Below are positions 1 through 64,000 of a stretch of 64,000 bases of DNA, one piece after another (the stretch's first letter is position 1; each line of letters opens with the position of its first letter). The stretch covers positions 248,001 through 312,000 of the forward strand of contig CAJIYK010000001.1 in assembly GCA_905181685.1 (NCBI GenBank), in the 5' to 3' direction. The notes beneath the pieces were generated by a model. It had not been told where the DNA came from. It was given only the letters and a program-made list of their open reading frames with translations, and did not search any database. The position numbers and the translations under genes were made by a program. This DNA is from Methylophilales bacterium BACL14 MAG-120910-bin43 (GTDB lineage Bacteria; Pseudomonadota; Gammaproteobacteria; Burkholderiales; Methylophilaceae).

Positions 1-226
1 CTACTATATGGACGCTTGAAGTTACATCATGGTTCAAAAATTCATGTGTAATATTTAAAGCAGCCATAATAATAGTTTTATCTACGCCAATAATATTGCC
101 AGATTTTTGAACTTCATCAATTTTATTAGCTAAATAATTAATTGATTTCTGAAGGTTGGCTTCCTCTTCTTCAGGGCATGCAATTGTAAAATCTCGACCT
201 AATAATTTGATTTCGACTTGTTTCAT
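1..226 (-). CDS. zapA: Cell division protein ZapA (3' part beyond window edge)
   Basis: Reading leftward from the ATG at 226 gives about 75 residues beginning MKQVEIKLLGRDFTIACPEE, the typical ZapA N-terminus (beta strand, 'LLGRDFTIACP', then a helix rich in charged residues). ZapA binds FtsZ and bundles protofilaments at the Z-ring. The C-terminal coiled coil lies off the left edge. It follows the small coiled-coil gene at 229-420 with almost no gap, so the two are probably co-transcribed. The coding strand is the minus strand and the gene is partial only because the window ends. Confidence 0.88.
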   Translation of the reverse strand, partial: MKQVEIKLLGRDFTIACPEEEEANLQKSINYLANKIDEVQKSGNIIGVDKTIIMAALNITHEFLNHDVTSSVHIV

Positions 227-228
227 AA

Positions 229-420
229 TTAGCTTGGGAGTTGCCCAAGAAGATTTTCAATTTTCATAGTGGCTTCGTTAATTTTGGATTTTAAAATTCT
301 GTTTTCCTCCTGTAATTTTTCAACAGAAGGCTTGATTTCATTATTTTCATGTCTAAGTGAGCTGACTGCATTGACTAATTCAGTTAACTTAGCTTCAAGT
401 GCTGTAATTTCTTCATCCAT
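229..420 (-). CDS. Small coiled-coil protein, ZapB-like (TIGR02449 type)
   Basis: A 63-residue, highly charged protein with heptad-like spacing of Leu/Ile (ITALEAKLTELVNAVSSL and further) and no hydrophobic segment, so it is a cytoplasmic coiled coil. Betaproteobacteria carry a small TIGR02449-type protein directly upstream of zapA, and this fits in size, position and composition. By analogy with ZapB it may work with ZapA at the division septum, but that role is inferred from context. The stop codon sits 3 bases before the zapA start codon, which implies one transcript. Confidence 0.75.
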   Translation of the reverse strand: MDEEITALEAKLTELVNAVSSLRHENNEIKPSVEKLQEENRILKSKINEATMKIENLLGQLPS

Positions 421-467
421 CTTTTAACTATAATTTAATTCATAAGAGCTATCAATGAAAACTTCGA

Positions 468-1361
468 TCACTTTTTATTTTTTTTTGCACGTGGGTGTGC
501 TTGGTCATAAGTTTTTGCTAAATGCTGAAAGTCTAAGTGAGTATAAATTTGTGTAGAACTAATATTTTCGTGACCTAATAACTCCTGAACAGCTCTTAAA
601 TCTTGGCTTGATTGTAATAAATGAGAGGCAAAACTATGTCGAAGTAAATGAGGATGAATATTTTCAGATATTCCCTGTTTTTTTGCCCAAAATTTTAAAC
701 GATATTGAACTGCCCTTTGCGTGAGCTCTTTTGTTTGTTTAGTTAAAAAAAGAATTGAATTGTTAGTTACGTTTTTAAGTTGAGATCTACTTTTAGTCCA
801 TTTTCTGAGAGCTTGGATGGCTTCTTTACCTACAGGAACAATACGCATTTTCTTACCTTTACCTAAAACCGTAATAATCTCATCTGAAAAATTTATATCC
901 TCTATCTTTAAGTTAACCAATTCAGATAGCCTTAACCCTGAAGAATAAAACAGCTCCAAAATGGCATGATCTCTCAAAGAAATAAAATCATCTCCAGCAA
1001 TATTGACTAACTTTATAGTTTGATCGACAGAAAGTGTTTGCGGCAATTTTTTACTTTTTTTAGGCGCCTTAATTTCCAAAACTGGATTATGCTTAAAATG
1101 ATGTTGATCAACAAGGAAAACAAATAGACCTTTCCAGGATGAGAGAATTCTTGATAATGAATTACTACTGAGACCTCTTGCATGAAGTGATGCAATGCTA
1201 TTTCTAATGTTATTTGATTTTAATTCCCCAAGTGATATGCCTTTATTATGTTGAATCAACATATCGATATCTCTAAAGTAGTTTTTAACTGTATGATCGC
1301 TTAATCTTCTCTCGAACGATATGAAGTCTTTATAGGCTTGAAGATGTTTTATATCGTTCAT
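468..1361 (-). CDS. xerC: Tyrosine recombinase XerC
   Basis: 297 residues, the normal XerC length, with an N-terminal SAM-like core-binding domain (about 1-95) and a C-terminal catalytic domain. The full catalytic set is visible: Arg144 in SSGLRLSEL, Lys near 168-170 in the LGKGKK turn, His238 and Arg241 in HLLRHSFA, His264 in LLGHENI and the nucleophile Tyr273 in TQIYTHLD. XerC with XerD resolves chromosome dimers at dif. The gene lies 12 bases downstream of dapF on the same strand, as in many gamma- and betaproteobacteria, although the DUF484 gene that often sits between dapF and xerC is absent here. It is a housekeeping recombinase, not a phage integrase. Confidence 0.93.
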   Translation of the reverse strand: MNDIKHLQAYKDFISFERRLSDHTVKNYFRDIDMLIQHNKGISLGELKSNNIRNSIASLHARGLSSNSLSRILSSWKGLFVFLVDQHHFKHNPVLEIKAPKKSKKLPQTLSVDQTIKLVNIAGDDFISLRDHAILELFYSSGLRLSELVNLKIEDINFSDEIITVLGKGKKMRIVPVGKEAIQALRKWTKSRSQLKNVTNNSILFLTKQTKELTQRAVQYRLKFWAKKQGISENIHPHLLRHSFASHLLQSSQDLRAVQELLGHENISSTQIYTHLDFQHLAKTYDQAHPRAKKNKK

Positions 1362-1373
1362 AGTCTTATAAAA

Positions 1374-2159
1374 TTAAGCATATGCATTAAGATTCACTTC
1401 TCCTTCGAAACTGATTTCAGCTGACCCACTTAAAGTCATTGTATTTTTCATATCCCAATCTATCTGAACAACTCCGCCATCCATGTTTACAGTGATAGGT
1501 GTCTCTAATTTATTTTTTGAAATAGCAACCGCGGCAGCAGCACAAGCTCCTGATCCACAGGCCATAGTAAAGCCACTACCCCTTTCGAAAACCTTAAGTT
1601 GTATTGAATTTTTATCTATAATAGACATAAAGCCTACATTAATTCCATCCTTCCAAGTGCTTTGGATATCAAGAGCGACATCTTGATAATTTTCTTCTGA
1701 AATATTGTTGTCTGCCAAATTTATGACGGCATGAGGATTACCAATTAAGACATGATCATAATTAACTCCATGCCTATTAATTGTTGTTCTGATATCAGGT
1801 AATCCCATATCAACTTTAACCAAACCTTCACTATCTTGTGAAAGTAATGTGATGCCTGATAGCGTTTCAACTTTTATTGTTGAATTAGCAGATAATCCGT
1901 AATTTTTTATATACTTATAAAAACAACGCGCACCATTACCACATTGCTCAACCTCACCTCCATCAGAATTAAAGATACGGTATTTAAAATCAGCATCGTG
2001 GGAATCACTTTTTTCAATTATGAGTAGTTGATCAAATCCGATACCAAAGTATCTGTCAGATAGTTTTCTAATTAATGACTTTGATAAATTAAATTCTCTA
2101 TCTCTTTGGTCAACAACTATAAAGTCATTTCCTGTGCCTTGCATCTTTGTAAATTTCAT
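1374..2159 (-). CDS. dapF: Diaminopimelate epimerase
   Basis: DapF interconverts LL- and meso-diaminopimelate in the cytoplasm, supplying lysine and the peptidoglycan cross-linking residue. The 261-residue protein starts MKFTKMQGTGNDFIV and carries both catalytic cysteines: Cys73 in EQCGNGARCF and Cys201 in TMACGSGACAA. It is slightly shorter than the usual 270-280 residues but has no gap in the core motifs. It is divergent from metK and followed by xerC. Confidence 0.95.
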   Translation of the reverse strand: MKFTKMQGTGNDFIVVDQRDREFNLSKSLIRKLSDRYFGIGFDQLLIIEKSDSHDADFKYRIFNSDGGEVEQCGNGARCFYKYIKNYGLSANSTIKVETLSGITLLSQDSEGLVKVDMGLPDIRTTINRHGVNYDHVLIGNPHAVINLADNNISEENYQDVALDIQSTWKDGINVGFMSIIDKNSIQLKVFERGSGFTMACGSGACAAAAVAISKNKLETPITVNMDGGVVQIDWDMKNTMTLSGSAEISFEGEVNLNAYA

Positions 2160-2226
2160 AAGTATCTTTTTGAAAGTCTTTTTGATATTCTAGCTCTTTT
2201 TAAAGTTTAACTAAAAAAATATCCTT

Positions 2227-3373
2227 ATGAAAAATTATCTTTTTACATCTGAATCTGTTTCAGAAGGTCATCCTGATAAAGTTGCTGATTTAATATCTGA
2301 TGCTATTTTAGATGCAATTTTAGAACAAGATCCTGTTGCTAGAGTCGCAGCAGAAACGCTAACAAGTACAAATTTGGTGGTGCTTGGCGGAGAAATTACA
2401 ACAACAGCAAAAGTCGATTACGAGCAAGTTGTCAGAGATACCCTTGAATTCATTGGGTATGACAATATTGACTATGGAATTGATTATAAAACTTGTGAAG
2501 TGCAAATAAAGTATGGCATTCAATCGCCTGATATTGCCCAAGGTGTGGACGGAGCGTTTGATGATCCATTAGATCAAGGTGCTGGCGATCAAGGTCTGAT
2601 GTTTGGTTTTGCAAGCAATGAGTCTGATCAGTTTATGCCACTGCCCATTCATCTTGCACATCGCTTAGTAGAAAGACAGTCCTTTATAAGGAAAAAAGGT
2701 ATTTTAAATTGGTTAAGGCCGGATGCTAAATCACAAGTGACGATGCAATATAAAGATGGAATTCCAGAGAGAATAGATACGATCGTGCTATCAACACAAC
2801 ATGCACCAGAAATTTCTTTGAAAGGACTTGAGGGAAGCAGTAATTGAAGAAATTATAAAACCAGTACTTCCTAAAGATCTTATCAAGGGAGAAATTAACT
2901 ATTTAATCAACCCGACAGGTAGATTTGTTATTGGCGGACCTCAGGGTGATTGCGGCTTAACGGGTAGAAAAATTATAGTTGATACTTATGGGGGTGCTGC
3001 ACCGCATGGCGGGGGTGCTTTTTCAGGAAAAGACCCAACAAAAGTTGATCGATCAGCAGCTTATGCTGCAAGATATGTTGCAAAAAATATCGTTGCTTCA
3101 GGCTTAGCTGATAAATGTTTAGTTCAAGTTTCATATGCGATTGGTGTTGCTAAACCAACATCAATCATGGTCGATAGCTTTGGTACAGCAAAACTATCTG
3201 ATGAAGAGCTTTCAAAAATTGTCATGGAAAATTTCGATCTTCGACCAAAAGGTATCGTGAATATGCTTGATCTTTTGAGGCCTATATATAGAAAAACGGC
3301 CGCTTATGGACATTTTGGCAGAACAGAACCCGAATTTTCATGGGAAAAGATCGATAAAAAAGATTTAACCTAA
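2227..3373 (+). CDS. metK: S-adenosylmethionine synthetase (one frameshift)
   Basis: MetK makes SAM from methionine and ATP. The N-terminal part starts [19 protein letters not shown] and includes the [10 protein letters not shown] motif; the C-terminal part contains [13 protein letters not shown] and [19 protein letters not shown]. Together they match the usual 380-390 residues. The reading frame breaks at 2824-2825, where a GG pair appears to hold one extra G; removing it restores [15 protein letters not shown] cell cannot easily live without MetK, so the indel is most likely a sequence error. The gene heads a SAM-cycle cluster (metK, ahcY, metF), but ahcY-metF has its own promoter and riboswitch. 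Confidence 0.93.
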
Positions 3374-3381
3374 ATGAAAAA

Positions 3382-3420
3382 TAATTCATAAGGCCTTGAT
3401 TTAGTGCTAATTATGAATTA
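3382..3420 (+). other. Inverted repeat downstream of metK
   Basis: TAATTCATA at 3382-3390 and its exact complement TATGAATTA at 3412-3420 could fold into a 9-bp, AT-only stem with a 21-base loop directly after the metK stop. There is no T-run behind it, and its right arm overlaps the proposed ahcY promoter, so a terminator role is doubtful. It might serve as a weak 3' stabilising stem for metK mRNA. Confidence 0.3.
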
Positions 3421-3424
3421 ATAT
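3396..3424 (+). promoter_or_regulatory. Probable ahcY-metF promoter
   Basis: TTGATT (3396-3401), a 17-base spacer and TAATAT (3419-3424) form a plausible sigma-70 promoter, 4/6 matches in each box. Predicted transcription start is near 3431, exactly where the SAH riboswitch aptamer begins. That agreement is the main support; the boxes alone would be weak in such AT-rich DNA. Confidence 0.5.
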
Positions 3425-3430
3425 CCATTT

Positions 3431-3502
3431 TCCAAGGAACGTTGCGAGATTATTCAATCCCAGGCTTGGATTACAAATGATAAATTTGTAACGACGTTCA
3501 CC
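3431..3502 (+). promoter_or_regulatory. S-adenosylhomocysteine (SAH) riboswitch aptamer
   Basis: The leader of ahcY has the layout of the SAH riboswitch class. P1 is formed by TCCAAG (3431-3436) with CTTGGA (3465-3470). Within it a P2 stem pairs GATT (3448-3451) with AATC (3456-3459), followed by the conserved CCCAGGC. A seven-pair P3-type hairpin is made by TACAAAT (3472-3478) and ATTTGTA (3484-3490). The pseudoknot pairs GAACGT (3437-3442) with ACGTTC (3494-3499). Conserved blocks GGAACGTTGCGA, CAGGCTTGG and AACG.CGTTCACC match the family pattern as I remember it. SAH binding is known to turn these elements ON, so AhcY is made when SAH accumulates. Confidence 0.85.
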
Positions 3503-3535
3503 ATTTACCGTACCAGAACGGGATAATAGGTGAAC
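3496..3535 (+). promoter_or_regulatory. Alternative hairpin of the SAH riboswitch (candidate expression platform)
   Basis: GTTCACC (3496-3502) is exactly complementary to GGTGAAC (3529-3535), with an inner CCGT/ACGG stem (3508-3511 with 3518-3521). The left arm reuses bases 3496-3499, the 3' strand of the aptamer pseudoknot, so the two structures exclude each other. No U-run follows, so it does not look like an intrinsic terminator. The AAAGGA Shine-Dalgarno of ahcY lies about 30 bases downstream and is not in the stem. How the switch is read out is therefore open. Confidence 0.5.
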
Positions 3536-3579
3536 AAAATCCCCAACTGGTCACAATTATTTATTTAAAGGAAAATAAA

Positions 3580-4995
3580 ATGAATACAGTGACTGAAGCT
3601 AAAACTAAAGATTACGTAATATCAGATATTAAGCTAGCTAAGTTTGGTAGGCAAGAAATTGCAATTGCTGAAACAGAAATGCCAGGCTTAACAGCGATTA
3701 GGGATGAGTATGCCGCAAGCCAGCCTTTAAAAGGCGCGCTAATTAGTGGTTCCTTACACATGACAATTCAAACAGCTGTTCTTATCGAGACGCTTGTTGC
3801 ATTAGGTGCAGAAGTTAGATGGGCATCATGCAACATATACTCAACTCAAGATCATGCTGCGGCTGCGATTGCAGAAGGTGGAACGCCTGTTTTTGCTTTT
3901 AAAGGTGAGAGTCTTGATGAGTATTGGGAATTTACACATCGCATTTTTGAATGGGAAAGTGGAAAATTTTCTAACATGATTTTAGATGATGGTGGTGATG
4001 CTACTCTTCTGCTTCATTTAGGGGTTAAGGCTGAAAAAGATATTTCAGTGCTAAATAATCCAACCTCTGAAGAGGAAATATGTTTATTCTCAGCGATAAA
4101 AGGAAAATTAAAAACAAATCCCACATGGTATTCAGAAAGAATTGGTCACATTAAAGGAGTTACTGAGGAAACTACAACAGGAGTCATGAGGCTCTATCAA
4201 ATGTTCCGGGATGACGAATTAAGTTTTCCTGCAATCAATGTAAATGACTCAGTTACTAAATCAAAATTTGATAATCTTTATGGCTGTCGTGAATCATTAG
4301 TTGATGCAATTAAAAGAGCCACTGACGTTATGGTTGCAGGAAAAATTGCAGTCGTTGCTGGTTATGGTGATGTCGGTAAGGGTTCTGCCCAAGCACTGAG
4401 GGCACTATCTGCACAAGTATGGGTGACAGAAATTGATCCTATTTGTGCATTACAGGCAGCAATGGAAGGGTATCGAGTTGTTACCATGGATTATGCTGCT
4501 GAACATGCAGATATTTTTGTGAGTGCAACAGGAAATTACCATGTGATCACACATGAGCATATGAAGAAAATGAAAGATCAGGCAATCGTTTGTAATATTG
4601 GACATTTTGATAACGAGATTGATGTTGATTCACTATCAAATTATGAGTGGGAAGAAATTAAGCCACAAGTTGATCATATTATTTTCCCAGATAAAAAAAG
4701 AATAATTCTCCTTGCTCAAGGTCGATTAGTTAATCTAGGTTGTGGTACAGGGCACCCAAGCTATGTTATGGGTTCATCGTTTGCAAATCAAACTATTGCT
4801 CAGATTGAATTATTTACTCAGCCAGAAAAATATCCTCTGGGTGTTTATACATTACCTAAGCATTTAGATGAAAAAGTAGCGATCCTACAATTAAAAAACT
4901 TAAATGCTGTGTTAACAGAGCTGACTCCTGAACAAGCAAAGTACATTGATGTTGATGTAACAGGGCCTTTTAAGCCAGATACTTATCGTTATTAA
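3580..4995 (+). CDS. ahcY: Adenosylhomocysteinase (SAH hydrolase)
   Basis: AhcY hydrolyses SAH to homocysteine and adenosine, clearing the product inhibitor of all SAM-dependent methyltransferases. The 471-residue length matches the long proteobacterial form. An NAD-binding Rossmann motif [17 protein letters not shown] and the C-terminal [10 protein letters not shown] end are clear. A good Shine-Dalgarno (AAAGGA, 3567-3572) precedes the ATG. It is the first gene behind the SAH riboswitch and is followed 8 bases later by metF, placing SAH removal and methyl-folate supply on one transcript. Confidence 0.97.
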
Positions 4996-5003
4996 GTAAT
5001 TTA

Positions 5004-5835
5004 ATGGCTCGGAATACAACATTAAGTTTTGAATTTTATCCCCCTCAAACTCAAGAGGGGGTTACTAAGTTGATGCAAACAGCTAAAGAACTTAATGAGT
5101 ATAATCCTGAATTTTTTTCAGTTACTTTTGGTGCAGGAGGTTCGACCAAAGAAAAGACCTTAGATACTGTTTTAGATCTCAAAAAGTCAGGCTTTAATGC
5201 AACACCACACATCTCATGTATCTCATCATCAAAAGCTGAAATTAAAGAGTTATTAGATAAATATAAGTCGAATAAAATAAATCATTTAGTGGCACTTCGA
5301 GGTGATAACCCTTCGGGGAGCATAAATTTTGGCGAACTTAATTATGCAAATGAGTTAGTCAATTTCATTAAGTCAGAAATGGGAGATACTTTTAAAATTG
5401 ATGTGGGCGCTTATCCAGAGGTTCATCCCGAATCAGAAACGTGCAAAACAAGATTTTATAAACTTTAAGAATAAAGTTGAAGCCGGTGCAGATTCAGCAA
5501 TAACTCAGTTTTTTTATAATGTTGATGCGTATTTCAAATTCGTTGATGAATGTCAGAAGAATTCAATAAATATCCCGATTGTCCCAGGGATTATGCCAAT
5601 TTATAACAGTAAACAACTTATTAGGTTCGCAAATAATTGTGGAGCTGAAATACCAAGATGGTTAAAATTTAAACTAGAAGATTATTCAGACGATTTAGAT
5701 TCACTAAGAGAGTTTGGCGTAGATTTTATAAGTGAACTATCTGAAACATTGATTCAATATGGCGTCCCAAGCATACATTTTTATTCATTAAACTATTCAA
5801 AGACATTGTCAAAGATAATAAAAAATATATCTTAA
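5004..5835 (+). CDS. metF: Methylenetetrahydrofolate reductase (one frameshift)
   Basis: MetF reduces 5,10-methylene-THF to 5-methyl-THF, the methyl donor for homocysteine. Starting MARNTTLSFEFYPPQT, it has the TIM-barrel start SFEFYPP, HISCISSSKAEI, VALRGDNPS and AAYPEVHPE-like GAYPEVHPESE. The frame breaks at about 5437-5448 (one extra base) and resumes as KQDFINFKNKVEAGADSAITQFFYN through to PSIHFYSLNYSKTLSKI. Full length is about 277 residues, as expected. It is co-transcribed with ahcY under the SAH riboswitch. Confidence 0.93.
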
Positions 5836-5838
5836 ATG

Positions 5839-6288
5839 CTAATGAAGTTCTGTACGTTTATTTTGAAATAGTGAGTCTTCGACAAATAGATAGCTGTTTT
5901 CTTTCCCACTTTTCCATAATGTCATCATAACAATCCATCTCATTTCATCAATGTTGATAGATTTTTGATTCAAAATCATAATTTGATCTAAAATTACTTC
6001 AAATTCTGTTGAATTAAGAATTTTTGCGTTGAGTAAAAATGTAAGAAAGGTAAAAGCCTCACTAGAAATTTTCTCATATTCTTTTTTTGATAAAACTCTT
6101 AAGCTATTTTTGTTTGTTAGCTCAAAACCATTACTAATTTTTTCCAAATGATTAAACCAATCAAACGCAGATGAAATATCTTTGTCATTAAAGCCTGCTT
6201 CTTCAAGCTCAACTGTAATGTCATTCATATTTAATTTAGGTTTTGTACTTATATAATTTTCGAATAGATAAATGAGTAGATCTAACAT
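5839..6288 (-). CDS. smg: Smg protein (DUF494)
   Basis: A 149-residue cytoplasmic protein beginning MLDLLIYLFENYI, the usual opening of the Smg/DUF494 family, with the conserved end containing MRWIVMMTLW. The family sits near def, fmt, dprA and topA in many proteobacteria, as here (divergent from def). Its molecular function is not established. It is convergent with metF, with a 3-base gap. Confidence 0.85.
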   Translation of the reverse strand: MLDLLIYLFENYISTKPKLNMNDITVELEEAGFNDKDISSAFDWFNHLEKISNGFELTNKNSLRVLSKKEYEKISSEAFTFLTFLLNAKILNSTEFEVILDQIMILNQKSINIDEMRWIVMMTLWKSGKENSYLFVEDSLFQNKRTELH

Positions 6289-6330
6289 TTTTTTAGCCCT
6301 AAAGTTTGGTTAAAGAATATAAATCCTTAT

Positions 6331-6339
6331 TGTTATAAT
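6331..6339 (+). promoter_or_regulatory. Extended -10 promoter candidate for def operon
   Basis: TGTTATAAT at 6331-6339 is a perfect extended -10 (TGnTATAAT) in the smg/def divergent spacer, with a predicted start near 6346 and a leader of about 48 bases. No good -35 is seen (TTAAAG at 6310-6315 is the nearest), as often holds for extended -10 promoters. It would drive def-fmt-rsmB-DUF4390-ntrYX. Confidence 0.5.
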
Positions 6340-6393
6340 ATCAGATATGTAACTAAAGCAATTAATTCAAATTTTTTTTAGCAGAAATATAAA

Positions 6394-6888
6394 ATGACAA
6401 CACTAAACATTCTAAAATATCCTGATCCAAGGCTATACAAGGTTGCCAGTGAGGTAAAGATTGTTGATAGTAAAACAAAACAATTAATCTCAGCAATGGC
6501 TAAAACGATGTATGAAGCACCGGGAATTGGTTTGGCAGCAACGCAAGTAGATGTTCATCAGAGAATAATAGTAATTGATATATCAGAAGATAAGGATGAT
6601 TTGCTAGTTTTGATAAACCCAGTTCTCCTTGAAAAAAAAGGAGAGAAAATTAATCAGGAAGGTTGCTTGTCTGTACCTGAAATTTTCGAAAAAGTTAAAA
6701 GGGCTGAATGGATCAAAGTATCTGCTTTAGACGAAAATGCTAAAAAATTCGAATTAGAAGCCGAAGGCTTGTTAGCTGTTTGTATTCAACATGAAATGGA
6801 TCATCTGGAGGGAAAAGTATTTGTTGATTACTTGTCAAATTTAAAGAAAAGTAGAATTAAGAAAAAATTATATAAGATGAGTAAATGA
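6394..6888 (+). CDS. def: Peptide deformylase
   Basis: Def removes the formyl group from the N-terminal methionine of new proteins. All three metal-site motifs are present in the 164-residue protein: GIGLAATQ (45-52), EGCLSVPE with ligand Cys91, and QHEMDHLEG with His133, Glu134 and His137. It overlaps the fmt start by 4 bases (ATGA), the classic def-fmt pair that balances formylation and deformylation. Intact despite lying in a frameshift-rich stretch. Confidence 0.97.
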
Positions 6889-7841
6889 GCATAAAAAAAA
6901 TAAGCATTATTTTTGCTGGAACCCCAGAATTTGCTGTGCCAGCATTAGAAAAAATCAATTTAGCTGGTTTTGAAATAAAACTTGTTTTGACACAGCCTGA
7001 TAGAAAGTCAGGTAGGGGCATGAATATTAAAAAAAGCCCCGTGAAGCAAAAATCAATTGAGCTTGACATACCTGTGTATCAACCTGAAGTTTTAATAAAT
7101 AATAAGGAGGCTATAAATAAAATCACTTCAAAAAAAGCAGATATTTTAATTGTTGTAGCCTATGGCTTAATTATTCCAGACGAAATTTTAAACGCATATA
7201 ACGGACATATATACAATATTCATGCTTCCCTGTTACCTCGGTGGCGAGGGGCTGCACCGATTCATAGAGCCATAGAGGCGGGAGATAAGGAAACGGGCAT
7301 TACAATTATGAAGATTGTCAATAAACTTGATGCGGGTCCTATGATAATGAAAGAAAAATTATCTGTTTCAGAAGAAGATACGACTGATTCTTTATCTAAA
7401 AAATTATCAGATTTGGATCATGTTGATTCACTAGTTTACTAAACAATATTGAAAGAGGAAAAGTAATCAAGCTGGAGAAACAAAATGAAGAGAATGTTAC
7501 TTATGCAAAAAAAATAAATAAATTAGAGGCTATCGCTGATTTTAATAATTCTCCTGAAGTTTTATGTCAGAAGATTAGGGCATTTAATCCATTCCCAATG
7601 ATTAATATTAATTTTGAAGGAAAGAGTTTGAAGATTGTTAAAGCAAAAATTTATAATAAAGAAATTAAGCATAATTTAGCTATCAGGAAAATTATTCTTA
7701 CATGGAGAAGACTTATTATTAAAGCTTTCTTCAGGGATCTTAAAATTAGAGGAAGTTCGACTTGAAGGAAAGAAAACAATGATAGCCTCAGATTTTGTAA
7801 AAGGGCATCAAGTCATGAAAATTAATTCAGTTAATCAGTGA
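6885..7841 (+). CDS. fmt: Methionyl-tRNA formyltransferase (two frameshifts)
   Basis: Fmt formylates initiator Met-tRNA using 10-formyl-THF. The N-terminal domain is intact: [23 protein letters not shown], and the catalytic region [20 protein letters not shown]. The frame then breaks near 7434 (probably one T missing), continues as [18 protein letters not shown], and breaks again near 7690-7700, continuing [20 protein letters not shown] to the typical C-terminal [15 protein letters not shown]. The reconstructed length of about 315 residues is normal. The stop (7839-7841) overlaps the GTG start of rsmB. Confidence 0.9.
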
Positions 7842-9110
7842 AAGAAGCTCAACTTACTGCCGCAGGAATAGTAATAGATGTAATGGAGGGCAATAATTTA
7901 AATAAAGTTTTTCAAAAATATTCACAAGAAAATAAAATTAATCCAAAAGATATTTCTCAGATAAAAGATCTTGTTTTTGGTACCCTTCGCTCCTATGGGA
8001 AAACAAAATTTGTTATCAATAAATTAGTTAAAAGAACACCATCTAACCCTTAATTTTAACATTGCTTCATATCGCACTATTCCAACTCATTTCTAATCGG
8101 TCAAATTCATACACAGTAGTAGATCAAGCTGTTTCAGCATCAAACATGATAAATAAAAGACACACTAAATTCATAAATGGTGTGCTTAGATCCTTTCTTA
8201 GGGAAAAGGTAAGTATCCTAGATAAAGCTGAAAAGATTGATGAAGCAAAATATAGCTATCCTATTTGGTGGATAAATCTGATAAAAAATGAATATCCAAA
8301 ATCCTGGGAAAATATTCTTGATATAGGAAACTCACATCCACCCCTTATTATTAGAGTAAATATAAAAAAAGGAAGTATAAGCAACTACATTAAAAAATTG
8401 GAAAAATATAATATTGAGCATCTATATTTAGGTATGGAAGCAATATTAATAAAAAAACCAATGCCAATAGATTCTTTACCTGGTTTTAAAGAGGGGGAGG
8501 TTTCAATACAAGATTATGGAGCTCAACTCGCAACACATTTACTAGATTTAAAGAAAAATTATAATGTTTTAGATGCTTGCGCAGCTCCAGGTGGTAAGGC
8601 TTGTCACATGAATGAGATAGAAGAAATTAAATTGACAGCAGTAGAGGCCGACAAACAAAGAGTGGAAAGAATTAATGAAAACCTAAACAGGCTTGGCATA
8701 CTTTTAAAGTAATAAATTCTGAAATTAAAGCTGGCAACGCATGGTGGGATAAAAATTTATTCGATAGAATTTTATTAGATGCACCATGTTCTGCATCTGG
8801 AATAGTAAGGAGACATATAGATATAAAATGGTTAAGAAGGCGTGATGATCTTGATTATTTCCACGAAAAGCAGTTTCAATTACTAAGAGCATCATGGGAG
8901 ATGTTAAAGCCTTTAGGTAAACTTCTGTATGTTACCTGCTCAATATTTGAGAAAGAGAATAGATCAGTAGTAAATAGATTTTTAAAAGAAGAGAAAACTG
9001 CCATAGAAATTAAAATTAAATTTCCAAAAAACGTGAATGTAGATGATAATCAGCTATTACCTTCATTAATTCATGACGGATTATTTTATGTGCTATTTCA
9101 AAAAAAATAA
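7838..9110 (+). CDS. rsmB: 16S rRNA m5C967 methyltransferase RsmB (two frameshifts)
   Basis: RsmB (Sun) methylates C967 of 16S rRNA. It starts with GTG at 7838, overlapping fmt. The N-terminal NusB-like domain (AAGIVIDVMEG, VFGTLRSYG, TVVDQAVSAS) is followed by the methylase with VLDACAAPGGKACHM (SAM site), LLDAPCSASGIVRRH (first Cys) and VTCSIFEKEN (catalytic Cys). Breaks lie near 8040-8048 and 8698-8706; repaired, the protein is about 424 residues. The DAPCSASG motif marks this as the true RsmB, unlike the relative at 35646-36911. Confidence 0.9.
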
Positions 9111-9650
9111 TTTACATTTATTACTTTTTTTTATCTTTATTTCTAATCTGAGCCTAACGTTTGCAAACATAAATAATCAAATTAGCATAAGTCAAATTAA
9201 GCTAGAAAATAACCAAGAAAATATTGTTATTGATCTACAGCAAAGCTCGCAATTATCCCCAAAAATCATAGAGCTTCTTGAAAGAGGTATTCCAATTGCC
9301 TTTAATCTAAAAATTGACTTAATCAAAGAAGAAAAGTATTGGTTTGATAAGGTAATAGATCAGAATAATTTTGTATACCAAATTAAATATTTTTCACTGA
9401 GAAAAGTTTTTGAGGTTATTGATATAAATGGAAATAAAAAAATTTTTGAAGATGAACAAGAGGCTATTAAAAATTTACTAAGTGACAAAGAAATTATAAT
9501 AAAAAAATATAGTCATCTAAATAATACAAAATTAAAAATATGGGTAGAGCTTGATAAAAAAAGATTACCGAAAGCAATTCAGGCAGATATATTCAACAAG
9601 TCGTGGGATGCAGGTCAAACATAATAATTTTTGATATGAATAAATTATGA
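9088..9650 (+). CDS. DUF4390 secreted protein, ntrY neighbour
   Basis: A small protein with a hydrophobic signal sequence (LLLFFIFISNLSLTFA) then a beta-rich region with ERGIPIAFNLKIDL and YWFDKVI, the pattern of the DUF4390 family, which sits between rsmB and ntrY in betaproteobacteria. Function unknown. As written the frame stops at 9624; adding one base near 9617 continues it as SNIIIFDMNKL, gives the family-type tail (W, S and F spacing) and ends at 9650 with an ATGA overlap onto ntrY, so an indel there is likely. The ATG at 9088 is preferred over 9073, which would overlap rsmB more. Confidence 0.75.
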
Positions 9651-11792
9651 AGTACCTAATTACCTCAGTAGCTGTAATTGGATTAGGATTTTTAATTCTT
9701 TTAGCACAGTCATTATCGAATACTGACTTAGTATCAAATGATACTTTTATAGTTTTACTGGTAATTTCTATAGCCTTTGTTGTATGTCTATTTCTTCTTA
9801 TTATTTTCCAAGTATTCAAATTACTTCAAAGTGTAAGAAAAGAAATTACTGGTAGCAAATTAACATTACGATTAGTCATTTCATTTGGATTGATGGTCCT
9901 TATTCCTGTGTCAATTGTATATTTGGTATCCGTAAACTTCCTAACAAAATCTATTGAGTCATGGTTTGATGTTCGTGTTGAGTCAGCCCTCGAGGGAGGT
10001 TTAAATCTTGGGCAAAAGACAATAGACATTTTAATAGATGACATTGAATTGAAGGGGAAAAGTATTGCATATGCAATTGCAAACAAGCCATATGAAAAAA
10101 GAGAGGACATCTTAATTGATTTAAGAGAAAAATTTAGTATATCAAGCGCAGTTTTATATAAAAATGATGGAAGCATATCTGCAATATCAGAAAGTAATCC
10201 AACTATAAGGTCGTCAACTATAAGCCTGGAAGATATAAGAAGAGTCCAAAATGGATATTTTGGAAGAATTGAAGAAACAAAAAATAAGAATCTATTACTT
10301 AAAGCATTTATCCCAATTTTTTATAACGATAAAAATCAAACAATAGATTTAATTGGTTCAGAAGAAATATTAATGTTGTCTCAACCGGTTCCCGAGTCTA
10401 TATCAAATATGGCAATTTCAGTCGAGTCAGTATTCGAAGAGTATCAGCAACTAAGGTATAGTCGAAACTCATTAAAAATTATTTACACGTTAACATTAAC
10501 AATCGTTCTCATGTTAGCAATCTTAACTTCGGTTGCAATTTCGTTTGTTTTAAGTAGAAGATTTACAAGGCCACTCTCACTATTATCCGAAGCAACAAAT
10601 CAAATAGCAAAAGGGAATTATAAAAAAATAATACCAGAGGTAGGTAAGGATGAATTGGGAATATTAGTCAAATCGTTTAACTCGATGACATATCAACTAG
10701 ATACTGCCACAAAAAATTCTAAAAAAAATAGAAAGCGCTTGGAGGAGGCAAGAGCATTTTTAGATGCCACTCTTACAAATTTAGCAACCTCAATTGTGGT
10801 TATTGATAAAAATATAAATATAAAATTGTATAACAAGTCGGCAGCAAAATTACTGAATTTTAAATTATCAAATATGGTTGGTGAGAATTTAAAAAATGCA
10901 ATTAAAGATATGCAGAAATTTCAAACGGTAATTAATTTCATTGAAGAATCATTAGGTAAAAAAAATAAGATCACAGATATATCAAAAGAAATTGTTATAG
11001 GTTCACAGGAAGATGAAAAAACTTTAATCTTAAAACTTTCAGCATTACGTGAAAGCTCTGGTATTTCGTATATCCTTGTATTAGAAGATATTTCAACAGT
11101 TGCAAAAGCCCAGAGGCAAATTGCCTGGAGTGAGATTGCAAGAAGATTAGCACATGAAATTAAGAACCCTCTAACTCCAATTCAGCTATCAGCTGAAAGA
11201 GTTCAAAATAAAATTATAGATAAGTTAAATGAGGCAGACAAAGAATTATTAAATAAATCAACTAATACAATAATTAAACAAGTAGATGCCTTAAAGTTAA
11301 TGGTTAATGAATTTGCTGAATATTCTCGTACTCCAAGATTGTAAGAAAAAGTATTAATATTACTGAGCTAATTGATGAAATTTCTTATTTATACTCTGAT
11401 CAAAATATTGAAATCAAAAAAAATTATCCTAAAAAAATTAAAGAAATAAAAATAGACGAAAATAAATTTAGGCAGGTATTAATAAATATTTTTGATAACT
11501 CAAAAGCAGCAACTGAAAAAATAAAGAATCCCAAAATATTATTACAGTAAAATATAATAAAAATTTCATTATGCTTAAATTTGAAGATAATGGGATAGGG
11601 ATACCAACAGAAATAATTGATAAAATTTATGAGCCATATGTCACATCAAAAAAAACAGGAACAGGACTGGGATTAGCAATTGTAAATAAAATAATCGAAG
11701 AACATTCTGGTGATATAGAAATAAAAAATACTAAACCAAACGGAGTATGCATATTAATCACTCTTCCTCTGATGGAGATTAAAAATGGATAA
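9647..11792 (+). CDS. ntrY: Sensor histidine kinase NtrY (two frameshifts)
   Basis: A large membrane sensor kinase: two N-terminal hydrophobic segments (about 1-25 and 35-60), a third near 85-105, an extracytoplasmic region, a TM near 280-300, then HAMP, a PAS domain (VIDKNINIKLYNKSAAKLL), HisKA with the phospho-acceptor His near 504 in RRLAHEIKNPLTP, and HATPase with FEDNGIGIP and TGTGLGLAIV. Frames break near 11338 (one A missing) and 11538-11541. The kinase is paired with ntrX directly downstream (8-base overlap). NtrY is known to act in nitrogen or redox/envelope sensing; the signal here is unknown. Confidence 0.88.
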
Positions 11793-13021
11793 GCTAAAAA
11801 TTAAACTTCTAATCATTGATGATGAAAAAGATATTAGAGATTCACTAAAAGATATTTTAATTGACGAGGGTTATGAAATTCACCTGGCTGAAAATGCGTT
11901 GGAAGCAAAAAAAATTAAATTATCCCAAACTTTTGACTTAATTTTACTTGATATTTGGATGCCAGATATTGATGGCCTTTCCTTACTAAAAGAGTGGGCA
12001 TCCAATAATGAAATAAATTGTCCAGTTGTTATGATGTCTGGACATGGAACTATTGATACGGCGATTGAGGCAACAAAAATTGGCGCAACCGATTTCCTAG
12101 AGAAACCTATATCATTACAAAAACTTCTTAAGACTATTTCAAGCGCCCTTAAAAATTCGGTTGAGTTAAAAAAGACTGATAAGACCTTTTTTGACGAATG
12201 TAATTTAAAGTTTATAAAAGATATTGAAGCTGAAATTAATCAGCTTAAGACGAATGATTTGGTTGCTTTTGTAGGTAATAAAACTAATTTTATAGAAATT
12301 TTTATATCTATGCTATTTAATACTAATTACTATTTAGTGAAGAAAGTTTCTGATATAAATAGTAATTTATTAAATTTAATTCAGACATCAGGGCTAAAAT
12401 TTATATTGTTCGAAAATTGCCTTGATGGAGCAATAAATTATCATGATAATAAAAAATTATTTAATGAGTTAATTGCGAATAAAATAAAGATCATTTTTTT
12501 AGAAAAAGAGAAAGATTTACTTGAGAGTTTTTTTGAAAATGAAAATAATGCTGTTATTTTTGAGCCACCAAAGTTATCTAATGATAGAGATTTAATCCCT
12601 GATTTATCTAATGCATTGCTTACATTTCATTTAAATAAAAATCCTAATATATCTTTTAAGATTCTTGATATTTCGGCCTTAAATACATTAAGAAATAAAG
12701 CTGGAATAGAAAGTTTAGACCAACTTGATAAAATTATCGTATCACTAATTAAGACATCAGATACTGAACTAATTGATAAAGATGATGTTGATAATTACTT
12801 TAATCAACATAATTCATCTATTGATCATAAATAGTAATGATGAAATAAAAATAGATTTTTTATATGAAAAACCTCTTAAAGAATCAAGAGATTTGTTTGA
12901 AACTATGTATCTAAAACATCACCTTAGTCAAAATAAGTCTATTACCGACTTAGCGAAAAAAACAGGAATAGAAAGAACACACCTTTATAGAAAGCTTAAA
13001 CAATTAGGGATTAAGGCTTAA
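11785..13021 (+). CDS. ntrX: NtrX-type response regulator with degenerate AAA+ domain (one frameshift)
   Basis: The receiver domain (1-115) is complete: Asp12/Asp13, phospho-acceptor Asp56 in LLDIWMP, Ser85 and Lys107. A FIS-type helix-turn-helix ends the protein (TDLAKKTGIERTHLYRKLKQ). Between them, where NtrC-family proteins have a sigma-54-activating AAA+ ATPase, about 190 residues show no Walker A (VAFVGNKTNF in its place), no GAFTGA loop, and FILFENC where LFLDEI (Walker B) is expected. One extra A at 12829-12831 breaks the frame before the HTH. Position after ntrY supports the NtrX name, but it probably works as a phosphorylation-switched DNA-binding protein, not a sigma-54 activator. 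Confidence 0.8.
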
Positions 13022-13786
13022 TTCAGTAACTACTGGAACATGATCTGATGGTCGTTCAAGAGTTCGTGTCGTTTTATCAATGTAAGCTTTTTTTATAAAA
13101 GTTAATAAGTTTTTTGATAAAAGAATATGATCAATACGCATCCCTAAGTTTCGTTTAAAAGGTATTCTATAGTCCCACCAGGAGAATTCATTTGCATTAG
13201 GATTCATCTCTCTAAATGTATCAATGAATCCTAGATTAAGTAATTTATCGAAATACTCTCGCTCTTGAGGCGATACTAAAATTTTGCCATCCCATGATTT
13301 TGAGTCATAACAATCTAGCTTTGTTGGTGCAATATTAAAATCTCCAGTAATAATATTTTCAATTCCATCAATTTTTTTTTGTAAAAAACTAATAAATGAT
13401 TTGAGCCAATTCATTTTATATTCAAATTTATCTGAGTTAAGTGATTGTCCATTAGGGATGTAAGCAGAAATAACACGAAACTTAGGATCTTCATCATTAG
13501 GGTATATTCCAGATATCAATCTTTTTTGTTCATCATAGAAATTAGGAATATCAAATTGAACATCAATTAATTCTTTATTGCTTATTATGGCAACACCATT
13601 ATAGGTATTTTGTCCGTTATGATATGAGAAGAGACCTCTCTTTTCAAAAACATCATGCGGAAAATTATCATTATTTTGCTTTGTTTCTTGTAAACAAAGA
13701 ACATCAGGTTGATTCAAATTTATCCAATCTAAAACTTGAGGAAGTCTAACTTTTAAAGAATTTACATTCCACGATGCTATCTTCAT
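13004..13786 (-). CDS. xthA: Exodeoxyribonuclease III
   Basis: An AP endonuclease / 3'-5' exonuclease of base-excision repair, 260 residues. Motifs of the EEP family are in order: MKIASWNVNSLKVRL, LQETK (metal-binding Glu), ITGDFNIAPTKLD, and the C-terminal SDHVPV with the catalytic His. It follows prlC on the minus strand, its ATG overlapping the prlC stop by one base, and runs into ntrX, overlapping 18 bases at the 3' ends. Confidence 0.95.
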   Translation of the reverse strand: MKIASWNVNSLKVRLPQVLDWINLNQPDVLCLQETKQNNDNFPHDVFEKRGLFSYHNGQNTYNGVAIISNKELIDVQFDIPNFYDEQKRLISGIYPNDEDPKFRVISAYIPNGQSLNSDKFEYKMNWLKSFISFLQKKIDGIENIITGDFNIAPTKLDCYDSKSWDGKILVSPQEREYFDKLLNLGFIDTFREMNPNANEFSWWDYRIPFKRNLGMRIDHILLSKNLLTFIKKAYIDKTTRTLERPSDHVPVVTELSLNP

Positions 13787-15799
13787 TAATTAGTTAGTCC
13801 ATGATGGGTTAGCAAAGCATTTATTTTTGGTTTTCTTCCCCTAAAAGCAATAAAAGATTCCATTGCAGTTCGAGACCCTCCTTTAGAGAGAATTTCTTTT
13901 TTAAATTTATTACCTGCTGTTTTTGATAAAATTCCGATTTCTTCAAATAAGCTATAGGCATCAGCAGAAAGCACTTCGGCCCATTTATAGCTGTAGTAGG
14001 CTGAAGCATATCCTCCTGAAAAAATATGACTAAAGCTATGGGGGAATTTGTTCCACGTAGGTGTATTTATAACTGAAACTTGAGCTCTAACGTTGTTCAG
14101 AATCTTCATAAAACTTCTATTCTTTGGTGAATATTCTGTGTGAAGTTTAATATCAAATAATGCAAATTCAACTTGCCTCAATGTTTGTAAACCTGATTGG
14201 AAATTCTTTGACTCTAACAAATTATTAAAGAGCTTCTTAGGCATATAGGTATTAGTTTTTTTGTTATACGACATATCTCTTATGACAGACCATTCCCAGC
14301 AATAATTTTCCATAAATTGACTGGGTAGTTCAACTGCATCCCACTCTACTCCCTTTATTCCTGAAATAGAATATTCTGTCACTTCAGTTAGAAGATGATG
14401 AAGCCCATGTCCAAATTCGTGAAATAAAGTGATAACCTCATCATGTGTTAAGTATGCTTTACCATTTGATGGAGGAGTAAAATTACAAGTCAGATATGCA
14501 ACGGGGCTTTCTTCTTCATTCATAAATTTATATTTAGAAATTGCTTCATCCATCCAAGCACCCCCACGTTTCTCTTTCCTCGCATATAAATCTAAATAGA
14601 ATTTCCCTACTAACTGCTTCTTCTTATTAAATATTTCAAAAAATTTAACATCTTCATGCCATGTTGATGCATTTGTTTCATGAATATCTAAACCATAAAT
14701 CTTTTTGCAAATATTAAAAAGCCCATTCAATACATTATTAATAGAAAAATATTGTTTAATTTCTTCATCAGTAATACTGAATTTTTCCTTTTTTAGTTTT
14801 TCAGAAAGATAAGGCATATCCCATGGCATTACTTTAGTAATATTAAATTCTTTTGCGATATCATTAATATCATCAATATCAGCTAAGGCCGATTTCGTTG
14901 CTTTTTTTGTAAGTTTTGATAAGAAAGATATAACCTCTTCCGAAGATTTAGCCATCTTAGTTTTTAAGAGCATTGATGAGATATCTGAGTAGCCAAGTAA
15001 CTTTGACATCTCATATTTAAGTTTCAGTATATGATTTATATTTTTTGTATTATCAAACTTACTATCCATCAATGAAGAAGCTTTTGTATTATATGCAGTA
15101 TAAATATCTTTTCTTAGTTTACGATTATCTGCATATTGCATGATTGGTAAATAGCTTGGGAAGTCAATGGTAAATAAAAAACCCTTCGTTTTTTTAGCTT
15201 TAGCTTTTAAATGTGCAGATTTAACAACATGATCTGGAATTCCTTTTAATAAATTTTTATCTGAAATAACTAATTTAAAATTATTCATAGAATCTAAGAT
15301 ATTTTCATCAAAAGAAGATGATAGCTTTGATAGTTTGCTTTGAATTGCTTTAAATCTTGTCTTTTGTTTTTCATGTAAAGCAACACCAGAAAGCTCAAAA
15401 GATATAATTTCATTCTTAATAAGTTTTTTTTGTGAATGAGATAATTGATTATTATTTTGAAGTATATTTTTATATTTATTATAAAGAATATGGCTTTGAC
15501 CTAAATGAGTAGAATATTCAGTAACTTTTGCAAGCGCTTGGTTATAGACTTTCCTATATGATGTTGAGCTTTTAACTGCGTTAATATGATTAATGTAAGA
15601 CCAGACTCTGTTAAGTCTCTCACTGCATATCTTCTAAGGGAGCTACAAAGTTCATCCAATTAGGTGATTCGCTCATAGATTCTATTTTTGAAACAACTTT
15701 GAGATTTTCGTTAATTACTTTATTTATTGCAGGAATCACGTGTTTAGGTTTTACGTTAAAAAAATCCGGCAATTTATCTCTTACTAAAAAAGGGTTCAT
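13786..15799 (-). CDS. prlC: Oligopeptidase A, M3 family (one frameshift)
   Basis: A cytoplasmic zinc metallopeptidase that degrades oligopeptides and cleaved signal peptides. The HEFGHGLHH motif, near residue 460, supplies the two zinc His and catalytic Glu. The C-terminal FSHIFSGGYASAYYSYKWAEVLSAD is typical. The gene starts at ATG 15799 as MNPFLVRDKLPDFFNVKP; a frame break near 15625 separates the first 58 residues from ERLNRVWSYINHINAV. The repaired length of about 670 residues is normal. It forms a pair with xthA. Confidence 0.9.
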
Positions 15800-15863
15800 A
15801 TTAAATAGAAAACTTGAAATTAAAACATTGTGGCTTTATTAAACAAAAAAAATTCAAATTAAA

Positions 15864-16196
15864 TTAATTTTCAGCTGAAAAATCAGTTCTTTTGATATTC
15901 TTGTGAGATTGATGGCTCTTAATTTTGTCTTTATGCTTAATAATTTGTTTGTCGAGTTTGCTAACTAATAAATCAATTGATTGATACATATCAGAACTCG
16001 AACATTTAGCATGTAGATCAGTCTTGTGAAGGTAAATATTACCTTCAGCATTATGAGTGATATTATCAACACTCAATATAATTTTAATTTCTGAAATTTC
16101 TTGAGAATGTCCCTCTATTTTTTTTAGTTTTTTCCCGATATGATCTTTTAAGCCATCGGTAATCTCAAGGTGATGTCCTATTATGTTAATTTTCAT
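15864..16196 (-). CDS. hpf: Short ribosome hibernation promoting factor
   Basis: 110 residues starting MKINIIGHHLEITDGLKDHI, the beta-alpha-beta fold of the short HPF/YhbH class; the long-form dimerisation domain is missing. HPF binds the 30S A and P sites in slow-growing cells and promotes 100S dimers. It lies 9 bases downstream of rpoN, its usual place in proteobacteria. Confidence 0.92.
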   Translation of the reverse strand: MKINIIGHHLEITDGLKDHIGKKLKKIEGHSQEISEIKIILSVDNITHNAEGNIYLHKTDLHAKCSSSDMYQSIDLLVSKLDKQIIKHKDKIKSHQSHKNIKRTDFSAEN

Positions 16197-16205
16197 ACAA
16201 ATATT

Positions 16206-17513
16206 TTATACTTTTCTTTGGTTAGAGGGTAAGATTTTTAATTTGATACGGTACTTTGCAACAGTTCTTCTGGCTATTTCTATTCCATCGTCGTTTAGAA
16301 TCTTACATATCGCAGAATCTGAATAAGGCTTTTTGGGATTCTCTTTGCTAATTAGGGTATTTATCTTACTAAGAAGTGATCTTGATGAAACATCTGGTGT
16401 TTCATTCCCAACCGAAGAGTTAAAGAAAAACTTTATTTCGAATATTCCATGTGGTGTGGCAATAAACTTATTTGAAGAAATTCTCGAAATAGTTGATTCA
16501 TGCAATTCAAGATCAGATGCAATTTTCTTTAATGTTAAAGGTTTGATGCCAGACTCTCCATGTTCTAAAAAGTTAATCTGATTTTGCATAATTGCTCTAG
16601 AAACTCTTAAAATTGAAATTGATCTTTCATTTAAATTCTTTATCAACCATTTTGCTTCTTGAAATTTTTCTTTCAAATCTTGTTCAAGTGAATTACTCAA
16701 TAAATCTTGAGCATTTTCTTCTAATTTCAGTTTAATATGATTATCTTCATTCAAAGTTGTTATCCACTGACTACCCTCTTTTTTAACAAAAACATCCGCT
16801 GCTATATATGATGTTCGATCAGTTTTTTGAAAGATTAGCCCAGGTTTTGGATTTAAATTTTTAATTAAGGAGACAACATCCGCTAGTTCTATTTCACTAC
16901 ATTTTAAATTCTTTTTTAATTCCTCATAATTTTTGTTTCCCAGGACGCTTAAGTGATTTTTTATTAATTTCTTAGCAAGATTACAAATCTTTTCTTGATT
17001 ATTGATAAGTTTTAATTGAATAGTTAAACATTCGGTTAGATTTCTTGCACCAATACCAGGGTGTGTTGAATTTTGTATTATTTTTAATAACTCCTCGACT
17101 CGTTGTATTGCTGGTTTTTTTTCAATAGGGATTGAGTTTCTAATATCTTCTGTAGAGTCAATTAAATATCCATTTTCATCAATTGAATCTATTAAGTAAG
17201 ACAGAGTTAATTGGTCCTCCTCGCTAAAGTTAAAAATAGCAATATTCTCAACTAAATATTCTCTTAGAGTTTGGTTTATTTCTTCATTATTTAAAATATC
17301 ATAATAAGTTTCATCTGATGAATACTTAGATTTTGAACTTTGATTAGATAATAAAGTTGTATCTTTTACTTTAAGAAAAATATTATCTGATAGATATTCC
17401 TCAATCAGGTCATTTAGTTCTGATTGTGATGCGTGAAGAAGCTTTATTGATTGCTGTAGCAGGGGAGTTAATTTTATAGATTGGGATAATCTTAAATTTA
17501 AACCTAACTTCAT
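16206..17513 (-). CDS. rpoN: RNA polymerase sigma-54 factor
   Basis: 435 residues, shorter than the usual 470-490 because the acidic region II is small. Region I is clear (LRLSQSIKLTPLLQQSIKLL), as are the core-binding domain and, near the C-terminus, the RpoN box ARRTVAKYR. Sigma-54 needs an AAA+ activator to open promoters; the only candidate in this window, NtrX, lacks the required motifs. The gene sits in the conserved lptC-lptA-lptB-rpoN-hpf order, 1 base after lptB, and is intact. Confidence 0.95.
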   Translation of the reverse strand: MKLGLNLRLSQSIKLTPLLQQSIKLLHASQSELNDLIEEYLSDNIFLKVKDTTLLSNQSSKSKYSSDETYYDILNNEEINQTLREYLVENIAIFNFSEEDQLTLSYLIDSIDENGYLIDSTEDIRNSIPIEKKPAIQRVEELLKIIQNSTHPGIGARNLTECLTIQLKLINNQEKICNLAKKLIKNHLSVLGNKNYEELKKNLKCSEIELADVVSLIKNLNPKPGLIFQKTDRTSYIAADVFVKKEGSQWITTLNEDNHIKLKLEENAQDLLSNSLEQDLKEKFQEAKWLIKNLNERSISILRVSRAIMQNQINFLEHGESGIKPLTLKKIASDLELHESTISRISSNKFIATPHGIFEIKFFFNSSVGNETPDVSSRSLLSKINTLISKENPKKPYSDSAICKILNDDGIEIARRTVAKYRIKLKILPSNQRKV

Positions 17514-17514
17514 T

Positions 17515-18237
17515 TTAAAGTATAAAGTTCTCGCCTAAATATATATCTTTGACACTCTGGTTTTGAGCGATAACTTTAGGCGTACCTTGTGCAAAAATTT
17601 CACCTTGGTTAACAATATATGCTTGATCACAGATACCTAAAGTTTCTCTAACGCTATGGTCAGTGATTAAGATGCCAATTCCATTAGAGGCGAGTTGTTT
17701 GATAATTTTTTGAATATCAATGACGGCAATAGGATCAATTCCGGCAAAAGGTTCATCAAGAAGAATAAATTTTGGTTTATTGCCAAGCATCTTGCAATTT
17801 CAACTCTTCTTCTTTCCCCACCCGAAAGGCTAATAGCTGTATTTTTTCTAATGTGTCTGAATATTTAATTCTTTTAAAAGGTTTTCAAGCTCTAATTTAA
17901 TTTGATGCTTACTTAAATTTCGAAGCTCTAAAATGCTTATGATATTTTCACTTACATCCATCTTTCGGAAAATTGATGGTTCTTGTGGTAGATATGAGAT
18001 ACCTTGTTTTGCTCTTATGTGAATGGGAGTTTTTGTTAAATTTTTCTGATCTAATAAAATGTTGCCATGATCAGCTGCTATTAAACCAACTATCATATAA
18101 AAAGTTGTTGTTTTTCCTGCCCCGTTAGGGCCTAGAAGACCTACTATCTGTCCACTTTCTATTTTTAATGAAACATTTTTAACAACAATATTTTTTTTAT
18201 AACTTTTTCTTAAGTTTTGTATAGTTAAAGTAGACAT
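17515..18237 (-). CDS. lptB: LPS export ABC ATPase LptB (two frameshifts)
   Basis: LptB powers extraction of LPS from the inner membrane by LptFG. Walker [12 protein letters not shown] (near 36), the Q-loop YLPQEPSIF, the signature [16 protein letters not shown] and Walker [14 protein letters not shown], then the H-loop ITDHSVRE, are all present. Two indels break the frame: near 17845 (one extra base before HIRKNTA) and near 17785-17795 just after the signature. Repaired length is about 240 residues. Start ATG overlaps the lptA stop by one base. Confidence 0.93.
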
Positions 18238-18755
18238 TATTTTTTAGGCTTTATTATTGCTTTTGTACGCCCTTTTTTTGTCTCTGAACCGTTCTCATCT
18301 TTTCTTGATAGTGCTTGAGCAAATTCACTAGTGGCATCATACATAATATAATCTCCCCATACCTCGTCATCACCTCTTTTTACAAAGGCTTTTTCATATA
18401 AGTGAATTTTATCCATGTGACCATCGTACTCAATACGAAGCGCCTTGCCTTCAATATATTCATCTGAACCTTCCATTTTTTGTCTAAAAGTTGTTGGGTT
18501 ACCTATGGAAGTACTATGTTGAAAACCTTGTCTATCTTCTCTAATAATAAGTTTATCTGCATTTATTAAGAGTGATCCCTGGGTAAGAATGACATCCCCT
18601 TCATAAGTACTAGTATTTTTTGTTTCTTCTACTGTCATTGTATCAGCCTCAATTTCAATAGGTTTATCACTATCTGCCTCTTCTGAAATAGCAAAATGAC
18701 AGAATAAAATTGATATTACGAAAACATAATATATATATTTATTTTTTGTACTCAA
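18237..18755 (-). CDS. lptA: LPS transport periplasmic protein LptA
   Basis: Starts with TTG at 18755, overlapping the lptC stop. A signal sequence (YYVFVISILFCHFAISEE, cleaved after FAIS or so) precedes the OstA-type fold: PIEIEADTMTVEETKNTSTY, GDVILTQGSLLINADKLII and a positively charged tail. 172 residues is normal. LptA forms the periplasmic bridge that carries LPS from LptC to LptD. Intact, between two broken neighbours. Confidence 0.93.
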   Translation of the reverse strand: MSTKNKYIYYVFVISILFCHFAISEEADSDKPIEIEADTMTVEETKNTSTYEGDVILTQGSLLINADKLIIREDRQGFQHSTSIGNPTTFRQKMEGSDEYIEGKALRIEYDGHMDKIHLYEKAFVKRGDDEVWGDYIMYDATSEFAQALSRKDENGSETKKGRTKAIIKPKK

Positions 18756-19344
18756 TATTTGAATCTTTCATCACCTGTTGGTTTTTCATAGCGTACTTTT
18801 ACATTGCTTAAAAGTTTTAAAATTCCATCTTTATTATCATACTTCATTCCAACTCCATCTATTTCAATATTTGGTTCTTGAATCATTTTTACAGCTTTTT
18901 GGCTTGTGACAATATCTAATTCTGAATATATATTTAGTTCATGAGTATAGAGTTTTAAAGTTTTTTTTGTTTTTGTAGGAAGCCTTATGAGAATAGCATT
19001 TTCTTTAAGGATTATTTCCTCACCCTTGTCGCTTATTTCACCTACATCACTATAAATAGTCGAATGTTTTTTTTATTTTTATATTTAGTATAGAAGGGTT
19101 TAAACAAAGAGGTTTTATCTTCTTCTTTAAAATGTTTCATATACTCAGCTTGAAGGGAGGATTGTAAATTCCCATCTTCATCCGTTTTAGTTGAATCAAA
19201 ATCTTTAAGAAAGAATGATGGCCCACTATTTTTACTTATCGTAAAGTTTTTATATTCATTTATAACCTCTTCTTTAAGCCAAAAAGATGCTAATGCAACA
19301 ATAGCTATAAAAATAAAAGCAAAAGCCGTTGAAAGTAAATTCAT
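18752..19344 (-). CDS. lptC: LPS export protein LptC (one frameshift)
   Basis: A single N-terminal membrane anchor (LLSTAFAFIFIAIVALASFWL) followed by a periplasmic beta-jellyroll region: FLKDFDSTKTDEDGNLQ is the typical opening. The frame breaks inside the T8 run at 19067-19074; corrected, it continues HSTIYSDVGEISDKGEEIIL to NVKVRYEKPTGDERFKY and stops at 18752. LptC passes LPS from LptBFG to LptA. It follows kdsD by 7 bases, with no kdsC between. Confidence 0.88.
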
Positions 19345-19351
19345 AAAATAA

Positions 19352-20305
19352 TTATAAAATTTTAGCCTTGAAAAGGCTTTGCAGTGTTAGAGAGCCAACT
19401 AAAGAATTATCTGTATCAGTAATTAAAAAAGATGTAATTTTTTGTTTTTCCATAATTTTAAGTGCCTCTATCGCCATTTGTTTTCCATTCAATGTAAAGG
19501 GTGAGTTTTTCATTACATTAGAAATAGGCGTATCAAGACTAATTGCTTAAAAGTGATCTTCTTAAATCACCATCAGTGAATATTCCTTTTGGTACATTTT
19601 GCTTATCAACAATGGCTGTAAAACCTAATTTTTTATTTGTAATTTCCTCTATTGCATCTTTAATAGTAGCTTCAAGATTAATTTTTGGTGTAGATTCTAA
19701 ATTAATCATAATATCTTTAATATGAACGATTTTACCAAGGAGCCACCTGGATGAGATCTTGCAAAATCCTCTGTACTAAAATCTCTTTCATTAAGAACAC
19801 AAACTGCAAGTGCATCGCCCAATGCTAACATTAAGGACGAACTTGCTGTTGGTGCAAGCCCAGGGGGCATGCCTCTTTTGTAACTGAGGAATTAATATGA
19901 ATATTACTTTCAGTGAATAAAGTAGAGTTAGTATCACCAGTAATACTAATTATTTTTGCTCCTATCCTCTTAATAAGTGGGATAGAAGATGAGTTCTTGG
20001 CTTTCTCCTGAATTAGAAAGAAAGATAACAATATCTTTCTCCGTAATCATACCAAGGTCACCATGGCTGGCTTCACCAGGATGCATAAAGAAGGATGGTG
20101 TTCCTGTACTTGAAAGAGTAGAAGCTATTTTTCCAGCAATATGACCTGATTTTCCAATACCACTTAAAATAACTCTTCCTTCACAGCGAAGAATGCATTC
20201 CACCGCTTCAGAGAATTCGTTTGATATTTTGTCACTCGCTTTTAATATTTCATTTGCTTCAATATTTAAAACATCTTGAGCAAGCTTTATTATTTTTGGT
20301 GACAT
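19352..20305 (-). CDS. kdsD: Arabinose-5-phosphate isomerase (four frameshifts)
   Basis: KdsD converts ribulose-5-P to arabinose-5-P, the first step of Kdo synthesis. The SIS domain (RVILSGIGKSGHIAGKIASTLSSTGTP, HPGEASHGDLGMI, LSNSGES) is followed by two CBS domains (PKGIFTDGDLRRSLL; ITSFLITDTDNSSLVGSL). The frame breaks near 19985, 19858, 19740 and 19545; each is repaired by one base and every piece fits the family, giving about 318 residues. Such dense indels with intact motifs suggest sequence error. Confidence 0.9.
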
Positions 20306-20392
20306 AATTCCAGCTAAATTTTAATTACAATTACATAAGTATAGTGTGGTTTGATAGTAGAATAAAGAATATAAAAAAAGGTTTTATAGTTT

Positions 20393-22363
20393 ATGTTTGA
20401 ATCTCTTCAGTTAATAATCTTATTATTAGTAAGCTCCGTGTTCTTGGTGGCACTTTTTAAATATTTATCATTACCCCCAATGATCGCATATTTTGTCGTG
20501 GGCTTGTTCTTGGCCCTAATGCCTTAGGAATTCTTCCAGATTCTGAATCAAGTCGCCATTTTGTTGAATTTGGTATTGTATTTTTAATGTTTACAATTGG
20601 TTTGGAATTTAGTTTACCTAAGTTAAATTCAATGAGAAATATATTATTTGGTTTAGGGGGATCTCAAGTCTTAATAACACTCCTGTTGTAATAATGTGCG
20701 AGTGTTTTTTGGATTGCAATTACCTTCAGCATTTATTATTGGCGCAGCACTTACGATGTCATCAACAGCGATAGTATCTAAGATTTTGATTGAGAGATCA
20801 GATTTAAATAGCCGACATGGAAGACTATCTATTGGGATTCTATTGTTTCAGGATATTGCAGTGATATTTATTTTAATATTGATCCCTGTATTTAATAATT
20901 TAGAAGCAGATTTATTTAAATTAATTATCTTTGCATTATTAAAAATTATTTTTTTATTATTTATTGTATTTAAGGCTGGTAAACCAGTGATGAACTTTTG
21001 GTTTGATGTTGTTGCAAAAAATAAATCGAGAGAATTATTTGTTTTAAATGTTTTAATGATCACTCTTATTTTCTCTTATGCCACTAAATTAGCTGGTTTA
21101 TCTTATGCTCTAGGAGCATTTCTTGCTGGCATGATTATCTCTGAAACTCGATATAGACACCAAGTAGAATCAGACATTACTTCATTTAGAAATATTTTAT
21201 TAGGCTTATTTTTCATAAGTGTCGGCATGATGTTAAATATCGGATATTAATAGATAATTTTCGCTAATTATTTTATTATTCTTAACTTTTACAGTTTTTA
21301 AAATTATTCTAATCACTGCTTTAACAACCATGTTTAAGTATGAGCTAGGTGTGGGATTAGAACAGGAGTCATTTTATCTCAGGCGGGAGAGTTTGGTTTT
21401 GTGATTTTAGCGCTAGGCCAAAAAAATGCAATTATTACAGGAGATATATTTCAAATAATATTATCTGTATGTTTATTATCTATGCTGATAGCACCAATAT
21501 TAATTCCATTAAATGGTCGAATTGCTAGATGGATTGCGAAAGGATATTCAAAAAAATCAGAAACTCTTGTTAAGCAAATTGAAGGGGTAGGACATGATTA
21601 TTCAGACCATGTGATTTTATGTGGCTATGGGAGAAGTGGACAATATCTTGGAAGATTTTTAAAAGAAGAAAATATTAGTTTTATCGCTATCGATATGGAT
21701 TTAAATAGAGTGAGTGATGCCTCTATAGCTGGCGAAAATGTTATGTATGGGGATGCTAGCAGGAGGATCGTACTCAGAGCTGCGGGAATTGAAAGAGCAA
21801 AGGCAGTAATCGTTGCTTACACAGATGATAGGTCAACAGAAAAAGTGCTTAACGTTATTAGAGAGTCTTATCCCATTTTACCGGTAATTGTCAGAACTAA
21901 AGATGAATCGTCTGTAGATAAATTGCAAAATGCAGGAGCTACAGATGTAGTTCCTGAGGTACAAGAAGGGAGTTTAATGTTAGCATCACATGCGCTTGTT
22001 CTTCTTGGAATACCCTTAAGTAATGTAATTAAAAAAATCAGAATCTTTAGAAGTGAAAGATACAAAATGTTTAGAGGATATTTTGCTGGGGCAACGGATG
22101 TTGATCAGGAGACTTCTAGTCAAGACTTACCTCAACTTCACTCAGTTGAAATAAAAGAATATTTTTCTATTTGTAATAATTCAATTTCAAACTTATCTTT
22201 GAAAAATTTTGATGTTGAAATTCAATATATAAGAAGACCTAATATGTTGGAAAATATAGAACCAAGGCCAGATATTGTGTTATCCGCCGGAGATATATTA
22301 GTAATTATAGGCACTCAAGAAAACTTAAATTTATTTGAAAAATATACCATTAATGGAGAATAG
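20393..22363 (+). CDS. CPA2-family cation:proton antiporter, KefB/YbaL-like (five or more frameshifts)
   Basis: An integral membrane Na+(K+)/H+ antiporter domain of 12-13 hydrophobic helices (start MFESLQLIILLLVSS; GAALTMSSTAIVSKIL; SYALGAFLAGMIISET) followed by a cytoplasmic RCK/TrkA-N domain (VILCGYGRSGQYLGRFL, YGDASRRIVLRAAGI) and a TrkA-C domain. Breaks lie near 20501, 20677-20699, 21240-21260 and 21365. The reconstructed length is about 655 residues. It is divergent from kdsD, the usual arrangement in betaproteobacteria. Ion specificity cannot be read from the sequence. Confidence 0.85.
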
Positions 22364-22366
22364 TTT

Positions 22367-23373
22367 GTGGCTGTAAAAGCCGTAATAATAGGGGGAGGAG
22401 TTGTAGGTTGTATAACTGCAATTAAACTTAAAGAAAATGGTTACGATGTCACTGTGGTAGACAAATCAGTTGTTGGTGAAGAATCATCAGCAGCAGGAGC
22501 GGGCATCATATTTCCATTAATGCCTTGGAATTATGAATCAAGGGTATTTGATTTATGTTTAGGAGCATTATCTTTCTATAAGAATTTATCAATTAAGTTA
22601 ATAAAGGCTGGATTTGAAGATCCAGAATTTATTGAGTCGGGAATGATTTGTATTGATCCATCAGATAAAAAAAAAATTGTGCAATGGGGAAAAAAGAATA
22701 ATTTTACTATAAAAGAATATTTATTTAACAATAGGCCATCATATGAACTTGCAAAAGTAGCACAATTAATCCCAACAAAACTAATGAAATCTTTAAAGCA
22801 TATATATTCGAGCTTGGCATTGAGCTTATAGAAAATGTGAATATGCGTAAAATAGAAAAAAAATCTAATTATTTAGATGGATGGCCAACTAAAAACAATG
22901 AACTTATAAAGGGCGATTTTTTTGTGACCACGGTAGGAGCGTGGAGCTCAGAAATTAATGATGATTACAAAAATAAAATTTATCCAATAAGAGGCCAAAT
23001 AATTAGATATCCAAAATCTGAAATTAAACTAGATAAAATTCTTTATTCAAAAAATTTTTATTTATTACAAAGAAAATGTGGTTCTATTTTGGCGGGAAGT
23101 ACAATTGAAAATGTAGGCTTTGATAAAACAGTAACTGCAAAAGCGGCAAATGAACTCAATGAAAAGGCTATCAATCTTGTTCCTGAATTAAGAAATTTTA
23201 AGCCTTGTAAGCAATGGGCTGGTTTACGACCGGGTGTAAAAGGAAATATCCCGTTCATAGAGCAAGATAACAATTATAAAAATGTGTATATAAATTCTGG
23301 GCACTATAGATATGGGATTACAATGGCTCCAAAATCTGCTAATGAGGTATTAAAATTAATTGAAGACAAATAA
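22367..23373 (+). CDS. FAD-dependent oxidoreductase, DadA/ThiO-like (one frameshift)
   Basis: Starts with GTG and an FAD-binding dinucleotide fold, VIIGGGVVGCITAIKLKENG, then GEESSAAGAGIIFPL. The C-terminal half has WAGLRPGVKGNIPFIEQ and a GHYRYGITMAPKSA end, typical of the DAO superfamily (D-amino-acid dehydrogenase, glycine oxidase). The frame breaks near 22797; repair joins LMKSL to KAYIFELGIELIENV. The substrate is unknown. It is 3 bases after the antiporter and leads into the ELM1 gene, so it probably belongs to the same operon. Confidence 0.8.
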
Positions 23374-23375
23374 AC

Positions 23376-24238
23376 ATGAAAAAATTAAGGTTATCTGGCG
23401 CTTTACAGATGGCAAAGCAGGTCACGATAAACAATCATTAGGCCCTTGTTGAAAGCTTAATGAACCAAACTAAGTGTAGATTATTTGATTTCAATGTCCA
23501 AGGTCAACGCAACCCAATTTTAAATATAATCTTTAAAAATTATAAGTTACCTGAAGGTATAACAAAACCTGATATTGCTATAGGTGCAGGGCATAAAACT
23601 CATTTACATTTATTAGCTATAAAAAGATGTTTTAATGCAAAAATAGTAGTAATTATGAAACCAAGCTTACCCCTTATGTTTTTTGATTTGTGCATAATCC
23701 CAAAACATGATGGCATAAAAAATGGTCCTAATATTATCAATACCCAAAGCAGCTTAGTTAAATTCAATTCAAATCTTAAAAAAAAAGAAAATACAGGTTT
23801 AATTTTAATAGGAGGCCCCTCCAAACATTATTTTTGGGATTCAAAGATAGTCTTAGAAGAAATATGTAAGATTTCAAAGAAATTTAAATTTAGAAAATTG
23901 GTATTACACTTCGAGAAGGACGCCATTTGATTTTCTAGACCAATTAAATGAATTAAATATTTCTGATATTAAAGTCTATGAATATTCAAAAATTAAAAAT
24001 GACTGGCTTGATAAGAATATTAATAAAGTAAAGAATATTTGGGTTACGAATGATTCATATTCTATGGTTACAGAAGCAATTGCAAGTGGTGCAGATGTAG
24101 ACATCTTAGATCTTAAAGTTAAACAAGATTCAAAATTATCTAGAGAGATGAAAGTAATTAAAAATAAATAAAAGAAAAATACCTATTCAAAATGAAGCGA
24201 AAGTAGTTGCTAAATTTATTAAAAAGATATGGTTTTAA
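23376..24238 (+). CDS. ELM1-family putative glycosyltransferase (several frameshifts)
   Basis: The repaired N-terminus reads KIKVIWRFTDGKAGHDKQSLG, the hallmark of the bacterial ELM1 (mitochondrial-fission ELM1-like, GT-B fold) family, followed by AIGAGHKTHLHLL, ILIGGPSKHYFWD, the TSRRTP motif and WVTNDSYSMVTEAIASGADV. Breaks lie in the A-run after the ATG (or a TTG at 23360 is used instead), near 23450, 23915 and 24165. The end overlaps the next gene by 10 bases. Family members are thought to act in envelope polysaccharide synthesis; the reaction is not established. Confidence 0.75.
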
Positions 24239-25342
24239 ATAAAAAAATTACAGTCTTGCAAGTTTTACCAGATCTCAACTCAGGTGGTGTTGAAAAAGGG
24301 ACTGTGGAAGTTAATAAGTACTTAACAAAAAAAGGCCATCGGTCTATCGTGGTATCTAATGGTGGAAGAATGGTAGATGAGTTAATTAATGATAATGGAG
24401 AGCATTATAAATTAGCAGTAGGTAAAAAAACTTTCCTTACTTTATTTGATTCCTAGCTTATTAGTTTTATTAAAATAAATAAGATTGATGTTGTTCATGC
24501 TAGATCAAGATTACCGGCATGGGTATGTTATTTTGCTTTAAATTTGTTGAAAAAAATATTAGGCCAGCATTTATAACTACATTTCATGGGGCATATTCTG
24601 TAAATAAATATAGTAGTATTATGGCAAAAGGAGATATGGTAATAGTTGTTTCTAAAACAATTAAAAAATATGTTTTAAAAAATTATAAAGTAGACAAGAA
24701 AAAACTCTTTCTAATTATCGAGGTGTTTCAAAAAAAGAATTTTCTCCGAAATATAATGCCACTAGAGAATGGTTAATAAAATGGTATGAAGAATTTCCAC
24801 AAACTAAAGAAAAAATAATATTAACTATTCCTGGAAGAATTACTCGAATCAAGGGGCAGGATCACTTTATAAAGGTTATTGATAAAATTGTAAAAAAATA
24901 TCCAAATATTCATGGCCTTATAATTGGAGAAGAGAAAAGCAAAACTAAATATATGAGAGAATTAAAAGATCAAGTTACAAGTTTTGGTCTTGATGCGAGT
25001 ATTACTTTTGTTGGTCATCGAAAAGATGTAAAACAAATAATGTCTATTTCAAGGTTAGTTTTTTCATTAACAAAAGTTCCCGAGGCATTTGGTCGCATAT
25101 CCCTTGAAAGTCTAAGCCTAGGCGTTCCTGTAATAGCATATTCTCATGGTGGAGTTAAGGAGCAACTGAGTGAAATACTTCCGGAAGGGCTAGTAAGTGT
25201 TGGAAATATTAATAATGTGGCTAAATTAGCTTGTGAGTGGATAAATAAACCACCGGTAATAAAAAGAAATAATTCTTTTACACTTGAAAAAATGCTAGAA
25301 AATACGTTAAAAATATACAAAAAAATGGTAAGAGAAATATAA
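24229..25342 (+). CDS. Glycosyltransferase family 4 (several frameshifts)
   Basis: A GT-B type glycosyltransferase: N-terminal TVLQVLPDLNSGGVEKGTVE is the standard GT4 opening, FITTFHGAYSVNKYSSIMA follows, and the C-terminal donor-binding half has GRITRIKGQDHFIKVI, ITFVGHRKDVKQIM and EAFGRISLESLSLGVPVIA with the conserved E-x7-E. Breaks lie near 24450, 24515 and 24715. Repaired length is about 370 residues, cytoplasmic. The context (LPS sugar genes on both sides) suggests core or outer-core synthesis; the sugar is unknown. Confidence 0.85.
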
Positions 25343-25344
25343 AA

Positions 25345-26238
25345 ATGAGTATTGCAAAAAAATATAATCAAAATACAACCTAAGGTAAAAAATTTCTTAA
25401 GAAAGAAGCCTTATTTGTCTCTTGCGATTTTAAAGGAGATAGTGAGTGCTTAATTGCTGGACCATTTCTTGGTGAGTTTGGTTGGGAGCTTATGCAGTGG
25501 CAAGGTTATATTAGACAGCTTTCAAAATTTTATAAAAAAACGATAGTTTATGGCAGAGCTTCCTCTTCATATTTATATAAAGACTTTGTATCGGAATTTA
25601 GAGAATTAGATGTCTTCATCATGGGATTCAGATGCATATGAGCTAAAAAATTTCAATTACTACTAAATGGGCGGAACAGTTCGAAGGTCAAGATATACTT
25701 CTTGCAGATAATAGATGCAAAGAACTTCAAGGATTATTACATCAAAAATTCATAACATTTGGAAAGAAGAAGAAAGAAAATGAATTTGATTTAATCATTC
25801 ATGCAAGACAAATTCCAGCCCGTAGAGGGAATAAAAAGAAAGTCGTTAAGAAATTGGCCGATAGATTCATGGGAAAATGTATGCAATTCTTTATCACATC
25901 TAAAAATTGCAGCAGTAGGTATAAAGGACTTATCATATGCCCCAAAAAAGTACTAGATCTTAAGAGGGATAGAAACAGAAAAACTATGCTCAATTTTAGC
26001 AAGTTCAAAGTGTTGTGTAGGGCCGTCATCGGGTCTAATGCATTTAGCTAGTCTTTGTAAAACCCCACACTTGGTATGGACTTCAGAACACAATGGTTCG
26101 AAAAGGTTTGGAGGAGTAAGTTATAGATATCAAAGAAGTTGGAATCCTCATTCAACAAAAGTAAAAGTAATTAATGAGGAAGGTGATCAACCCTCATATG
26201 AGTATGTAAAAAATGAAATCTTAAATTTTTTAAAATAA
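25345..26238 (+). CDS. Uncharacterised GT9-like protein of the sugar cluster (many frameshifts)
   Basis: I do not recognise a named family. The joined frames read a basic N-terminus (KIQPKVKNFLRKKPYLSL), then AGPFLGEFGWELMQWQGYIR, a middle with IIHARQIPARRGNKKKV and RNWPIDSWENVCNSLSHLKI, and a C-terminus IASSKCCVGPSSGLMHLASL-like (ILASSKCCVGPSSGLMHLA) and HLVWTSEHNGSKRFGG. The GPSSGLMHLA segment resembles the donor site GNDSGPMHLA of GT9 heptosyltransferases. Breaks lie near 25378, 25425, 25620, 25665, 25855, 25955 and 25965. It lies 2 bases after the GT4 gene. Function probably in LPS assembly, by context only. Confidence 0.6.
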
Positions 26239-26267
26239 AAAATATTTTAATGAGATCAAAAAAATAA

Positions 26268-27167
26268 ATGAAAAAAAAAGAAAATATATTGATCATAAAG
26301 CATGGAGCGTTGGGTGATCTTATTCAGGCTGATGGAATATTTAAGTCAATAAGGTTAAACATAAATATGCCAATATAGTATTAATTACCTCAAAAAATTT
26401 TTAACTTAATGCAAAGAGCCCATATATTAACGATATTTTAATAGATGATAGGCTTTCCTTCATTAATATAAATTTTTACATCAATTTTTTTAAAAGAATT
26501 AATCAATTATAATTTTTCAAAAATTTATGATTTACAAAATTCACAGAGAACATATATTTATCAAAAATATTTTTTCAGAAAGGCAGAGTGGGTAACAACA
26601 AAAAGAAAAGATCATAAAATATCTGGAATAATGGGTTTAGTAGAAATGTTAAAAAAAAATGGTTTAAAACCAAAGATGCTTTAAAGCCTAATATTTCTTG
26701 GTTAACTACAGATGTAAAAAATATTTTAAAAAAAAATAAAATTTTTTCAAAATATATTGTACTTCTACCTGGCTCATCAAGAAAACATAAAGAGAAGCGA
26801 TGGCCTTTTTTTGGAGAATTAGCAAAACTTCTTCTATTAAAAAATTATCAAGTTGTAGTCTATATTAGGGCCAGAAGAGTTAGAGTTAGAGCAGTCAATT
26901 AAAGGAATAATTTTTAAGAATATGAAGTGGAGTGAATTATCAGGGGTAATGAAAAAATCTTATTTTGTGATTGGCAATGATTCGGGGCCTAGCCATATTG
27001 CCTCATGTTTAGATATAAATGGATTAGCTCTGTTTGGAGATTCAACTTCAGCAACTAGATCTGGATTAAAAAAAAGTAAATTTGATACTCTTGAGGTCAA
27101 TGATTTAAAAAAATTAAGCCCTGATACAGTTTATAAAAAAATGATTGAAAATTTGAAACGAATTTAG
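26268..27167 (+). CDS. Heptosyltransferase-like GT9 (several frameshifts)
   Basis: Begins KENILIIKHGALGDLIQADG, the ADP-heptose:LPS heptosyltransferase opening, with LLPGSSRKHKEKRWPFFGEL in the middle and IGNDSGPSHIASCL near the C-terminus, the sugar-nucleotide site of GT9. Breaks lie near 26358, 26400, 26500, 26665 and 26870. Repaired length of about 300 residues is a little below WaaC/WaaF. It is very AT-rich, like the genes around it. The acceptor and exact sugar cannot be assigned. Confidence 0.82.
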
Positions 27168-27277
27168 ACTAGATGCAAATGTTATAAAAAGTAAAGACAT
27201 AGGCGGTATTTTCAGGCCCTTTGTGAAAATTAAATATAATTGGAGATGATAAGGAAAATAAATTTACTCACTAGAAG

Positions 27278-28932
27278 CTAGGATTTTAGCTCGCTAATAA
27301 TTCGTTTAATTGGTTTGTCCCAATTCCCCAAGGTTGATTGCCTAAAAATTTTAATTGATGGATACCAAGGTGAATCTTTTCTTTCATTCATCCATAAAAA
27401 ACTTGATTTATCCGGAAGAAGTAAAAAAGTTTTTTTACCTAATGCACCTGCTAGATGTGCTATTACTGAATCAACAGATATTACAAAATCCATCATTTTA
27501 ACAAGTGATGCAGTGTCAGAGAAGTCAGTTAAGTGAATTTTGATGATCAATAATTTTAGATTTATTCAGTATCTCTAAATCTTCATGTGGTACATCTTTT
27601 TGAAGAGAGTAAAACTCAAAAGGAAGAGATATTAATTCAGAAAAATCATCAAGTGACATACTTCTATTGTGATTATTTTTATGTAATGGATTTCCAGACC
27701 AACTTAAACCAATTCTCAAATGATTACTATTTTTAAATTTTTCTTCCCAAATTTTATTTTTATTTAAATTTGTTTTAAGTAAGGGCATTTATTTGGAACA
27801 TTCGAAATTTCAGTTTTGAATGCTAAGGGAGGCTCATAATAGGGAATAAAAATCAAATTTAGGAGGTTGAGTATTTGGGCCAATTACCTCTATTTCAGAT
27901 CCTGAGAGTTATTAATTTATAAAAAGGCTCAGTGACCTCTAAAATTATTTTCTTTGGATGTAAATCTTTTAATAAAGCTATATATCTATAACATTGAATA
28001 AAATCACCATGGCCTTGTTCGGGATATATAAAGATGACTTTATTTTCTATAGATTCATTTCCCAGCCATAATTTTTTAGGATAATCCCTGACCCATTCTT
28101 TTGCAAAGCTTTGCCACCTATATTCATATAGCTCCCATCCGTCTTTATAATTTCCTTGAAAAAGATGGAGTAATGATTTATTCCAATAAGATTCTGGGTA
28201 CTTTGGATCAAGGGAGATACATTTATTAAAATCTTCCATAGCTAAATTTAATTTTTTTAATGCCTGAAAAGATAAGCCACGATTACTATAAAAGTATCCT
28301 GTAGTTGGCGCATTTTTAATACATAGATTGAAGTAGTCAATTGATTCATCGAACCTATTCATTCTATAAGCAGCTAAACCAGCATTGTTATAAAGGATTG
28401 CATTATCTTTATCTATTTTTATGCATTGAGTAAAATATTCCAAAGCATTCTTTGCTTCACCAATTTCTAATAGATTAACTCCTATAGCATTTAAAATTTG
28501 TAAATTTCTAGGAGCTAGTTCTAGCGCACTCTTAAACAATCAATAGCTTCATTATGAATTTTAAGATTAGTTAAAAGCTCCCCTTTTTTTATATAGGCTT
28601 CTAAGTATTCAGGAGCTTTTGTTATTGTTGTTGTATAAAATTCAAGAGCCTTTGTGAGATTTTTTTGATTTAGATAAGAATTCCAAGATTAAAGCTAATC
28701 ATAGGTTGGTTTGGATTTATTTGAAGTGATTTTTCAAGCAATGAACATCCTTTTTTGTCATTACCTAATTGGAGATTTAAAGTACCAAGACTATTGCATA
28801 AGTCAGCACTCTCTGGATATTTAGAAATTAAATATTCAAATCCTTTTTGTGCTTTATTTAAGTCTCCAGATTGATGAAACTGTATACTTTCTTGAAATAT
28901 ATCATCATCATTTTTTGTTTATTCGAAACCAT
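27278..28932 (-). CDS. TPR protein with C-terminal GT9-like domain (many frameshifts)
   Basis: The N-terminal two thirds is a run of about eight tetratricopeptide repeats (for example AILYNNAGLAAYRMNRFDES and FYSNRGLSFQALKKLNLAME). The C-terminal part has the family block YKDGWELYEYRW, IYPEQGHGDFIQCYRY, LRIGLSWSGNPLHKNN and ISVDSVIAHLAGALGKKTFL, a GT9-type donor site. Such TPR-glycosyltransferase proteins are common in low-GC marine proteobacteria. Breaks lie near 28910, 28681, 28540, 27895, 27850, 27785 and 27545. The ATG at 28932 gives MVSNKQK. It is convergent with the GT9 gene, and the 110 bases between them hold nothing I recognise. Confidence 0.78.
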
Positions 28933-28944
28933 TAAATTATGTAT

Positions 28945-29411
28945 TCATTTAGACCAATTCCCTGATTTACCGCCAGATTTTTTTAACAGCATAATTTTTG
29001 AAATAGATAAATTTTTGCTAAAAGATTTACACATATCATATATTGTAAGTAAGGCGACAGAAACAGAGGTGAGTGCTTCCATTTCAACTCCAGTTTTACC
29101 AAAACACCTTACTAAACCTTTGCAATTAATTATATTTCTTTATCATCAATAGAAAATTCAATTTCAATTTTAGTAAGATTTAAATTATGTGCCAATGGAA
29201 TTAAATCTGAGGTTCTTTTTGCTGCTTGGATACCTGCAAGTCTAGATGTTGATAGCACATCTCCTTTCTTATTTCTATTTTCAATAATAGCATTAATTAT
29301 TTCTTTATTGAGTATTATAGATCCCTGAGCAATCGCCTCCCTTAAAGTATCGTTCTTTTTTGAGACATCGACCATGTTGGCATCACCATTTTCATCAATA
29401 TGAGTAAACAT
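28945..29411 (-). CDS. moaC: Cyclic pyranopterin monophosphate synthase MoaC (one frameshift)
   Basis: MoaC makes cPMP, the first intermediate of the molybdenum cofactor. [18 protein letters not shown] is the usual start; [22 protein letters not shown] holds the core. The frame breaks near 29135; repair continues [33 protein letters not shown] with the conserved Asp and Lys, and [10 protein letters not shown]. About 155 residues, normal. No other moa genes are in the window. It is divergent from the BepA-like gene, an arrangement seen in betaproteobacteria. Confidence 0.92.
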
Positions 29412-29464
29412 CTATTTATCTTCCGCTATAATTTATTAAGTAATTACAATGATAATATCAATGT

Positions 29465-30887
29465 ATGAAAAAAACTCTATTAATATTAATTTTCTTAAGC
29501 TGTATTGTAATGGCTAATAATTTGCCTGAACTTGGTGACTACAGCTCTTCCAAAATAAGTGAAAATGAAGAAATTTTCATCGGTAGACAAATTTTATTTC
29601 AAGTTAATCAGAGCGATAGCATTATTCGGGATATTGAGATTTCAGACTATCTCGATTTATTAGGCAAAAGACTCATAAACGCAAGCACAGATCCCGCGAA
29701 AAAAATTGAATTTTTTATTGTGAATGATTCATCAATAAATGCTTTTGCAATGCTTGGGGGTGTTATAGGTGTTCATTCAGGATTATTTCTCGCTTCAAAC
29801 ACAGAGTCAGAATTAGCAAGTGTTATAAGTCATGAGATAGCCCACATTAATCAAAAACATATTTCAAGATTTTTAGCGCAACAGGAAAGAGCCTCTTATC
29901 AGTCAACTTTTCTTATGGCCGTGGCACTCTTATTGGCTAGATCGAATCCTCAACTTGCAAGTACAACTATGGCAGGGGCATCTGCAGGCTCAGTTCAAGG
30001 AGCGCTTGACTTTACAAGGGAGAATGAGAAAGAAGCAGATAGGGTTGGAATTCAAACGTTAAATAATGCTGGCTTTGATGTCAGAGGCGCCCGTGATTTT
30101 TTTACAACACTTAAAAAAGCTAACCAGTTTTCTGGCGGAGCGGCACCAGCTTTTTTACAAACCCATCCCATAACAAGTAACAGAATAAGTGATATTGAAG
30201 ATCGATTAAAAGATTATCCATATAAGCAAAGGTTGGGCAATCAAACTTTTCACTACGTCAAGGGTAAGTTAAAAGCTCTTCTTGGAGATAAAAGTAATAC
30301 GAAAAATATTTTAGAGGAAAATATTAAAAATAAAATATATATAAATGAAGCAGGAGAAAGATTTGCGCTTGCATATATTTATTTAATGGATAACGAATTT
30401 ACTAAATCACAAGAACAGATTCAATGGTTATTTGATAATGAACAATCAAATCCAATGTTAAGTCAGCTCTATATAAATTATTTAATAAAAACAAATAAAG
30501 TTACAGAAGCAAAAAAATTATATATACAAAATTTAAATTTCTTTCCCATCTAACAGATCTTTTGTCTTTGGCCTTGCTGATTTATATCTAAGAACCCAAG
30601 AAACGGAAAAAGCACTAAAACTTCTGAAAAAAAATGAACAAAAATTTTCACAAGACCCCATTCTTTATAATTTGTATGCAAAAGTTTATGCAAAACAAGG
30701 GGAAAAATTACTTCAATATGAGAATCTAGCAGAAGCCGCTTATTATAATTTTAATCTTCAGGAGGCAATTATGAGGATGGATTTAGCAATTAAAGCAAAT
30801 GATGGTGATTTTTATGAAAAGTCTAGAGTTGAATCAAGATTAAAACAATTCCAAAGAGAGCAACAATTTCACACAAGAGATAAATGA
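29465..30887 (+). CDS. bepA: BepA-like M48 metalloprotease/chaperone with TPRs (one frameshift)
   Basis: A periplasmic protein: signal sequence KTLLILIFLSCIVMANN, then an M48 peptidase domain with zinc motif HEIAHINQKH (His123, Glu124, His127) and the third ligand region ENEKEADRVG near 190. The C-terminal TPR region (about 235 on) is interrupted by a frame break near 30545 and resumes FVFGLADLYLRTQETEKALK to the end. BepA helps assemble or removes stalled LptD and other outer-membrane barrels. TATAAT at 29427-29432 may be its -10. Confidence 0.87.
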
Positions 30888-30979
30888 TAAGTTTTACTTA
30901 TCAATATGATTTTAAGATAAAATTATACTAAGTAGCCTAGCAGTAGAACTGGTTATCAAATTATTATAGGAAAATTAAC

Positions 30980-31549
30980 ATGTCTTCACTTATTAATACA
31001 GAAGTTAAGCCTTTCAAGGCGACAGCATTTCACAGCGAAAAAGGTGGCATAGAAGTGACCGAGGCTGATCTTAAAGGAAAATGGTCCGCTGTTGTTTTTT
31101 ATCCAGCTGATTTTACATTTGTTTGTCCAACTGAGCTGGGAGATCTTGCAGACCATTATGAAGAGTTACAAAAAATAGGTGTGGAAGTGTATGCGGTATC
31201 AACAGATACACACTTTACGCACAAAGCTTGGCATGACACATCAGAAACAATTAAAAAAATAAAATTTCCAATGATTGGAGATCCGACAGGCGCAATATCA
31301 AGAAACTTTGATGTAATGATTGAAGAGGAAGGTTTAGCTTTGAGAGGCTCATTCATAATAAATCCAGATGGAATCATTAAAACTGCTGAAATAAATGATT
31401 TAGGCATAGGTCGTTCAGCAGCCGATTTAGTAAGAAAGGTTCAGGCAGCTCAACATATTGCAGCAAATCCAAATCAAGCTTGCCCTGCTTCTTGGAAACC
31501 AGGAGAAGAGGCATTAACTCCATCACTTGATTTAGTAGGTAAAATTTAG
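30980..31549 (+). CDS. ahpC: Alkyl hydroperoxide reductase subunit C
   Basis: A typical 2-Cys peroxiredoxin of 189 residues. The peroxidatic Cys49 lies in [10 protein letters not shown] and the resolving Cys168 in [10 protein letters not shown]. Length, the C-terminal tail and pairing with ahpF identify the AhpC1 type. It reduces hydrogen peroxide and organic peroxides using electrons from AhpF. A Shine-Dalgarno (AGGAAAA) precedes the ATG. TATACT at 30924-30929 may be the -10; I see no convincing OxyR site. Confidence 0.97.
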
Positions 31550-31566
31550 ACCCTGAAATAGTTTAG

Positions 31567-31597
31567 TTTGGTTGGGCAAAAATTAAGTCCAACCAAA
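31567..31597 (+). other. Intercistronic hairpin between ahpC and ahpF
   Basis: TTTGGTTGG (31567-31575) and its exact complement CCAACCAAA (31589-31597) form a perfect 9-bp stem with a 13-base loop in the 70-base gap between ahpC and ahpF. There is no T-run after it, so it is not a standard terminator. It could stabilise the upstream ahpC message or partly limit readthrough, giving more AhpC than AhpF. Confidence 0.5.
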
Positions 31598-31619
31598 GCT
31601 ATGCTCCGGAAGACTATTT

Positions 31620-33170
31620 ATGGCACTTTCAACTGAAATTACAACACAATTAAAACAATACTTAGCGAAGCTAAATTCTAATGTGGTGATTGAAGCATTT
31701 GTCGATGAAAGTGAAGTTTCAACTAATATGAGTGAACTATTGGTTGAATTAGCAGAGATGACAGAGAAAATTTCTCTCAATATTCATAAAGATACGGCTG
31801 AGAGAACGCCATCTTTTAAAATAAATAAACCAAATGAAACAACCGGTATTCAATTTGCAGGAATTCCTTTAGGACACGAATTTTCATCACTAGTACTAGC
31901 TTTGTTACAGGTGGGTGAACACCCATTAAAAATTTCAGAAGATTTAGTTGATCAAATTAAAAACATAGAAGGAGAATTTTTTTTCGAAACCTTCATTTCC
32001 TTGTCATGCCACAACTGCCCAGATGTTGTTCAAGCTTTAAATGTCCTATCACTTTTAAATCCTAATATAAGTCACTGTATGGTTGACGGCGCACTATTCC
32101 AAGATGAGGTGAAAAGAAAAAAAATAATGTCAGTCCCAACAGTCTTTCTAAATGATATTGAGTTTGGGCAAGGTAGGATGGAACTAGAGGAGATTATCAA
32201 TAAAATTGATACAAAGGCTGGTGAAAAAAAAGCTGATCAATTATCCCAAAAAGAGCTTTTCGATATCCTTGTTGTTGGTGGGGGTCCAGCAGGTGCATCG
32301 GCTGCAATTTATTCAGCAAGGAAAGGAATAAAAACAGGAATTATTGCTGAGCGTTTTGGGGGGCAGGTCATGGATACACTAGGAATAGAAAATTTTATTT
32401 CTGTACAAAAAACTGAAGGCCCAAAGTTAGTGAAAGCGCTTGAAGAGCATGTAAAAGAATATGATGTTGACGTCATTAATCTTCAGACAGCAAAAAAAAT
32501 TGTAAAAGTAAATGATTTATTATTTGAGGTTCACCTAAATAGCGGAGGCATTCTTAAATCTAAGTCAGTCGTTATTGCCACTGGGGCAAGCTGGAAGGAA
32601 TTAGGTGTTCCTGGAGAAAAAGAATTTAAGGGGAAAGGGGTAGCCTATTGTCCCCATTGTGATGGACCCCTATTTAAGGGAAAAGATGTAGCTGTAGTCG
32701 GAGGGGGGAATTCAGGTATTGAAGCTGCAATTGACTTAGCAGGTATCGTTAAGCATGTCACTATCTTAGAGTTTGCTGCCGAGCTTAATGGTGATCAGGT
32801 ATTAATTGATAGATTAAAGAGCTTAGATAATATTGAGGTTGTACTAAATGCCAAAACAAATGAAATTTGTGGCTCAGATAAAGTAACGCACTTAGTTTAT
32901 ACAGATAGAAAACATGAAAAAGAAGAGAGAATAAATATTGAAGCGGTATTTATTCAAATTGGTTTAAATTCAAATAGTGACTGGGTAAAAGAGGATATAA
33001 AATTAAGCCAATATGGCGAAATCGAAATCAATGACCATGGAGAAACATCAATGCAAGGTGTTTTCGCAGCAGGCGACGTCACTACAATACCTTATAAACA
33101 AATCATTATAGCTATGGGAGAAGGCTCAAAAGCAGCATTAGGAGCTTTTGACCATCTAATAAGGCATTAA
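31620..33170 (+). CDS. ahpF: Alkyl hydroperoxide reductase subunit F
   Basis: A 516-residue flavoprotein that moves electrons from NAD(P)H to AhpC. The N-terminal tandem thioredoxin-fold domain has the CHNC pair (Cys130, Cys133). The C-terminal thioredoxin-reductase part has the FAD motif VVGGGPAGASAAIYSARKG, the redox pair CPHC (Cys344, Cys347), the NAD motif VVGGGNSGIEAAIDLAG and GVFAAGDVTTIPYKQI. Start ATG at 31620, 70 bases after ahpC. Confidence 0.97.
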   Translation: MALSTEITTQLKQYLAKLNSNVVIEAFVDESEVSTNMSELLVELAEMTEKISLNIHKDTAERTPSFKINKPNETTGIQFAGIPLGHEFSSLVLALLQVGEHPLKISEDLVDQIKNIEGEFFFETFISLSCHNCPDVVQALNVLSLLNPNISHCMVDGALFQDEVKRKKIMSVPTVFLNDIEFGQGRMELEEIINKIDTKAGEKKADQLSQKELFDILVVGGGPAGASAAIYSARKGIKTGIIAERFGGQVMDTLGIENFISVQKTEGPKLVKALEEHVKEYDVDVINLQTAKKIVKVNDLLFEVHLNSGGILKSKSVVIATGASWKELGVPGEKEFKGKGVAYCPHCDGPLFKGKDVAVVGGGNSGIEAAIDLAGIVKHVTILEFAAELNGDQVLIDRLKSLDNIEVVLNAKTNEICGSDKVTHLVYTDRKHEKEERINIEAVFIQIGLNSNSDWVKEDIKLSQYGEIEINDHGETSMQGVFAAGDVTTIPYKQIIIAMGEGSKAALGAFDHLIRH

Positions 33171-33183
33171 TTAAATAAAAAAT

Positions 33184-33783
33184 TTAATCGTTGTTTTCAA
33201 GAAGTTTTTTTAGGAGAGGTATAGTAATTGGCTTTTTCATTTTTAAAGACCAATTATCTAATGCGTCTAAGGTTGCGATTAAGAAGTGTAAGTCCCTTTG
33301 TAAATGTTTCATACAATATTCAATAACATTCTCGCTACATGACATTCCTTTTTGTTTTGAATGACTCAATAATGCTAATTTCTTCTCGCTATCTGTTAGT
33401 GGTTTAATTTGATAGACAAGACCCCAGCTAAGTCTACTAGCTAAATCACTCCGCAAACCCATGTTGTTGGGAGAGTTAGCCCCAGTTATGAAAAGTTTTT
33501 TACCATTCTCTTTGCAATCATTAAAAATATTAAAAGCTTCTACTTGCTCTATATTATTTTTAATATCAATATCCTCAATAACAAAAATGTTACCTCTTTT
33601 TACCACATCGGATAAATGAGACTTCCCTGCGCCTTCAACACCCCACAAATAAAAAAATTGAAGGTTTTTGTCAGTTATAAATTTTTTTATAATGCTAATT
33701 GCTTCAGAGTTATCACCAATAATAAAATTTTCAAATGATTTAACCTTAGGTGTTTGTATATCGAGTAAAAGTTGATCCATCAT
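33184..33783 (-). CDS. hda: DnaA regulatory inactivator Hda
   Basis: A small DnaA-like AAA+ protein of 199 residues: start MDQLLLDIQTPKVKSFENFI, Walker A WGVEGAGKSHL (about 47-57), then ITGANSPNNMGLRSDLASRL and the sensor region. It has no DnaA DNA-binding domain. With the DNA clamp it stimulates ATP hydrolysis by DnaA and prevents re-initiation. The N-terminal clamp-binding motif is present as QLLLD. Divergent from purM, as usual in this lineage. Confidence 0.9.
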   Translation of the reverse strand: MMDQLLLDIQTPKVKSFENFIIGDNSEAISIIKKFITDKNLQFFYLWGVEGAGKSHLSDVVKRGNIFVIEDIDIKNNIEQVEAFNIFNDCKENGKKLFITGANSPNNMGLRSDLASRLSWGLVYQIKPLTDSEKKLALLSHSKQKGMSCSENVIEYCMKHLQRDLHFLIATLDALDNWSLKMKKPITIPLLKKLLENND

Positions 33784-33804
33784 TCCTATGGCACCATGTG
33801 CCTA

Positions 33805-33834
33805 TTGAGTAAAATTAAGTTAAAATCTTACTAT
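33805..33834 (+). promoter_or_regulatory. Candidate purM promoter
   Basis: TTGAGT (33805-33810), 18 bases, TACTAT (33829-33834) in the hda/purM divergent spacer. Predicted start near 33841 leaves a leader of about 30 bases containing AAGGA ahead of the TTG start. Box scores are moderate. Confidence 0.4.
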
Positions 33835-33870
33835 ACATAAATTCGCAAATCTAATAAGGATTAAACCAAA

Positions 33871-34920
33871 TTGTCTCAAAAAAAATCTGAAGATAACTCA
33901 ATTACATATAAGGATTCTGGAGTAAATATTGAGGCTGGAAACAACCTAATTGAAAAAATTAAACCACATGCAAAGGCTACTTTTAGAAAAGAGGTTTTAG
34001 GTGGGTTAGGTGGTTTTGGTTCAATGTTTGAGATGCCAAATCATATCAATAATCCAGTACTTGTTTCTGGCACTGATGGCGTGGGAACAAAGCTAAAATT
34101 AGCATTTGAACTTAATAAACATGACACTATAGGACAAGACTTAGTTGCAATGTGCGTCAATGATATTATTGTTCAAGGAGCTGAGCCCTTATTTTTTCTG
34201 GATTATTTTGCATGTGGAAAATTAAATACTCAAATTGCTGAAAAAGTTATCAAGGGTATCAGTGATGGATGCAAGCTAGCAAAATGTTCTCTGGTTGGAG
34301 GTGAAACTGCAGAAATGCCGGGGATGTATCAAGGTGATGAGTACGACCTAGCGGGCTTTTGTGTTGGCGCAGTAGATAAAACCAAAATAATCGATGGTAA
34401 AAGTGTAGATGAAGGCGATATCATAATTGGTATTAGTTCATCTGGAGCACATTCAAATGGATATTCCCTTATTAGAAAAATAATATCTGAAAAAAAAATA
34501 AATTTAGATTTAAAAATTGATAATGAGACTATTGGTGATTTATTAATCAAGCCTACGAAAATTTATACGCAATCAATTTTAGAAGTTTTAAAAACTGAAA
34601 AAATAAATGCAATGGCACATATTACTGGAGGCGGCTTGACTGAAAATATTCCAAGAGTTATTCCTAATGAGTTCAAGGCTGTCATCTCAAAAATTTCCTG
34701 GCAAATGCCTAAATTATTTAGCTGGATTAAATCTGAAGCACACCTAGACGATGACGAGTTATTTAAAACATTTAATTGTGGAATTGGTATGGTTATCATA
34801 GTAAAAAAAGAATCAAAAGACAGAGTATTGATATCCCTCAGAAATTCAAAAGAAAATGCCTTTGAAATTGGAAAAATAACCAAAAAAGTTGTTGATGAAC
34901 CACAAATACAAATTATCTAA
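33871..34920 (+). CDS. purM: Phosphoribosylaminoimidazole synthetase (AIR synthase)
   Basis: PurM closes the imidazole ring in purine synthesis. The 349-residue protein starts with TTG (33871; Shine-Dalgarno AAGGA at 33856-33860) and has YKDSGVNIEAGN, GGFGSMFEMP, VSGTDGVGTKLKLA, LVAMCVNDI, QGAEPLFFLDYFACG and GGETAEMPGMY, all typical. Intact. The following DUF3108 gene overlaps its 3' end by 26 bases. Confidence 0.96.
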   Translation: MSQKKSEDNSITYKDSGVNIEAGNNLIEKIKPHAKATFRKEVLGGLGGFGSMFEMPNHINNPVLVSGTDGVGTKLKLAFELNKHDTIGQDLVAMCVNDIIVQGAEPLFFLDYFACGKLNTQIAEKVIKGISDGCKLAKCSLVGGETAEMPGMYQGDEYDLAGFCVGAVDKTKIIDGKSVDEGDIIIGISSSGAHSNGYSLIRKIISEKKINLDLKIDNETIGDLLIKPTKIYTQSILEVLKTEKINAMAHITGGGLTENIPRVIPNEFKAVISKISWQMPKLFSWIKSEAHLDDDELFKTFNCGIGMVIIVKKESKDRVLISLRNSKENAFEIGKITKKVVDEPQIQII

Positions 34921-35653
34921 GTATTTATTAGTATTAGTACTTTTTTCTCAAAGTCTATTTGCCTTCAAGAAGCTACCGGAAAATTTTTACATTGATTACG
35001 AGCTATTCCAGTTTATAAAACTTAGAAATATTGAAGTAGAAAAAACCCAAATATCCTCCGGCGAAATAAAATTACAATATAAGCAGAAAAATAAAAAATA
35101 TGATTTGAATGTTTTGTTAAAAACTAAAAAATTTCTAAAATTTTTTGGGGATAAAGATATTCAGAGCAAAGGTTTTGTTGGCAATAAGGGGCTTTTATTC
35201 AATTCATTTCTAGTCAATGACCTAAAAAAACCAAAAAAAAATGTATCTGTAACTTACGATAGAAAGAATGACAAGCTAAAAGTTGACTACAAAAAAAAGT
35301 TAACTGAAAAAAAGTATGTGGGTAATTTATTAGATATACCTACATTACTTCTTCAATTTCATTTTGAAAAAACTAAGCCTAGATATTCATTTGATTTTTT
35401 AGAAGGAAAAAAAGTTAGAAATATTGAATATAAAAAAATTAAAGATGAAAGTATAAAAATCAATGGAAGAAATTTTCAAACGGAATTATATGAGGGAGAA
35501 ATTACCTCAGTTAAAAATTCAAAGCATTTTATTTGGCTCTCAAAAAGTGTTTATAGAATCCCTATTAAAATAAGATTAAAGATGAAGGGTGGATTAATGA
35601 TTGACCAAAATTTAAAAAACACAGATCTTAAAATTAAAGAAATAGATGAATAG
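34895..35653 (+). CDS. DUF3108 secreted protein
   Basis: About 252 residues with a signal sequence (LSKYLLVLVLFSQSLFAF) followed by a lysine-rich, beta-strand-rich region and the ending LKMKGGLMIDQNLKNTDLKI. Size, position after purM/purN-type genes and repeated charged strands match DUF3108, a periplasmic family of unknown function. ATG at 34895 is preferred to the TTG at 34889. It overlaps purM by 26 bases and the next gene by 8 bases, so the three are surely co-transcribed. Confidence 0.75.
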   Translation: MNHKYKLSKYLLVLVLFSQSLFAFKKLPENFYIDYELFQFIKLRNIEVEKTQISSGEIKLQYKQKNKKYDLNVLLKTKKFLKFFGDKDIQSKGFVGNKGLLFNSFLVNDLKKPKKNVSVTYDRKNDKLKVDYKKKLTEKKYVGNLLDIPTLLLQFHFEKTKPRYSFDFLEGKKVRNIEYKKIKDESIKINGRNFQTELYEGEITSVKNSKHFIWLSKSVYRIPIKIRLKMKGGLMIDQNLKNTDLKIKEIDE

Positions 35654-36911
35654 ATTTTCTATAAAGTCATGTGCCGAGGTTTTAGAAGAAAGCTTTTCTA
35701 ATAACTTTCCAGCTGATTCTCAGTTGAGTTTCTTTTTTAAAAAAAATAAAAATATAGGCAAGTCTGAGAGATCGCTCATTGCTGATACTTATTTTAATGT
35801 CATTAGAAATAAAAGATATCTTGAGGTTTTAGGCTCAACATCAAATCCATTTAAATTAATTCTTATATATTTAATTAAATTACAAGGAAGGAGTATTCGT
35901 GATTTATTACCCATGATCAGTGAGGAAGATGGAAAGTGGCTTTCTAAAGTAAAAGCAAATAAATTAAAAAACATAGATCTCTCAGTAAAATTAAGCCTAC
36001 CTGATTGGTTTTGGCTAAAGTTATCTGCTCAGTACAATGAAAAAAAGGCCACACAAATTGCTAATTCCCTTTTATCACCTGCGCAACTCTGTGTCAGAGT
36101 AAATACCCTTAAAGGTAAAGGTAGGCAAGAGATAATGACTGAACTAAAGGAATCGTTTCAGGAAGTAGAAAGCCAAATTCTAGAAACTAAAATATCGCCA
36201 ATCGGTATTAATTTACCCAGAGGTAGTTACATACAGAAACATCCACTTTATCTTGAAGGTAACATCGAAGTTCAAGATGAGGGAAGTCAATTATTATCAT
36301 ATTTAGCTGATGCAAAGAGAGGGCAGATGGTCGCAGATTTTTGTGCTGGCGCAGGAGGTAAAACGTTAGCTATGACAGCTATGATGAAAAACACCGGAAG
36401 AATATATAGTTTTGATATTTCAGATAAAAGATTAGATAGCTTAAAAACTAGATTAAAAAGATCAGGTGCATCAAATATCTCAATACAAAGAATTTCAAGT
36501 GAAAACGATAATAAAATTAAGAGATTAAAGGAAAAGTTCGACAGGGTTCTTGTTGACGCACCATGTACTGGCTTTGGGACACTACGTAGAAATCCAGACC
36601 TAAAATGGAAGCACTCAGAGAAGTCATTGATGGAACTAATAGCTAAACAAAAGAACATTCTTCATTCGGCAGCCAGATTATGCAAAAAAAAAGGATTATT
36701 AATATATGCAACATGTAGTTTGCTTAATGAAGAAAATGAAGAACAAGTGAAAAATTTTCTCCTTGAAAATTCAGATTTTAAATTAATATCAAAATCTGTA
36801 ATACTAGAAAAGTATGGTGTTCCTTTGGACGATAAAAAATACCTAAAGCTAAATCCATTTGAAAATGACACGGATGGTTTTTTTGGAGCAGTTATGGAGA
36901 GAGTTAGATAA
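35646..36911 (+). CDS. RsmB/NOP-family RNA m5C methyltransferase (RsmB paralogue)
   Basis: 421 residues with VQDEGSQLLSYLADAKRGQM, the SAM motif VADFCAGAGGKTLAM, LVDAPCTGFGTLRRNPDLKWK (first Cys) and YATCSLLNEENEEQV (catalytic Cys). It has the m5C methylase architecture but differs from the true RsmB at 7838-9110: TGFG replaces SASG, and the N-terminal NusB-like region is weak. The target RNA is unknown. It overlaps the DUF3108 gene by 8 bases and touches the symporter gene. Confidence 0.85.
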   Translation: MNRFSIKSCAEVLEESFSNNFPADSQLSFFFKKNKNIGKSERSLIADTYFNVIRNKRYLEVLGSTSNPFKLILIYLIKLQGRSIRDLLPMISEEDGKWLSKVKANKLKNIDLSVKLSLPDWFWLKLSAQYNEKKATQIANSLLSPAQLCVRVNTLKGKGRQEIMTELKESFQEVESQILETKISPIGINLPRGSYIQKHPLYLEGNIEVQDEGSQLLSYLADAKRGQMVADFCAGAGGKTLAMTAMMKNTGRIYSFDISDKRLDSLKTRLKRSGASNISIQRISSENDNKIKRLKEKFDRVLVDAPCTGFGTLRRNPDLKWKHSEKSLMELIAKQKNILHSAARLCKKKGLLIYATCSLLNEENEEQVKNFLLENSDFKLISKSVILEKYGVPLDDKKYLKLNPFENDTDGFFGAVMERVR

Positions 36912-38131
36912 TGAAAAATGCAAATAAATATATACTGCTTGCCGCGATAGCGGGAATTATAATTGGACTAGTCATAAAAAAATTTCCCGATTCATTAATA
37001 CTTCAATATGTTTCAGATATATCTATTTTGGCAGGCCAAATTTTTATTACCACGTTAAAAATGATTTTAGTTCCTCTGGTATTTTTTTCTATTGTGAATG
37101 GTATTTCAAACCTAGCTTCCTCTAATAAAGCAGGTACTATCTGGAGATCAACACTTTTATACTTTGCCGGAACCATGTTTTTCGCAGTTTTTATTGCAAT
37201 GATAGCAATGAATTTGTTTAAGCCAGGCATAGGAGTTTCAATAGATGCTTGGCAGCTAAATGAGGTAGTAACGTCTGAAGCATTATCTTTTAAAGATTTT
37301 ATTTATCAATTCATTTTAGGTTTATTTGAAAATCCGTTTGCATCACTGGCAAACGGAAAAATCCTACCTCTCATTATATTTTCTATCTTGATTGGCATAG
37401 CGCTAAATGAAAAAAATAAAGCATTAAACTCAGCAAGAGATTTTTTTAAAAGCTTTTATGAAATAATTTTTAAAATTGTAAATTGGATTATGTATATTGC
37501 CCCTTTTGGCATATTTGGCTTACTGGTAAATATGGTGGTTAGTCAAAATATAACAATCTTCTCTCAAGTTGGAATTTTTATGCTGATTGTTATAGGGGTA
37601 ATTTTATTTCACGGAATAATATTTTTACCAACTCTATTATTCATATTTAATAGAGTAAATATTTTGTCTTTATGGAAAGGTGGGAGAGTGTCATTTATTT
37701 CGGCATTTGCAACAAGTTCGAGTAGTGCCACACTCCCTATTACACTCAAAGCATCACAGAATAACTTCGGTGCATCAAAAGATGTTTCTAATTTTGTTTT
37801 GCCTATCGGTGCTACGATGAATATGGATGGAACGGCAATGTATGAGGCAGCAGCGGCTTTATTCATCGCAAATTTAGTAGGACTAGATTTAGGATTATCT
37901 CAACAGTTTGTTTTATTTTTTATTGCTATGATTGCTTCAATCGGAGCCCCTGGAATTCCAAGTGCGGGAATGGTGACGATGGCTATGGTGCTTCAAGTGT
38001 TGGGACTTCCTTTGGAAGCTCTTGGCATATTAATTCCAATGGATCGTTTGCTAGACACGTTCCGAACAACAGTTAATGTTGAAGGCGACTTAGTGGGAAC
38101 CTTAATTATTGATAAATTAGTTAAGGATTAA
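36911..38131 (+). CDS. Dicarboxylate/amino acid:cation symporter (DAACS family)
   Basis: 406 residues, about 8 hydrophobic helices plus two re-entrant loops. The family signatures are clear: ATSSSSATLPITLKAS (serine-rich hairpin), IGATMNMDGTAMYEA (NMDGT motif) and APGIPSAGMVTMAMVL, then DRLLDTFRTTVNVEGD. It would import C4-dicarboxylates or glutamate/aspartate with Na+ or H+. Substrate choice (GltP versus DctA) cannot be decided. Its end overlaps the RND gene by 11 bases, convergent. Confidence 0.9.
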   Translation: MKNANKYILLAAIAGIIIGLVIKKFPDSLILQYVSDISILAGQIFITTLKMILVPLVFFSIVNGISNLASSNKAGTIWRSTLLYFAGTMFFAVFIAMIAMNLFKPGIGVSIDAWQLNEVVTSEALSFKDFIYQFILGLFENPFASLANGKILPLIIFSILIGIALNEKNKALNSARDFFKSFYEIIFKIVNWIMYIAPFGIFGLLVNMVVSQNITIFSQVGIFMLIVIGVILFHGIIFLPTLLFIFNRVNILSLWKGGRVSFISAFATSSSSATLPITLKASQNNFGASKDVSNFVLPIGATMNMDGTAMYEAAAALFIANLVGLDLGLSQQFVLFFIAMIASIGAPGIPSAGMVTMAMVLQVLGLPLEALGILIPMDRLLDTFRTTVNVEGDLVGTLIIDKLVKD

Positions 38132-41100
38132 CTTTCTTTTTTCGTTCTAAAAAATCTAATGATAATGAGTAAGCTGACGGGATAACTACTAGAGTAAGTA
38201 GCGTAGATGATAACATGCCTCCAATAACAGCAATCGATAAGGGACCATTAGTTTCTGATCCTGCACCATAACCCAATGCGGCTGGTAGAAGAGCAAGTAT
38301 AAGTGTCAGCGAGGTCATAAGAACAGGTCTCAACCTTATGGGGCATGCTTCTAAAAGTGCATGATTAGTGCTCTTACCCTTTGCTTTAATTTGGTTGGTC
38401 ATATCAACCAGTAGAATGGAATTTTTGGCGACCAAGCCTATCAATAAAACCATTCCAATCATTGAGTATATATTCAGGCTATTTCCAGTTACCCACAACA
38501 ACATCACTCCACCAATAATTGCCAAAGGTTGTGCGAGCATTACGATTAAAGGTTGAAAGAAAGAATTAAATAGACTTGATAAAACCATGTATAAGAGAAC
38601 TGTTGCTAAGGTAAAGGCAAATAAAATATTACTTGTGGTTTTGGCAAATTCCTTAGCCTGACCAACAAGCTTAATAGAATACTCACTAGGAAGTATTTTT
38701 TGACTAGCATTGTTTACAACTTTGACGGCTTCACCAAGAGAAATTGTTGGGTTAGCATAAAAATTTGCAGAGTATTGTAAATCTTGTCTACCCATGACAG
38801 CTGGACCTAGCGTTTCTGTGAAGCTCGCAATAGAATCAAGTCTTACAAGTTCTCCCGTATCTCCTTTTAAATTAATTTTTTTAAGGTCAGATATCTCCTC
38901 AATAATGCCATCTTTTGCCTTCATTCGTATATCATACCTCTGGCCATCTCCAGGTTCATCGTTAAACCGAGCTACATCAAGCCCATTACTAAAAACGGAA
39001 ATCGAATTTGCGATATTGGCTGCACTAATTCCAAAACTCGCGGCTCTCTCTCTATCAATTTGAAGATTCATTTGAGGTAAACTGAGTTGTAAATCTAAAT
39101 CAATGCGCCCTAGACCTTCGATTTGTGACAATTCGTATTGTAGCTGATCTGCTAAGGACGAAACGGTCTCAATATTTGGTCCGATGAGAGAAAATTGTAA
39201 AGGTTCAGATCGCCTACCGCCGGCAATGGAGGGAGCGGATATAAAAGCCTTCACTCCAGTTAAAGAATCAAAATCACCTTTAATCTGTTTTATTATTTCT
39301 GATTGAGACAACAGGCGATTTTGTTTATCTTTAAGCATCACACTTATAAACCCTGAATTGACTTGACCCCTGCTTCCTAATCCAATGGAAGAAAATACAC
39401 CCTTGATAACACCATCGTATTTATCAAGAACATTTTCAATTTCAAGTAATTTTTTATAGGTATAGTCCATATTGGAACCGAGTGGAGTTTTAAATCTAAC
39501 ACTAAATCTACTTTCATCTTGTTCCGGCAAAAAAGTTTTTTCGACTTTCGAAAAAAAGAAACCGCTTGATAAAACAATAAGAAAGCTCAACAAAAGAACT
39601 TTCCAGCGATGATTCAGTGACCAAGTTAATACTTGCTTATAAAATTTTTCAAGCTTCATAAAAGTACTATCAAATTTTGACAAGAAGCTAATGGGTTTTT
39701 CTTTTTTTTCTAAGAACTTTGAACATAGCATGGGGGTTAATGTAAGTGAAACAACTAATGAAACAAGAACTCCACTTGTGACGACAATGGCAAAAGATTC
39801 AAAAAAACGACCTACAATTCCTTCCATAAAAATAACCGGACCAAAAATACATACTAAAGCAATGGATGAAGCTAATACGGCAAAAACCACTTCATTACTT
39901 CCATTAACAGCCGCATTAAAAATGTTCTTATCAATTTTTTTATGATGTCTAAAGACATTCTCAAGAACGACGATGGAGTCATCAACAACAATTCCAATGA
40001 GTAGGATCAACGCTAATAATGTCATGCTATTAAAAGTAAAGTTATAGAAATACATAATAGCTATGGCTCCTAGAAGGGAGATTGGTATAGCTACTGCAAT
40101 AATTAACGTCGATCTTATCGAGCCCAGAAATAAAAGAACAATGAGCGATGCCAGAATAGTACCTTCTAAAATATGCTCCTGAAGCGACTTCACCATAGAC
40201 TTGATATAAATTGAATCATCTGTTGAATACTGAATTTTTAATCCCGGAGGTAAATTTGGTGTGATTTCATTTTCAACTTTTTCTCGTACTTTTTTTATGA
40301 TATCGACGGTATTGGTATTTGCTACTTTTACAATGCCTAAGCCAATACTTGTTTCACCATTAAACCTTGCTGTTTCTCTATAGTCATCAAGACCATCTTC
40401 AACCTCAGCAATATCTTTAACCTTTATTGCTCCTCCATCCCGGTAAGCAATAATCATTTCTTGGATATCATTGACATTATGAAACTCTAGATCGAGTTTA
40501 AACATTTTCTCTGATTTTGATCTTACAAGAAATCCTCCTGGAAATTGAACGTGTTCATTATCAAATGCGGAGATAAGATCTTCCGCTGTAATTTTAAGCG
40601 CTGACATTTTTTCAGGTAAAAGGTTTATTCTTACAGTCCTATCTCTTTTGCCGCCCAATCTAATTTCACCGACACCATCTACTGTTTCAATTTTTTTCTT
40701 TAAGATGTTTGAGGCATATAAATTAAGCTGTTGTATTGTTCGATTACCTGTTAAAGATAGCCACATGATCGCACTTGCATTTGTTTCGACTTTTCTTACA
40801 ACTGGTGGGACAACGTCTTTTGGGAGTCTACGAGCAACTTGGCTCACCTTTGACTGAATTTCATTAAATGCTACTTCAATATTCTTATCTAAATTAAAGG
40901 TAATGCTTACCACTGATACACCTGGGGAGGACTCAGACCTAATTGACTCAATTCCTGGTGTGGTATTGACAGCATTTTCGATAATATTTGTAATACTTGA
41001 ATCTATAATTTCTGGATTTGCACCCTTAAGAGAGGTTGTGACAGATAGGATGGGAAATTCAACCATAGGGAATTTATCAATTCCTATTTTTTGAAAACCA

Positions 41101-41180
41101 ATAATACCAAGCAGCACAAAGATGCCAGATATCATCCAGGCTAAAACATATCTTCGAATTGAAATTTCAGGCAGCGTCAT
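38121..41180 (-). CDS. RND efflux pump inner-membrane permease
   Basis: A 1019-residue RND transporter of the AcrB/MdtB type: 12 helices in two repeats with large periplasmic loops. The proton-relay Asp-Asp is seen in LIGIVVDDSIVVLENVFRH (TM4), and GLVAKNSILLVDMTNQ (TM10) has the relay Lys. The N-terminal RYVLAWMISGIFVLLGIIGF helix is typical. It follows the adaptor gene by 3 bases. No TolC-type outer-membrane gene is in the window, so the pump probably borrows one. Substrate unknown (drugs, lipids or bile-type compounds). Confidence 0.93.
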   Translation of the reverse strand: MTLPEISIRRYVLAWMISGIFVLLGIIGFQKIGIDKFPMVEFPILSVTTSLKGANPEIIDSSITNIIENAVNTTPGIESIRSESSPGVSVVSITFNLDKNIEVAFNEIQSKVSQVARRLPKDVVPPVVRKVETNASAIMWLSLTGNRTIQQLNLYASNILKKKIETVDGVGEIRLGGKRDRTVRINLLPEKMSALKITAEDLISAFDNEHVQFPGGFLVRSKSEKMFKLDLEFHNVNDIQEMIIAYRDGGAIKVKDIAEVEDGLDDYRETARFNGETSIGLGIVKVANTNTVDIIKKVREKVENEITPNLPPGLKIQYSTDDSIYIKSMVKSLQEHILEGTILASLIVLLFLGSIRSTLIIAVAIPISLLGAIAIMYFYNFTFNSMTLLALILLIGIVVDDSIVVLENVFRHHKKIDKNIFNAAVNGSNEVVFAVLASSIALVCIFGPVIFMEGIVGRFFESFAIVVTSGVLVSLVVSLTLTPMLCSKFLEKKEKPISFLSKFDSTFMKLEKFYKQVLTWSLNHRWKVLLLSFLIVLSSGFFFSKVEKTFLPEQDESRFSVRFKTPLGSNMDYTYKKLLEIENVLDKYDGVIKGVFSSIGLGSRGQVNSGFISVMLKDKQNRLLSQSEIIKQIKGDFDSLTGVKAFISAPSIAGGRRSEPLQFSLIGPNIETVSSLADQLQYELSQIEGLGRIDLDLQLSLPQMNLQIDRERAASFGISAANIANSISVFSNGLDVARFNDEPGDGQRYDIRMKAKDGIIEEISDLKKINLKGDTGELVRLDSIASFTETLGPAVMGRQDLQYSANFYANPTISLGEAVKVVNNASQKILPSEYSIKLVGQAKEFAKTTSNILFAFTLATVLLYMVLSSLFNSFFQPLIVMLAQPLAIIGGVMLLWVTGNSLNIYSMIGMVLLIGLVAKNSILLVDMTNQIKAKGKSTNHALLEACPIRLRPVLMTSLTLILALLPAALGYGAGSETNGPLSIAVIGGMLSSTLLTLVVIPSAYSLSLDFLERKKKVNP

Positions 41181-41183
41181 TAT

Positions 41184-42245
41184 TTAATTTTGCGTAATAT
41201 TAATTTTAGCTTCATCGGTAAGATAAGCAGCACCCTCGACAGCTATTATTTCTCCAAGCTTTAAACCCGAAGTAATTTCTGTATTTCCATTTTGGGTGAT
41301 TCCCGTTTGAACAGACTTTTCATATGCAACATCATTTCTAATTACATAAACAACTTGTCCAGCTGGCCTCAGGATTATGCTTTGTTCAGGAACAGTTAAA
41401 TTGCTTATTTCCTTAAAAACTACTGTCCCCCTAACACTGCCTCCAGCTTGCCAATTAGGCTGATTTACAATATCAGCAATAACATCAATTGAAAGACTAT
41501 CAGAAATTAACTGAGGCTTTAATTCTGCAATTTTGACTATAATTTTTTCTTCTACTATGGGACTTTTTAATTCAATAGGTAATCCTGGTTTAAGTTTTGT
41601 TGCTAATCTTTCCGGAAAGGGAACATGAGCTCTTAAACGATCATTATTCATTATCTGAATTATTGGATCTCCTATTTTTAAAAAATCTCCAATAGAGGCT
41701 ATTTGTCTCTCAACTTTTCCGCTAATAGGTGAATATATTTTAGTTTTACTTAGTCTGTACCTAGCTATTTTAGCCCTTGCTTCTGATATTTTTATTAACT
41801 CTTCTGTTTCATTTTTTTGATTTACTATTTCATCAAGTGCATTTGGGGATATAAAATTCTCATCGACTAATTCAGAATTTCTTTGGTAGGTTTTATTTTG
41901 ACCATTTAAGCGTATTTTTAGTTGACTTAATTCAGCTTCAGCTAATTCCAGTTGATAGCGATAATCTTGATCATCAAGCTGTGCAATAAGATCTCCTTTT
42001 TTTAGGATGGTGCCCGTTTTGGTATATATTTTTTTAACTGAAGATGCAATTTCTGATCTGATTGTAGGATCCATTAAGCCTTCAATAGTCCCTATGGCTG
42101 ATTCTTGATCCTTAAAATTATAGATTTGAACTGGTGAAGTACTAATATTAATTATTCTTTGTTTCTTTTTCTCTGTCTCTTCCTTTTGCCCACAACCAAA
42201 AAGAATCAAGGATAAAAAAAACAAAATAAAAACTTTTTTAAACAT
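41184..42245 (-). CDS. RND periplasmic adaptor (membrane fusion) lipoprotein
   Basis: 353 residues from ATG 42245, giving a lipoprotein signal with lipobox (FILFFLSLILFGCGQ, Cys lipidated). Beta-barrel and lipoyl halves (DPTIRSEIASSVKKIYTKTG; KIYSPISGKVERQIAS), the coiled-coil hairpin (AEAELSQLKIRLNGQ, then KNETEELIKISEARAKI), and a C-terminal VYVIRNDVAYEKSVQTG are in HlyD/AcrA order. It docks the permease 38121-41180 to an outer-membrane channel. The longer start 30 bases upstream is unlikely because it would bury the signal peptide. Confidence 0.9.
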   Translation of the reverse strand: MFKKVFILFFLSLILFGCGQKEETEKKKQRIINISTSPVQIYNFKDQESAIGTIEGLMDPTIRSEIASSVKKIYTKTGTILKKGDLIAQLDDQDYRYQLELAEAELSQLKIRLNGQNKTYQRNSELVDENFISPNALDEIVNQKNETEELIKISEARAKIARYRLSKTKIYSPISGKVERQIASIGDFLKIGDPIIQIMNNDRLRAHVPFPERLATKLKPGLPIELKSPIVEEKIIVKIAELKPQLISDSLSIDVIADIVNQPNWQAGGSVRGTVVFKEISNLTVPEQSIILRPAGQVVYVIRNDVAYEKSVQTGITQNGNTEITSGLKLGEIIAVEGAAYLTDEAKINITQN

Positions 42246-42802
42246 TACAAATTTTCCGAGTTTATTAAATTCCAATCAAAAAAATGACCTGGATCTGTTT
42301 TTCTACCAGGGGCTATATCACTATGACCGACAATATCTGTGACAGGATATTTCATGCGCAAAGATTTTAAAAGTTTTAACAAAACTTTATATTGGATATC
42401 TTCGTATTTTATTATATCTGAACCCTCAAGCTCTATTCCAATTGAAAAATCGTTACAATTTTTTTTATTTTTCCAAACTGACTCACCCGCATGCCAGGCT
42501 TTTTTAAGGCAAGATACAAACTGTATAAGTTCACCTTTTCTTTTAATTAAAAAATGTGAGGAAACCTTAAGATCTTTTATTTTTTTAAAATAGGCATGCT
42601 GACTAATATCAAGGTCATTTTTAAAAAAATCTTCAATATATGAATTGCCAAATTTATTTGGTGGAAGGCTGATGCAATGAATAACAACTAATGAAATGGT
42701 TTGTTTGGATGGCCTTAAATCATAATTGGGAGACTCAATTTGTGTTACTTGAGGAAGATACCCATTTTCATCAATCCTAAATAATTTATCTTGAGAAGTC
42801 AT
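42245..42802 (-). CDS. ampD: N-acetyl-anhydromuramyl-L-alanine amidase AmpD
   Basis: AmpD cleaves the stem peptide from anhydro-muropeptides in the cytoplasm during wall recycling. The zinc ligands are visible: His in VVIHCISLPP, and His and Asp in VGHSDIAPGRKTDPGHFFDW. SPNYDLRP near the start matches the family. ATG at 42802 (MTSQDKLFRID) is chosen; a TTG at 42820 is also possible. About 185 residues. It overlaps the adaptor gene by one base, so it may head the RND transcript. Confidence 0.92.
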   Translation of the reverse strand: MTSQDKLFRIDENGYLPQVTQIESPNYDLRPSKQTISLVVIHCISLPPNKFGNSYIEDFFKNDLDISQHAYFKKIKDLKVSSHFLIKRKGELIQFVSCLKKAWHAGESVWKNKKNCNDFSIGIELEGSDIIKYEDIQYKVLLKLLKSLRMKYPVTDIVGHSDIAPGRKTDPGHFFDWNLINSENL

Positions 42803-42874
42803 TGATTCAATTATAATCAAGTATTTAAATAATTAAGTAATTGATTTAAATTTTTAAAGATATGAGGTGATGTT

Positions 42875-43162
42875 ATGTTGACAGACGAATTCCTTAAACT
42901 TTTTTTTGACGCAGTTTTATTTGGGATTGTAGATAACGGGGTGATGCTTATAGGAGCATTTTTTGGACTTGGACTAGAAAAATATTTGCCTGGACGTTTT
43001 CAAGTGGGTTTAGGTGCAATTATTGGCGCTGGTCTTGGTAACACCGTAAGTGATTTTATGGGTGGGGCAGTCAGTTTAAATTGGGCACTAGCATTTGGAA
43101 CCGCATTAGGGTGTTTAATTGCCTTAATTCTAATACCTGTCATTCATGTCATAAAAAAATAA
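42875..43162 (+). CDS. Small glycine-rich membrane protein of unknown function
   Basis: 95 residues. After a short amphipathic start (MLTDEFLKLFFDAV) there are three hydrophobic stretches: GIVDNGVMLIGAFFGLGLEK (17-38), a glycine-zipper-like GLGAIIGAGLGNTVSDFMGG (45-64) and ALAFGTALGCLIALILIPVI (71-90), ending in KK. No domain is recognised. A strong Shine-Dalgarno (GAGGTGA, 42864-42870) argues it is translated well. It is divergent from ampD; TTGAGA (42791) and TATAAT (42812-42817), spaced 15, could be its promoter. Confidence 0.7.
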   Translation: MLTDEFLKLFFDAVLFGIVDNGVMLIGAFFGLGLEKYLPGRFQVGLGAIIGAGLGNTVSDFMGGAVSLNWALAFGTALGCLIALILIPVIHVIKK

Positions 43163-43184
43163 AGAGTACTTTCTTGTCACTGAA

Positions 43185-43586
43185 ATGAAAATAAATTACA
43201 TCCTAAGGCTCTACTCTTGTTTTTTTTATGAATTACTTATCCAAATTGCATTATGGTTTCTAATTGCATTTATCACGATATATATCTTTGCAATTAATTC
43301 GACAGACCAACCTCATCTTTTCCAGTTTATTTTATGGGTAACTTCAGGTGTTTATTTTGTTTCATCTTGGTATTACGGAGGCCAAACTTTGGCTATGAAA
43401 GCTTGGAAAATAAAGCTTGAGATTCCTAAAAAAAATAAATTTATTTCTTGTGTACTAAGATATTTTTTAGTGTGTATTGGATTAATTTTATTTTTTATTT
43501 TTTATATGAATATCTTATTTGGAGCAAAGCAATATTTGCATGATTTGATTTTGGGATTAAAAATTAGAGACGTTCGAACCTCATAA
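43185..43586 (+). CDS. RDD-family membrane protein
   Basis: 133 residues with the RDD-type start LRLYSCFFYELLIQIALWFLI, then a second TM, GGQTLAMKAWKIKLE (the conserved Q-S/T-x-G-M/K-W region) and a third TM ending LHDLILGLKIRD (the 'D-x-x-A-G-T-x-V'-like end, degenerate). RDD proteins are thought to be transporters or membrane adaptors; function unknown. Its stop overlaps the lptG end by 23 bases, convergent. Confidence 0.75.
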   Translation: MKINYILRLYSCFFYELLIQIALWFLIAFITIYIFAINSTDQPHLFQFILWVTSGVYFVSSWYYGGQTLAMKAWKIKLEIPKKNKFISCVLRYFLVCIGLILFFIFYMNILFGAKQYLHDLILGLKIRDVRTS

Positions 43587-44635
43587 TCATATAAATACCT
43601 AGAGATAGAAATAAAAAAGAGGGAAGCAGGGAGCTTAAAAAGGGAGGCCAGTCATTCAATAAGCCTAAATGTCTAAATAATGTATTTATAATCTGATAGC
43701 CAATTCCGATAGAAATACCAATGAACATTTTTAGGAATTTACCTCCAGATCGTTGTTGTAAAAAACCAAAGGGAAGGGCAAATAGAATCATGACTATTGG
43801 CATCAGTGGGTTAATCAATTTTTCCCATAAGGCAGTTTCGTATTTAGAAGACCTTTGATTATTAATTTTAAGATAATTAATAAATTTGACTAAATTAAAT
43901 ATTGACATTTTGTCGGGTGAAATTATCAAAACATTCATCATTTCTGGGCGTATCAATGACTTCCAATTTCCCTTTCTCTATTTTTTCTGTAATGATCTCA
44001 TTTTCTATAAAATTCTTAACTGTTATTTCAGTTAGATCCCAATTTCCATCATCAAATTTTCCATTTTTTGCATCAATAATAGTTCTCAAATTAAATTGAT
44101 CATCAAACTCATATATATGTATGTTTGATAATGTCGCATCAGGAAGAACATTTTCAATATTGACAAAATTATTACCATCCTTCATCCAGAAGCCAGATTT
44201 AAATTCCATACTGATTGAGGAGTTAGTTGCGCTTGTTTTAAGTTGTTGGGCATTTTTTTCACTATTTGGTGTAATCAAATCTCCAACAGCAAACGTAAGA
44301 ATGCTAAAAAAAATCGCAATAGGCATAACAGCTTTTGCAATCTGTTTTATTGAAAGGCCGCTAGATCTTAAAACAATTAATTCTGATTGATGGGATAATT
44401 GACCAACAGTATACATTGCACCAATTAATACGGCAGTTGGAATGAGTTTGTAGATATGTCCTGGTATTGTAAGGAGAACGTAAACGATTGCTTGCGTTAC
44501 TCCATACTTCTTATCATCTAAATCGGAAATCTCTTGAATAAATTCAAAGAAAGAAAAAAGGCAAATACCTCCAAATAGGAACAAAGTAATGCCTAAAAAA
44601 AGTTCTTTATTTAGATACTTAGTGACTTGGTTCAT
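43564..44635 (-). CDS. lptG: LPS export permease LptG (one frameshift)
   Basis: Pairs with LptF to form the membrane part of the LptB2FG exporter. N-terminal KYLNKELFLGITLFLFGG, first TM bundle, a periplasmic jellyroll (about 135-250), then two or three C-terminal TMs (PLMPIVMILFALPFGFLQQRSG). The frame breaks near 43950-43965; one extra base there, and repair joins GKLEV to LIRPEMMNVLI. About 357 residues. It follows lptF with a 4-base overlap. One of only three frameshifts in the right half of the window. Confidence 0.92.
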
Positions 44636-45744
44636 TTATTATTTTTTCTAAAAAAAGTTGGCATTAAATTTAGATTAAGTGATCTTCTATAAATTAAATA
44701 AATAGCAATGCTAAGAAAAACAAAATGTGAAAACCAAGAGCCTATCCAAATACTAAGTTGCCCAGTTGCTATTAAGCTATTTGAAATACTTACAGCATTA
44801 TTATAAATAACGAAAAGTAATATTGCGGCGATAATATTCATGGATCTACCTGACCTAGGATTATTAAAGCTCAATGGAATTGCAATTATTATAAGAATGA
44901 ATGTAGATATTGGAAGGGAAAGCCTCCAAAGAAACTCCGCTTGAAACTTTTTATTTGATAGGTTGCCTATGAGTTCAGTTGTTTTTTTTGCCTCCATTTT
45001 TGAAACTCTTGCACCTACCGCAGAAAGTGAGGGGATATCTTTTTCAATTAAAATGCCATATTCCTTATATTTAACTGTAGTGAATTCTTCAGTTTCTCTG
45101 CCACCTTCATATCTTTTTCCATCAAGTAAAACAATATAATTTTCACCTTTTTCATTGGTATACCTCTTCCCTTTACTTGAAACCATAACGCCGAGCTTTC
45201 CATTCTGGTAAGACTGAATAAAAATATTATTGACGGTATTTCCTAGCTCACTAAATCCCTCTACATATAAAATCCTATTATCAGACTTTGATTCTTTAAA
45301 AATTCCTGGACTAATTGCTGAAAACTCATCACGAGTTTTCAGCCCGTTTTTATATTCTTCAACCTTTTGCACTGCCCATGGGCTGACAAGGAAAGAAAGA
45401 AAACCAATTAACAAAATAGTAGGAATTGAAAAATAAATAATAGGCTTTATTAGCTTTGACAAACTTAATCCAGAGCTTAGCCATACGATCATTTCACTAT
45501 CCTTGTACCATCGGCTGAGAGCCATTAAGATGGTTAAAAATAAAGTAATTGAAAGTAAAAGAGGGAGGTGTTTTAATAAATTAAAAACTAAAATCGTATC
45601 AATCGTGTCATTAGGTATAATACCTTTTGCTGCAAGGCGAAAAACATAGACAATTCTTTGAGCCACGACGACTCCTGTAAGAATAAGAATTGTTGATATA
45701 GCTGTATAAAATAATTCTTTATTTAGTTTTGTTTTATATAGCAT
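44632..45744 (-). CDS. lptF: LPS export permease LptF
   Basis: 370 residues in the YjgP/YjgQ fold: three N-terminal TMs (ELFYTAISTILILTGVVVAQ; LPLLLSITLFLTILMALSRW), the motif VWLSSGLSLSKLIKP that contacts LptB, a periplasmic domain and three C-terminal TMs (LSLPISTFILIIIAIPLSF). It starts LPS movement across the periplasm. It is divergent from pepA, as in E. coli and many betaproteobacteria. Confidence 0.95.
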   Translation of the reverse strand: MLYKTKLNKELFYTAISTILILTGVVVAQRIVYVFRLAAKGIIPNDTIDTILVFNLLKHLPLLLSITLFLTILMALSRWYKDSEMIVWLSSGLSLSKLIKPIIYFSIPTILLIGFLSFLVSPWAVQKVEEYKNGLKTRDEFSAISPGIFKESKSDNRILYVEGFSELGNTVNNIFIQSYQNGKLGVMVSSKGKRYTNEKGENYIVLLDGKRYEGGRETEEFTTVKYKEYGILIEKDIPSLSAVGARVSKMEAKKTTELIGNLSNKKFQAEFLWRLSLPISTFILIIIAIPLSFNNPRSGRSMNIIAAILLFVIYNNAVSISNSLIATGQLSIWIGSWFSHFVFLSIAIYLIYRRSLNLNLMPTFFRKNNK

Positions 45745-45787
45745 TTAATTAAGTTTAGTTCTTATAGACAACATTAAGGAATGTTAA

Positions 45788-47263
45788 ATGAAATTTCAAC
45801 TAAAGTCAGATTCAATTTCAAAATTATCTGCTGATATTATCATATTGGCGGTTAATAAAAGTAATCAGCTATGCTCATCACTGAGTTTAAGCAAAACTTT
45901 GCAAGATGCCCTTAACTTAATAATAAAGCTAGATGACCTCCCTAAAAATACTGGCTCGATAAATATAGAGCATATGCACGGAGAATTTAAAAGGACATGT
46001 TTTGTTCGCATACAAAATCAGGATAGCCTTGATGAAGAAGATCTATTGAAATCAGCAAAAAATATTTTTAAAAAGTTGAAATCAATTAAATGCGGAACAG
46101 TAGTTTTACCGGTCAACCAATTTGTTAATAAAAAAATTAATGAGGGTACTGTAGCCAACCTATTTACAAAGGCAGCCATAGATGAATCGTATGAAGTTAA
46201 TTCTCTAAAATCCGATAAAAAAGCTTCAAAAAATAACTACCAAATAAATTTCCAGGCTAACAAGTTGGATAGTAATGCTATTAAATTGGGCATAAAAGAA
46301 GGTCACGCTATTGCAGAAGGTATGAATTTAACTAAAGATTTAGGTAATTTGCCACCTAATATCTGCACTCCTACATATCTAGCAAACCAAGCAAAAAAAA
46401 TTGCTAAAGATTTTAAGATGAAATCAACAATATTAAGCCAAAAACAGATTGAAAAATTAAAAATGGGTTCCTTTTTATCGGTTGCAAAAGGAAGCAGATT
46501 AGAGCCAAAGTTCATTATCATAGAACACAAGAAAGGTAAAAAATCTTCAAAACCTGTTGTGTTAGTTGGTAAGGGTATTACATTTGACTCAGGTGGCATC
46601 TCTCTTAAACCAGGTGCAGCAATGGATGAAATGAAATATGATATGTGTGGTGCTGCAACAGTTCTGGGAGTTATGAAAACTATTGGTCTCTTGAATTTAC
46701 CACTTAATGTAGTGGGTTTAATTCCTGCATGTGAAAATATGCCAGATGGGCTTGCGGTTAAACCAGGCGATATTGTAACAAGCATGTCAGGCCAAACAAT
46801 TGAAATCCTTAATACTGATGCAGAAGGAAGATTGGTTCTGTGTGATGCGTTAACTTATGCAGAGAGGTATAAACCAGAAACCGTAATTGACATTGCCACA
46901 CTAACAGGTGCATGTGTAATTGCACTTGGTCATCATGCATCAGCAGTTTTCAGTAAGAACGATGACCTTGCAAATGATTTGCTTGCGGCAGGTAACAAAT
47001 CAATTGATAAGGCATGGCGAATGCCACTATGGGATGAGTATCAACCACTTCTTAATAGTAATTTTGCGGACATTGCTAATATCGGGGGAAGAGCAGCAGG
47101 CAGTATCACGGCGGCATGTTTCTTATCAAGATTTACCAAAAAATATTCATGGGCACATATTGATATTGCTGGGACTGCATGGAATTCTGGAGCAAATAAA
47201 GGCGCTACAGGACGACCAGTCAGTTTACTAAGTCAGTTTTTAATGCATAAGTCTAAAAAATAA
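45788..47263 (+). CDS. pepA: Cytosol (leucyl) aminopeptidase A
   Basis: 491-residue M17 aminopeptidase. The N-terminal macro-like domain precedes the catalytic domain with [17 protein letters not shown] (metal Lys and Asp), [13 protein letters not shown] and the family signature [18 protein letters not shown]. Shine-Dalgarno AAGGA at 45776-45780. PepA removes N-terminal residues and in E. coli also binds DNA in Xer recombination. It is followed by holC as expected. Confidence 0.96.
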
Positions 47264-47274
47264 AATTTACGCTT

Positions 47275-47686
47275 TTGACAAATATTAAATTTTTTTTTAA
47301 CGTTGAAAGTAAAATAGATTTTGTTTTTTCTTCTCCCAGAGAGGCTAAATAAAAAAAGAAATTCTCTGATTTATTGTTTAAATGATATTCAATTAAATGA
47401 TTTATCAGATAAATTGTGGGGGGGTAGTTCTGATAGCTTTTTCCCACACGAAGAAAATAATCATCATAAGCTCAATAAGATTACTTTAAGCAATAAAAGT
47501 ATTGAGTGGATGGACGACACCATTATAAATATTTCATCTCAGATGATTGATGGTTTCAACAGGTACTTAAATTTGTTTGAAATAGTATCTATTGACGAAG
47601 AAGATAAAAAACTAGCGAGAATTAGATTTCAATACTTTAAAGATCGTGGTTACAACATACAGAGTATTGATGCAAAAAAAACTTAG
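47275..47686 (+). CDS. holC: DNA polymerase III chi subunit HolC (one frameshift)
   Basis: From TTG 47275: MTNIKFFFNVESKIDFVFS is the usual HolC opening, and after a break in the A7 run at 47351-47357 the frame continues KRNSLIYCLNDIQLNDLSDK-LW, then FFPHEE and VSIDEEDKKLARIRFQYFKDRGYNI. Chi bridges the clamp loader (with psi) and SSB. About 137 residues. It lies 11 bases after pepA; valS, the usual next gene, is replaced here by gcvH on the other strand. No strong Shine-Dalgarno precedes the TTG. Confidence 0.83.
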
Positions 47687-48057
47687 GTTTTGATTAGATC
47701 TAAGTATTTATCTTTTGATAAAAAATCATTTTCCTCAACCTCGCTCATAAACTCCACGTGGCAAATCCATATTTTGAAAGGGTCTTCGTTAATTTTTTCT
47801 GGTGCGGACTCAATTTCAGGGTTAATCAAGATTATTTTTCCATTTTCAGGCGCAATAATATCTGATGCTGTTTTGACTGACTCAATTGAGCCGAGCGCTT
47901 GATTTTTTTTGAACTCACTATTTTTATTTATTTCAACGTAAACGATATCTCCAAGTAAATCCTGTGCAAAGTCTGTAATCCCTAAAATATAAGAATCCCC
48001 ATTTGGTTTAAGCCAAATGTGGTCTTTTGAATATATGATGTTATCTGGATATGTCAT
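47683..48057 (-). CDS. gcvH: Glycine cleavage system H protein
   Basis: 124 residues with the lipoyl-attachment Lys62 in GSIESVKTASD and the GITDFAQDLLGDIVYVE lead-in. The H protein carries the aminomethyl arm between P, T and L proteins, and in some bacteria also takes part in lipoate assembly. No gcvT or gcvP is nearby. Two small palindromic stretches lie between this gene and pbpG but I can assign no function to them. Confidence 0.93.
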   Translation of the reverse strand: MTYPDNIIYSKDHIWLKPNGDSYILGITDFAQDLLGDIVYVEINKNSEFKKNQALGSIESVKTASDIIAPENGKIILINPEIESAPEKINEDPFKIWICHVEFMSEVEENDFLSKDKYLDLIKT

Positions 48058-48153
48058 TAAAAACTCTTTTGGTAATTTACAATATACTTTTATATTGTTT
48101 TAAAGAAAAAAATGTATAATTCATAGAATTATAAACGAGGATTAAAACTATCT

Positions 48154-49047
48154 ATGAATAAATTTTTATGTTTTATATCATCCTTTTTCCTCCTTCTAAG
48201 TATTTCGTTTAATTGTTTCTCCGATAATCAGCTTGATAACTTTAATAGCAAGTTTGCAAAATATAAGTCTGACCCAAAAGTAAGGTCAGCCAAAGCAATG
48301 GTTGTAAATCAAAATAATGGCAAAGTAATATACCAAAAGAATGCCTATTCAGAGGCATCGATTGCATCCCTTACAAAGCTAATGACGGCAATGGTCATAC
48401 TAGATTCTAAAATTGATTTAAAAAAGAAAATTAAAATTACAAAGCATGATATTGATAGACTTAAAGGAACGGGCTCAAGAATACCGATAGGTACATTGGT
48501 AACTGGATATGACTTACTTAAAATTTCTTTAATGTCCTCAGACAATAGGGCGGCCTCCGCTTTAAGCAGAGCTTACCCTTCAGGCAAGAAAGGCTTTATA
48601 AAAGCAATGAATATAAAAGCACTTAAATTAGGAATGCATAACAGTAAGTTTGCGGATCCTACTGGCTTAAATAAAAGAAATAAATCTACAGCTAGGGACC
48701 TTGTAAGGATGGTAGAAGCTGCTTATCAATATCCAGAAATTAGAAAAATAACTACAACATCACAAGAGACTTTTAGAATAGGCAAAAGAAAAAATGAAAT
48801 TGGATTTGTAAATACCAATAGGTTGGTTAGGAAGGGTACTTGGGATATTGGTTTATCAAAAACAGGGTTTACTAGAGACGCGGGTCGATGTTTGGTGATG
48901 CAGGCAGTGATAAGTAATGAACCAGTTATAATGATCTTTTTGAATTCTTACGGCACATTAACTAGGTTTGCAGACGCACAGAGAGTTAAGAAGTGGATAA
49001 AGAAAGAATCGATAATGAATAAAATTAGCCAAATATCCGCTAATTAA
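48154..49047 (+). CDS. pbpG: D-alanyl-D-alanine endopeptidase (PBP7 family)
   Basis: 297 residues with a signal peptide (FLCFISSFFLLLSISFNCFS) and the S11 serine peptidase motifs: SxxK in SIASLTKLM (Ser72, Lys75), SxN in SSDNRAAS, and KTG in LSKTGFT. It lacks the C-terminal amphipathic anchor of PBP5/6, which fits PBP7. It cuts peptide cross-links in the periplasm. A -10-like TATAAT (48115-48120) lies 34 bases upstream. Confidence 0.9.
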   Translation: MNKFLCFISSFFLLLSISFNCFSDNQLDNFNSKFAKYKSDPKVRSAKAMVVNQNNGKVIYQKNAYSEASIASLTKLMTAMVILDSKIDLKKKIKITKHDIDRLKGTGSRIPIGTLVTGYDLLKISLMSSDNRAASALSRAYPSGKKGFIKAMNIKALKLGMHNSKFADPTGLNKRNKSTARDLVRMVEAAYQYPEIRKITTTSQETFRIGKRKNEIGFVNTNRLVRKGTWDIGLSKTGFTRDAGRCLVMQAVISNEPVIMIFLNSYGTLTRFADAQRVKKWIKKESIMNKISQISAN

Positions 49048-49050
49048 CAA

Positions 49051-51523
49051 TTATTTCTTAGCGGTCTTTTTCTTAGCGGTCTTTTTCTTAGCGGTCTTTT
49101 TCTTATCTTTCTCTTCTAGTTCTTTCTTTGTGATCAATTGAATGGCTTTTTCAAGCTCAATATTTTCGTAATTAAGATTCTTTGCAATGTTTACTTTAAT
49201 GGCATCTCTTTGAAGATAGAATCCAAATCTACCCTTATAAATATCAATTGTTGAATTTGTAGCTGGATCAATCCCTATTCTTCTTAAAGGTTTTAAAAGT
49301 TCCACCGCCTCTTCGTGTGTAATTTTAAAAATATCGTCAGATTTCGGAATAGCTTTAAATTTACTATTATGATTTACGTAAGGCCCAAACTGACCAATAC
49401 TTGCAATAATTTTTTTCCCTGTATCTGGGTGAATACCCAGGTCACGAGGAAGTGATATTAGCTTTTGTGCAATTTCCTCATTTAGATCAGCTAAGGGAAT
49501 TGTTGGGGGAATAGTCACGCGTTTAGGTTTAATTTTTGTATCTTCCTCTTGGGTACCGAGTTGAAGGTAAGGGCCATAAGGACCAATAAGAAGAAGAATA
49601 TCAATATTTGTTTCCTTCATCTTTCCCAACGACTTTTGGTTCTTGAGGTAAATCACCATTAGCGCTTCTGGTAAATTTACATTCAGGATAATCAGAACAG
49701 GCAATAAAGTTACCTCTTCTTCCAAGTTTTGAAAGAAGGGGCTTGCCACACTTAGGACAATCTTCATCAATAGACTTTTGGGTTATTTTGGTTCTGTCCA
49801 ATTCACTTTTTTCTTTAATTTTTTTGTCAAAATCTACCCAAAATGTTCGTAGCACTTTTATCCAGTCCTTATTATCAGCTGCGATATCATCAAGTTCTGC
49901 CTCTAGATGAGCAGTAAAATCATAATCAACATAGTTACTAAAATGTTCTGTCAAAAAATCAATAACGACATTCCCTACATCTGTTGGAGTAAAACGCTTT
50001 TTATCTAATACAACGTAATCTCGCTCTTGCAGCGTTGAAATAATACTGGCATAAGTCGATGGCCTTCCAATTCCAAACTCTTCAAGTGTTTTTACTAAGC
50101 TTGCTTCACTGTATCGGGGCGGTGGGTCAGTAAAATGCTGAACTCCGTGGATACTGTTAACCTCAAGTTGATCACCTACTTCAAGTGGAGGCAATTTCTT
50201 AGATTCACTATTTGTATCATCGTTTTCTTGATCTTCAATATAGACTGACATAAATCCTGGAAATTTTATGGTTTGGCCATTAGCTCTAAAAATATTTTCA
50301 TTTGATCCAATTTCAAGATCCACACTAACAACATCGTAAACTGCAGATGTCATTTGGCAAGCTAAGGTTCTTCTCCAGATCATTTCGTAAAGTTTAAATT
50401 GCTCTTCAGTTAGAAAGCTTTTAAGTTCTTTTGGAGATCTTGAAATATCTGTTGGTCTTATGGCTTCGTGGGCCTCTTGCGCATTTTTTGATTTCGTTTT
50501 GTATTCAATTGCCTTATTTGGTAGAAAATCAGGAGAATAGTTTTTTTTCAAATAGTTTCTTGCTTGTTCAATTGCCTCTTTTGAAAGTGTCATTGAGTCA
50601 GTACGCATATAACTAATCAAACCAACCGCACCCTCGCCAATTTTAATACCTTCATAAAGTTGCTGGGCAATTATCATGGTCCGTTTGGTTGTAAATCCTA
50701 ATTTCTTTACTCCTTCTTGTTGCATAGTGGATGTAGTAAAAGGTGAAGGTGGTTTTCTAGTCCTTTGTTTTTTATCAACACGACTAACTATTGTTTTACC
50801 GGCGCTTTTTAAAATTAACTCACCCACAATTTCTTTCTGCTGAGCTTCGTTAGTAACTGTAAATTGCTCTACTTTATTATTTTCAAGAGTCACCAATTTT
50901 GTCGAAAATTTTGAATCTTCCTTTTGAGTATCAAGATGAATGGACCAATATTCTTTTTTAATAAATTTTTCAATCTCCTTTTCACGCTCAGTAATTAAAC
51001 GAAGTGCAGGGCTTTGAACTCGACCGGCTGATAGCCCATAACGAATTTTTGACCATAACAAAGGAGATAGGTTAAACCCGATTAAATAATCAAGTGCTTG
51101 TCTCGCCTGTTGGGCATGAACAAGGGCGCTAGCAATATCTCGAGGTTCTTGGAGCGCATCAATAATTGCATTTTTAGTGATTTCTCCAAAAATAATTCTA
51201 GCAATTTTTTTATTTTTAATGAGTTTTTTAGAATTTAGAATTTCAGCGATATGCCATGCAATTGCCTCACCTTCACGATCAGGATCAGTTGCGAGAAGGA
51301 CCTCATCTGAATCTTTAACTGCTTTTGAGATAGCATCCATATGCTTCTTATTTCTATCAATTAACTGAAAATTCATCTCAAAATTTTCAGTATTGATTCC
51401 CTCTGACTTTGGAAGGAGGTTTCTTATATGACCATAAGAGGCAAGCACCTTATATTCGCTACCCAGATAGTTGCTAATAGTTTTAGCTTTAGAAGGGGAC
51501 TCTACTATTAGTAATTTTGACAT
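49051..51523 (-). CDS. topA: DNA topoisomerase I (one frameshift)
   Basis: The N-terminal TOPRIM domain (KLLIVESPSKAKTISNYLGS; LLATDPDREGEAIAWHIAEIL), the gate region and catalytic Tyr305 in LISYMRTDSMTLSKEA are intact. A zinc-finger repeat (CPKCGKPLLSKLGRRGNFIAC) follows near residue 580. The frame breaks near 49607-49616 and resumes IDILLLIGPYGPYLQLG, leading through GYxLQ-type repeats to a Lys-rich tail. Total about 825 residues. It relaxes negative supercoils. The C-terminus carries a 15-bp tandem repeat. Confidence 0.94.
49057..49101. repeat. Three tandem 15-bp repeats in the topA 3' end
   Basis: Unit CTTAGCGGTCTTTTT occurs at 49057-49071, 49072-49086 and 49087-49101, with a partial fourth. 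On the minus strand it encodes repeats of KKKTA, making a basic C-terminal tail. Basic tails of this type are common in bacterial TopA and may help DNA binding. Exact base identity of the copies indicates a recent expansion. Confidence 0.85.
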
Positions 51524-51663
51524 ATAAGCAAAAAGAGTTAAGTTGAAAATTAAGCATGATAGTTATAAAAAACCAACTACACAAGCTTCTAATTGAAAAT
51601 AGATTTTTTGAAAAATAAATTTTTTAATTAAAATTTACTTATAAATAATCTTTTTTTTATCCA

Positions 51664-52410
51664 TTATTTATTAGTACCACCTCCATCAACATGAATTATT
51701 TCACCTGTAGTATATGTGGCAGTGGATAAAAGAAAAACAACAGCTTTTGCAATATTTTTTGGTGTACCTTGTTTTTTTAAAAATGTTTGAGATATGAGGT
51801 TTTCTCGATAACCTACTTCAGATTCTTGACCATCTTCAGGCCATAATATTGCACCTGGTGCTACAGCATTCACTCTCACATGGGGAGCTAAATCAACAGC
51901 TAACGATCTTGTGAGGGAGACCAAGCCACTCTTGGCTAGGTTATAAATAATATAATTTTTCTTTGGATTATTTTCATTAGCATCAGTGATATTGACTATT
52001 GATCCTTTTTTTTCTTTTAAAAACTTTGCCGCTGCCTGACATAAAAATAATGGTGCCTTAAGGTTGGTTGAAATTAAATCGTTCCAGTCATCTTCATTGA
52101 GATTATCGATTTGCGTAGGGAAATAGCTTGAAGCATTGTTGATTAAGTAATCAAGCTGCCCAAATCTTTTAATTACATTTGAAATAATTTTTTCATATGA
52201 TTCTGTTTTACATAAATCACCTTGGACAATATCGGTTGAATTACTTCTAATTTTATTGAGCTTGTCTTTTAGATGTAAGGCATCTTCTTTTGAATTTTTA
52301 TAGTGAATCATTACATTAATATTTGATTTGTGTAATTCTTCGCAGATAGATGCCCCGATTCTTTTTGACCCACCGGTGACAAGCGCTATTTTTTTATTAT
52401 TTGTTTTCAA
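51664..52410 (-). CDS. Short-chain dehydrogenase, pteridine reductase type
   Basis: 248 residues with the NAD(P) motif TGGSKRIGASI, NNASSYF, the catalytic Ser region and YNLAKSGLV (Tyr-x-x-x-Lys), ending GEIIHVDGGGTNK. The Thr-Gly-Gly-Ser-Lys-Arg-Ile start marks NADPH-dependent pteridine/dihydrofolate reductases of the FolM/PTR1 kind. It may reduce dihydrofolate or dihydropterin. Divergent from the MidA-like gene, a common pair. The 140 bases between it and topA are AT-rich, and I see nothing definite there. Confidence 0.82.
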   Translation of the reverse strand: MKTNNKKIALVTGGSKRIGASICEELHKSNINVMIHYKNSKEDALHLKDKLNKIRSNSTDIVQGDLCKTESYEKIISNVIKRFGQLDYLINNASSYFPTQIDNLNEDDWNDLISTNLKAPLFLCQAAAKFLKEKKGSIVNITDANENNPKKNYIIYNLAKSGLVSLTRSLAVDLAPHVRVNAVAPGAILWPEDGQESEVGYRENLISQTFLKKQGTPKNIAKAVVFLLSTATYTTGEIIHVDGGGTNK

Positions 52411-52467
52411 ATGGTTTGTTTTAAATTTTTTAGATATTTATACTAAAATTATTATAATCTAGAAGAT

Positions 52468-53622
52468 ATGACGAATTTACCTTCCCTTAGCCAACTTGAA
52501 GAATCAGTCCATGATGCCTTAAATCAGCGGTTAAAAAAAGAAATTATTCAATCAGGTGGCTCAATTTCATTTTCATTATTAATGGATATTGTACTTTACG
52601 ATGAAGAACATGGTTACTACACTGGGTATAAAGAACAGTTTGGAGAGTCTGGTGATTTTATAACAGCTCCCATGATTTCAAATATATTCACAAGATGTTT
52701 TCTGAATTCATTTAAGGAAAATTTTGTTCATCTTCCATCATCAATACTTGAATTAGGAGCGGGCAATGGTCAATTTGCAGTTGATTTACTTATTGCTGCA
52801 GAAAAAAATAATATCGTAATTGATCAATATTTAATTTATGAAATAAGTAATAATTTAGTAAAAAGACAACAAAAGATCATGCAAAAAGAGTTATCGAATG
52901 AATTTTTTTCGAAGGTTGAATGGGTTTCCGAAGTTCCTGAAAAGTTTGAAGGTATTATTTTTGCAAATGAATTTTTGGATGCGTTCCCAACAAATATTTA
53001 TGAAATAAAAAATAAACAAATATTCGAAAGAAAGGTAGGCATTGAAAATAATGAACTGGTCTGGAATAGAGATGATATACCTAACCTTTATCTCGAAAGC
53101 ATAATAGATATTGAAAATTTACCTACGGGATATATTTTTGAATATTCTAAGAATTTAGATGAATGGCTAAAAGATTTTTTTAAAACAATCAAAAAAGCCA
53201 TGATTTTTTTTGTAGATTATGGATTTTGCCAAAATGAATTGTTTCATCAAGATAGAACGGAAGGGACATTGATGTGCCATTACAAGCATCACGCGCATAC
53301 TAATCCATTTGCATTTTTGGGAGCACAGGATATAACTTGGCATATTAATTTTTCACATATCTCAAGTTTGGCGAAAATTGCTGGTTGTACGGTCAGTGGT
53401 TTTGTTTCTCAGGCTAATTTTTTGATAAATGCTGGAGCTTTAGATTTTTTGAGTGAACATGACCCTAATAATATTTCAGATTTTAAGATGCAGACAAATG
53501 CATTCCAAAGACTGACATCACCAGCTGAGATGGGGGATTTAATCAAAGTTATAGGTATCGTAAAGAATACGGATGCAAGCCTTTTTGGATTTAATAAAAA
53601 TGATAGGAAATTTCAACTTTGA
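52468..53622 (+). CDS. SAM-dependent methyltransferase, MidA/NDUFAF7-like (PF02636)
   Basis: 384 residues. GYYTGYKEQFGESGDFITAP, ILELGAGNGQFAVDLL (SAM site), ANEFLDAFPTNIYE and FFVDYGFCQNELFHQDRTEG with GTLMCHYKHH are the signatures of the COG1565 family; its mitochondrial member NDUFAF7 dimethylates an arginine of a complex I subunit. The bacterial substrate is unknown. It overlaps the TTG start of trmB by 4 bases. Confidence 0.88.
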   Translation: MTNLPSLSQLEESVHDALNQRLKKEIIQSGGSISFSLLMDIVLYDEEHGYYTGYKEQFGESGDFITAPMISNIFTRCFLNSFKENFVHLPSSILELGAGNGQFAVDLLIAAEKNNIVIDQYLIYEISNNLVKRQQKIMQKELSNEFFSKVEWVSEVPEKFEGIIFANEFLDAFPTNIYEIKNKQIFERKVGIENNELVWNRDDIPNLYLESIIDIENLPTGYIFEYSKNLDEWLKDFFKTIKKAMIFFVDYGFCQNELFHQDRTEGTLMCHYKHHAHTNPFAFLGAQDITWHINFSHISSLAKIAGCTVSGFVSQANFLINAGALDFLSEHDPNNISDFKMQTNAFQRLTSPAEMGDLIKVIGIVKNTDASLFGFNKNDRKFQL

Positions 53623-54296
53623 CAGATTTAGATAAAAGACCAGTTAGAAGTTATATTCTTCGACAAGGGAGACTCACCAAATACCAGGAAAGTGGAATAA
53701 AGAAATTTGCACCTAAATATACAATCCCTTTTCAAAAAATGCCAATAAATTTTGATCGAGTTTTCTCTAAAAAAAATAAAATAATACTAGAGATTGGTTT
53801 TGGAATGGGTGATACGACATTCAAAATGGCTCAAGAAATGCCAGGTTCAAATTTTTTAGCTGTTGAGGTTCATTCGCCTGGTGTTGGAAGTCTTTTGAAT
53901 AAAATTAATCTTAGCCAACTTGAAAATTTAAAGATTATTCAGCATGATGCCATTGAGGTCATGAATGAAATGATTCCTGATAAATCATTAGACGGAATCC
54001 ATATTTTTTTCCCTGATCCTTGGCCAAAGAAAAAGCATCATAAACGAAGATTATTAAAAAATTCTTTTTTAAAGCTTATGGAGCTTAAGCTTAGCCAATC
54101 TGGTTACATTCATATAGCTACTGACTGGGAAGCATATGCTCTAGAAATTATTACCTTAGTTGAGGAGAATAAATTTTTTAAAATATCCAAAAGAGATTTT
54201 AATGAGAAGCCTCAATCAAGGCCTTTGACTAAATATGAAAATAGGGGTTTAAGGCTAGGGCATCAAGTCTGGGATATTTTTATCACTTTACGATAA
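53619..54296 (+). CDS. trmB: tRNA (guanine-N7)-methyltransferase TrmB
   Basis: 225 residues from the TTG at 53619, which overlaps the previous stop. SAM motif LEIGFGMGDT, AVEVHSPGVGSLL and IFFPDPWPKKKHHKRRL (the conserved PDPWPKxxHxKRR) identify TrmB, which makes m7G46 in the variable loop of tRNAs. The ending SRPLTKYENRGLRLGHQVWD is typical. Convergent with engB, overlapping 9 bases. Confidence 0.95.
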   Translation: MTDLDKRPVRSYILRQGRLTKYQESGIKKFAPKYTIPFQKMPINFDRVFSKKNKIILEIGFGMGDTTFKMAQEMPGSNFLAVEVHSPGVGSLLNKINLSQLENLKIIQHDAIEVMNEMIPDKSLDGIHIFFPDPWPKKKHHKRRLLKNSFLKLMELKLSQSGYIHIATDWEAYALEIITLVEENKFFKISKRDFNEKPQSRPLTKYENRGLRLGHQVWDIFITLR

Positions 54297-54893
54297 CCAC
54301 GCTTCTATTTTTTGTGTGGCTTCTTCAACTCCCTGTTTTTTTAAGCTTGAAAATAACTGGGCTGAACATTGTGTTTTGTGCACCTCACCCCATCTAGCAT
54401 TCAACTCCTGTTGAATTTTTTTAAGTGTTCTTAATGACTTATCTTTTGAAATTTTGTCACTCTTTGTTAGTAAAATATGGATAGGTTTTTTTTGCGGCGC
54501 AAACCAATCTAGCATCTGCGTATCAAGCTCTGTTAGCTCCCTTCTTATATCAACCACAATAATAAGACCAATCAAGCTTTTACGTTCCTTAAGATATTTT
54601 GGTAATAGTTTTCTCCAATGATCTTTCATTGGTTTAGGGACTTTTGCAAAGCCATAACCTGGTAAATCAACTAAAGATTGCATGTCCTGAATTTTAAAAA
54701 AATTTATGAGTTGAGTCCTACCAGGCTGTTTACTGACATAAGCTAGTCGCGTTTTATTGGTAAGTGAGTTAATTGCACTTGATTTGCCTGCATTCGATCG
54801 GCCTGCGAAAGCAATCTCTTTCCCAATATCTACCGGCAGTTCTTCAAAGTGATTTGTAGAAATGATAAAAGAAACATTTTGTAGAAAAGACAT
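54288..54893 (-). CDS. engB: Ribosome biogenesis GTPase EngB (YsxC)
   Basis: 201 residues with G1 GRSNAGKSSAIN, G2 region KTRLAYVSKQPGRTQLIN, G3 DLPGYG, G4 LLTKSDK and the following SAQL. EngB is needed for late 50S assembly. It is divergent from the cytochrome c4 gene and shares its spacer, so the FNR-type site at 54908-54921 lies just 15 bases ahead of its start codon. Confidence 0.95.
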   Translation of the reverse strand: MSFLQNVSFIISTNHFEELPVDIGKEIAFAGRSNAGKSSAINSLTNKTRLAYVSKQPGRTQLINFFKIQDMQSLVDLPGYGFAKVPKPMKDHWRKLLPKYLKERKSLIGLIIVVDIRRELTELDTQMLDWFAPQKKPIHILLTKSDKISKDKSLRTLKKIQQELNARWGEVHKTQCSAQLFSSLKKQGVEEATQKIEAWLS

Positions 54894-54907
54894 TTCGCAA
54901 TTTTAAC

Positions 54908-54946
54908 TTGATTTAGATCAATTCGTCTGGAACATTTGTATATAAT
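54908..54946 (+). promoter_or_regulatory. FNR/ANR-type site and -10 box for cytochrome c4
   Basis: TTGAT-TTAG-ATCAA at 54908-54921 is a perfect match to the FNR/ANR consensus TTGATnnnnATCAA. TATAAT lies at 54941-54946. With a start near 54954-54956 the site is centred at about -40 to -41, the class II activator position. No good -35 is present, as is usual for FNR-dependent promoters. It would switch on the cytochrome c4-ResB-CcsA genes at low oxygen. By a rough base-composition estimate such a site would occur by chance about 0.3 times in the window, so position is the main support. Confidence 0.55.
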
Positions 54947-54986
54947 ATGTTGTCTTTAATAAAATTAATTTAAATTTAAGGTAAAT

Positions 54987-55616
54987 ATGTTCTTGAATAA
55001 ATACATTTTCTTACTATTTTTTATATTTTTTAACTCTGTTTCATTTGCTGAAAGTGCTCTTGATAACCAGCAACTTTCAAAAACCAAAGAATTAGTAAAA
55101 AATGTCTGCATGGCATGCCATGGCATGGATGGGAATAGCCTTAACGGGAAAATTGCCCCAAAAATTGCTGCCCAAAATGCTCAATATTTAACGACACAAC
55201 TTAATAAGTTTAAAGATGGCATAAGAAAAAATGCCCTTATGCAGGGCATAGCCGCAAGTCTATCTGCTGAAGACATGGATAATTTAGGTATTTATTTCTC
55301 CGAACAAAAACTTCAATTATCAGCTGCAACCTCTAACGGTGTTGGCTCCAAGGGGGAAAAGATTTTTCGAGCAGGAATTAAGGATTCAGGGGTCCCCGCC
55401 TGTGCAAGCTGTCACGGCCCTGCAGGGCATGGAGTACCTGATCTTTATCCCAGACTTAATGCTCAGCATTCAGACTATATATTGAGTCAATTAAATCGCT
55501 TCAGAGTTTTAGAAGATCAGCCTGGAACAGCATCAGCACCCATGAGAGCAATTTCAGTGAGACTTACTGAAGAAGAAATGAAGGCTGTTGCTGACTATAT
55601 TCAAGGATTACAATAA
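54987..55616 (+). CDS. Cytochrome c4, dihaem
   Basis: 209 residues: signal peptide (LLFFIFFNSVSFA), then two cytochrome c domains with haem sites CMACH (Cys41, Cys44, His45) and CASCH (Cys139, Cys142, His143). The repeats ITTQLNKFKDG-like (TTQLNKFKDGIR and SQLNRFRVLED) are typical of c4. It carries electrons in the periplasm toward a cbb3- or other oxidase or a bc1 partner. The next genes make haem lyase, a common betaproteobacterial order. Confidence 0.93.
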   Translation: MFLNKYIFLLFFIFFNSVSFAESALDNQQLSKTKELVKNVCMACHGMDGNSLNGKIAPKIAAQNAQYLTTQLNKFKDGIRKNALMQGIAASLSAEDMDNLGIYFSEQKLQLSAATSNGVGSKGEKIFRAGIKDSGVPACASCHGPAGHGVPDLYPRLNAQHSDYILSQLNRFRVLEDQPGTASAPMRAISVRLTEEEMKAVADYIQGLQ

Positions 55617-55693
55617 TCTAAAAAGTGAACTATCGTCCGCTAATCAATCTCTTATAAATACATATTTCCTAATAAAAAATTAAGATTTTAAAT

Positions 55694-57640
55694 TTGGCTC
55701 AATCAAGAAAAAATTTCCACACTTTCATTCACCTACTTAGCACAATGCGCTTTGCAATCACTATGCTTTGTTTCATAGGTATTGCATCAGTGATAGGGAC
55801 TATCCTCAAACAAAACGAGCCCTACGAGAATTACATTATTAAATTTGGACAGTTTTGGTTCGAATTTTTTGAAGCCATGGGCTTATATAATGTATACCAA
55901 GCATTCTGGTTTTTATTAATACTCATTTTTTTAATTATCTCTACCTCATTCTGTGTATCGAGAAACTCACCAAAAATATTAAAGGAGTATAAAAAATTCC
56001 AACTGAATGCTCGCGAAAGATCTTTAAAATCCTTTAAACACAGTTATGAAATTCCTGTTAAGAAATTTAGCACTAGTAAATTAGAAAAATTACTTACTGA
56101 AAATAAATTTAGGTTGAAGAAACAAACAAATAAAAACGGAGACTTAATTATTTCTGCTAAGAAGGGAGACCTTCAAAAATTAGGATACATTTTTACCCAT
56201 CTGGCAATTATTATCATTAGTATTGGTGGTCTAATGGATGGCAATCTTGTTTTAAAGATGCAGGAGTTGTCAGGTTCAAAACAAATTATATATGAAGATT
56301 TGGCTTTAAATGATGTACCTGAAACTGGCAAATTAACAAATTCAAATTTTTCATATCGAGCTCAAATGTTACTCAGAGAAGGAGAAAAACAGAGCGTAGC
56401 AGTTTTGAAGGCAAAAGAAGGTTATTTCATTCAAGACCTACCTTTTATTGTAGGGTTGAATGACTTTAGGATTGAACATTACAGTACAGGGCAGCCGAAA
56501 TCTTTTGAGAGCGACTTAATCGTTGAAGATAAAGAGACTGGCGAGTTAATAAAAAAAACAATTAACGTTAATTCCCCATTAACTTTTAATGGGATAACAA
56601 TCTATCAATCATCATTTGAGGACGGCGGGACGGAATTATCGCTTGATGTCTGGAATCTCCATTCAGCAGAAGAGACGTCAAAAATGGAAAGCATTATTTT
56701 TAAAAAAAATGAGTTGGTAGTTAACAATCAAAACTATTTCTTTGAATTTAATGACTTTCGAAAATTTAATATTTTAGATATTGAAATTGGTAATGAGAAA
56801 AAACCCACAAATGTAGGCCCTAGCTTTATATATAAAGTTAGGAATGAGTCTGGTCAGGCAAAAGAATATCAAACTTATCAATATCCTATGATAATTGATA
56901 ATTCTTCTTACTTCGTCAGTGGAATGAGAAAAACACCTCAAGAAGACTACCAATACTTAAAGTTACCCGCCGATGCAAATGGTGAGATCAATGGTTTTAT
57001 GATTTTCAGAGAGCTTCTTCACTCGCCTCAAATTTTAAATAACGCAATTAAGAGAGTTGTAGCGCAATCTTTCCCTGAGGGTGGAGAGAAAAGCCAAATT
57101 TATTTTGAGGGGGTTGATAGGGTTTTGTCTGGATTTATCGAAGGGGGGTATAGTCAGATTGCAGAATCTATTGACACAACATTACCGATTGAAGATCAAG
57201 AGAGAATTGCCAATAGTTATATAAAAATTATATTTTTAGTAGGAAAAGAGCTTATCACTATCTATGAATTAAATAACATTGAGGCTGATAATTTTTTATT
57301 CGAGAGTAACCATAAATTTGTTCAAGAATCATTAACTGGATTTAATGACAGTTTTTTTTATGGGCTACCCATATTTCTTGAATTAAAAAATTATGTTCAT
57401 GTCCAATCAAGTGGTTTGCAATTAACTAAATCACCTGGACAGTTTTGGGTTTATTTGGGGTCGATTCTTTTGGTGCTTGGGATATTTTGTATGATTTACA
57501 TCCAAGAAGTAAGGTTGTGGATTTTGAAGAAAAAAGATAATAAAGATATTTTATTGGCGCTAACTACTAATCGACATAGGCTTGAGTTTGACCAATTTGC
57601 CCTTAAAATTAGCCAACTTATGAAAAAAACTTTTAACTAA
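55694..57640 (+). CDS. resB: Cytochrome c biogenesis protein ResB (Ccs1)
   Basis: 648 residues starting at TTG 55694. Two N-terminal TMs (STMRFAITMLCFIGIASVIGT; AFWFLLILIFLIISTSFCVS), a third (YIFTHLAIIIISIGGLMDG), a large periplasmic domain with ITIYQSSFEDGGTELSL, and a C-terminal TM (PGQFWVYLGSILLVLGIFCM). His in FTHLA binds haem. ResB and CcsA form the system II haem lyase that attaches haem to cytochrome c. It is 77 bases after cytochrome c4. Confidence 0.93.
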   Translation: MAQSRKNFHTFIHLLSTMRFAITMLCFIGIASVIGTILKQNEPYENYIIKFGQFWFEFFEAMGLYNVYQAFWFLLILIFLIISTSFCVSRNSPKILKEYKKFQLNARERSLKSFKHSYEIPVKKFSTSKLEKLLTENKFRLKKQTNKNGDLIISAKKGDLQKLGYIFTHLAIIIISIGGLMDGNLVLKMQELSGSKQIIYEDLALNDVPETGKLTNSNFSYRAQMLLREGEKQSVAVLKAKEGYFIQDLPFIVGLNDFRIEHYSTGQPKSFESDLIVEDKETGELIKKTINVNSPLTFNGITIYQSSFEDGGTELSLDVWNLHSAEETSKMESIIFKKNELVVNNQNYFFEFNDFRKFNILDIEIGNEKKPTNVGPSFIYKVRNESGQAKEYQTYQYPMIIDNSSYFVSGMRKTPQEDYQYLKLPADANGEINGFMIFRELLHSPQILNNAIKRVVAQSFPEGGEKSQIYFEGVDRVLSGFIEGGYSQIAESIDTTLPIEDQERIANSYIKIIFLVGKELITIYELNNIEADNFLFESNHKFVQESLTGFNDSFFYGLPIFLELKNYVHVQSSGLQLTKSPGQFWVYLGSILLVLGIFCMIYIQEVRLWILKKKDNKDILLALTTNRHRLEFDQFALKISQLMKKTFN

Positions 57641-57652
57641 TGGAAACAAAAT

Positions 57653-58759
57653 ATGATCTTTAAAAAAATATTTAATTACTTATTTATTGTTTCTATGTTG
57701 ATGCTTCCTGCCTTAGGCCTGTTTAAATTTCATCAATATATGGATTATTACGAAATGTTTATCCTTGTTGGAACAGGCTTAACATTTATTTGGATGAGTA
57801 ACTATTGGCAAAGCTTTAAATATCTAGTTACATCCGTTCTGGCTCTTAGCTTTATCTCAATATTTTTGTACGAGGGGAACCTATTATCAGGCGAGGAACA
57901 ATTTATACTTAAATACTTCTTATCGAGTCAATCTGCAATCATGTGGATGTGCTCCTTATACCCCCTGAGCCTTTTAATGTATTGGTTTTACTTATTAAAA
58001 AAACAAGCCTTTTTTGGAAATTTTGCTTCCCAATTGACATGGATTGCTACGGCAATGGGTTTTATAGGATTGCTGGTAAGGTGGTTTGAGTCCTATTTAA
58101 TTAGCATTGATGTTGGCCATATACCCATCAGTAATTTGTATGAAGTTTTTGTTTTATTCTGTTTGATTACGGCGTTATTGCACCTTTATTATGAAGAAAA
58201 AATGAATCGAAAAGAACTAGGTGCTTTCGTGCTTATAATTATTACCGTCGCAGTAGGATTTATATTGTGGTACACCTTTTCAAAAGGGGCCGATGCAATT
58301 CAACCTTTAGTGCCTGCACTTCAATCATATTGGATGAAAATACATGTGCCAGCAAATTTTATCGGCTACGGAGCTTTTGCTATTGCGGCTATGATTTCTA
58401 TCGCTTATTTATTAGCTGACAAAGGCATACTGAGGTCTAGACTACCCAGCTTAATTATCCTAGATGACTTGACTTACAAAGCAATTGCGATAGGTTTTAT
58501 ATTTTTTACAATTGCTACTATTTTAGGGGCTGTCTGGGCAGCAGAAGCATGGGGTGGTTATTGGTCTTGGGATCCTAAAGAAACTTGGGCGCTTATTGTT
58601 TGGCTTAATTATGCAGGTTGGCTTCATTTGAGATTAGTCAAAGGTCTGAGAGGTCCGATGTTGGCATGGTGGTCAGTTATTGGCCTAGTAATTACAACCT
58701 TTGCATTTTTAGGAGTTAATCTTTTTCTTTCAGGCCTTCATTCTTACGGCGAACTTTAA
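57653..58759 (+). CDS. ccsA: Cytochrome c biogenesis haem lyase subunit CcsA
   Basis: 368 residues, about 9 TMs, with the haem-binding WWD domain (WGGYWSWDPKETWALIVWLNYAGWLHL) near residue 300 and the conserved His in GHIPISNLYE, and in HVPANFIGY. Together with ResB it exports haem and ligates it to CxxCH. It begins 12 bases after resB and ends the cytochrome unit. 65 bases separate it from mlaF. Confidence 0.93.
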   Translation: MIFKKIFNYLFIVSMLMLPALGLFKFHQYMDYYEMFILVGTGLTFIWMSNYWQSFKYLVTSVLALSFISIFLYEGNLLSGEEQFILKYFLSSQSAIMWMCSLYPLSLLMYWFYLLKKQAFFGNFASQLTWIATAMGFIGLLVRWFESYLISIDVGHIPISNLYEVFVLFCLITALLHLYYEEKMNRKELGAFVLIIITVAVGFILWYTFSKGADAIQPLVPALQSYWMKIHVPANFIGYGAFAIAAMISIAYLLADKGILRSRLPSLIILDDLTYKAIAIGFIFFTIATILGAVWAAEAWGGYWSWDPKETWALIVWLNYAGWLHLRLVKGLRGPMLAWWSVIGLVITTFAFLGVNLFLSGLHSYGEL

Positions 58760-58800
58760 AGTTGCAATGAGCTTTATTCTAAAGTACGATTGCTTTTAAA

Positions 58801-58806
58801 TATAAT
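58801..58806 (+). promoter_or_regulatory. Possible -10 box of the mla operon
   Basis: TATAAT at 58801-58806 lies in the 65-base gap between ccsA and mlaF. A start near 58813 would leave only about 12 bases before the mlaF ATG, with no clear Shine-Dalgarno. No acceptable -35 is seen. It may be chance in AT-rich DNA. Confidence 0.3.
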
Positions 58807-58824
58807 CAAAGCACACACGTACAA

Positions 58825-59619
58825 ATGGACGAAAACTTAATATCTATAAATAAACTATCATTTGGTTATGGTAAAGAGCTTCTCCACAAAGATATTAATA
58901 TGCAATTTAATAGAGGAAAGGTTTCTGCAATCATGGGGGGAAGTGGTTGTGGTAAAACAACTATCCTTCGACTTATAGGTGGTCAATTAAAGCCAAACTC
59001 AGGCAATGTCAATGTTGATGGCAAAGTAGTCCACGAACAAGGTCGAGAAGGACTTCGCAATATTAGAAGGAAAATGGGCATGTTATTCCAGCACGGTGCC
59101 TTATTTACCGATTTATCTGTTTATGAAAATGTGGCCTTTCCAATGCGTGAACACACTGACTTACCGGAAAATGTAATCAAAGATCTTGTGTTGTTGAAAT
59201 TGAATGCAGTTGGTTTAAGAGGCGCACACAAAAAAATGCCTGCTGAGTTGTCTGGAGGAATGGCAAGAAGAGTAGCATTGGCGAGGGCTATTTCCCTTGA
59301 CCCAGATATTATAATGTACGATGAACCATTTGCAGGGTTAGACCCAATATCAATGGCCGTAATTTGTGATTTAATAAGATCATTGAATGATGCATTAGGA
59401 GCAACGTCAATTATAGTTACTCATGATGTTGCCGAAACTTTTTCATTCGCAGACTATATATATTTCTTGGCTGACGGTGGGGTAGCGGCAGAAGGATCTC
59501 CAAAACAATTATTGGCATCTAAATTGCCATTTGTTAAACAATTTATTCACTCAGAAAAAGATGGACCTGTTCCTTTTCATGCCGAAGCCCCAAGCTATCA
59601 ATCGGATCTCGCACTTTAA
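58825..59619 (+). CDS. mlaF: Lipid-asymmetry ABC transporter ATPase MlaF
   Basis: 264-residue ABC ATPase: Walker A MGGSGCGKTTILRLIGG, signature LSGGMARRVALARAI, Walker B IIMYDEPFAGLDP and H-loop VTHDV. The ALSGGMARR form is typical of the Mla/Mce family. It drives phospholipid movement between inner membrane and MlaC. Starts the mlaFEDCB run, 3 bases ahead of mlaE. Confidence 0.94.
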   Translation: MDENLISINKLSFGYGKELLHKDINMQFNRGKVSAIMGGSGCGKTTILRLIGGQLKPNSGNVNVDGKVVHEQGREGLRNIRRKMGMLFQHGALFTDLSVYENVAFPMREHTDLPENVIKDLVLLKLNAVGLRGAHKKMPAELSGGMARRVALARAISLDPDIIMYDEPFAGLDPISMAVICDLIRSLNDALGATSIIVTHDVAETFSFADYIYFLADGGVAAEGSPKQLLASKLPFVKQFIHSEKDGPVPFHAEAPSYQSDLAL

Positions 59620-59621
59620 AA

Positions 59622-60407
59622 ATGAATAACATATTAAATTTTTTTGAAAAGTTAGGCGCATCAGCTAGAAGCTCTCTATCAGGCTTAGGATCATGTGCAA
59701 GACTTTTCTTTTTAACAATCATTTATTCATCTGATAGCTTTAAAAGATTCAATTTAACGATCAAAGAGATATATTTCACCGGTGTTCTTTCGCTAGTTAT
59801 TATTATCGTGTCTGCATTTTTTGTGGGAATGGTACTTGGCCTTCAAGGCTATTACACACTTGAAAAATACGGCTCATCTGAAGCTATTGGTGTTTTAGTT
59901 GCCTTAGCTCTGGTCAGAGAATTAGGGCCTGTAGTAACAGCATTGCTTTTTGCAGGTAGAGCTGGGACCGCTATCACAGCTGAAATAGGATTAATGAAAA
60001 CAACAGAGCAGCTATCAGCAATGGAAATGATGGCAGTTAGTCCCGTTGCTAGGATTGTAGCGCCAAGATTTTGGGCAGGGATGATAAGTATGCCAATTTT
60101 AGCCACTATATTTTCAATGGTTGGTATTTTAGGAGGCTACTTTATTGCTGTTTTAATTATTGGAGTCGATGATGGTGCATTTTGGTCACAAATGCAGGCA
60201 AATGTTGACTTTCATAATGATATAGTTGATGGGGCGATCAAAAGTATTGTTTTTGGCTTTACTTGTACATTAATTGCCTTATACCAAGGACTCGTTGCAC
60301 CTCCTACAGCTGAGGGTGTCAGTAGAGCAACGACAAAAACTGTAGTAATTTCATCACTCAGTGTATTAGGACTCGATTTTGTATTAACGTCATTTATGTT
60401 TGTTTAA
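59622..60407 (+). CDS. mlaE: Mla permease MlaE
   Basis: 261 residues of the MlaE/YrbE family: about 5 TMs and the family block LRELGPVVTALLFAGRAGTAITAEIG, then MKTTEQLSAMEMMAVSPVARIVAPRFWA. With MlaF, MlaB and MlaD it forms the inner-membrane phospholipid transport complex. No frame problem. Confidence 0.95.
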   Translation: MNNILNFFEKLGASARSSLSGLGSCARLFFLTIIYSSDSFKRFNLTIKEIYFTGVLSLVIIIVSAFFVGMVLGLQGYYTLEKYGSSEAIGVLVALALVRELGPVVTALLFAGRAGTAITAEIGLMKTTEQLSAMEMMAVSPVARIVAPRFWAGMISMPILATIFSMVGILGGYFIAVLIIGVDDGAFWSQMQANVDFHNDIVDGAIKSIVFGFTCTLIALYQGLVAPPTAEGVSRATTKTVVISSLSVLGLDFVLTSFMFV

Positions 60408-60427
60408 AACTATGGGAAAATAGAGAT

Positions 60428-60904
60428 ATGGAAAGAGTAAAATTAGATATTTGGGTTGGAATTTTTGTTGCATTAGGAATAATTGCAATGTTTTATATGG
60501 CAACACGTGTTGGAAATTTAACTTCTAACGACGTAAAAGAAACATATGAAGTAAAAGCCTACTTTGAAAATATTGGCGGCTTAAAGCCAAGAGCAGCTGT
60601 AAAAGCATCAGGAGTTGTAGTTGGTCGGATTGGTTCTATTGTTTTCGACCCCGAAGCTTTCCATGCAGTGGTTAAAATTAATATTGATGAACGATATTCA
60701 TTTCCAACAGATACCTTTGCCAACATTTATACTGCAGGTTTATTGGGTGAACAATACTTATCTTTGGAAGCGGGAGGGGATGAGGTTAATTTGAAGGCTG
60801 GGGATTTAATTGTTCATACACAAGATGCAGTAGTTTTAGAAAAATTAATCAGCCAATTTTTATATAATAGTGCTGGTGAAGATGACGATAAGGATAAGGA
60901 TTAA
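60428..60904 (+). CDS. mlaD: Mla substrate-binding MCE protein MlaD
   Basis: 158 residues: one N-terminal TM anchor (IWVGIFVALGIIAMFYMAT), then a single MCE domain (YEVKAYFENIGGLKPRAAVKASGVVVGRI; TAGLLGEQYLSLEAG), ending in an acidic DDDKDKD tail. Forms the hexameric ring in the periplasm that passes lipids to MlaC. Confidence 0.94.
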   Translation: MERVKLDIWVGIFVALGIIAMFYMATRVGNLTSNDVKETYEVKAYFENIGGLKPRAAVKASGVVVGRIGSIVFDPEAFHAVVKINIDERYSFPTDTFANIYTAGLLGEQYLSLEAGGDEVNLKAGDLIVHTQDAVVLEKLISQFLYNSAGEDDDKDKD

Positions 60905-60906
60905 AT

Positions 60907-61506
60907 ATGTTTAGTTTAAAAAAGTGGTTTCTTGCATTAATGGTAGTATTCTTTTCAGGAGCAGCAATTGCTGAATTAAGCCCTGATGAGGTAGTAAAAA
61001 AAACTGCTGATGATGTCATTAGTGCTATTAAGTCTGACAAAGATATTCAAGCTGGAAACAAAAAAGCAATATATGCACTGGTAGAGTCTAAAATTTTACC
61101 AAGTTTTGATTTCAATAAAATTTGTCGTCTTGTGATGGGAAAGAATTGGAGAAAAATGTCAGCAGAGCAAAAAGAGGAATTTAGCTCAGGTTTCAAAATG
61201 CTTTTATTGAGAACTTATGCTGTCGCACTTTCAAAGTACACCGATCAGAAGATAACTGTACTTCCAATGAAAAAACAAAAAGGCAGTATAGTGACTGTCA
61301 AAACAGAAATTACTCAAGCAAGCTCGCAGCCAATTAATGTTGACTACGCCTTATCGAACAGTACTGGAAAATGGTTAGTGATAGATTTAATTATTGAGGG
61401 GGTCAGTATGATAACTAACTACCGAGGTCAGTTTGGAACATCAGTAAGAACAAATGGTGTTGATGGTCTTTTAAAAGAGTTAAAAAATAAAAATAATGCC
61501 GCTTAA
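60907..61506 (+). CDS. mlaC: Periplasmic phospholipid carrier MlaC
   Basis: 199 residues with signal peptide (KKWFLALMVVFFSGAAIA), then DEVVKKTADDVISAIKSDKD and the domain core ILPSFDFNKICRLVMGKNWR and LLLRTYAVALSKYTDQKI. MlaC shuttles phospholipids between MlaFEDB and MlaA at the outer membrane. MlaA is not in the window; in this lineage it is often elsewhere. Overlaps mlaB by 11 bases. Confidence 0.93.
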   Translation: MFSLKKWFLALMVVFFSGAAIAELSPDEVVKKTADDVISAIKSDKDIQAGNKKAIYALVESKILPSFDFNKICRLVMGKNWRKMSAEQKEEFSSGFKMLLLRTYAVALSKYTDQKITVLPMKKQKGSIVTVKTEITQASSQPINVDYALSNSTGKWLVIDLIIEGVSMITNYRGQFGTSVRTNGVDGLLKELKNKNNAA

Positions 61507-61777
61507 TATAGAATTTGAATCTAATCTCTGGAAATTGTCAGGATCTATAACATATGACGAGATCCCGAGCGTTATTGAAAAAACAAAAAACTTTAATTGG
61601 TCCGATTCAGTTCAGATTGATTTATCTCAAGTTAAACATGTAGATACTTCAGCGTTAAGTTTAATCTTTGAGTTTAAAAGAAATGCTAAAAGAAATAATC
61701 AAATTGTAACGATTAACACTCCACCAAAAAATTTGCTGAAGCTCGCAAAACTTTATGGGGTAGAAGATTTAATCTAA
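61496..61777 (+). CDS. mlaB: STAS-domain protein MlaB
   Basis: 93 residues, single STAS domain (VQIDLSQVKHVDTSALSLIFEF with the conserved DTS) and a C-terminal PPKNLLKLAKLYGVEDLI. MlaB binds MlaF and supports its ATPase activity. The start overlaps mlaC, which places it firmly in the mla operon. Confidence 0.9.
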   Translation: MPLNIEFESNLWKLSGSITYDEIPSVIEKTKNFNWSDSVQIDLSQVKHVDTSALSLIFEFKRNAKRNNQIVTINTPPKNLLKLAKLYGVEDLI

Positions 61778-61835
61778 AGATAATAAATCTCTTTACCCTC
61801 TTGAATTTTTTCTCAAGATATAAGTCTTTAAAATA

Positions 61836-62747
61836 ATGAAAAAAGCAATTGTTTTTAAAAATGTAAGTAAAAATTACAAACAGTTAAAAGCTGTTGATGG
61901 CATTTCATTGACAATTGAAAAGGGAGAATTCTTTGGTTTGTTGGGACCAAATGGTGCAGGCAAATCAACACTAATCAATATGATGGCAGGATTGGTAAAG
62001 CCGTCTAATGGCAGTATTGATGTGATGGGTTTTAACGTGAATAAAGAATATCAAGAGGCACGTCATTCAGTAGGTATTGTTCCCCAAGAATTAGTATTCG
62101 ATCCCTTTTTTAATGTCAGGGAAATGTTGAGATTCCAGGCTGGGTACTTTGGCAAAGATAAATTAAATGATAAATGGGTTGATGAAGTTATTGAAAGATT
62201 AGACTTAACTGATAAAGCATCTACGAATATGAGAAAGCTTTCTGGCGGAATGAAGCGTAGGGCTTTAATCGCTCAGGCCCTAGTTCATCGACCGCCAGTG
62301 ATTGTTTTAGACGAGCCAACTGCAGGTGTTGATGTTGAGCTTAGGCAAAAATTGTGGAGCTTTATTAAAGAATTAAATAATGAGGGACATACAATCGTCT
62401 TAACAACGCATTACCTTGAGGAGGCTGAAGCACTCTGTAATCGTGTAGCCATGATGAAGAGTGGAAAAATTGTTGCATTAGATTCAACAAAAAATTTGCT
62501 AAAGGAGTTTTCTCTAAAAAATTTAAAAGTAAGATTGCAAAAAAATAGTATTAAAAAAATCACTACTCTTTTGAAAGAGACTCCTTTCGATCAAGAGGAT
62601 GACTGGTGTACCTTTAAATTAAAAAAAGTTTCTGATGCATCAAACATTATAGAAAAATTAAATTCATTAAAAATACAAATATTAGATTTGAAGTTGATTG
62701 AATCTGATTTAGAAAATATTTTTCTTAAACTAACTAGTAAAAATTAA
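61836..62747 (+). CDS. yadG: ABC transporter ATPase, YadG-like
   Basis: 303 residues. Walker A GPNGAGKSTLINMMAG, signature LSGGMKRRALIAQALVH, Walker B VIVLDEPTAGVDVE, H-loop TTHYLEEAEAL. Subfamily of exporters with a C-terminal extension. Pairs with the permease that starts 8 bases downstream. Substrate unknown. It lies after mla and before ibaG in many betaproteobacteria, hinting at envelope function. Confidence 0.9.
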   Translation: MKKAIVFKNVSKNYKQLKAVDGISLTIEKGEFFGLLGPNGAGKSTLINMMAGLVKPSNGSIDVMGFNVNKEYQEARHSVGIVPQELVFDPFFNVREMLRFQAGYFGKDKLNDKWVDEVIERLDLTDKASTNMRKLSGGMKRRALIAQALVHRPPVIVLDEPTAGVDVELRQKLWSFIKELNNEGHTIVLTTHYLEEAEALCNRVAMMKSGKIVALDSTKNLLKEFSLKNLKVRLQKNSIKKITTLLKETPFDQEDDWCTFKLKKVSDASNIIEKLNSLKIQILDLKLIESDLENIFLKLTSKN

Positions 62748-62755
62748 ATTTAAAA

Positions 62756-63532
62756 ATGAATACCTTTAGAGATCAATTTATAGGCACATGGACATTACTT
62801 AAAAAAGAGCTATTAAGGTTCTGGCGAGTTGCTTTTCAAACAGTGGCAGCTCCAGTCATCACAGGGATTTTATACTTACTCATCTTTTCTCAAGTTTTAG
62901 GAGATCGTTTAGAGGTTTATGAGGGTATTAACTATCTGGTATTTTTGATACCCGGATTAATCATGATGTCACTTTTACAAAATTCTTTTTCCAATAGTTC
63001 CTCAAGTTTGATCCAAGCAAAAATTATGGGGAATATTGTTTTTTTATTGCTTACCCCCTTAAGCTACCTGCAACTTTTTTTTGCATTTTTGATAGCCGCT
63101 ATAGTTCGTGGCATGTTTGTAGGTATTTGTATTTACGTTATTGCAATGTTTTATGTTGATTTACCTGTAGAACATCCTTGGTTTGTATTTATATTTGCTT
63201 TTTGTGGGGGAGGGCTTATGGGTGCCTTTGGAATGATTGCGGGTATATGGGCAACTCGATTCGATCAAATGGCAGCCTTTGGAAACTTTGTGATTATGCC
63301 ACTATCAATGTTATCTGGAGTCTTTTATTCTATCCATTCGTTACCTCCAATGTGGCAAAAAATTTCTCACTTTAATCCATTCTTTTACATGATAGACGGT
63401 TTCAGATATGGTTTTTTTGGGCAGTCTGATACATCTCCCTATTTAAGTTTAATGATCGTTTTATCATTTTTTATTATTTTGTCATTTATTACTATCAGAA
63501 TGTTAAAATCCGGATATAAACTGAGGAATTAG
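62756..63532 (+). CDS. yadH: ABC-2 type transporter permease, YadH-like
   Basis: 258 residues with six TMs, an ABC-2 permease domain: RFWRVAFQTVAAPVITGILY, NSFSNSSSSLIQAKIMGNIV, ATRFDQMAAFGNFVIMPLSM, and the conserved LSGVFYSIHSLPPMWQ and FNPFFYMIDGFRYGF. Partner of YadG. One base separates its stop and the ibaG start codon. Confidence 0.92.
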   Translation: MNTFRDQFIGTWTLLKKELLRFWRVAFQTVAAPVITGILYLLIFSQVLGDRLEVYEGINYLVFLIPGLIMMSLLQNSFSNSSSSLIQAKIMGNIVFLLLTPLSYLQLFFAFLIAAIVRGMFVGICIYVIAMFYVDLPVEHPWFVFIFAFCGGGLMGAFGMIAGIWATRFDQMAAFGNFVIMPLSMLSGVFYSIHSLPPMWQKISHFNPFFYMIDGFRYGFFGQSDTSPYLSLMIVLSFFIILSFITIRMLKSGYKLRN

Positions 63533-63533
63533 G

Positions 63534-63782
63534 ATGTTACAAGCTATTGAGATTCAAAAAATTATAGAAGCAAATTTAAATTGTAATTTTATAAAAGTAA
63601 ATGGTGATGATGGAACTCACTTCGACGCAGTTATTGTTAGCGATGTATTTAATGGCCAATCTATGATTAAACAACATCAGCAAGTTTATTCAGCGCTCGG
63701 CAATATGATGCAAGGTGAGATTCATGCACTTTCGATCAAAACATATACTCCGGATGAATGGAGTCAAAAGAATAATATTTAA
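63534..63782 (+). CDS. ibaG: BolA-family protein IbaG (YrbA)
   Basis: 82 residues: MLQAIEIQKIIEANLNCNFI then VNGDDGTHFDAVIVSDVFNG (helix-loop with the conserved H) and the end of BolA-fold helices. IbaG/BolA proteins bind CGFS glutaredoxins and [2Fe-2S] clusters. The very next gene is that glutaredoxin, which supports the pairing. Typical place between mla and murA. Confidence 0.92.
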   Translation: MLQAIEIQKIIEANLNCNFIKVNGDDGTHFDAVIVSDVFNGQSMIKQHQQVYSALGNMMQGEIHALSIKTYTPDEWSQKNNI

Positions 63783-63794
63783 AGGTTAAAATTT

Positions 63795-64000
63795 ATGACT
63801 ACAAATGCAAAAATAAAAAAATTAATTGATGATAATGAAGTTCTTCTATTCATGAAGGGTAACCCAACTTTTCCTCAGTGTGGTTTTTCTAGCGTTGCTT
63901 GCCAAGCTTTGGGTGCACTAGATGCTCCATTTGAAACGTTTGATGTATTGCAAGATCCAGAGATTAGAGAGGGCATAAAAGTATATTCAAATTGGCCTAC
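63795..64000 (+). CDS. grxD: Monothiol glutaredoxin Grx4 (5' part; continues past window edge)
   Basis: Starts ATG 63795, TTNAKIKKLIDDNEVLLFMKG, with the signature CGFS (Cys29) in PQCGFSSVACQAL. Only the first 68 residues are in the window. It carries Fe-S clusters and works with BolA proteins, which agrees with ibaG immediately upstream. Partial only because the window ends. Confidence 0.95.
   Translation, partial: MTTNAKIKKLIDDNEVLLFMKGNPTFPQCGFSSVACQALGALDAPFETFDVLQDPEIREGIKVYSNWP

Follow-up and report, generated by a model that had tools for sequence, protein, structure and literature searches.

A probable eroded AAA+ domain in the PlrR-like NtrX response regulator of a Methylophilaceae bacterium

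The NtrX response regulator of Methylophilales bacterium BACL14, which we take to be a small marine methanol-eating bacterium, appears to carry an AAA+ domain that is eroded rather than absent. Its plrR-like gene (11785-12834, plus strand) lies in the window, by which the whole analysed stretch of 64,000 nucleotides is meant, as an ORF of 349 codons that joins a receiver to the eroded AAA+-derived domain and is frameshifted before the HTH. Profile similarity, a confidently predicted fold and purifying selection all point to such a domain, and the sequence shows a descendant of the bEBP AAA+ domain in which the P-loop, the acids of Walker B and the loop that contacts sigma-54 are gone. In this the protein is a typical NtrX of betaproteobacteria, and the main point is already known, since the available part of PMC13001219 (2026), citing Bonato et al. 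2016, states that betaproteobacterial NtrX is without the AAA+ domain of alphaproteobacterial NtrX. What is new here is the wording. While that source speaks of a domain that is lacking, the domain of the window protein is eroded yet predicted to be folded, which shifts the description away from a lacking AAA+ domain and towards a pseudo-AAA+ domain. The word "stripped", chosen in the first-pass annotation of this DNA, is likewise too strong, since AAA+ profile similarity and a confident fold prediction remain.

The receiver (PF00072, residues 9-118; 11809-12138, plus strand; E 1.3e-28) is complete and is the sole Pfam family on the 349-aa ORF. Its residues D12, D13, D56 (codon 11950-11952), S85 and K107 are invariant in 68 aligned NtrX sequences, including that of the window. 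The central eroded AAA+-like domain (residues ~133-337; 12181-12795, plus strand) is recognized by a profile match and by the structural model. As had been noticed at first reading, it keeps only traces of the nucleotide-binding motifs: the Walker A position reads GNKTNF (within FVGNKTNF; 12274-12291, plus strand), the P-loop lysine being missing where expected, the Walker B position reads FILFENC (12400-12420, plus strand), and there is neither a GAFTGA nor a normal Walker B. Searched by itself, the central part (12190-12834) yields no Pfam match at E<=1, and the window protein has no match to PF00158 (Sigma54_activat) at the same threshold. The FIS-type HTH and the C-terminus are read in another frame (12830-13021, plus strand, inside ORF 12773-13021), where PF02954 is found with E 4.6e-5 and, at 23.5 bits, above its cut-off of 22; PF00165 (AraC HTH) obtains a slightly better E at the same HTH, but stays under its own cut-off. 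The claim that receiver and HTH are both intact therefore holds for the former, while the latter is out of frame in the window, although in frame with the rest of NtrX in relatives.

Upstream are found ntrY, encoding a PlrS-like sensor kinase (9647-11789, plus strand, in the three frames 9647-11356, 11338-11541 and 11538-11789), a gene for a PlrP-like DUF4390 protein (9073-9624, plus strand; PF14334, E 2.2e-23) and rsmB (7874-9107, plus strand, three frames; Pfam RsmB/F), so that the gene order is rsmB-DUF4390-ntrY-ntrX; Pfam also identifies a formyl transferase. The same genes, with identities read from the sequence, are present as unbroken ORFs in LSUCC0665, a strain of the same genus and presumably a member of the marine OM43 clade: fmt, rsmB, the gene at the plrP position, ntrY and an ntrX of 413 codons. 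With NF051870, the 349-aa ORF scores 111.6 bits and the full-length LSUCC0665 NtrX 136.8 bits, in both cases over the receiver only and far from the cut-off of 600 bits. According to the available part of PMC13001219, an NtrYX cluster with this gene order is of the beta/gamma-proteobacterial PlrSR type. The PlrR/NtrX proteins of the PlrSR subfamily in Bordetella and Herbaspirillum described there share with the window not only this order, but also the receiver and FIS HTH and the absence of working AAA+ motifs.

The extent of the motif loss was followed through five groups of proteins. The genus is represented by 31 genomes, 25 of them with an NtrX match, from which 24 proteins were read, including the window's own (L009) and a partial one (L014); L026 yielded no protein. 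The other Methylophilaceae contribute 24 proteins from 58 matching genomes (L060 came from the order search). In the Burkholderiales order search, 106 of 150 genomes matched at E<=1e-80, 103 of these outside the Methylophilaceae, and 83 proteins were read, while for the other Gammaproteobacteria 174 of 274 genomes matched at E<=1e-70 and 49 proteins were read. NF051870, finally, matched in 77 of 120 genomes, and the 30 proteins above cut-off were read; judging from a Caulobacter control, this set would be alphaproteobacterial. There were 188 aligned proteins, of which eight were dropped before counting, five as the same genes as other loci (L059, L061, L062, L063 and L192), two as second copies (L175 and L176) and one as a wrong ORF (L115); L116 yielded no protein. 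Walker B was tallied at its site as D[DE], the looser pattern hhhD[DE] matching also away from the site.

The P-loop pattern GxxxxGK is found in none of the 24 genus NtrX and none of the 24 of other Methylophilaceae, so that close relatives with a normal AAA+ domain were not seen among these 48. It is present in 5 of the 83 other Burkholderiales, twice (L071 and L120) off the Walker A site, in 31 of the 49 other Gammaproteobacteria, a sample biased by the choice of best-scoring loci and of 20 proteins picked by hand, partly for short length, and in all 30 NF051870-type NtrX and all 22 genus NtrC. The motif [LI]FGxE is distributed similarly: 0/131 in Burkholderiales NtrX, Methylophilaceae included, 32/49 in the same biased gammaproteobacterial sample and 30/30 in the NF051870 type. 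At the Walker B site, D[DE] occurs in 0/24 proteins of the genus, 2/24 of other Methylophilaceae, 3/83 of other Burkholderiales and 15/49 of the biased gammaproteobacterial set. G[AS]F[TS]GA is absent from all 210 NtrX but present in 20 of 22 genus NtrC. In agreement with the early remark that the segment which should bear GAFTGA is shorter than in NtrC, the median length of the central region is 207 residues in genus NtrX versus 249 in both genus NtrC and the 30 NF051870-type NtrX.

These numbers describe a graded loss. GAFTGA is gone from all NtrX counted, the P-loop persists in all NF051870-type proteins and, within a biased sample, in the majority of other Gammaproteobacteria, it is gone in nearly all Burkholderiales read, and in the window's genus the whole site is eroded. 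Since the NF051870-type proteins, which share with the window protein the domain order and the absence of GAFTGA (0/30), differ from it in that all 30 keep both GxxxxGK and [LI]FGxE, loss of Walker A is indeed, as first proposed, a step beyond that of GAFTGA. The suggestion that such decay is special to this gene, on the other hand, has to be abandoned. It is common to 48 of 48 Methylophilaceae and, with few exceptions, to the 83 other Burkholderiales, and the available part of PMC13001219 already has it in print; a peculiarity of this organism is thereby ruled out. There is nevertheless a difference of degree. In Burkholderiales outside the genus, the Walker A site often still resembles GEPGSGxELC, with the lysine replaced, whereas in genus NtrX even this remnant is mostly gone, and about five residues are absent at the site in the LSUCC0665 group. 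The window protein, with its Walker A glycines and Walker B region mostly gone, is more eroded than most other Burkholderiales NtrX that were read. Among the 83 proteins, GEPGxGK is kept at the Walker A site only in L144, L145 and L147, all from one family (f39).

In spite of this erosion, the AAA+ ancestry of the central domain can be recognized by profile comparison. A profile built from 22 genus central regions, without that of the window, matches other Methylophilaceae with E 6.6e-20, other Burkholderiales with E 2.6e-13 and NtrX of other Gammaproteobacteria with E 5.7e-7, over 195 columns and with a probability of 92%. A five-sequence profile that includes the window still matches other Burkholderiales (E 1.4e-8, 182 columns) and, over only 82 C-terminal columns, other Gammaproteobacteria (E 2.8e-5); three reversed profile controls give E 0.07-0.39. 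AlphaFold predicts the window protein with confidence on the basis of 68 sequences (pLDDT 92.9, pTM 0.80), with block means of pLDDT of 84-98 in the central domain, and the full-length LSUCC0665 NtrX somewhat less so (pLDDT 89.2, pTM 0.72). The top 11 Foldseek matches of the whole model are chains of NtrC1, Brucella NtrX, NtrC4 and LuxO, aligned over 380-401 columns with E 1e-15 to 1e-18, whereas chains that match by the receiver only reach about 1e-10 at best. The TM-scores of these 11 matches are only 0.36-0.40, with an rmsd of 15-18 A, which may be put down to domain orientation in the model. The VIA-align rows are occupied almost wholly by the receiver and hence say little on the central domain.

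Selection on the domain is purifying but weaker than on the receiver: NG86 estimates of dN/dS are 0.08-0.52 for the central region versus 0.03-0.12 for the receiver in 15 close-relative pairs, which are non-independent and one of which has a saturated dS. Since the central region is constrained, if less so than the receiver, a structural role fits better than free decay. A slow drift towards loss of the domain may nonetheless be under way, because selection on it is the weaker.

It is very likely that the gene encodes the response regulator of a PlrSR-type, betaproteobacterial NtrYX system that is phosphorylated and binds DNA without ATP at sigma-70 promoters. NtrY would phosphorylate Asp56 of NtrX by analogy with Bordetella PlrR, upon which the receiver would dimerize and the HTH could bind DNA at sigma-70 promoters with no need for ATP hydrolysis, while the remnant domain might stay folded and act as a spacer or as a scaffold for the dimer. 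The phosphatase activity of NtrY might be tuned by the PlrP-like protein in the periplasm, as proposed for Bordetella, and sigma-54 transcription in this organism would depend on NtrC and not on NtrX. The receiver residues and the HTH are read from the sequence; the remainder of this scheme is drawn by analogy from Bordetella PlrR and the bEBPs without GAFTGA, as described in the available parts of PMC13001219 and PMC10274813. In Bordetella, phosphorylation by the cognate kinase and an essential regulon have been reported, and phosphorylated PlrR is essential in vitro (PMC13001219, part available). An ATP-independent, phosphorylation-driven regulator, as had been envisaged from the sequence, therefore seems to be the likeliest function.

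There are precedents for bEBPs that act without GAFTGA at sigma-70 promoters. The available part of PMC10274813 lists NtrC of Rhodobacter capsulatus, NtrC of Caulobacter and VpsR of V. cholerae (printed there as VspR), of which VpsR is said to work without ATP. The two NtrC proteins differ from the window NtrX in this respect: that of R. capsulatus still requires ATP binding, and the growth of Caulobacter in defined medium depends on the Walker A and B residues of its NtrC (same source, same part), while the window NtrX has lost those residues. Brucella NtrX, of the NF051870 type, is represented by crystal structures which according to their entry titles contain ATP and ADP (5m7n, 5m7o and 5m7p). 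Among the matches listed in the literature on NtrX, PlrSR, OM43 and loss of NtrC or rpoN, there was no study of OM43 NtrX, and a literature search found no experiments on this NtrX protein. The available passages on NtrX in PMC7240162, PMC12194929 and PMC5491218 make no mention of lost AAA+ motifs.

A more far-reaching idea, speculative and on the whole unlikely, is that the emptied AAA+ domain of betaproteobacterial NtrX in general is retained in a folded state, free of nucleotide and with a new role, be it that of a dimer scaffold or of a sensor for another ligand, and that OM43 illustrates its divergence under selection. If this were true, the OM43 lineage would show how far a selected pseudo-ATPase can diverge. 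The small OM43 genomes would offer a simple setting for testing what such a protein does. An improbable alternative would be that the central domain was repurposed: a different ligand or partner might occupy the emptied pocket, so that NtrX would respond to another signal in addition to phosphorylation. The confidently predicted fold and the purifying selection agree with this, as does the sequence G..GNF that replaces G..GK in part of the genus, a conserved replacement that might mark a new role. VpsR and FleQ, relatives among the bEBPs with PDB entries, some with c-di-GMP in their titles, are found among the whole-model Foldseek matches, but such similarity is expected anyway from common descent. 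Furthermore, the site varies strongly between subclades, down to the deletion of about five residues in the LSUCC0665 group. The G..GNF form is seen, for example, in L016, L017 and L019-L025. The scheme of a PlrSR-type regulator that keeps the remnant as a structural element is preferred here.

It is very improbable that ntrX has become a pseudogene in this organism or is undergoing terminal decay, in spite of the interruption of the window copy. Compared with the intact relative G018, the frame of ntrX changes between 12828 and 12830, with a net shift of one base. In the same syntenic comparison, over about 19 kb, no fewer than 8 of 20 reference genes are spread over more than one frame in the window, namely, as named here, metK, metF, fmt, rsmB, ntrY, ntrX, an M3-family peptidase and one more. 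Because so many compared genes are split in the same way, metK, metF and rsmB among them, the break in ntrX is most likely a sequencing or assembly error. The assembly comprises 795 kb in 6 contigs and is 51% complete. Full-length NtrX proteins of the genus are encoded by single ORFs (407-415 aa), and dN/dS is well under 1 in 15 of 15 pairs, both of which argue against a pseudogene. The shift is located 3' of the central region and is therefore not the cause of the motif losses; as a source of the absent motifs it is ruled out also by the open, full-length relatives that are equally without them. The first-pass annotation had correctly described a 1,050-bp stretch as open (ORF 11785-12834, 349 codons) and concluded that no frameshift effect was involved, which is true of the central region but not of the whole gene, with its shift near 12829. 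Any "truncated gene" in this window calls for caution (the compared part being 1-19400). From their sequence, topoisomerase-like ORFs at 49051-51523 appear to be split too.

The rpoN gene for sigma-54 lies nearby, as had been stated from the outset (16206-17513, minus strand), with its three Pfam domains complete, including the activator-interacting domain. It is hardly credible that NtrX still activates sigma-54 by means of replacement motifs that go unrecognized, for although rpoN is encoded so close by, none of the 24 genus NtrX, one of which is partial, has the P-loop, [LI]FGxE or the GAFTGA segment, and NtrX is retained in two genomes that have lost rpoN at its usual site. The motifs thus support the earlier view that this protein should not be able to activate sigma-54. 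When the 31 genus genomes were searched with PF00158 at E<=1e-6, none of the 25 NtrX places was among the matches, whereas a strong NtrC-type match was obtained in 24 of the 31, in two of them frameshifted. NtrC and NtrX have a homologous receiver-AAA+-HTH architecture, but in the genus NtrC keeps Walker A in 22 of 22 proteins and G[AS]FTGA in 20 of 22. Another gene of the sigma-54 activator type, for which a search had been recommended, exists in the window's genome, the NtrC at G000:C1:69375-69876 with an intact Walker A, and the absence of any such activator is ruled out. This ntrC is likewise split between frames, which is why its GAFTGA segment is missing from the listed ORFs. All four of the genus NtrC that were compared with NCBIfam have TIGR01818 ntrC as their best match, three above the cut-off and the fourth, a copy cut off by a contig end, under it. 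Only weak PF00158 matches are seen in G005, G009, G011, G020, G021, G023 and G026, where NtrC may be missing. In G011, which retains rpoN, this may be a real absence, since this genome is given as 99% complete.

The rpoN gene is intact in the window and was found in 24 of the 31 genus genomes. PF04552 detected none in G002, G004, G007, G014, G021, G024 and G030, and PF04963 was above its cut-off in none of these seven. A strict link between rpoN and GAFTGA is doubtful, because G[AS]FTGA is present in the NtrC of four of them, G002, G004, G007 and G030 (59-91% complete), though rpoN is undetected; the absence of rpoN there may be an assembly gap. At the syntenic site of G014 (L341:8022-8066) and G024 (L342:10539-10587), some 45 bp separate the usual rpoN neighbours, hpf and a gene that we presume to be lptB. 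The NtrC proteins of these same two genomes (L300 and L299) keep Walker A but no longer have GAFTGA, whereas G[AS]FTGA remains in the other 20 of the 22 genus NtrC. From the sequences, this looks as if sigma-54 and the loop that makes contact with it had been lost together, and it may represent a natural experiment in which nitrogen control survives without sigma-54. Since NtrX is kept in both rpoN-less genomes, it does not follow sigma-54 in this genus.
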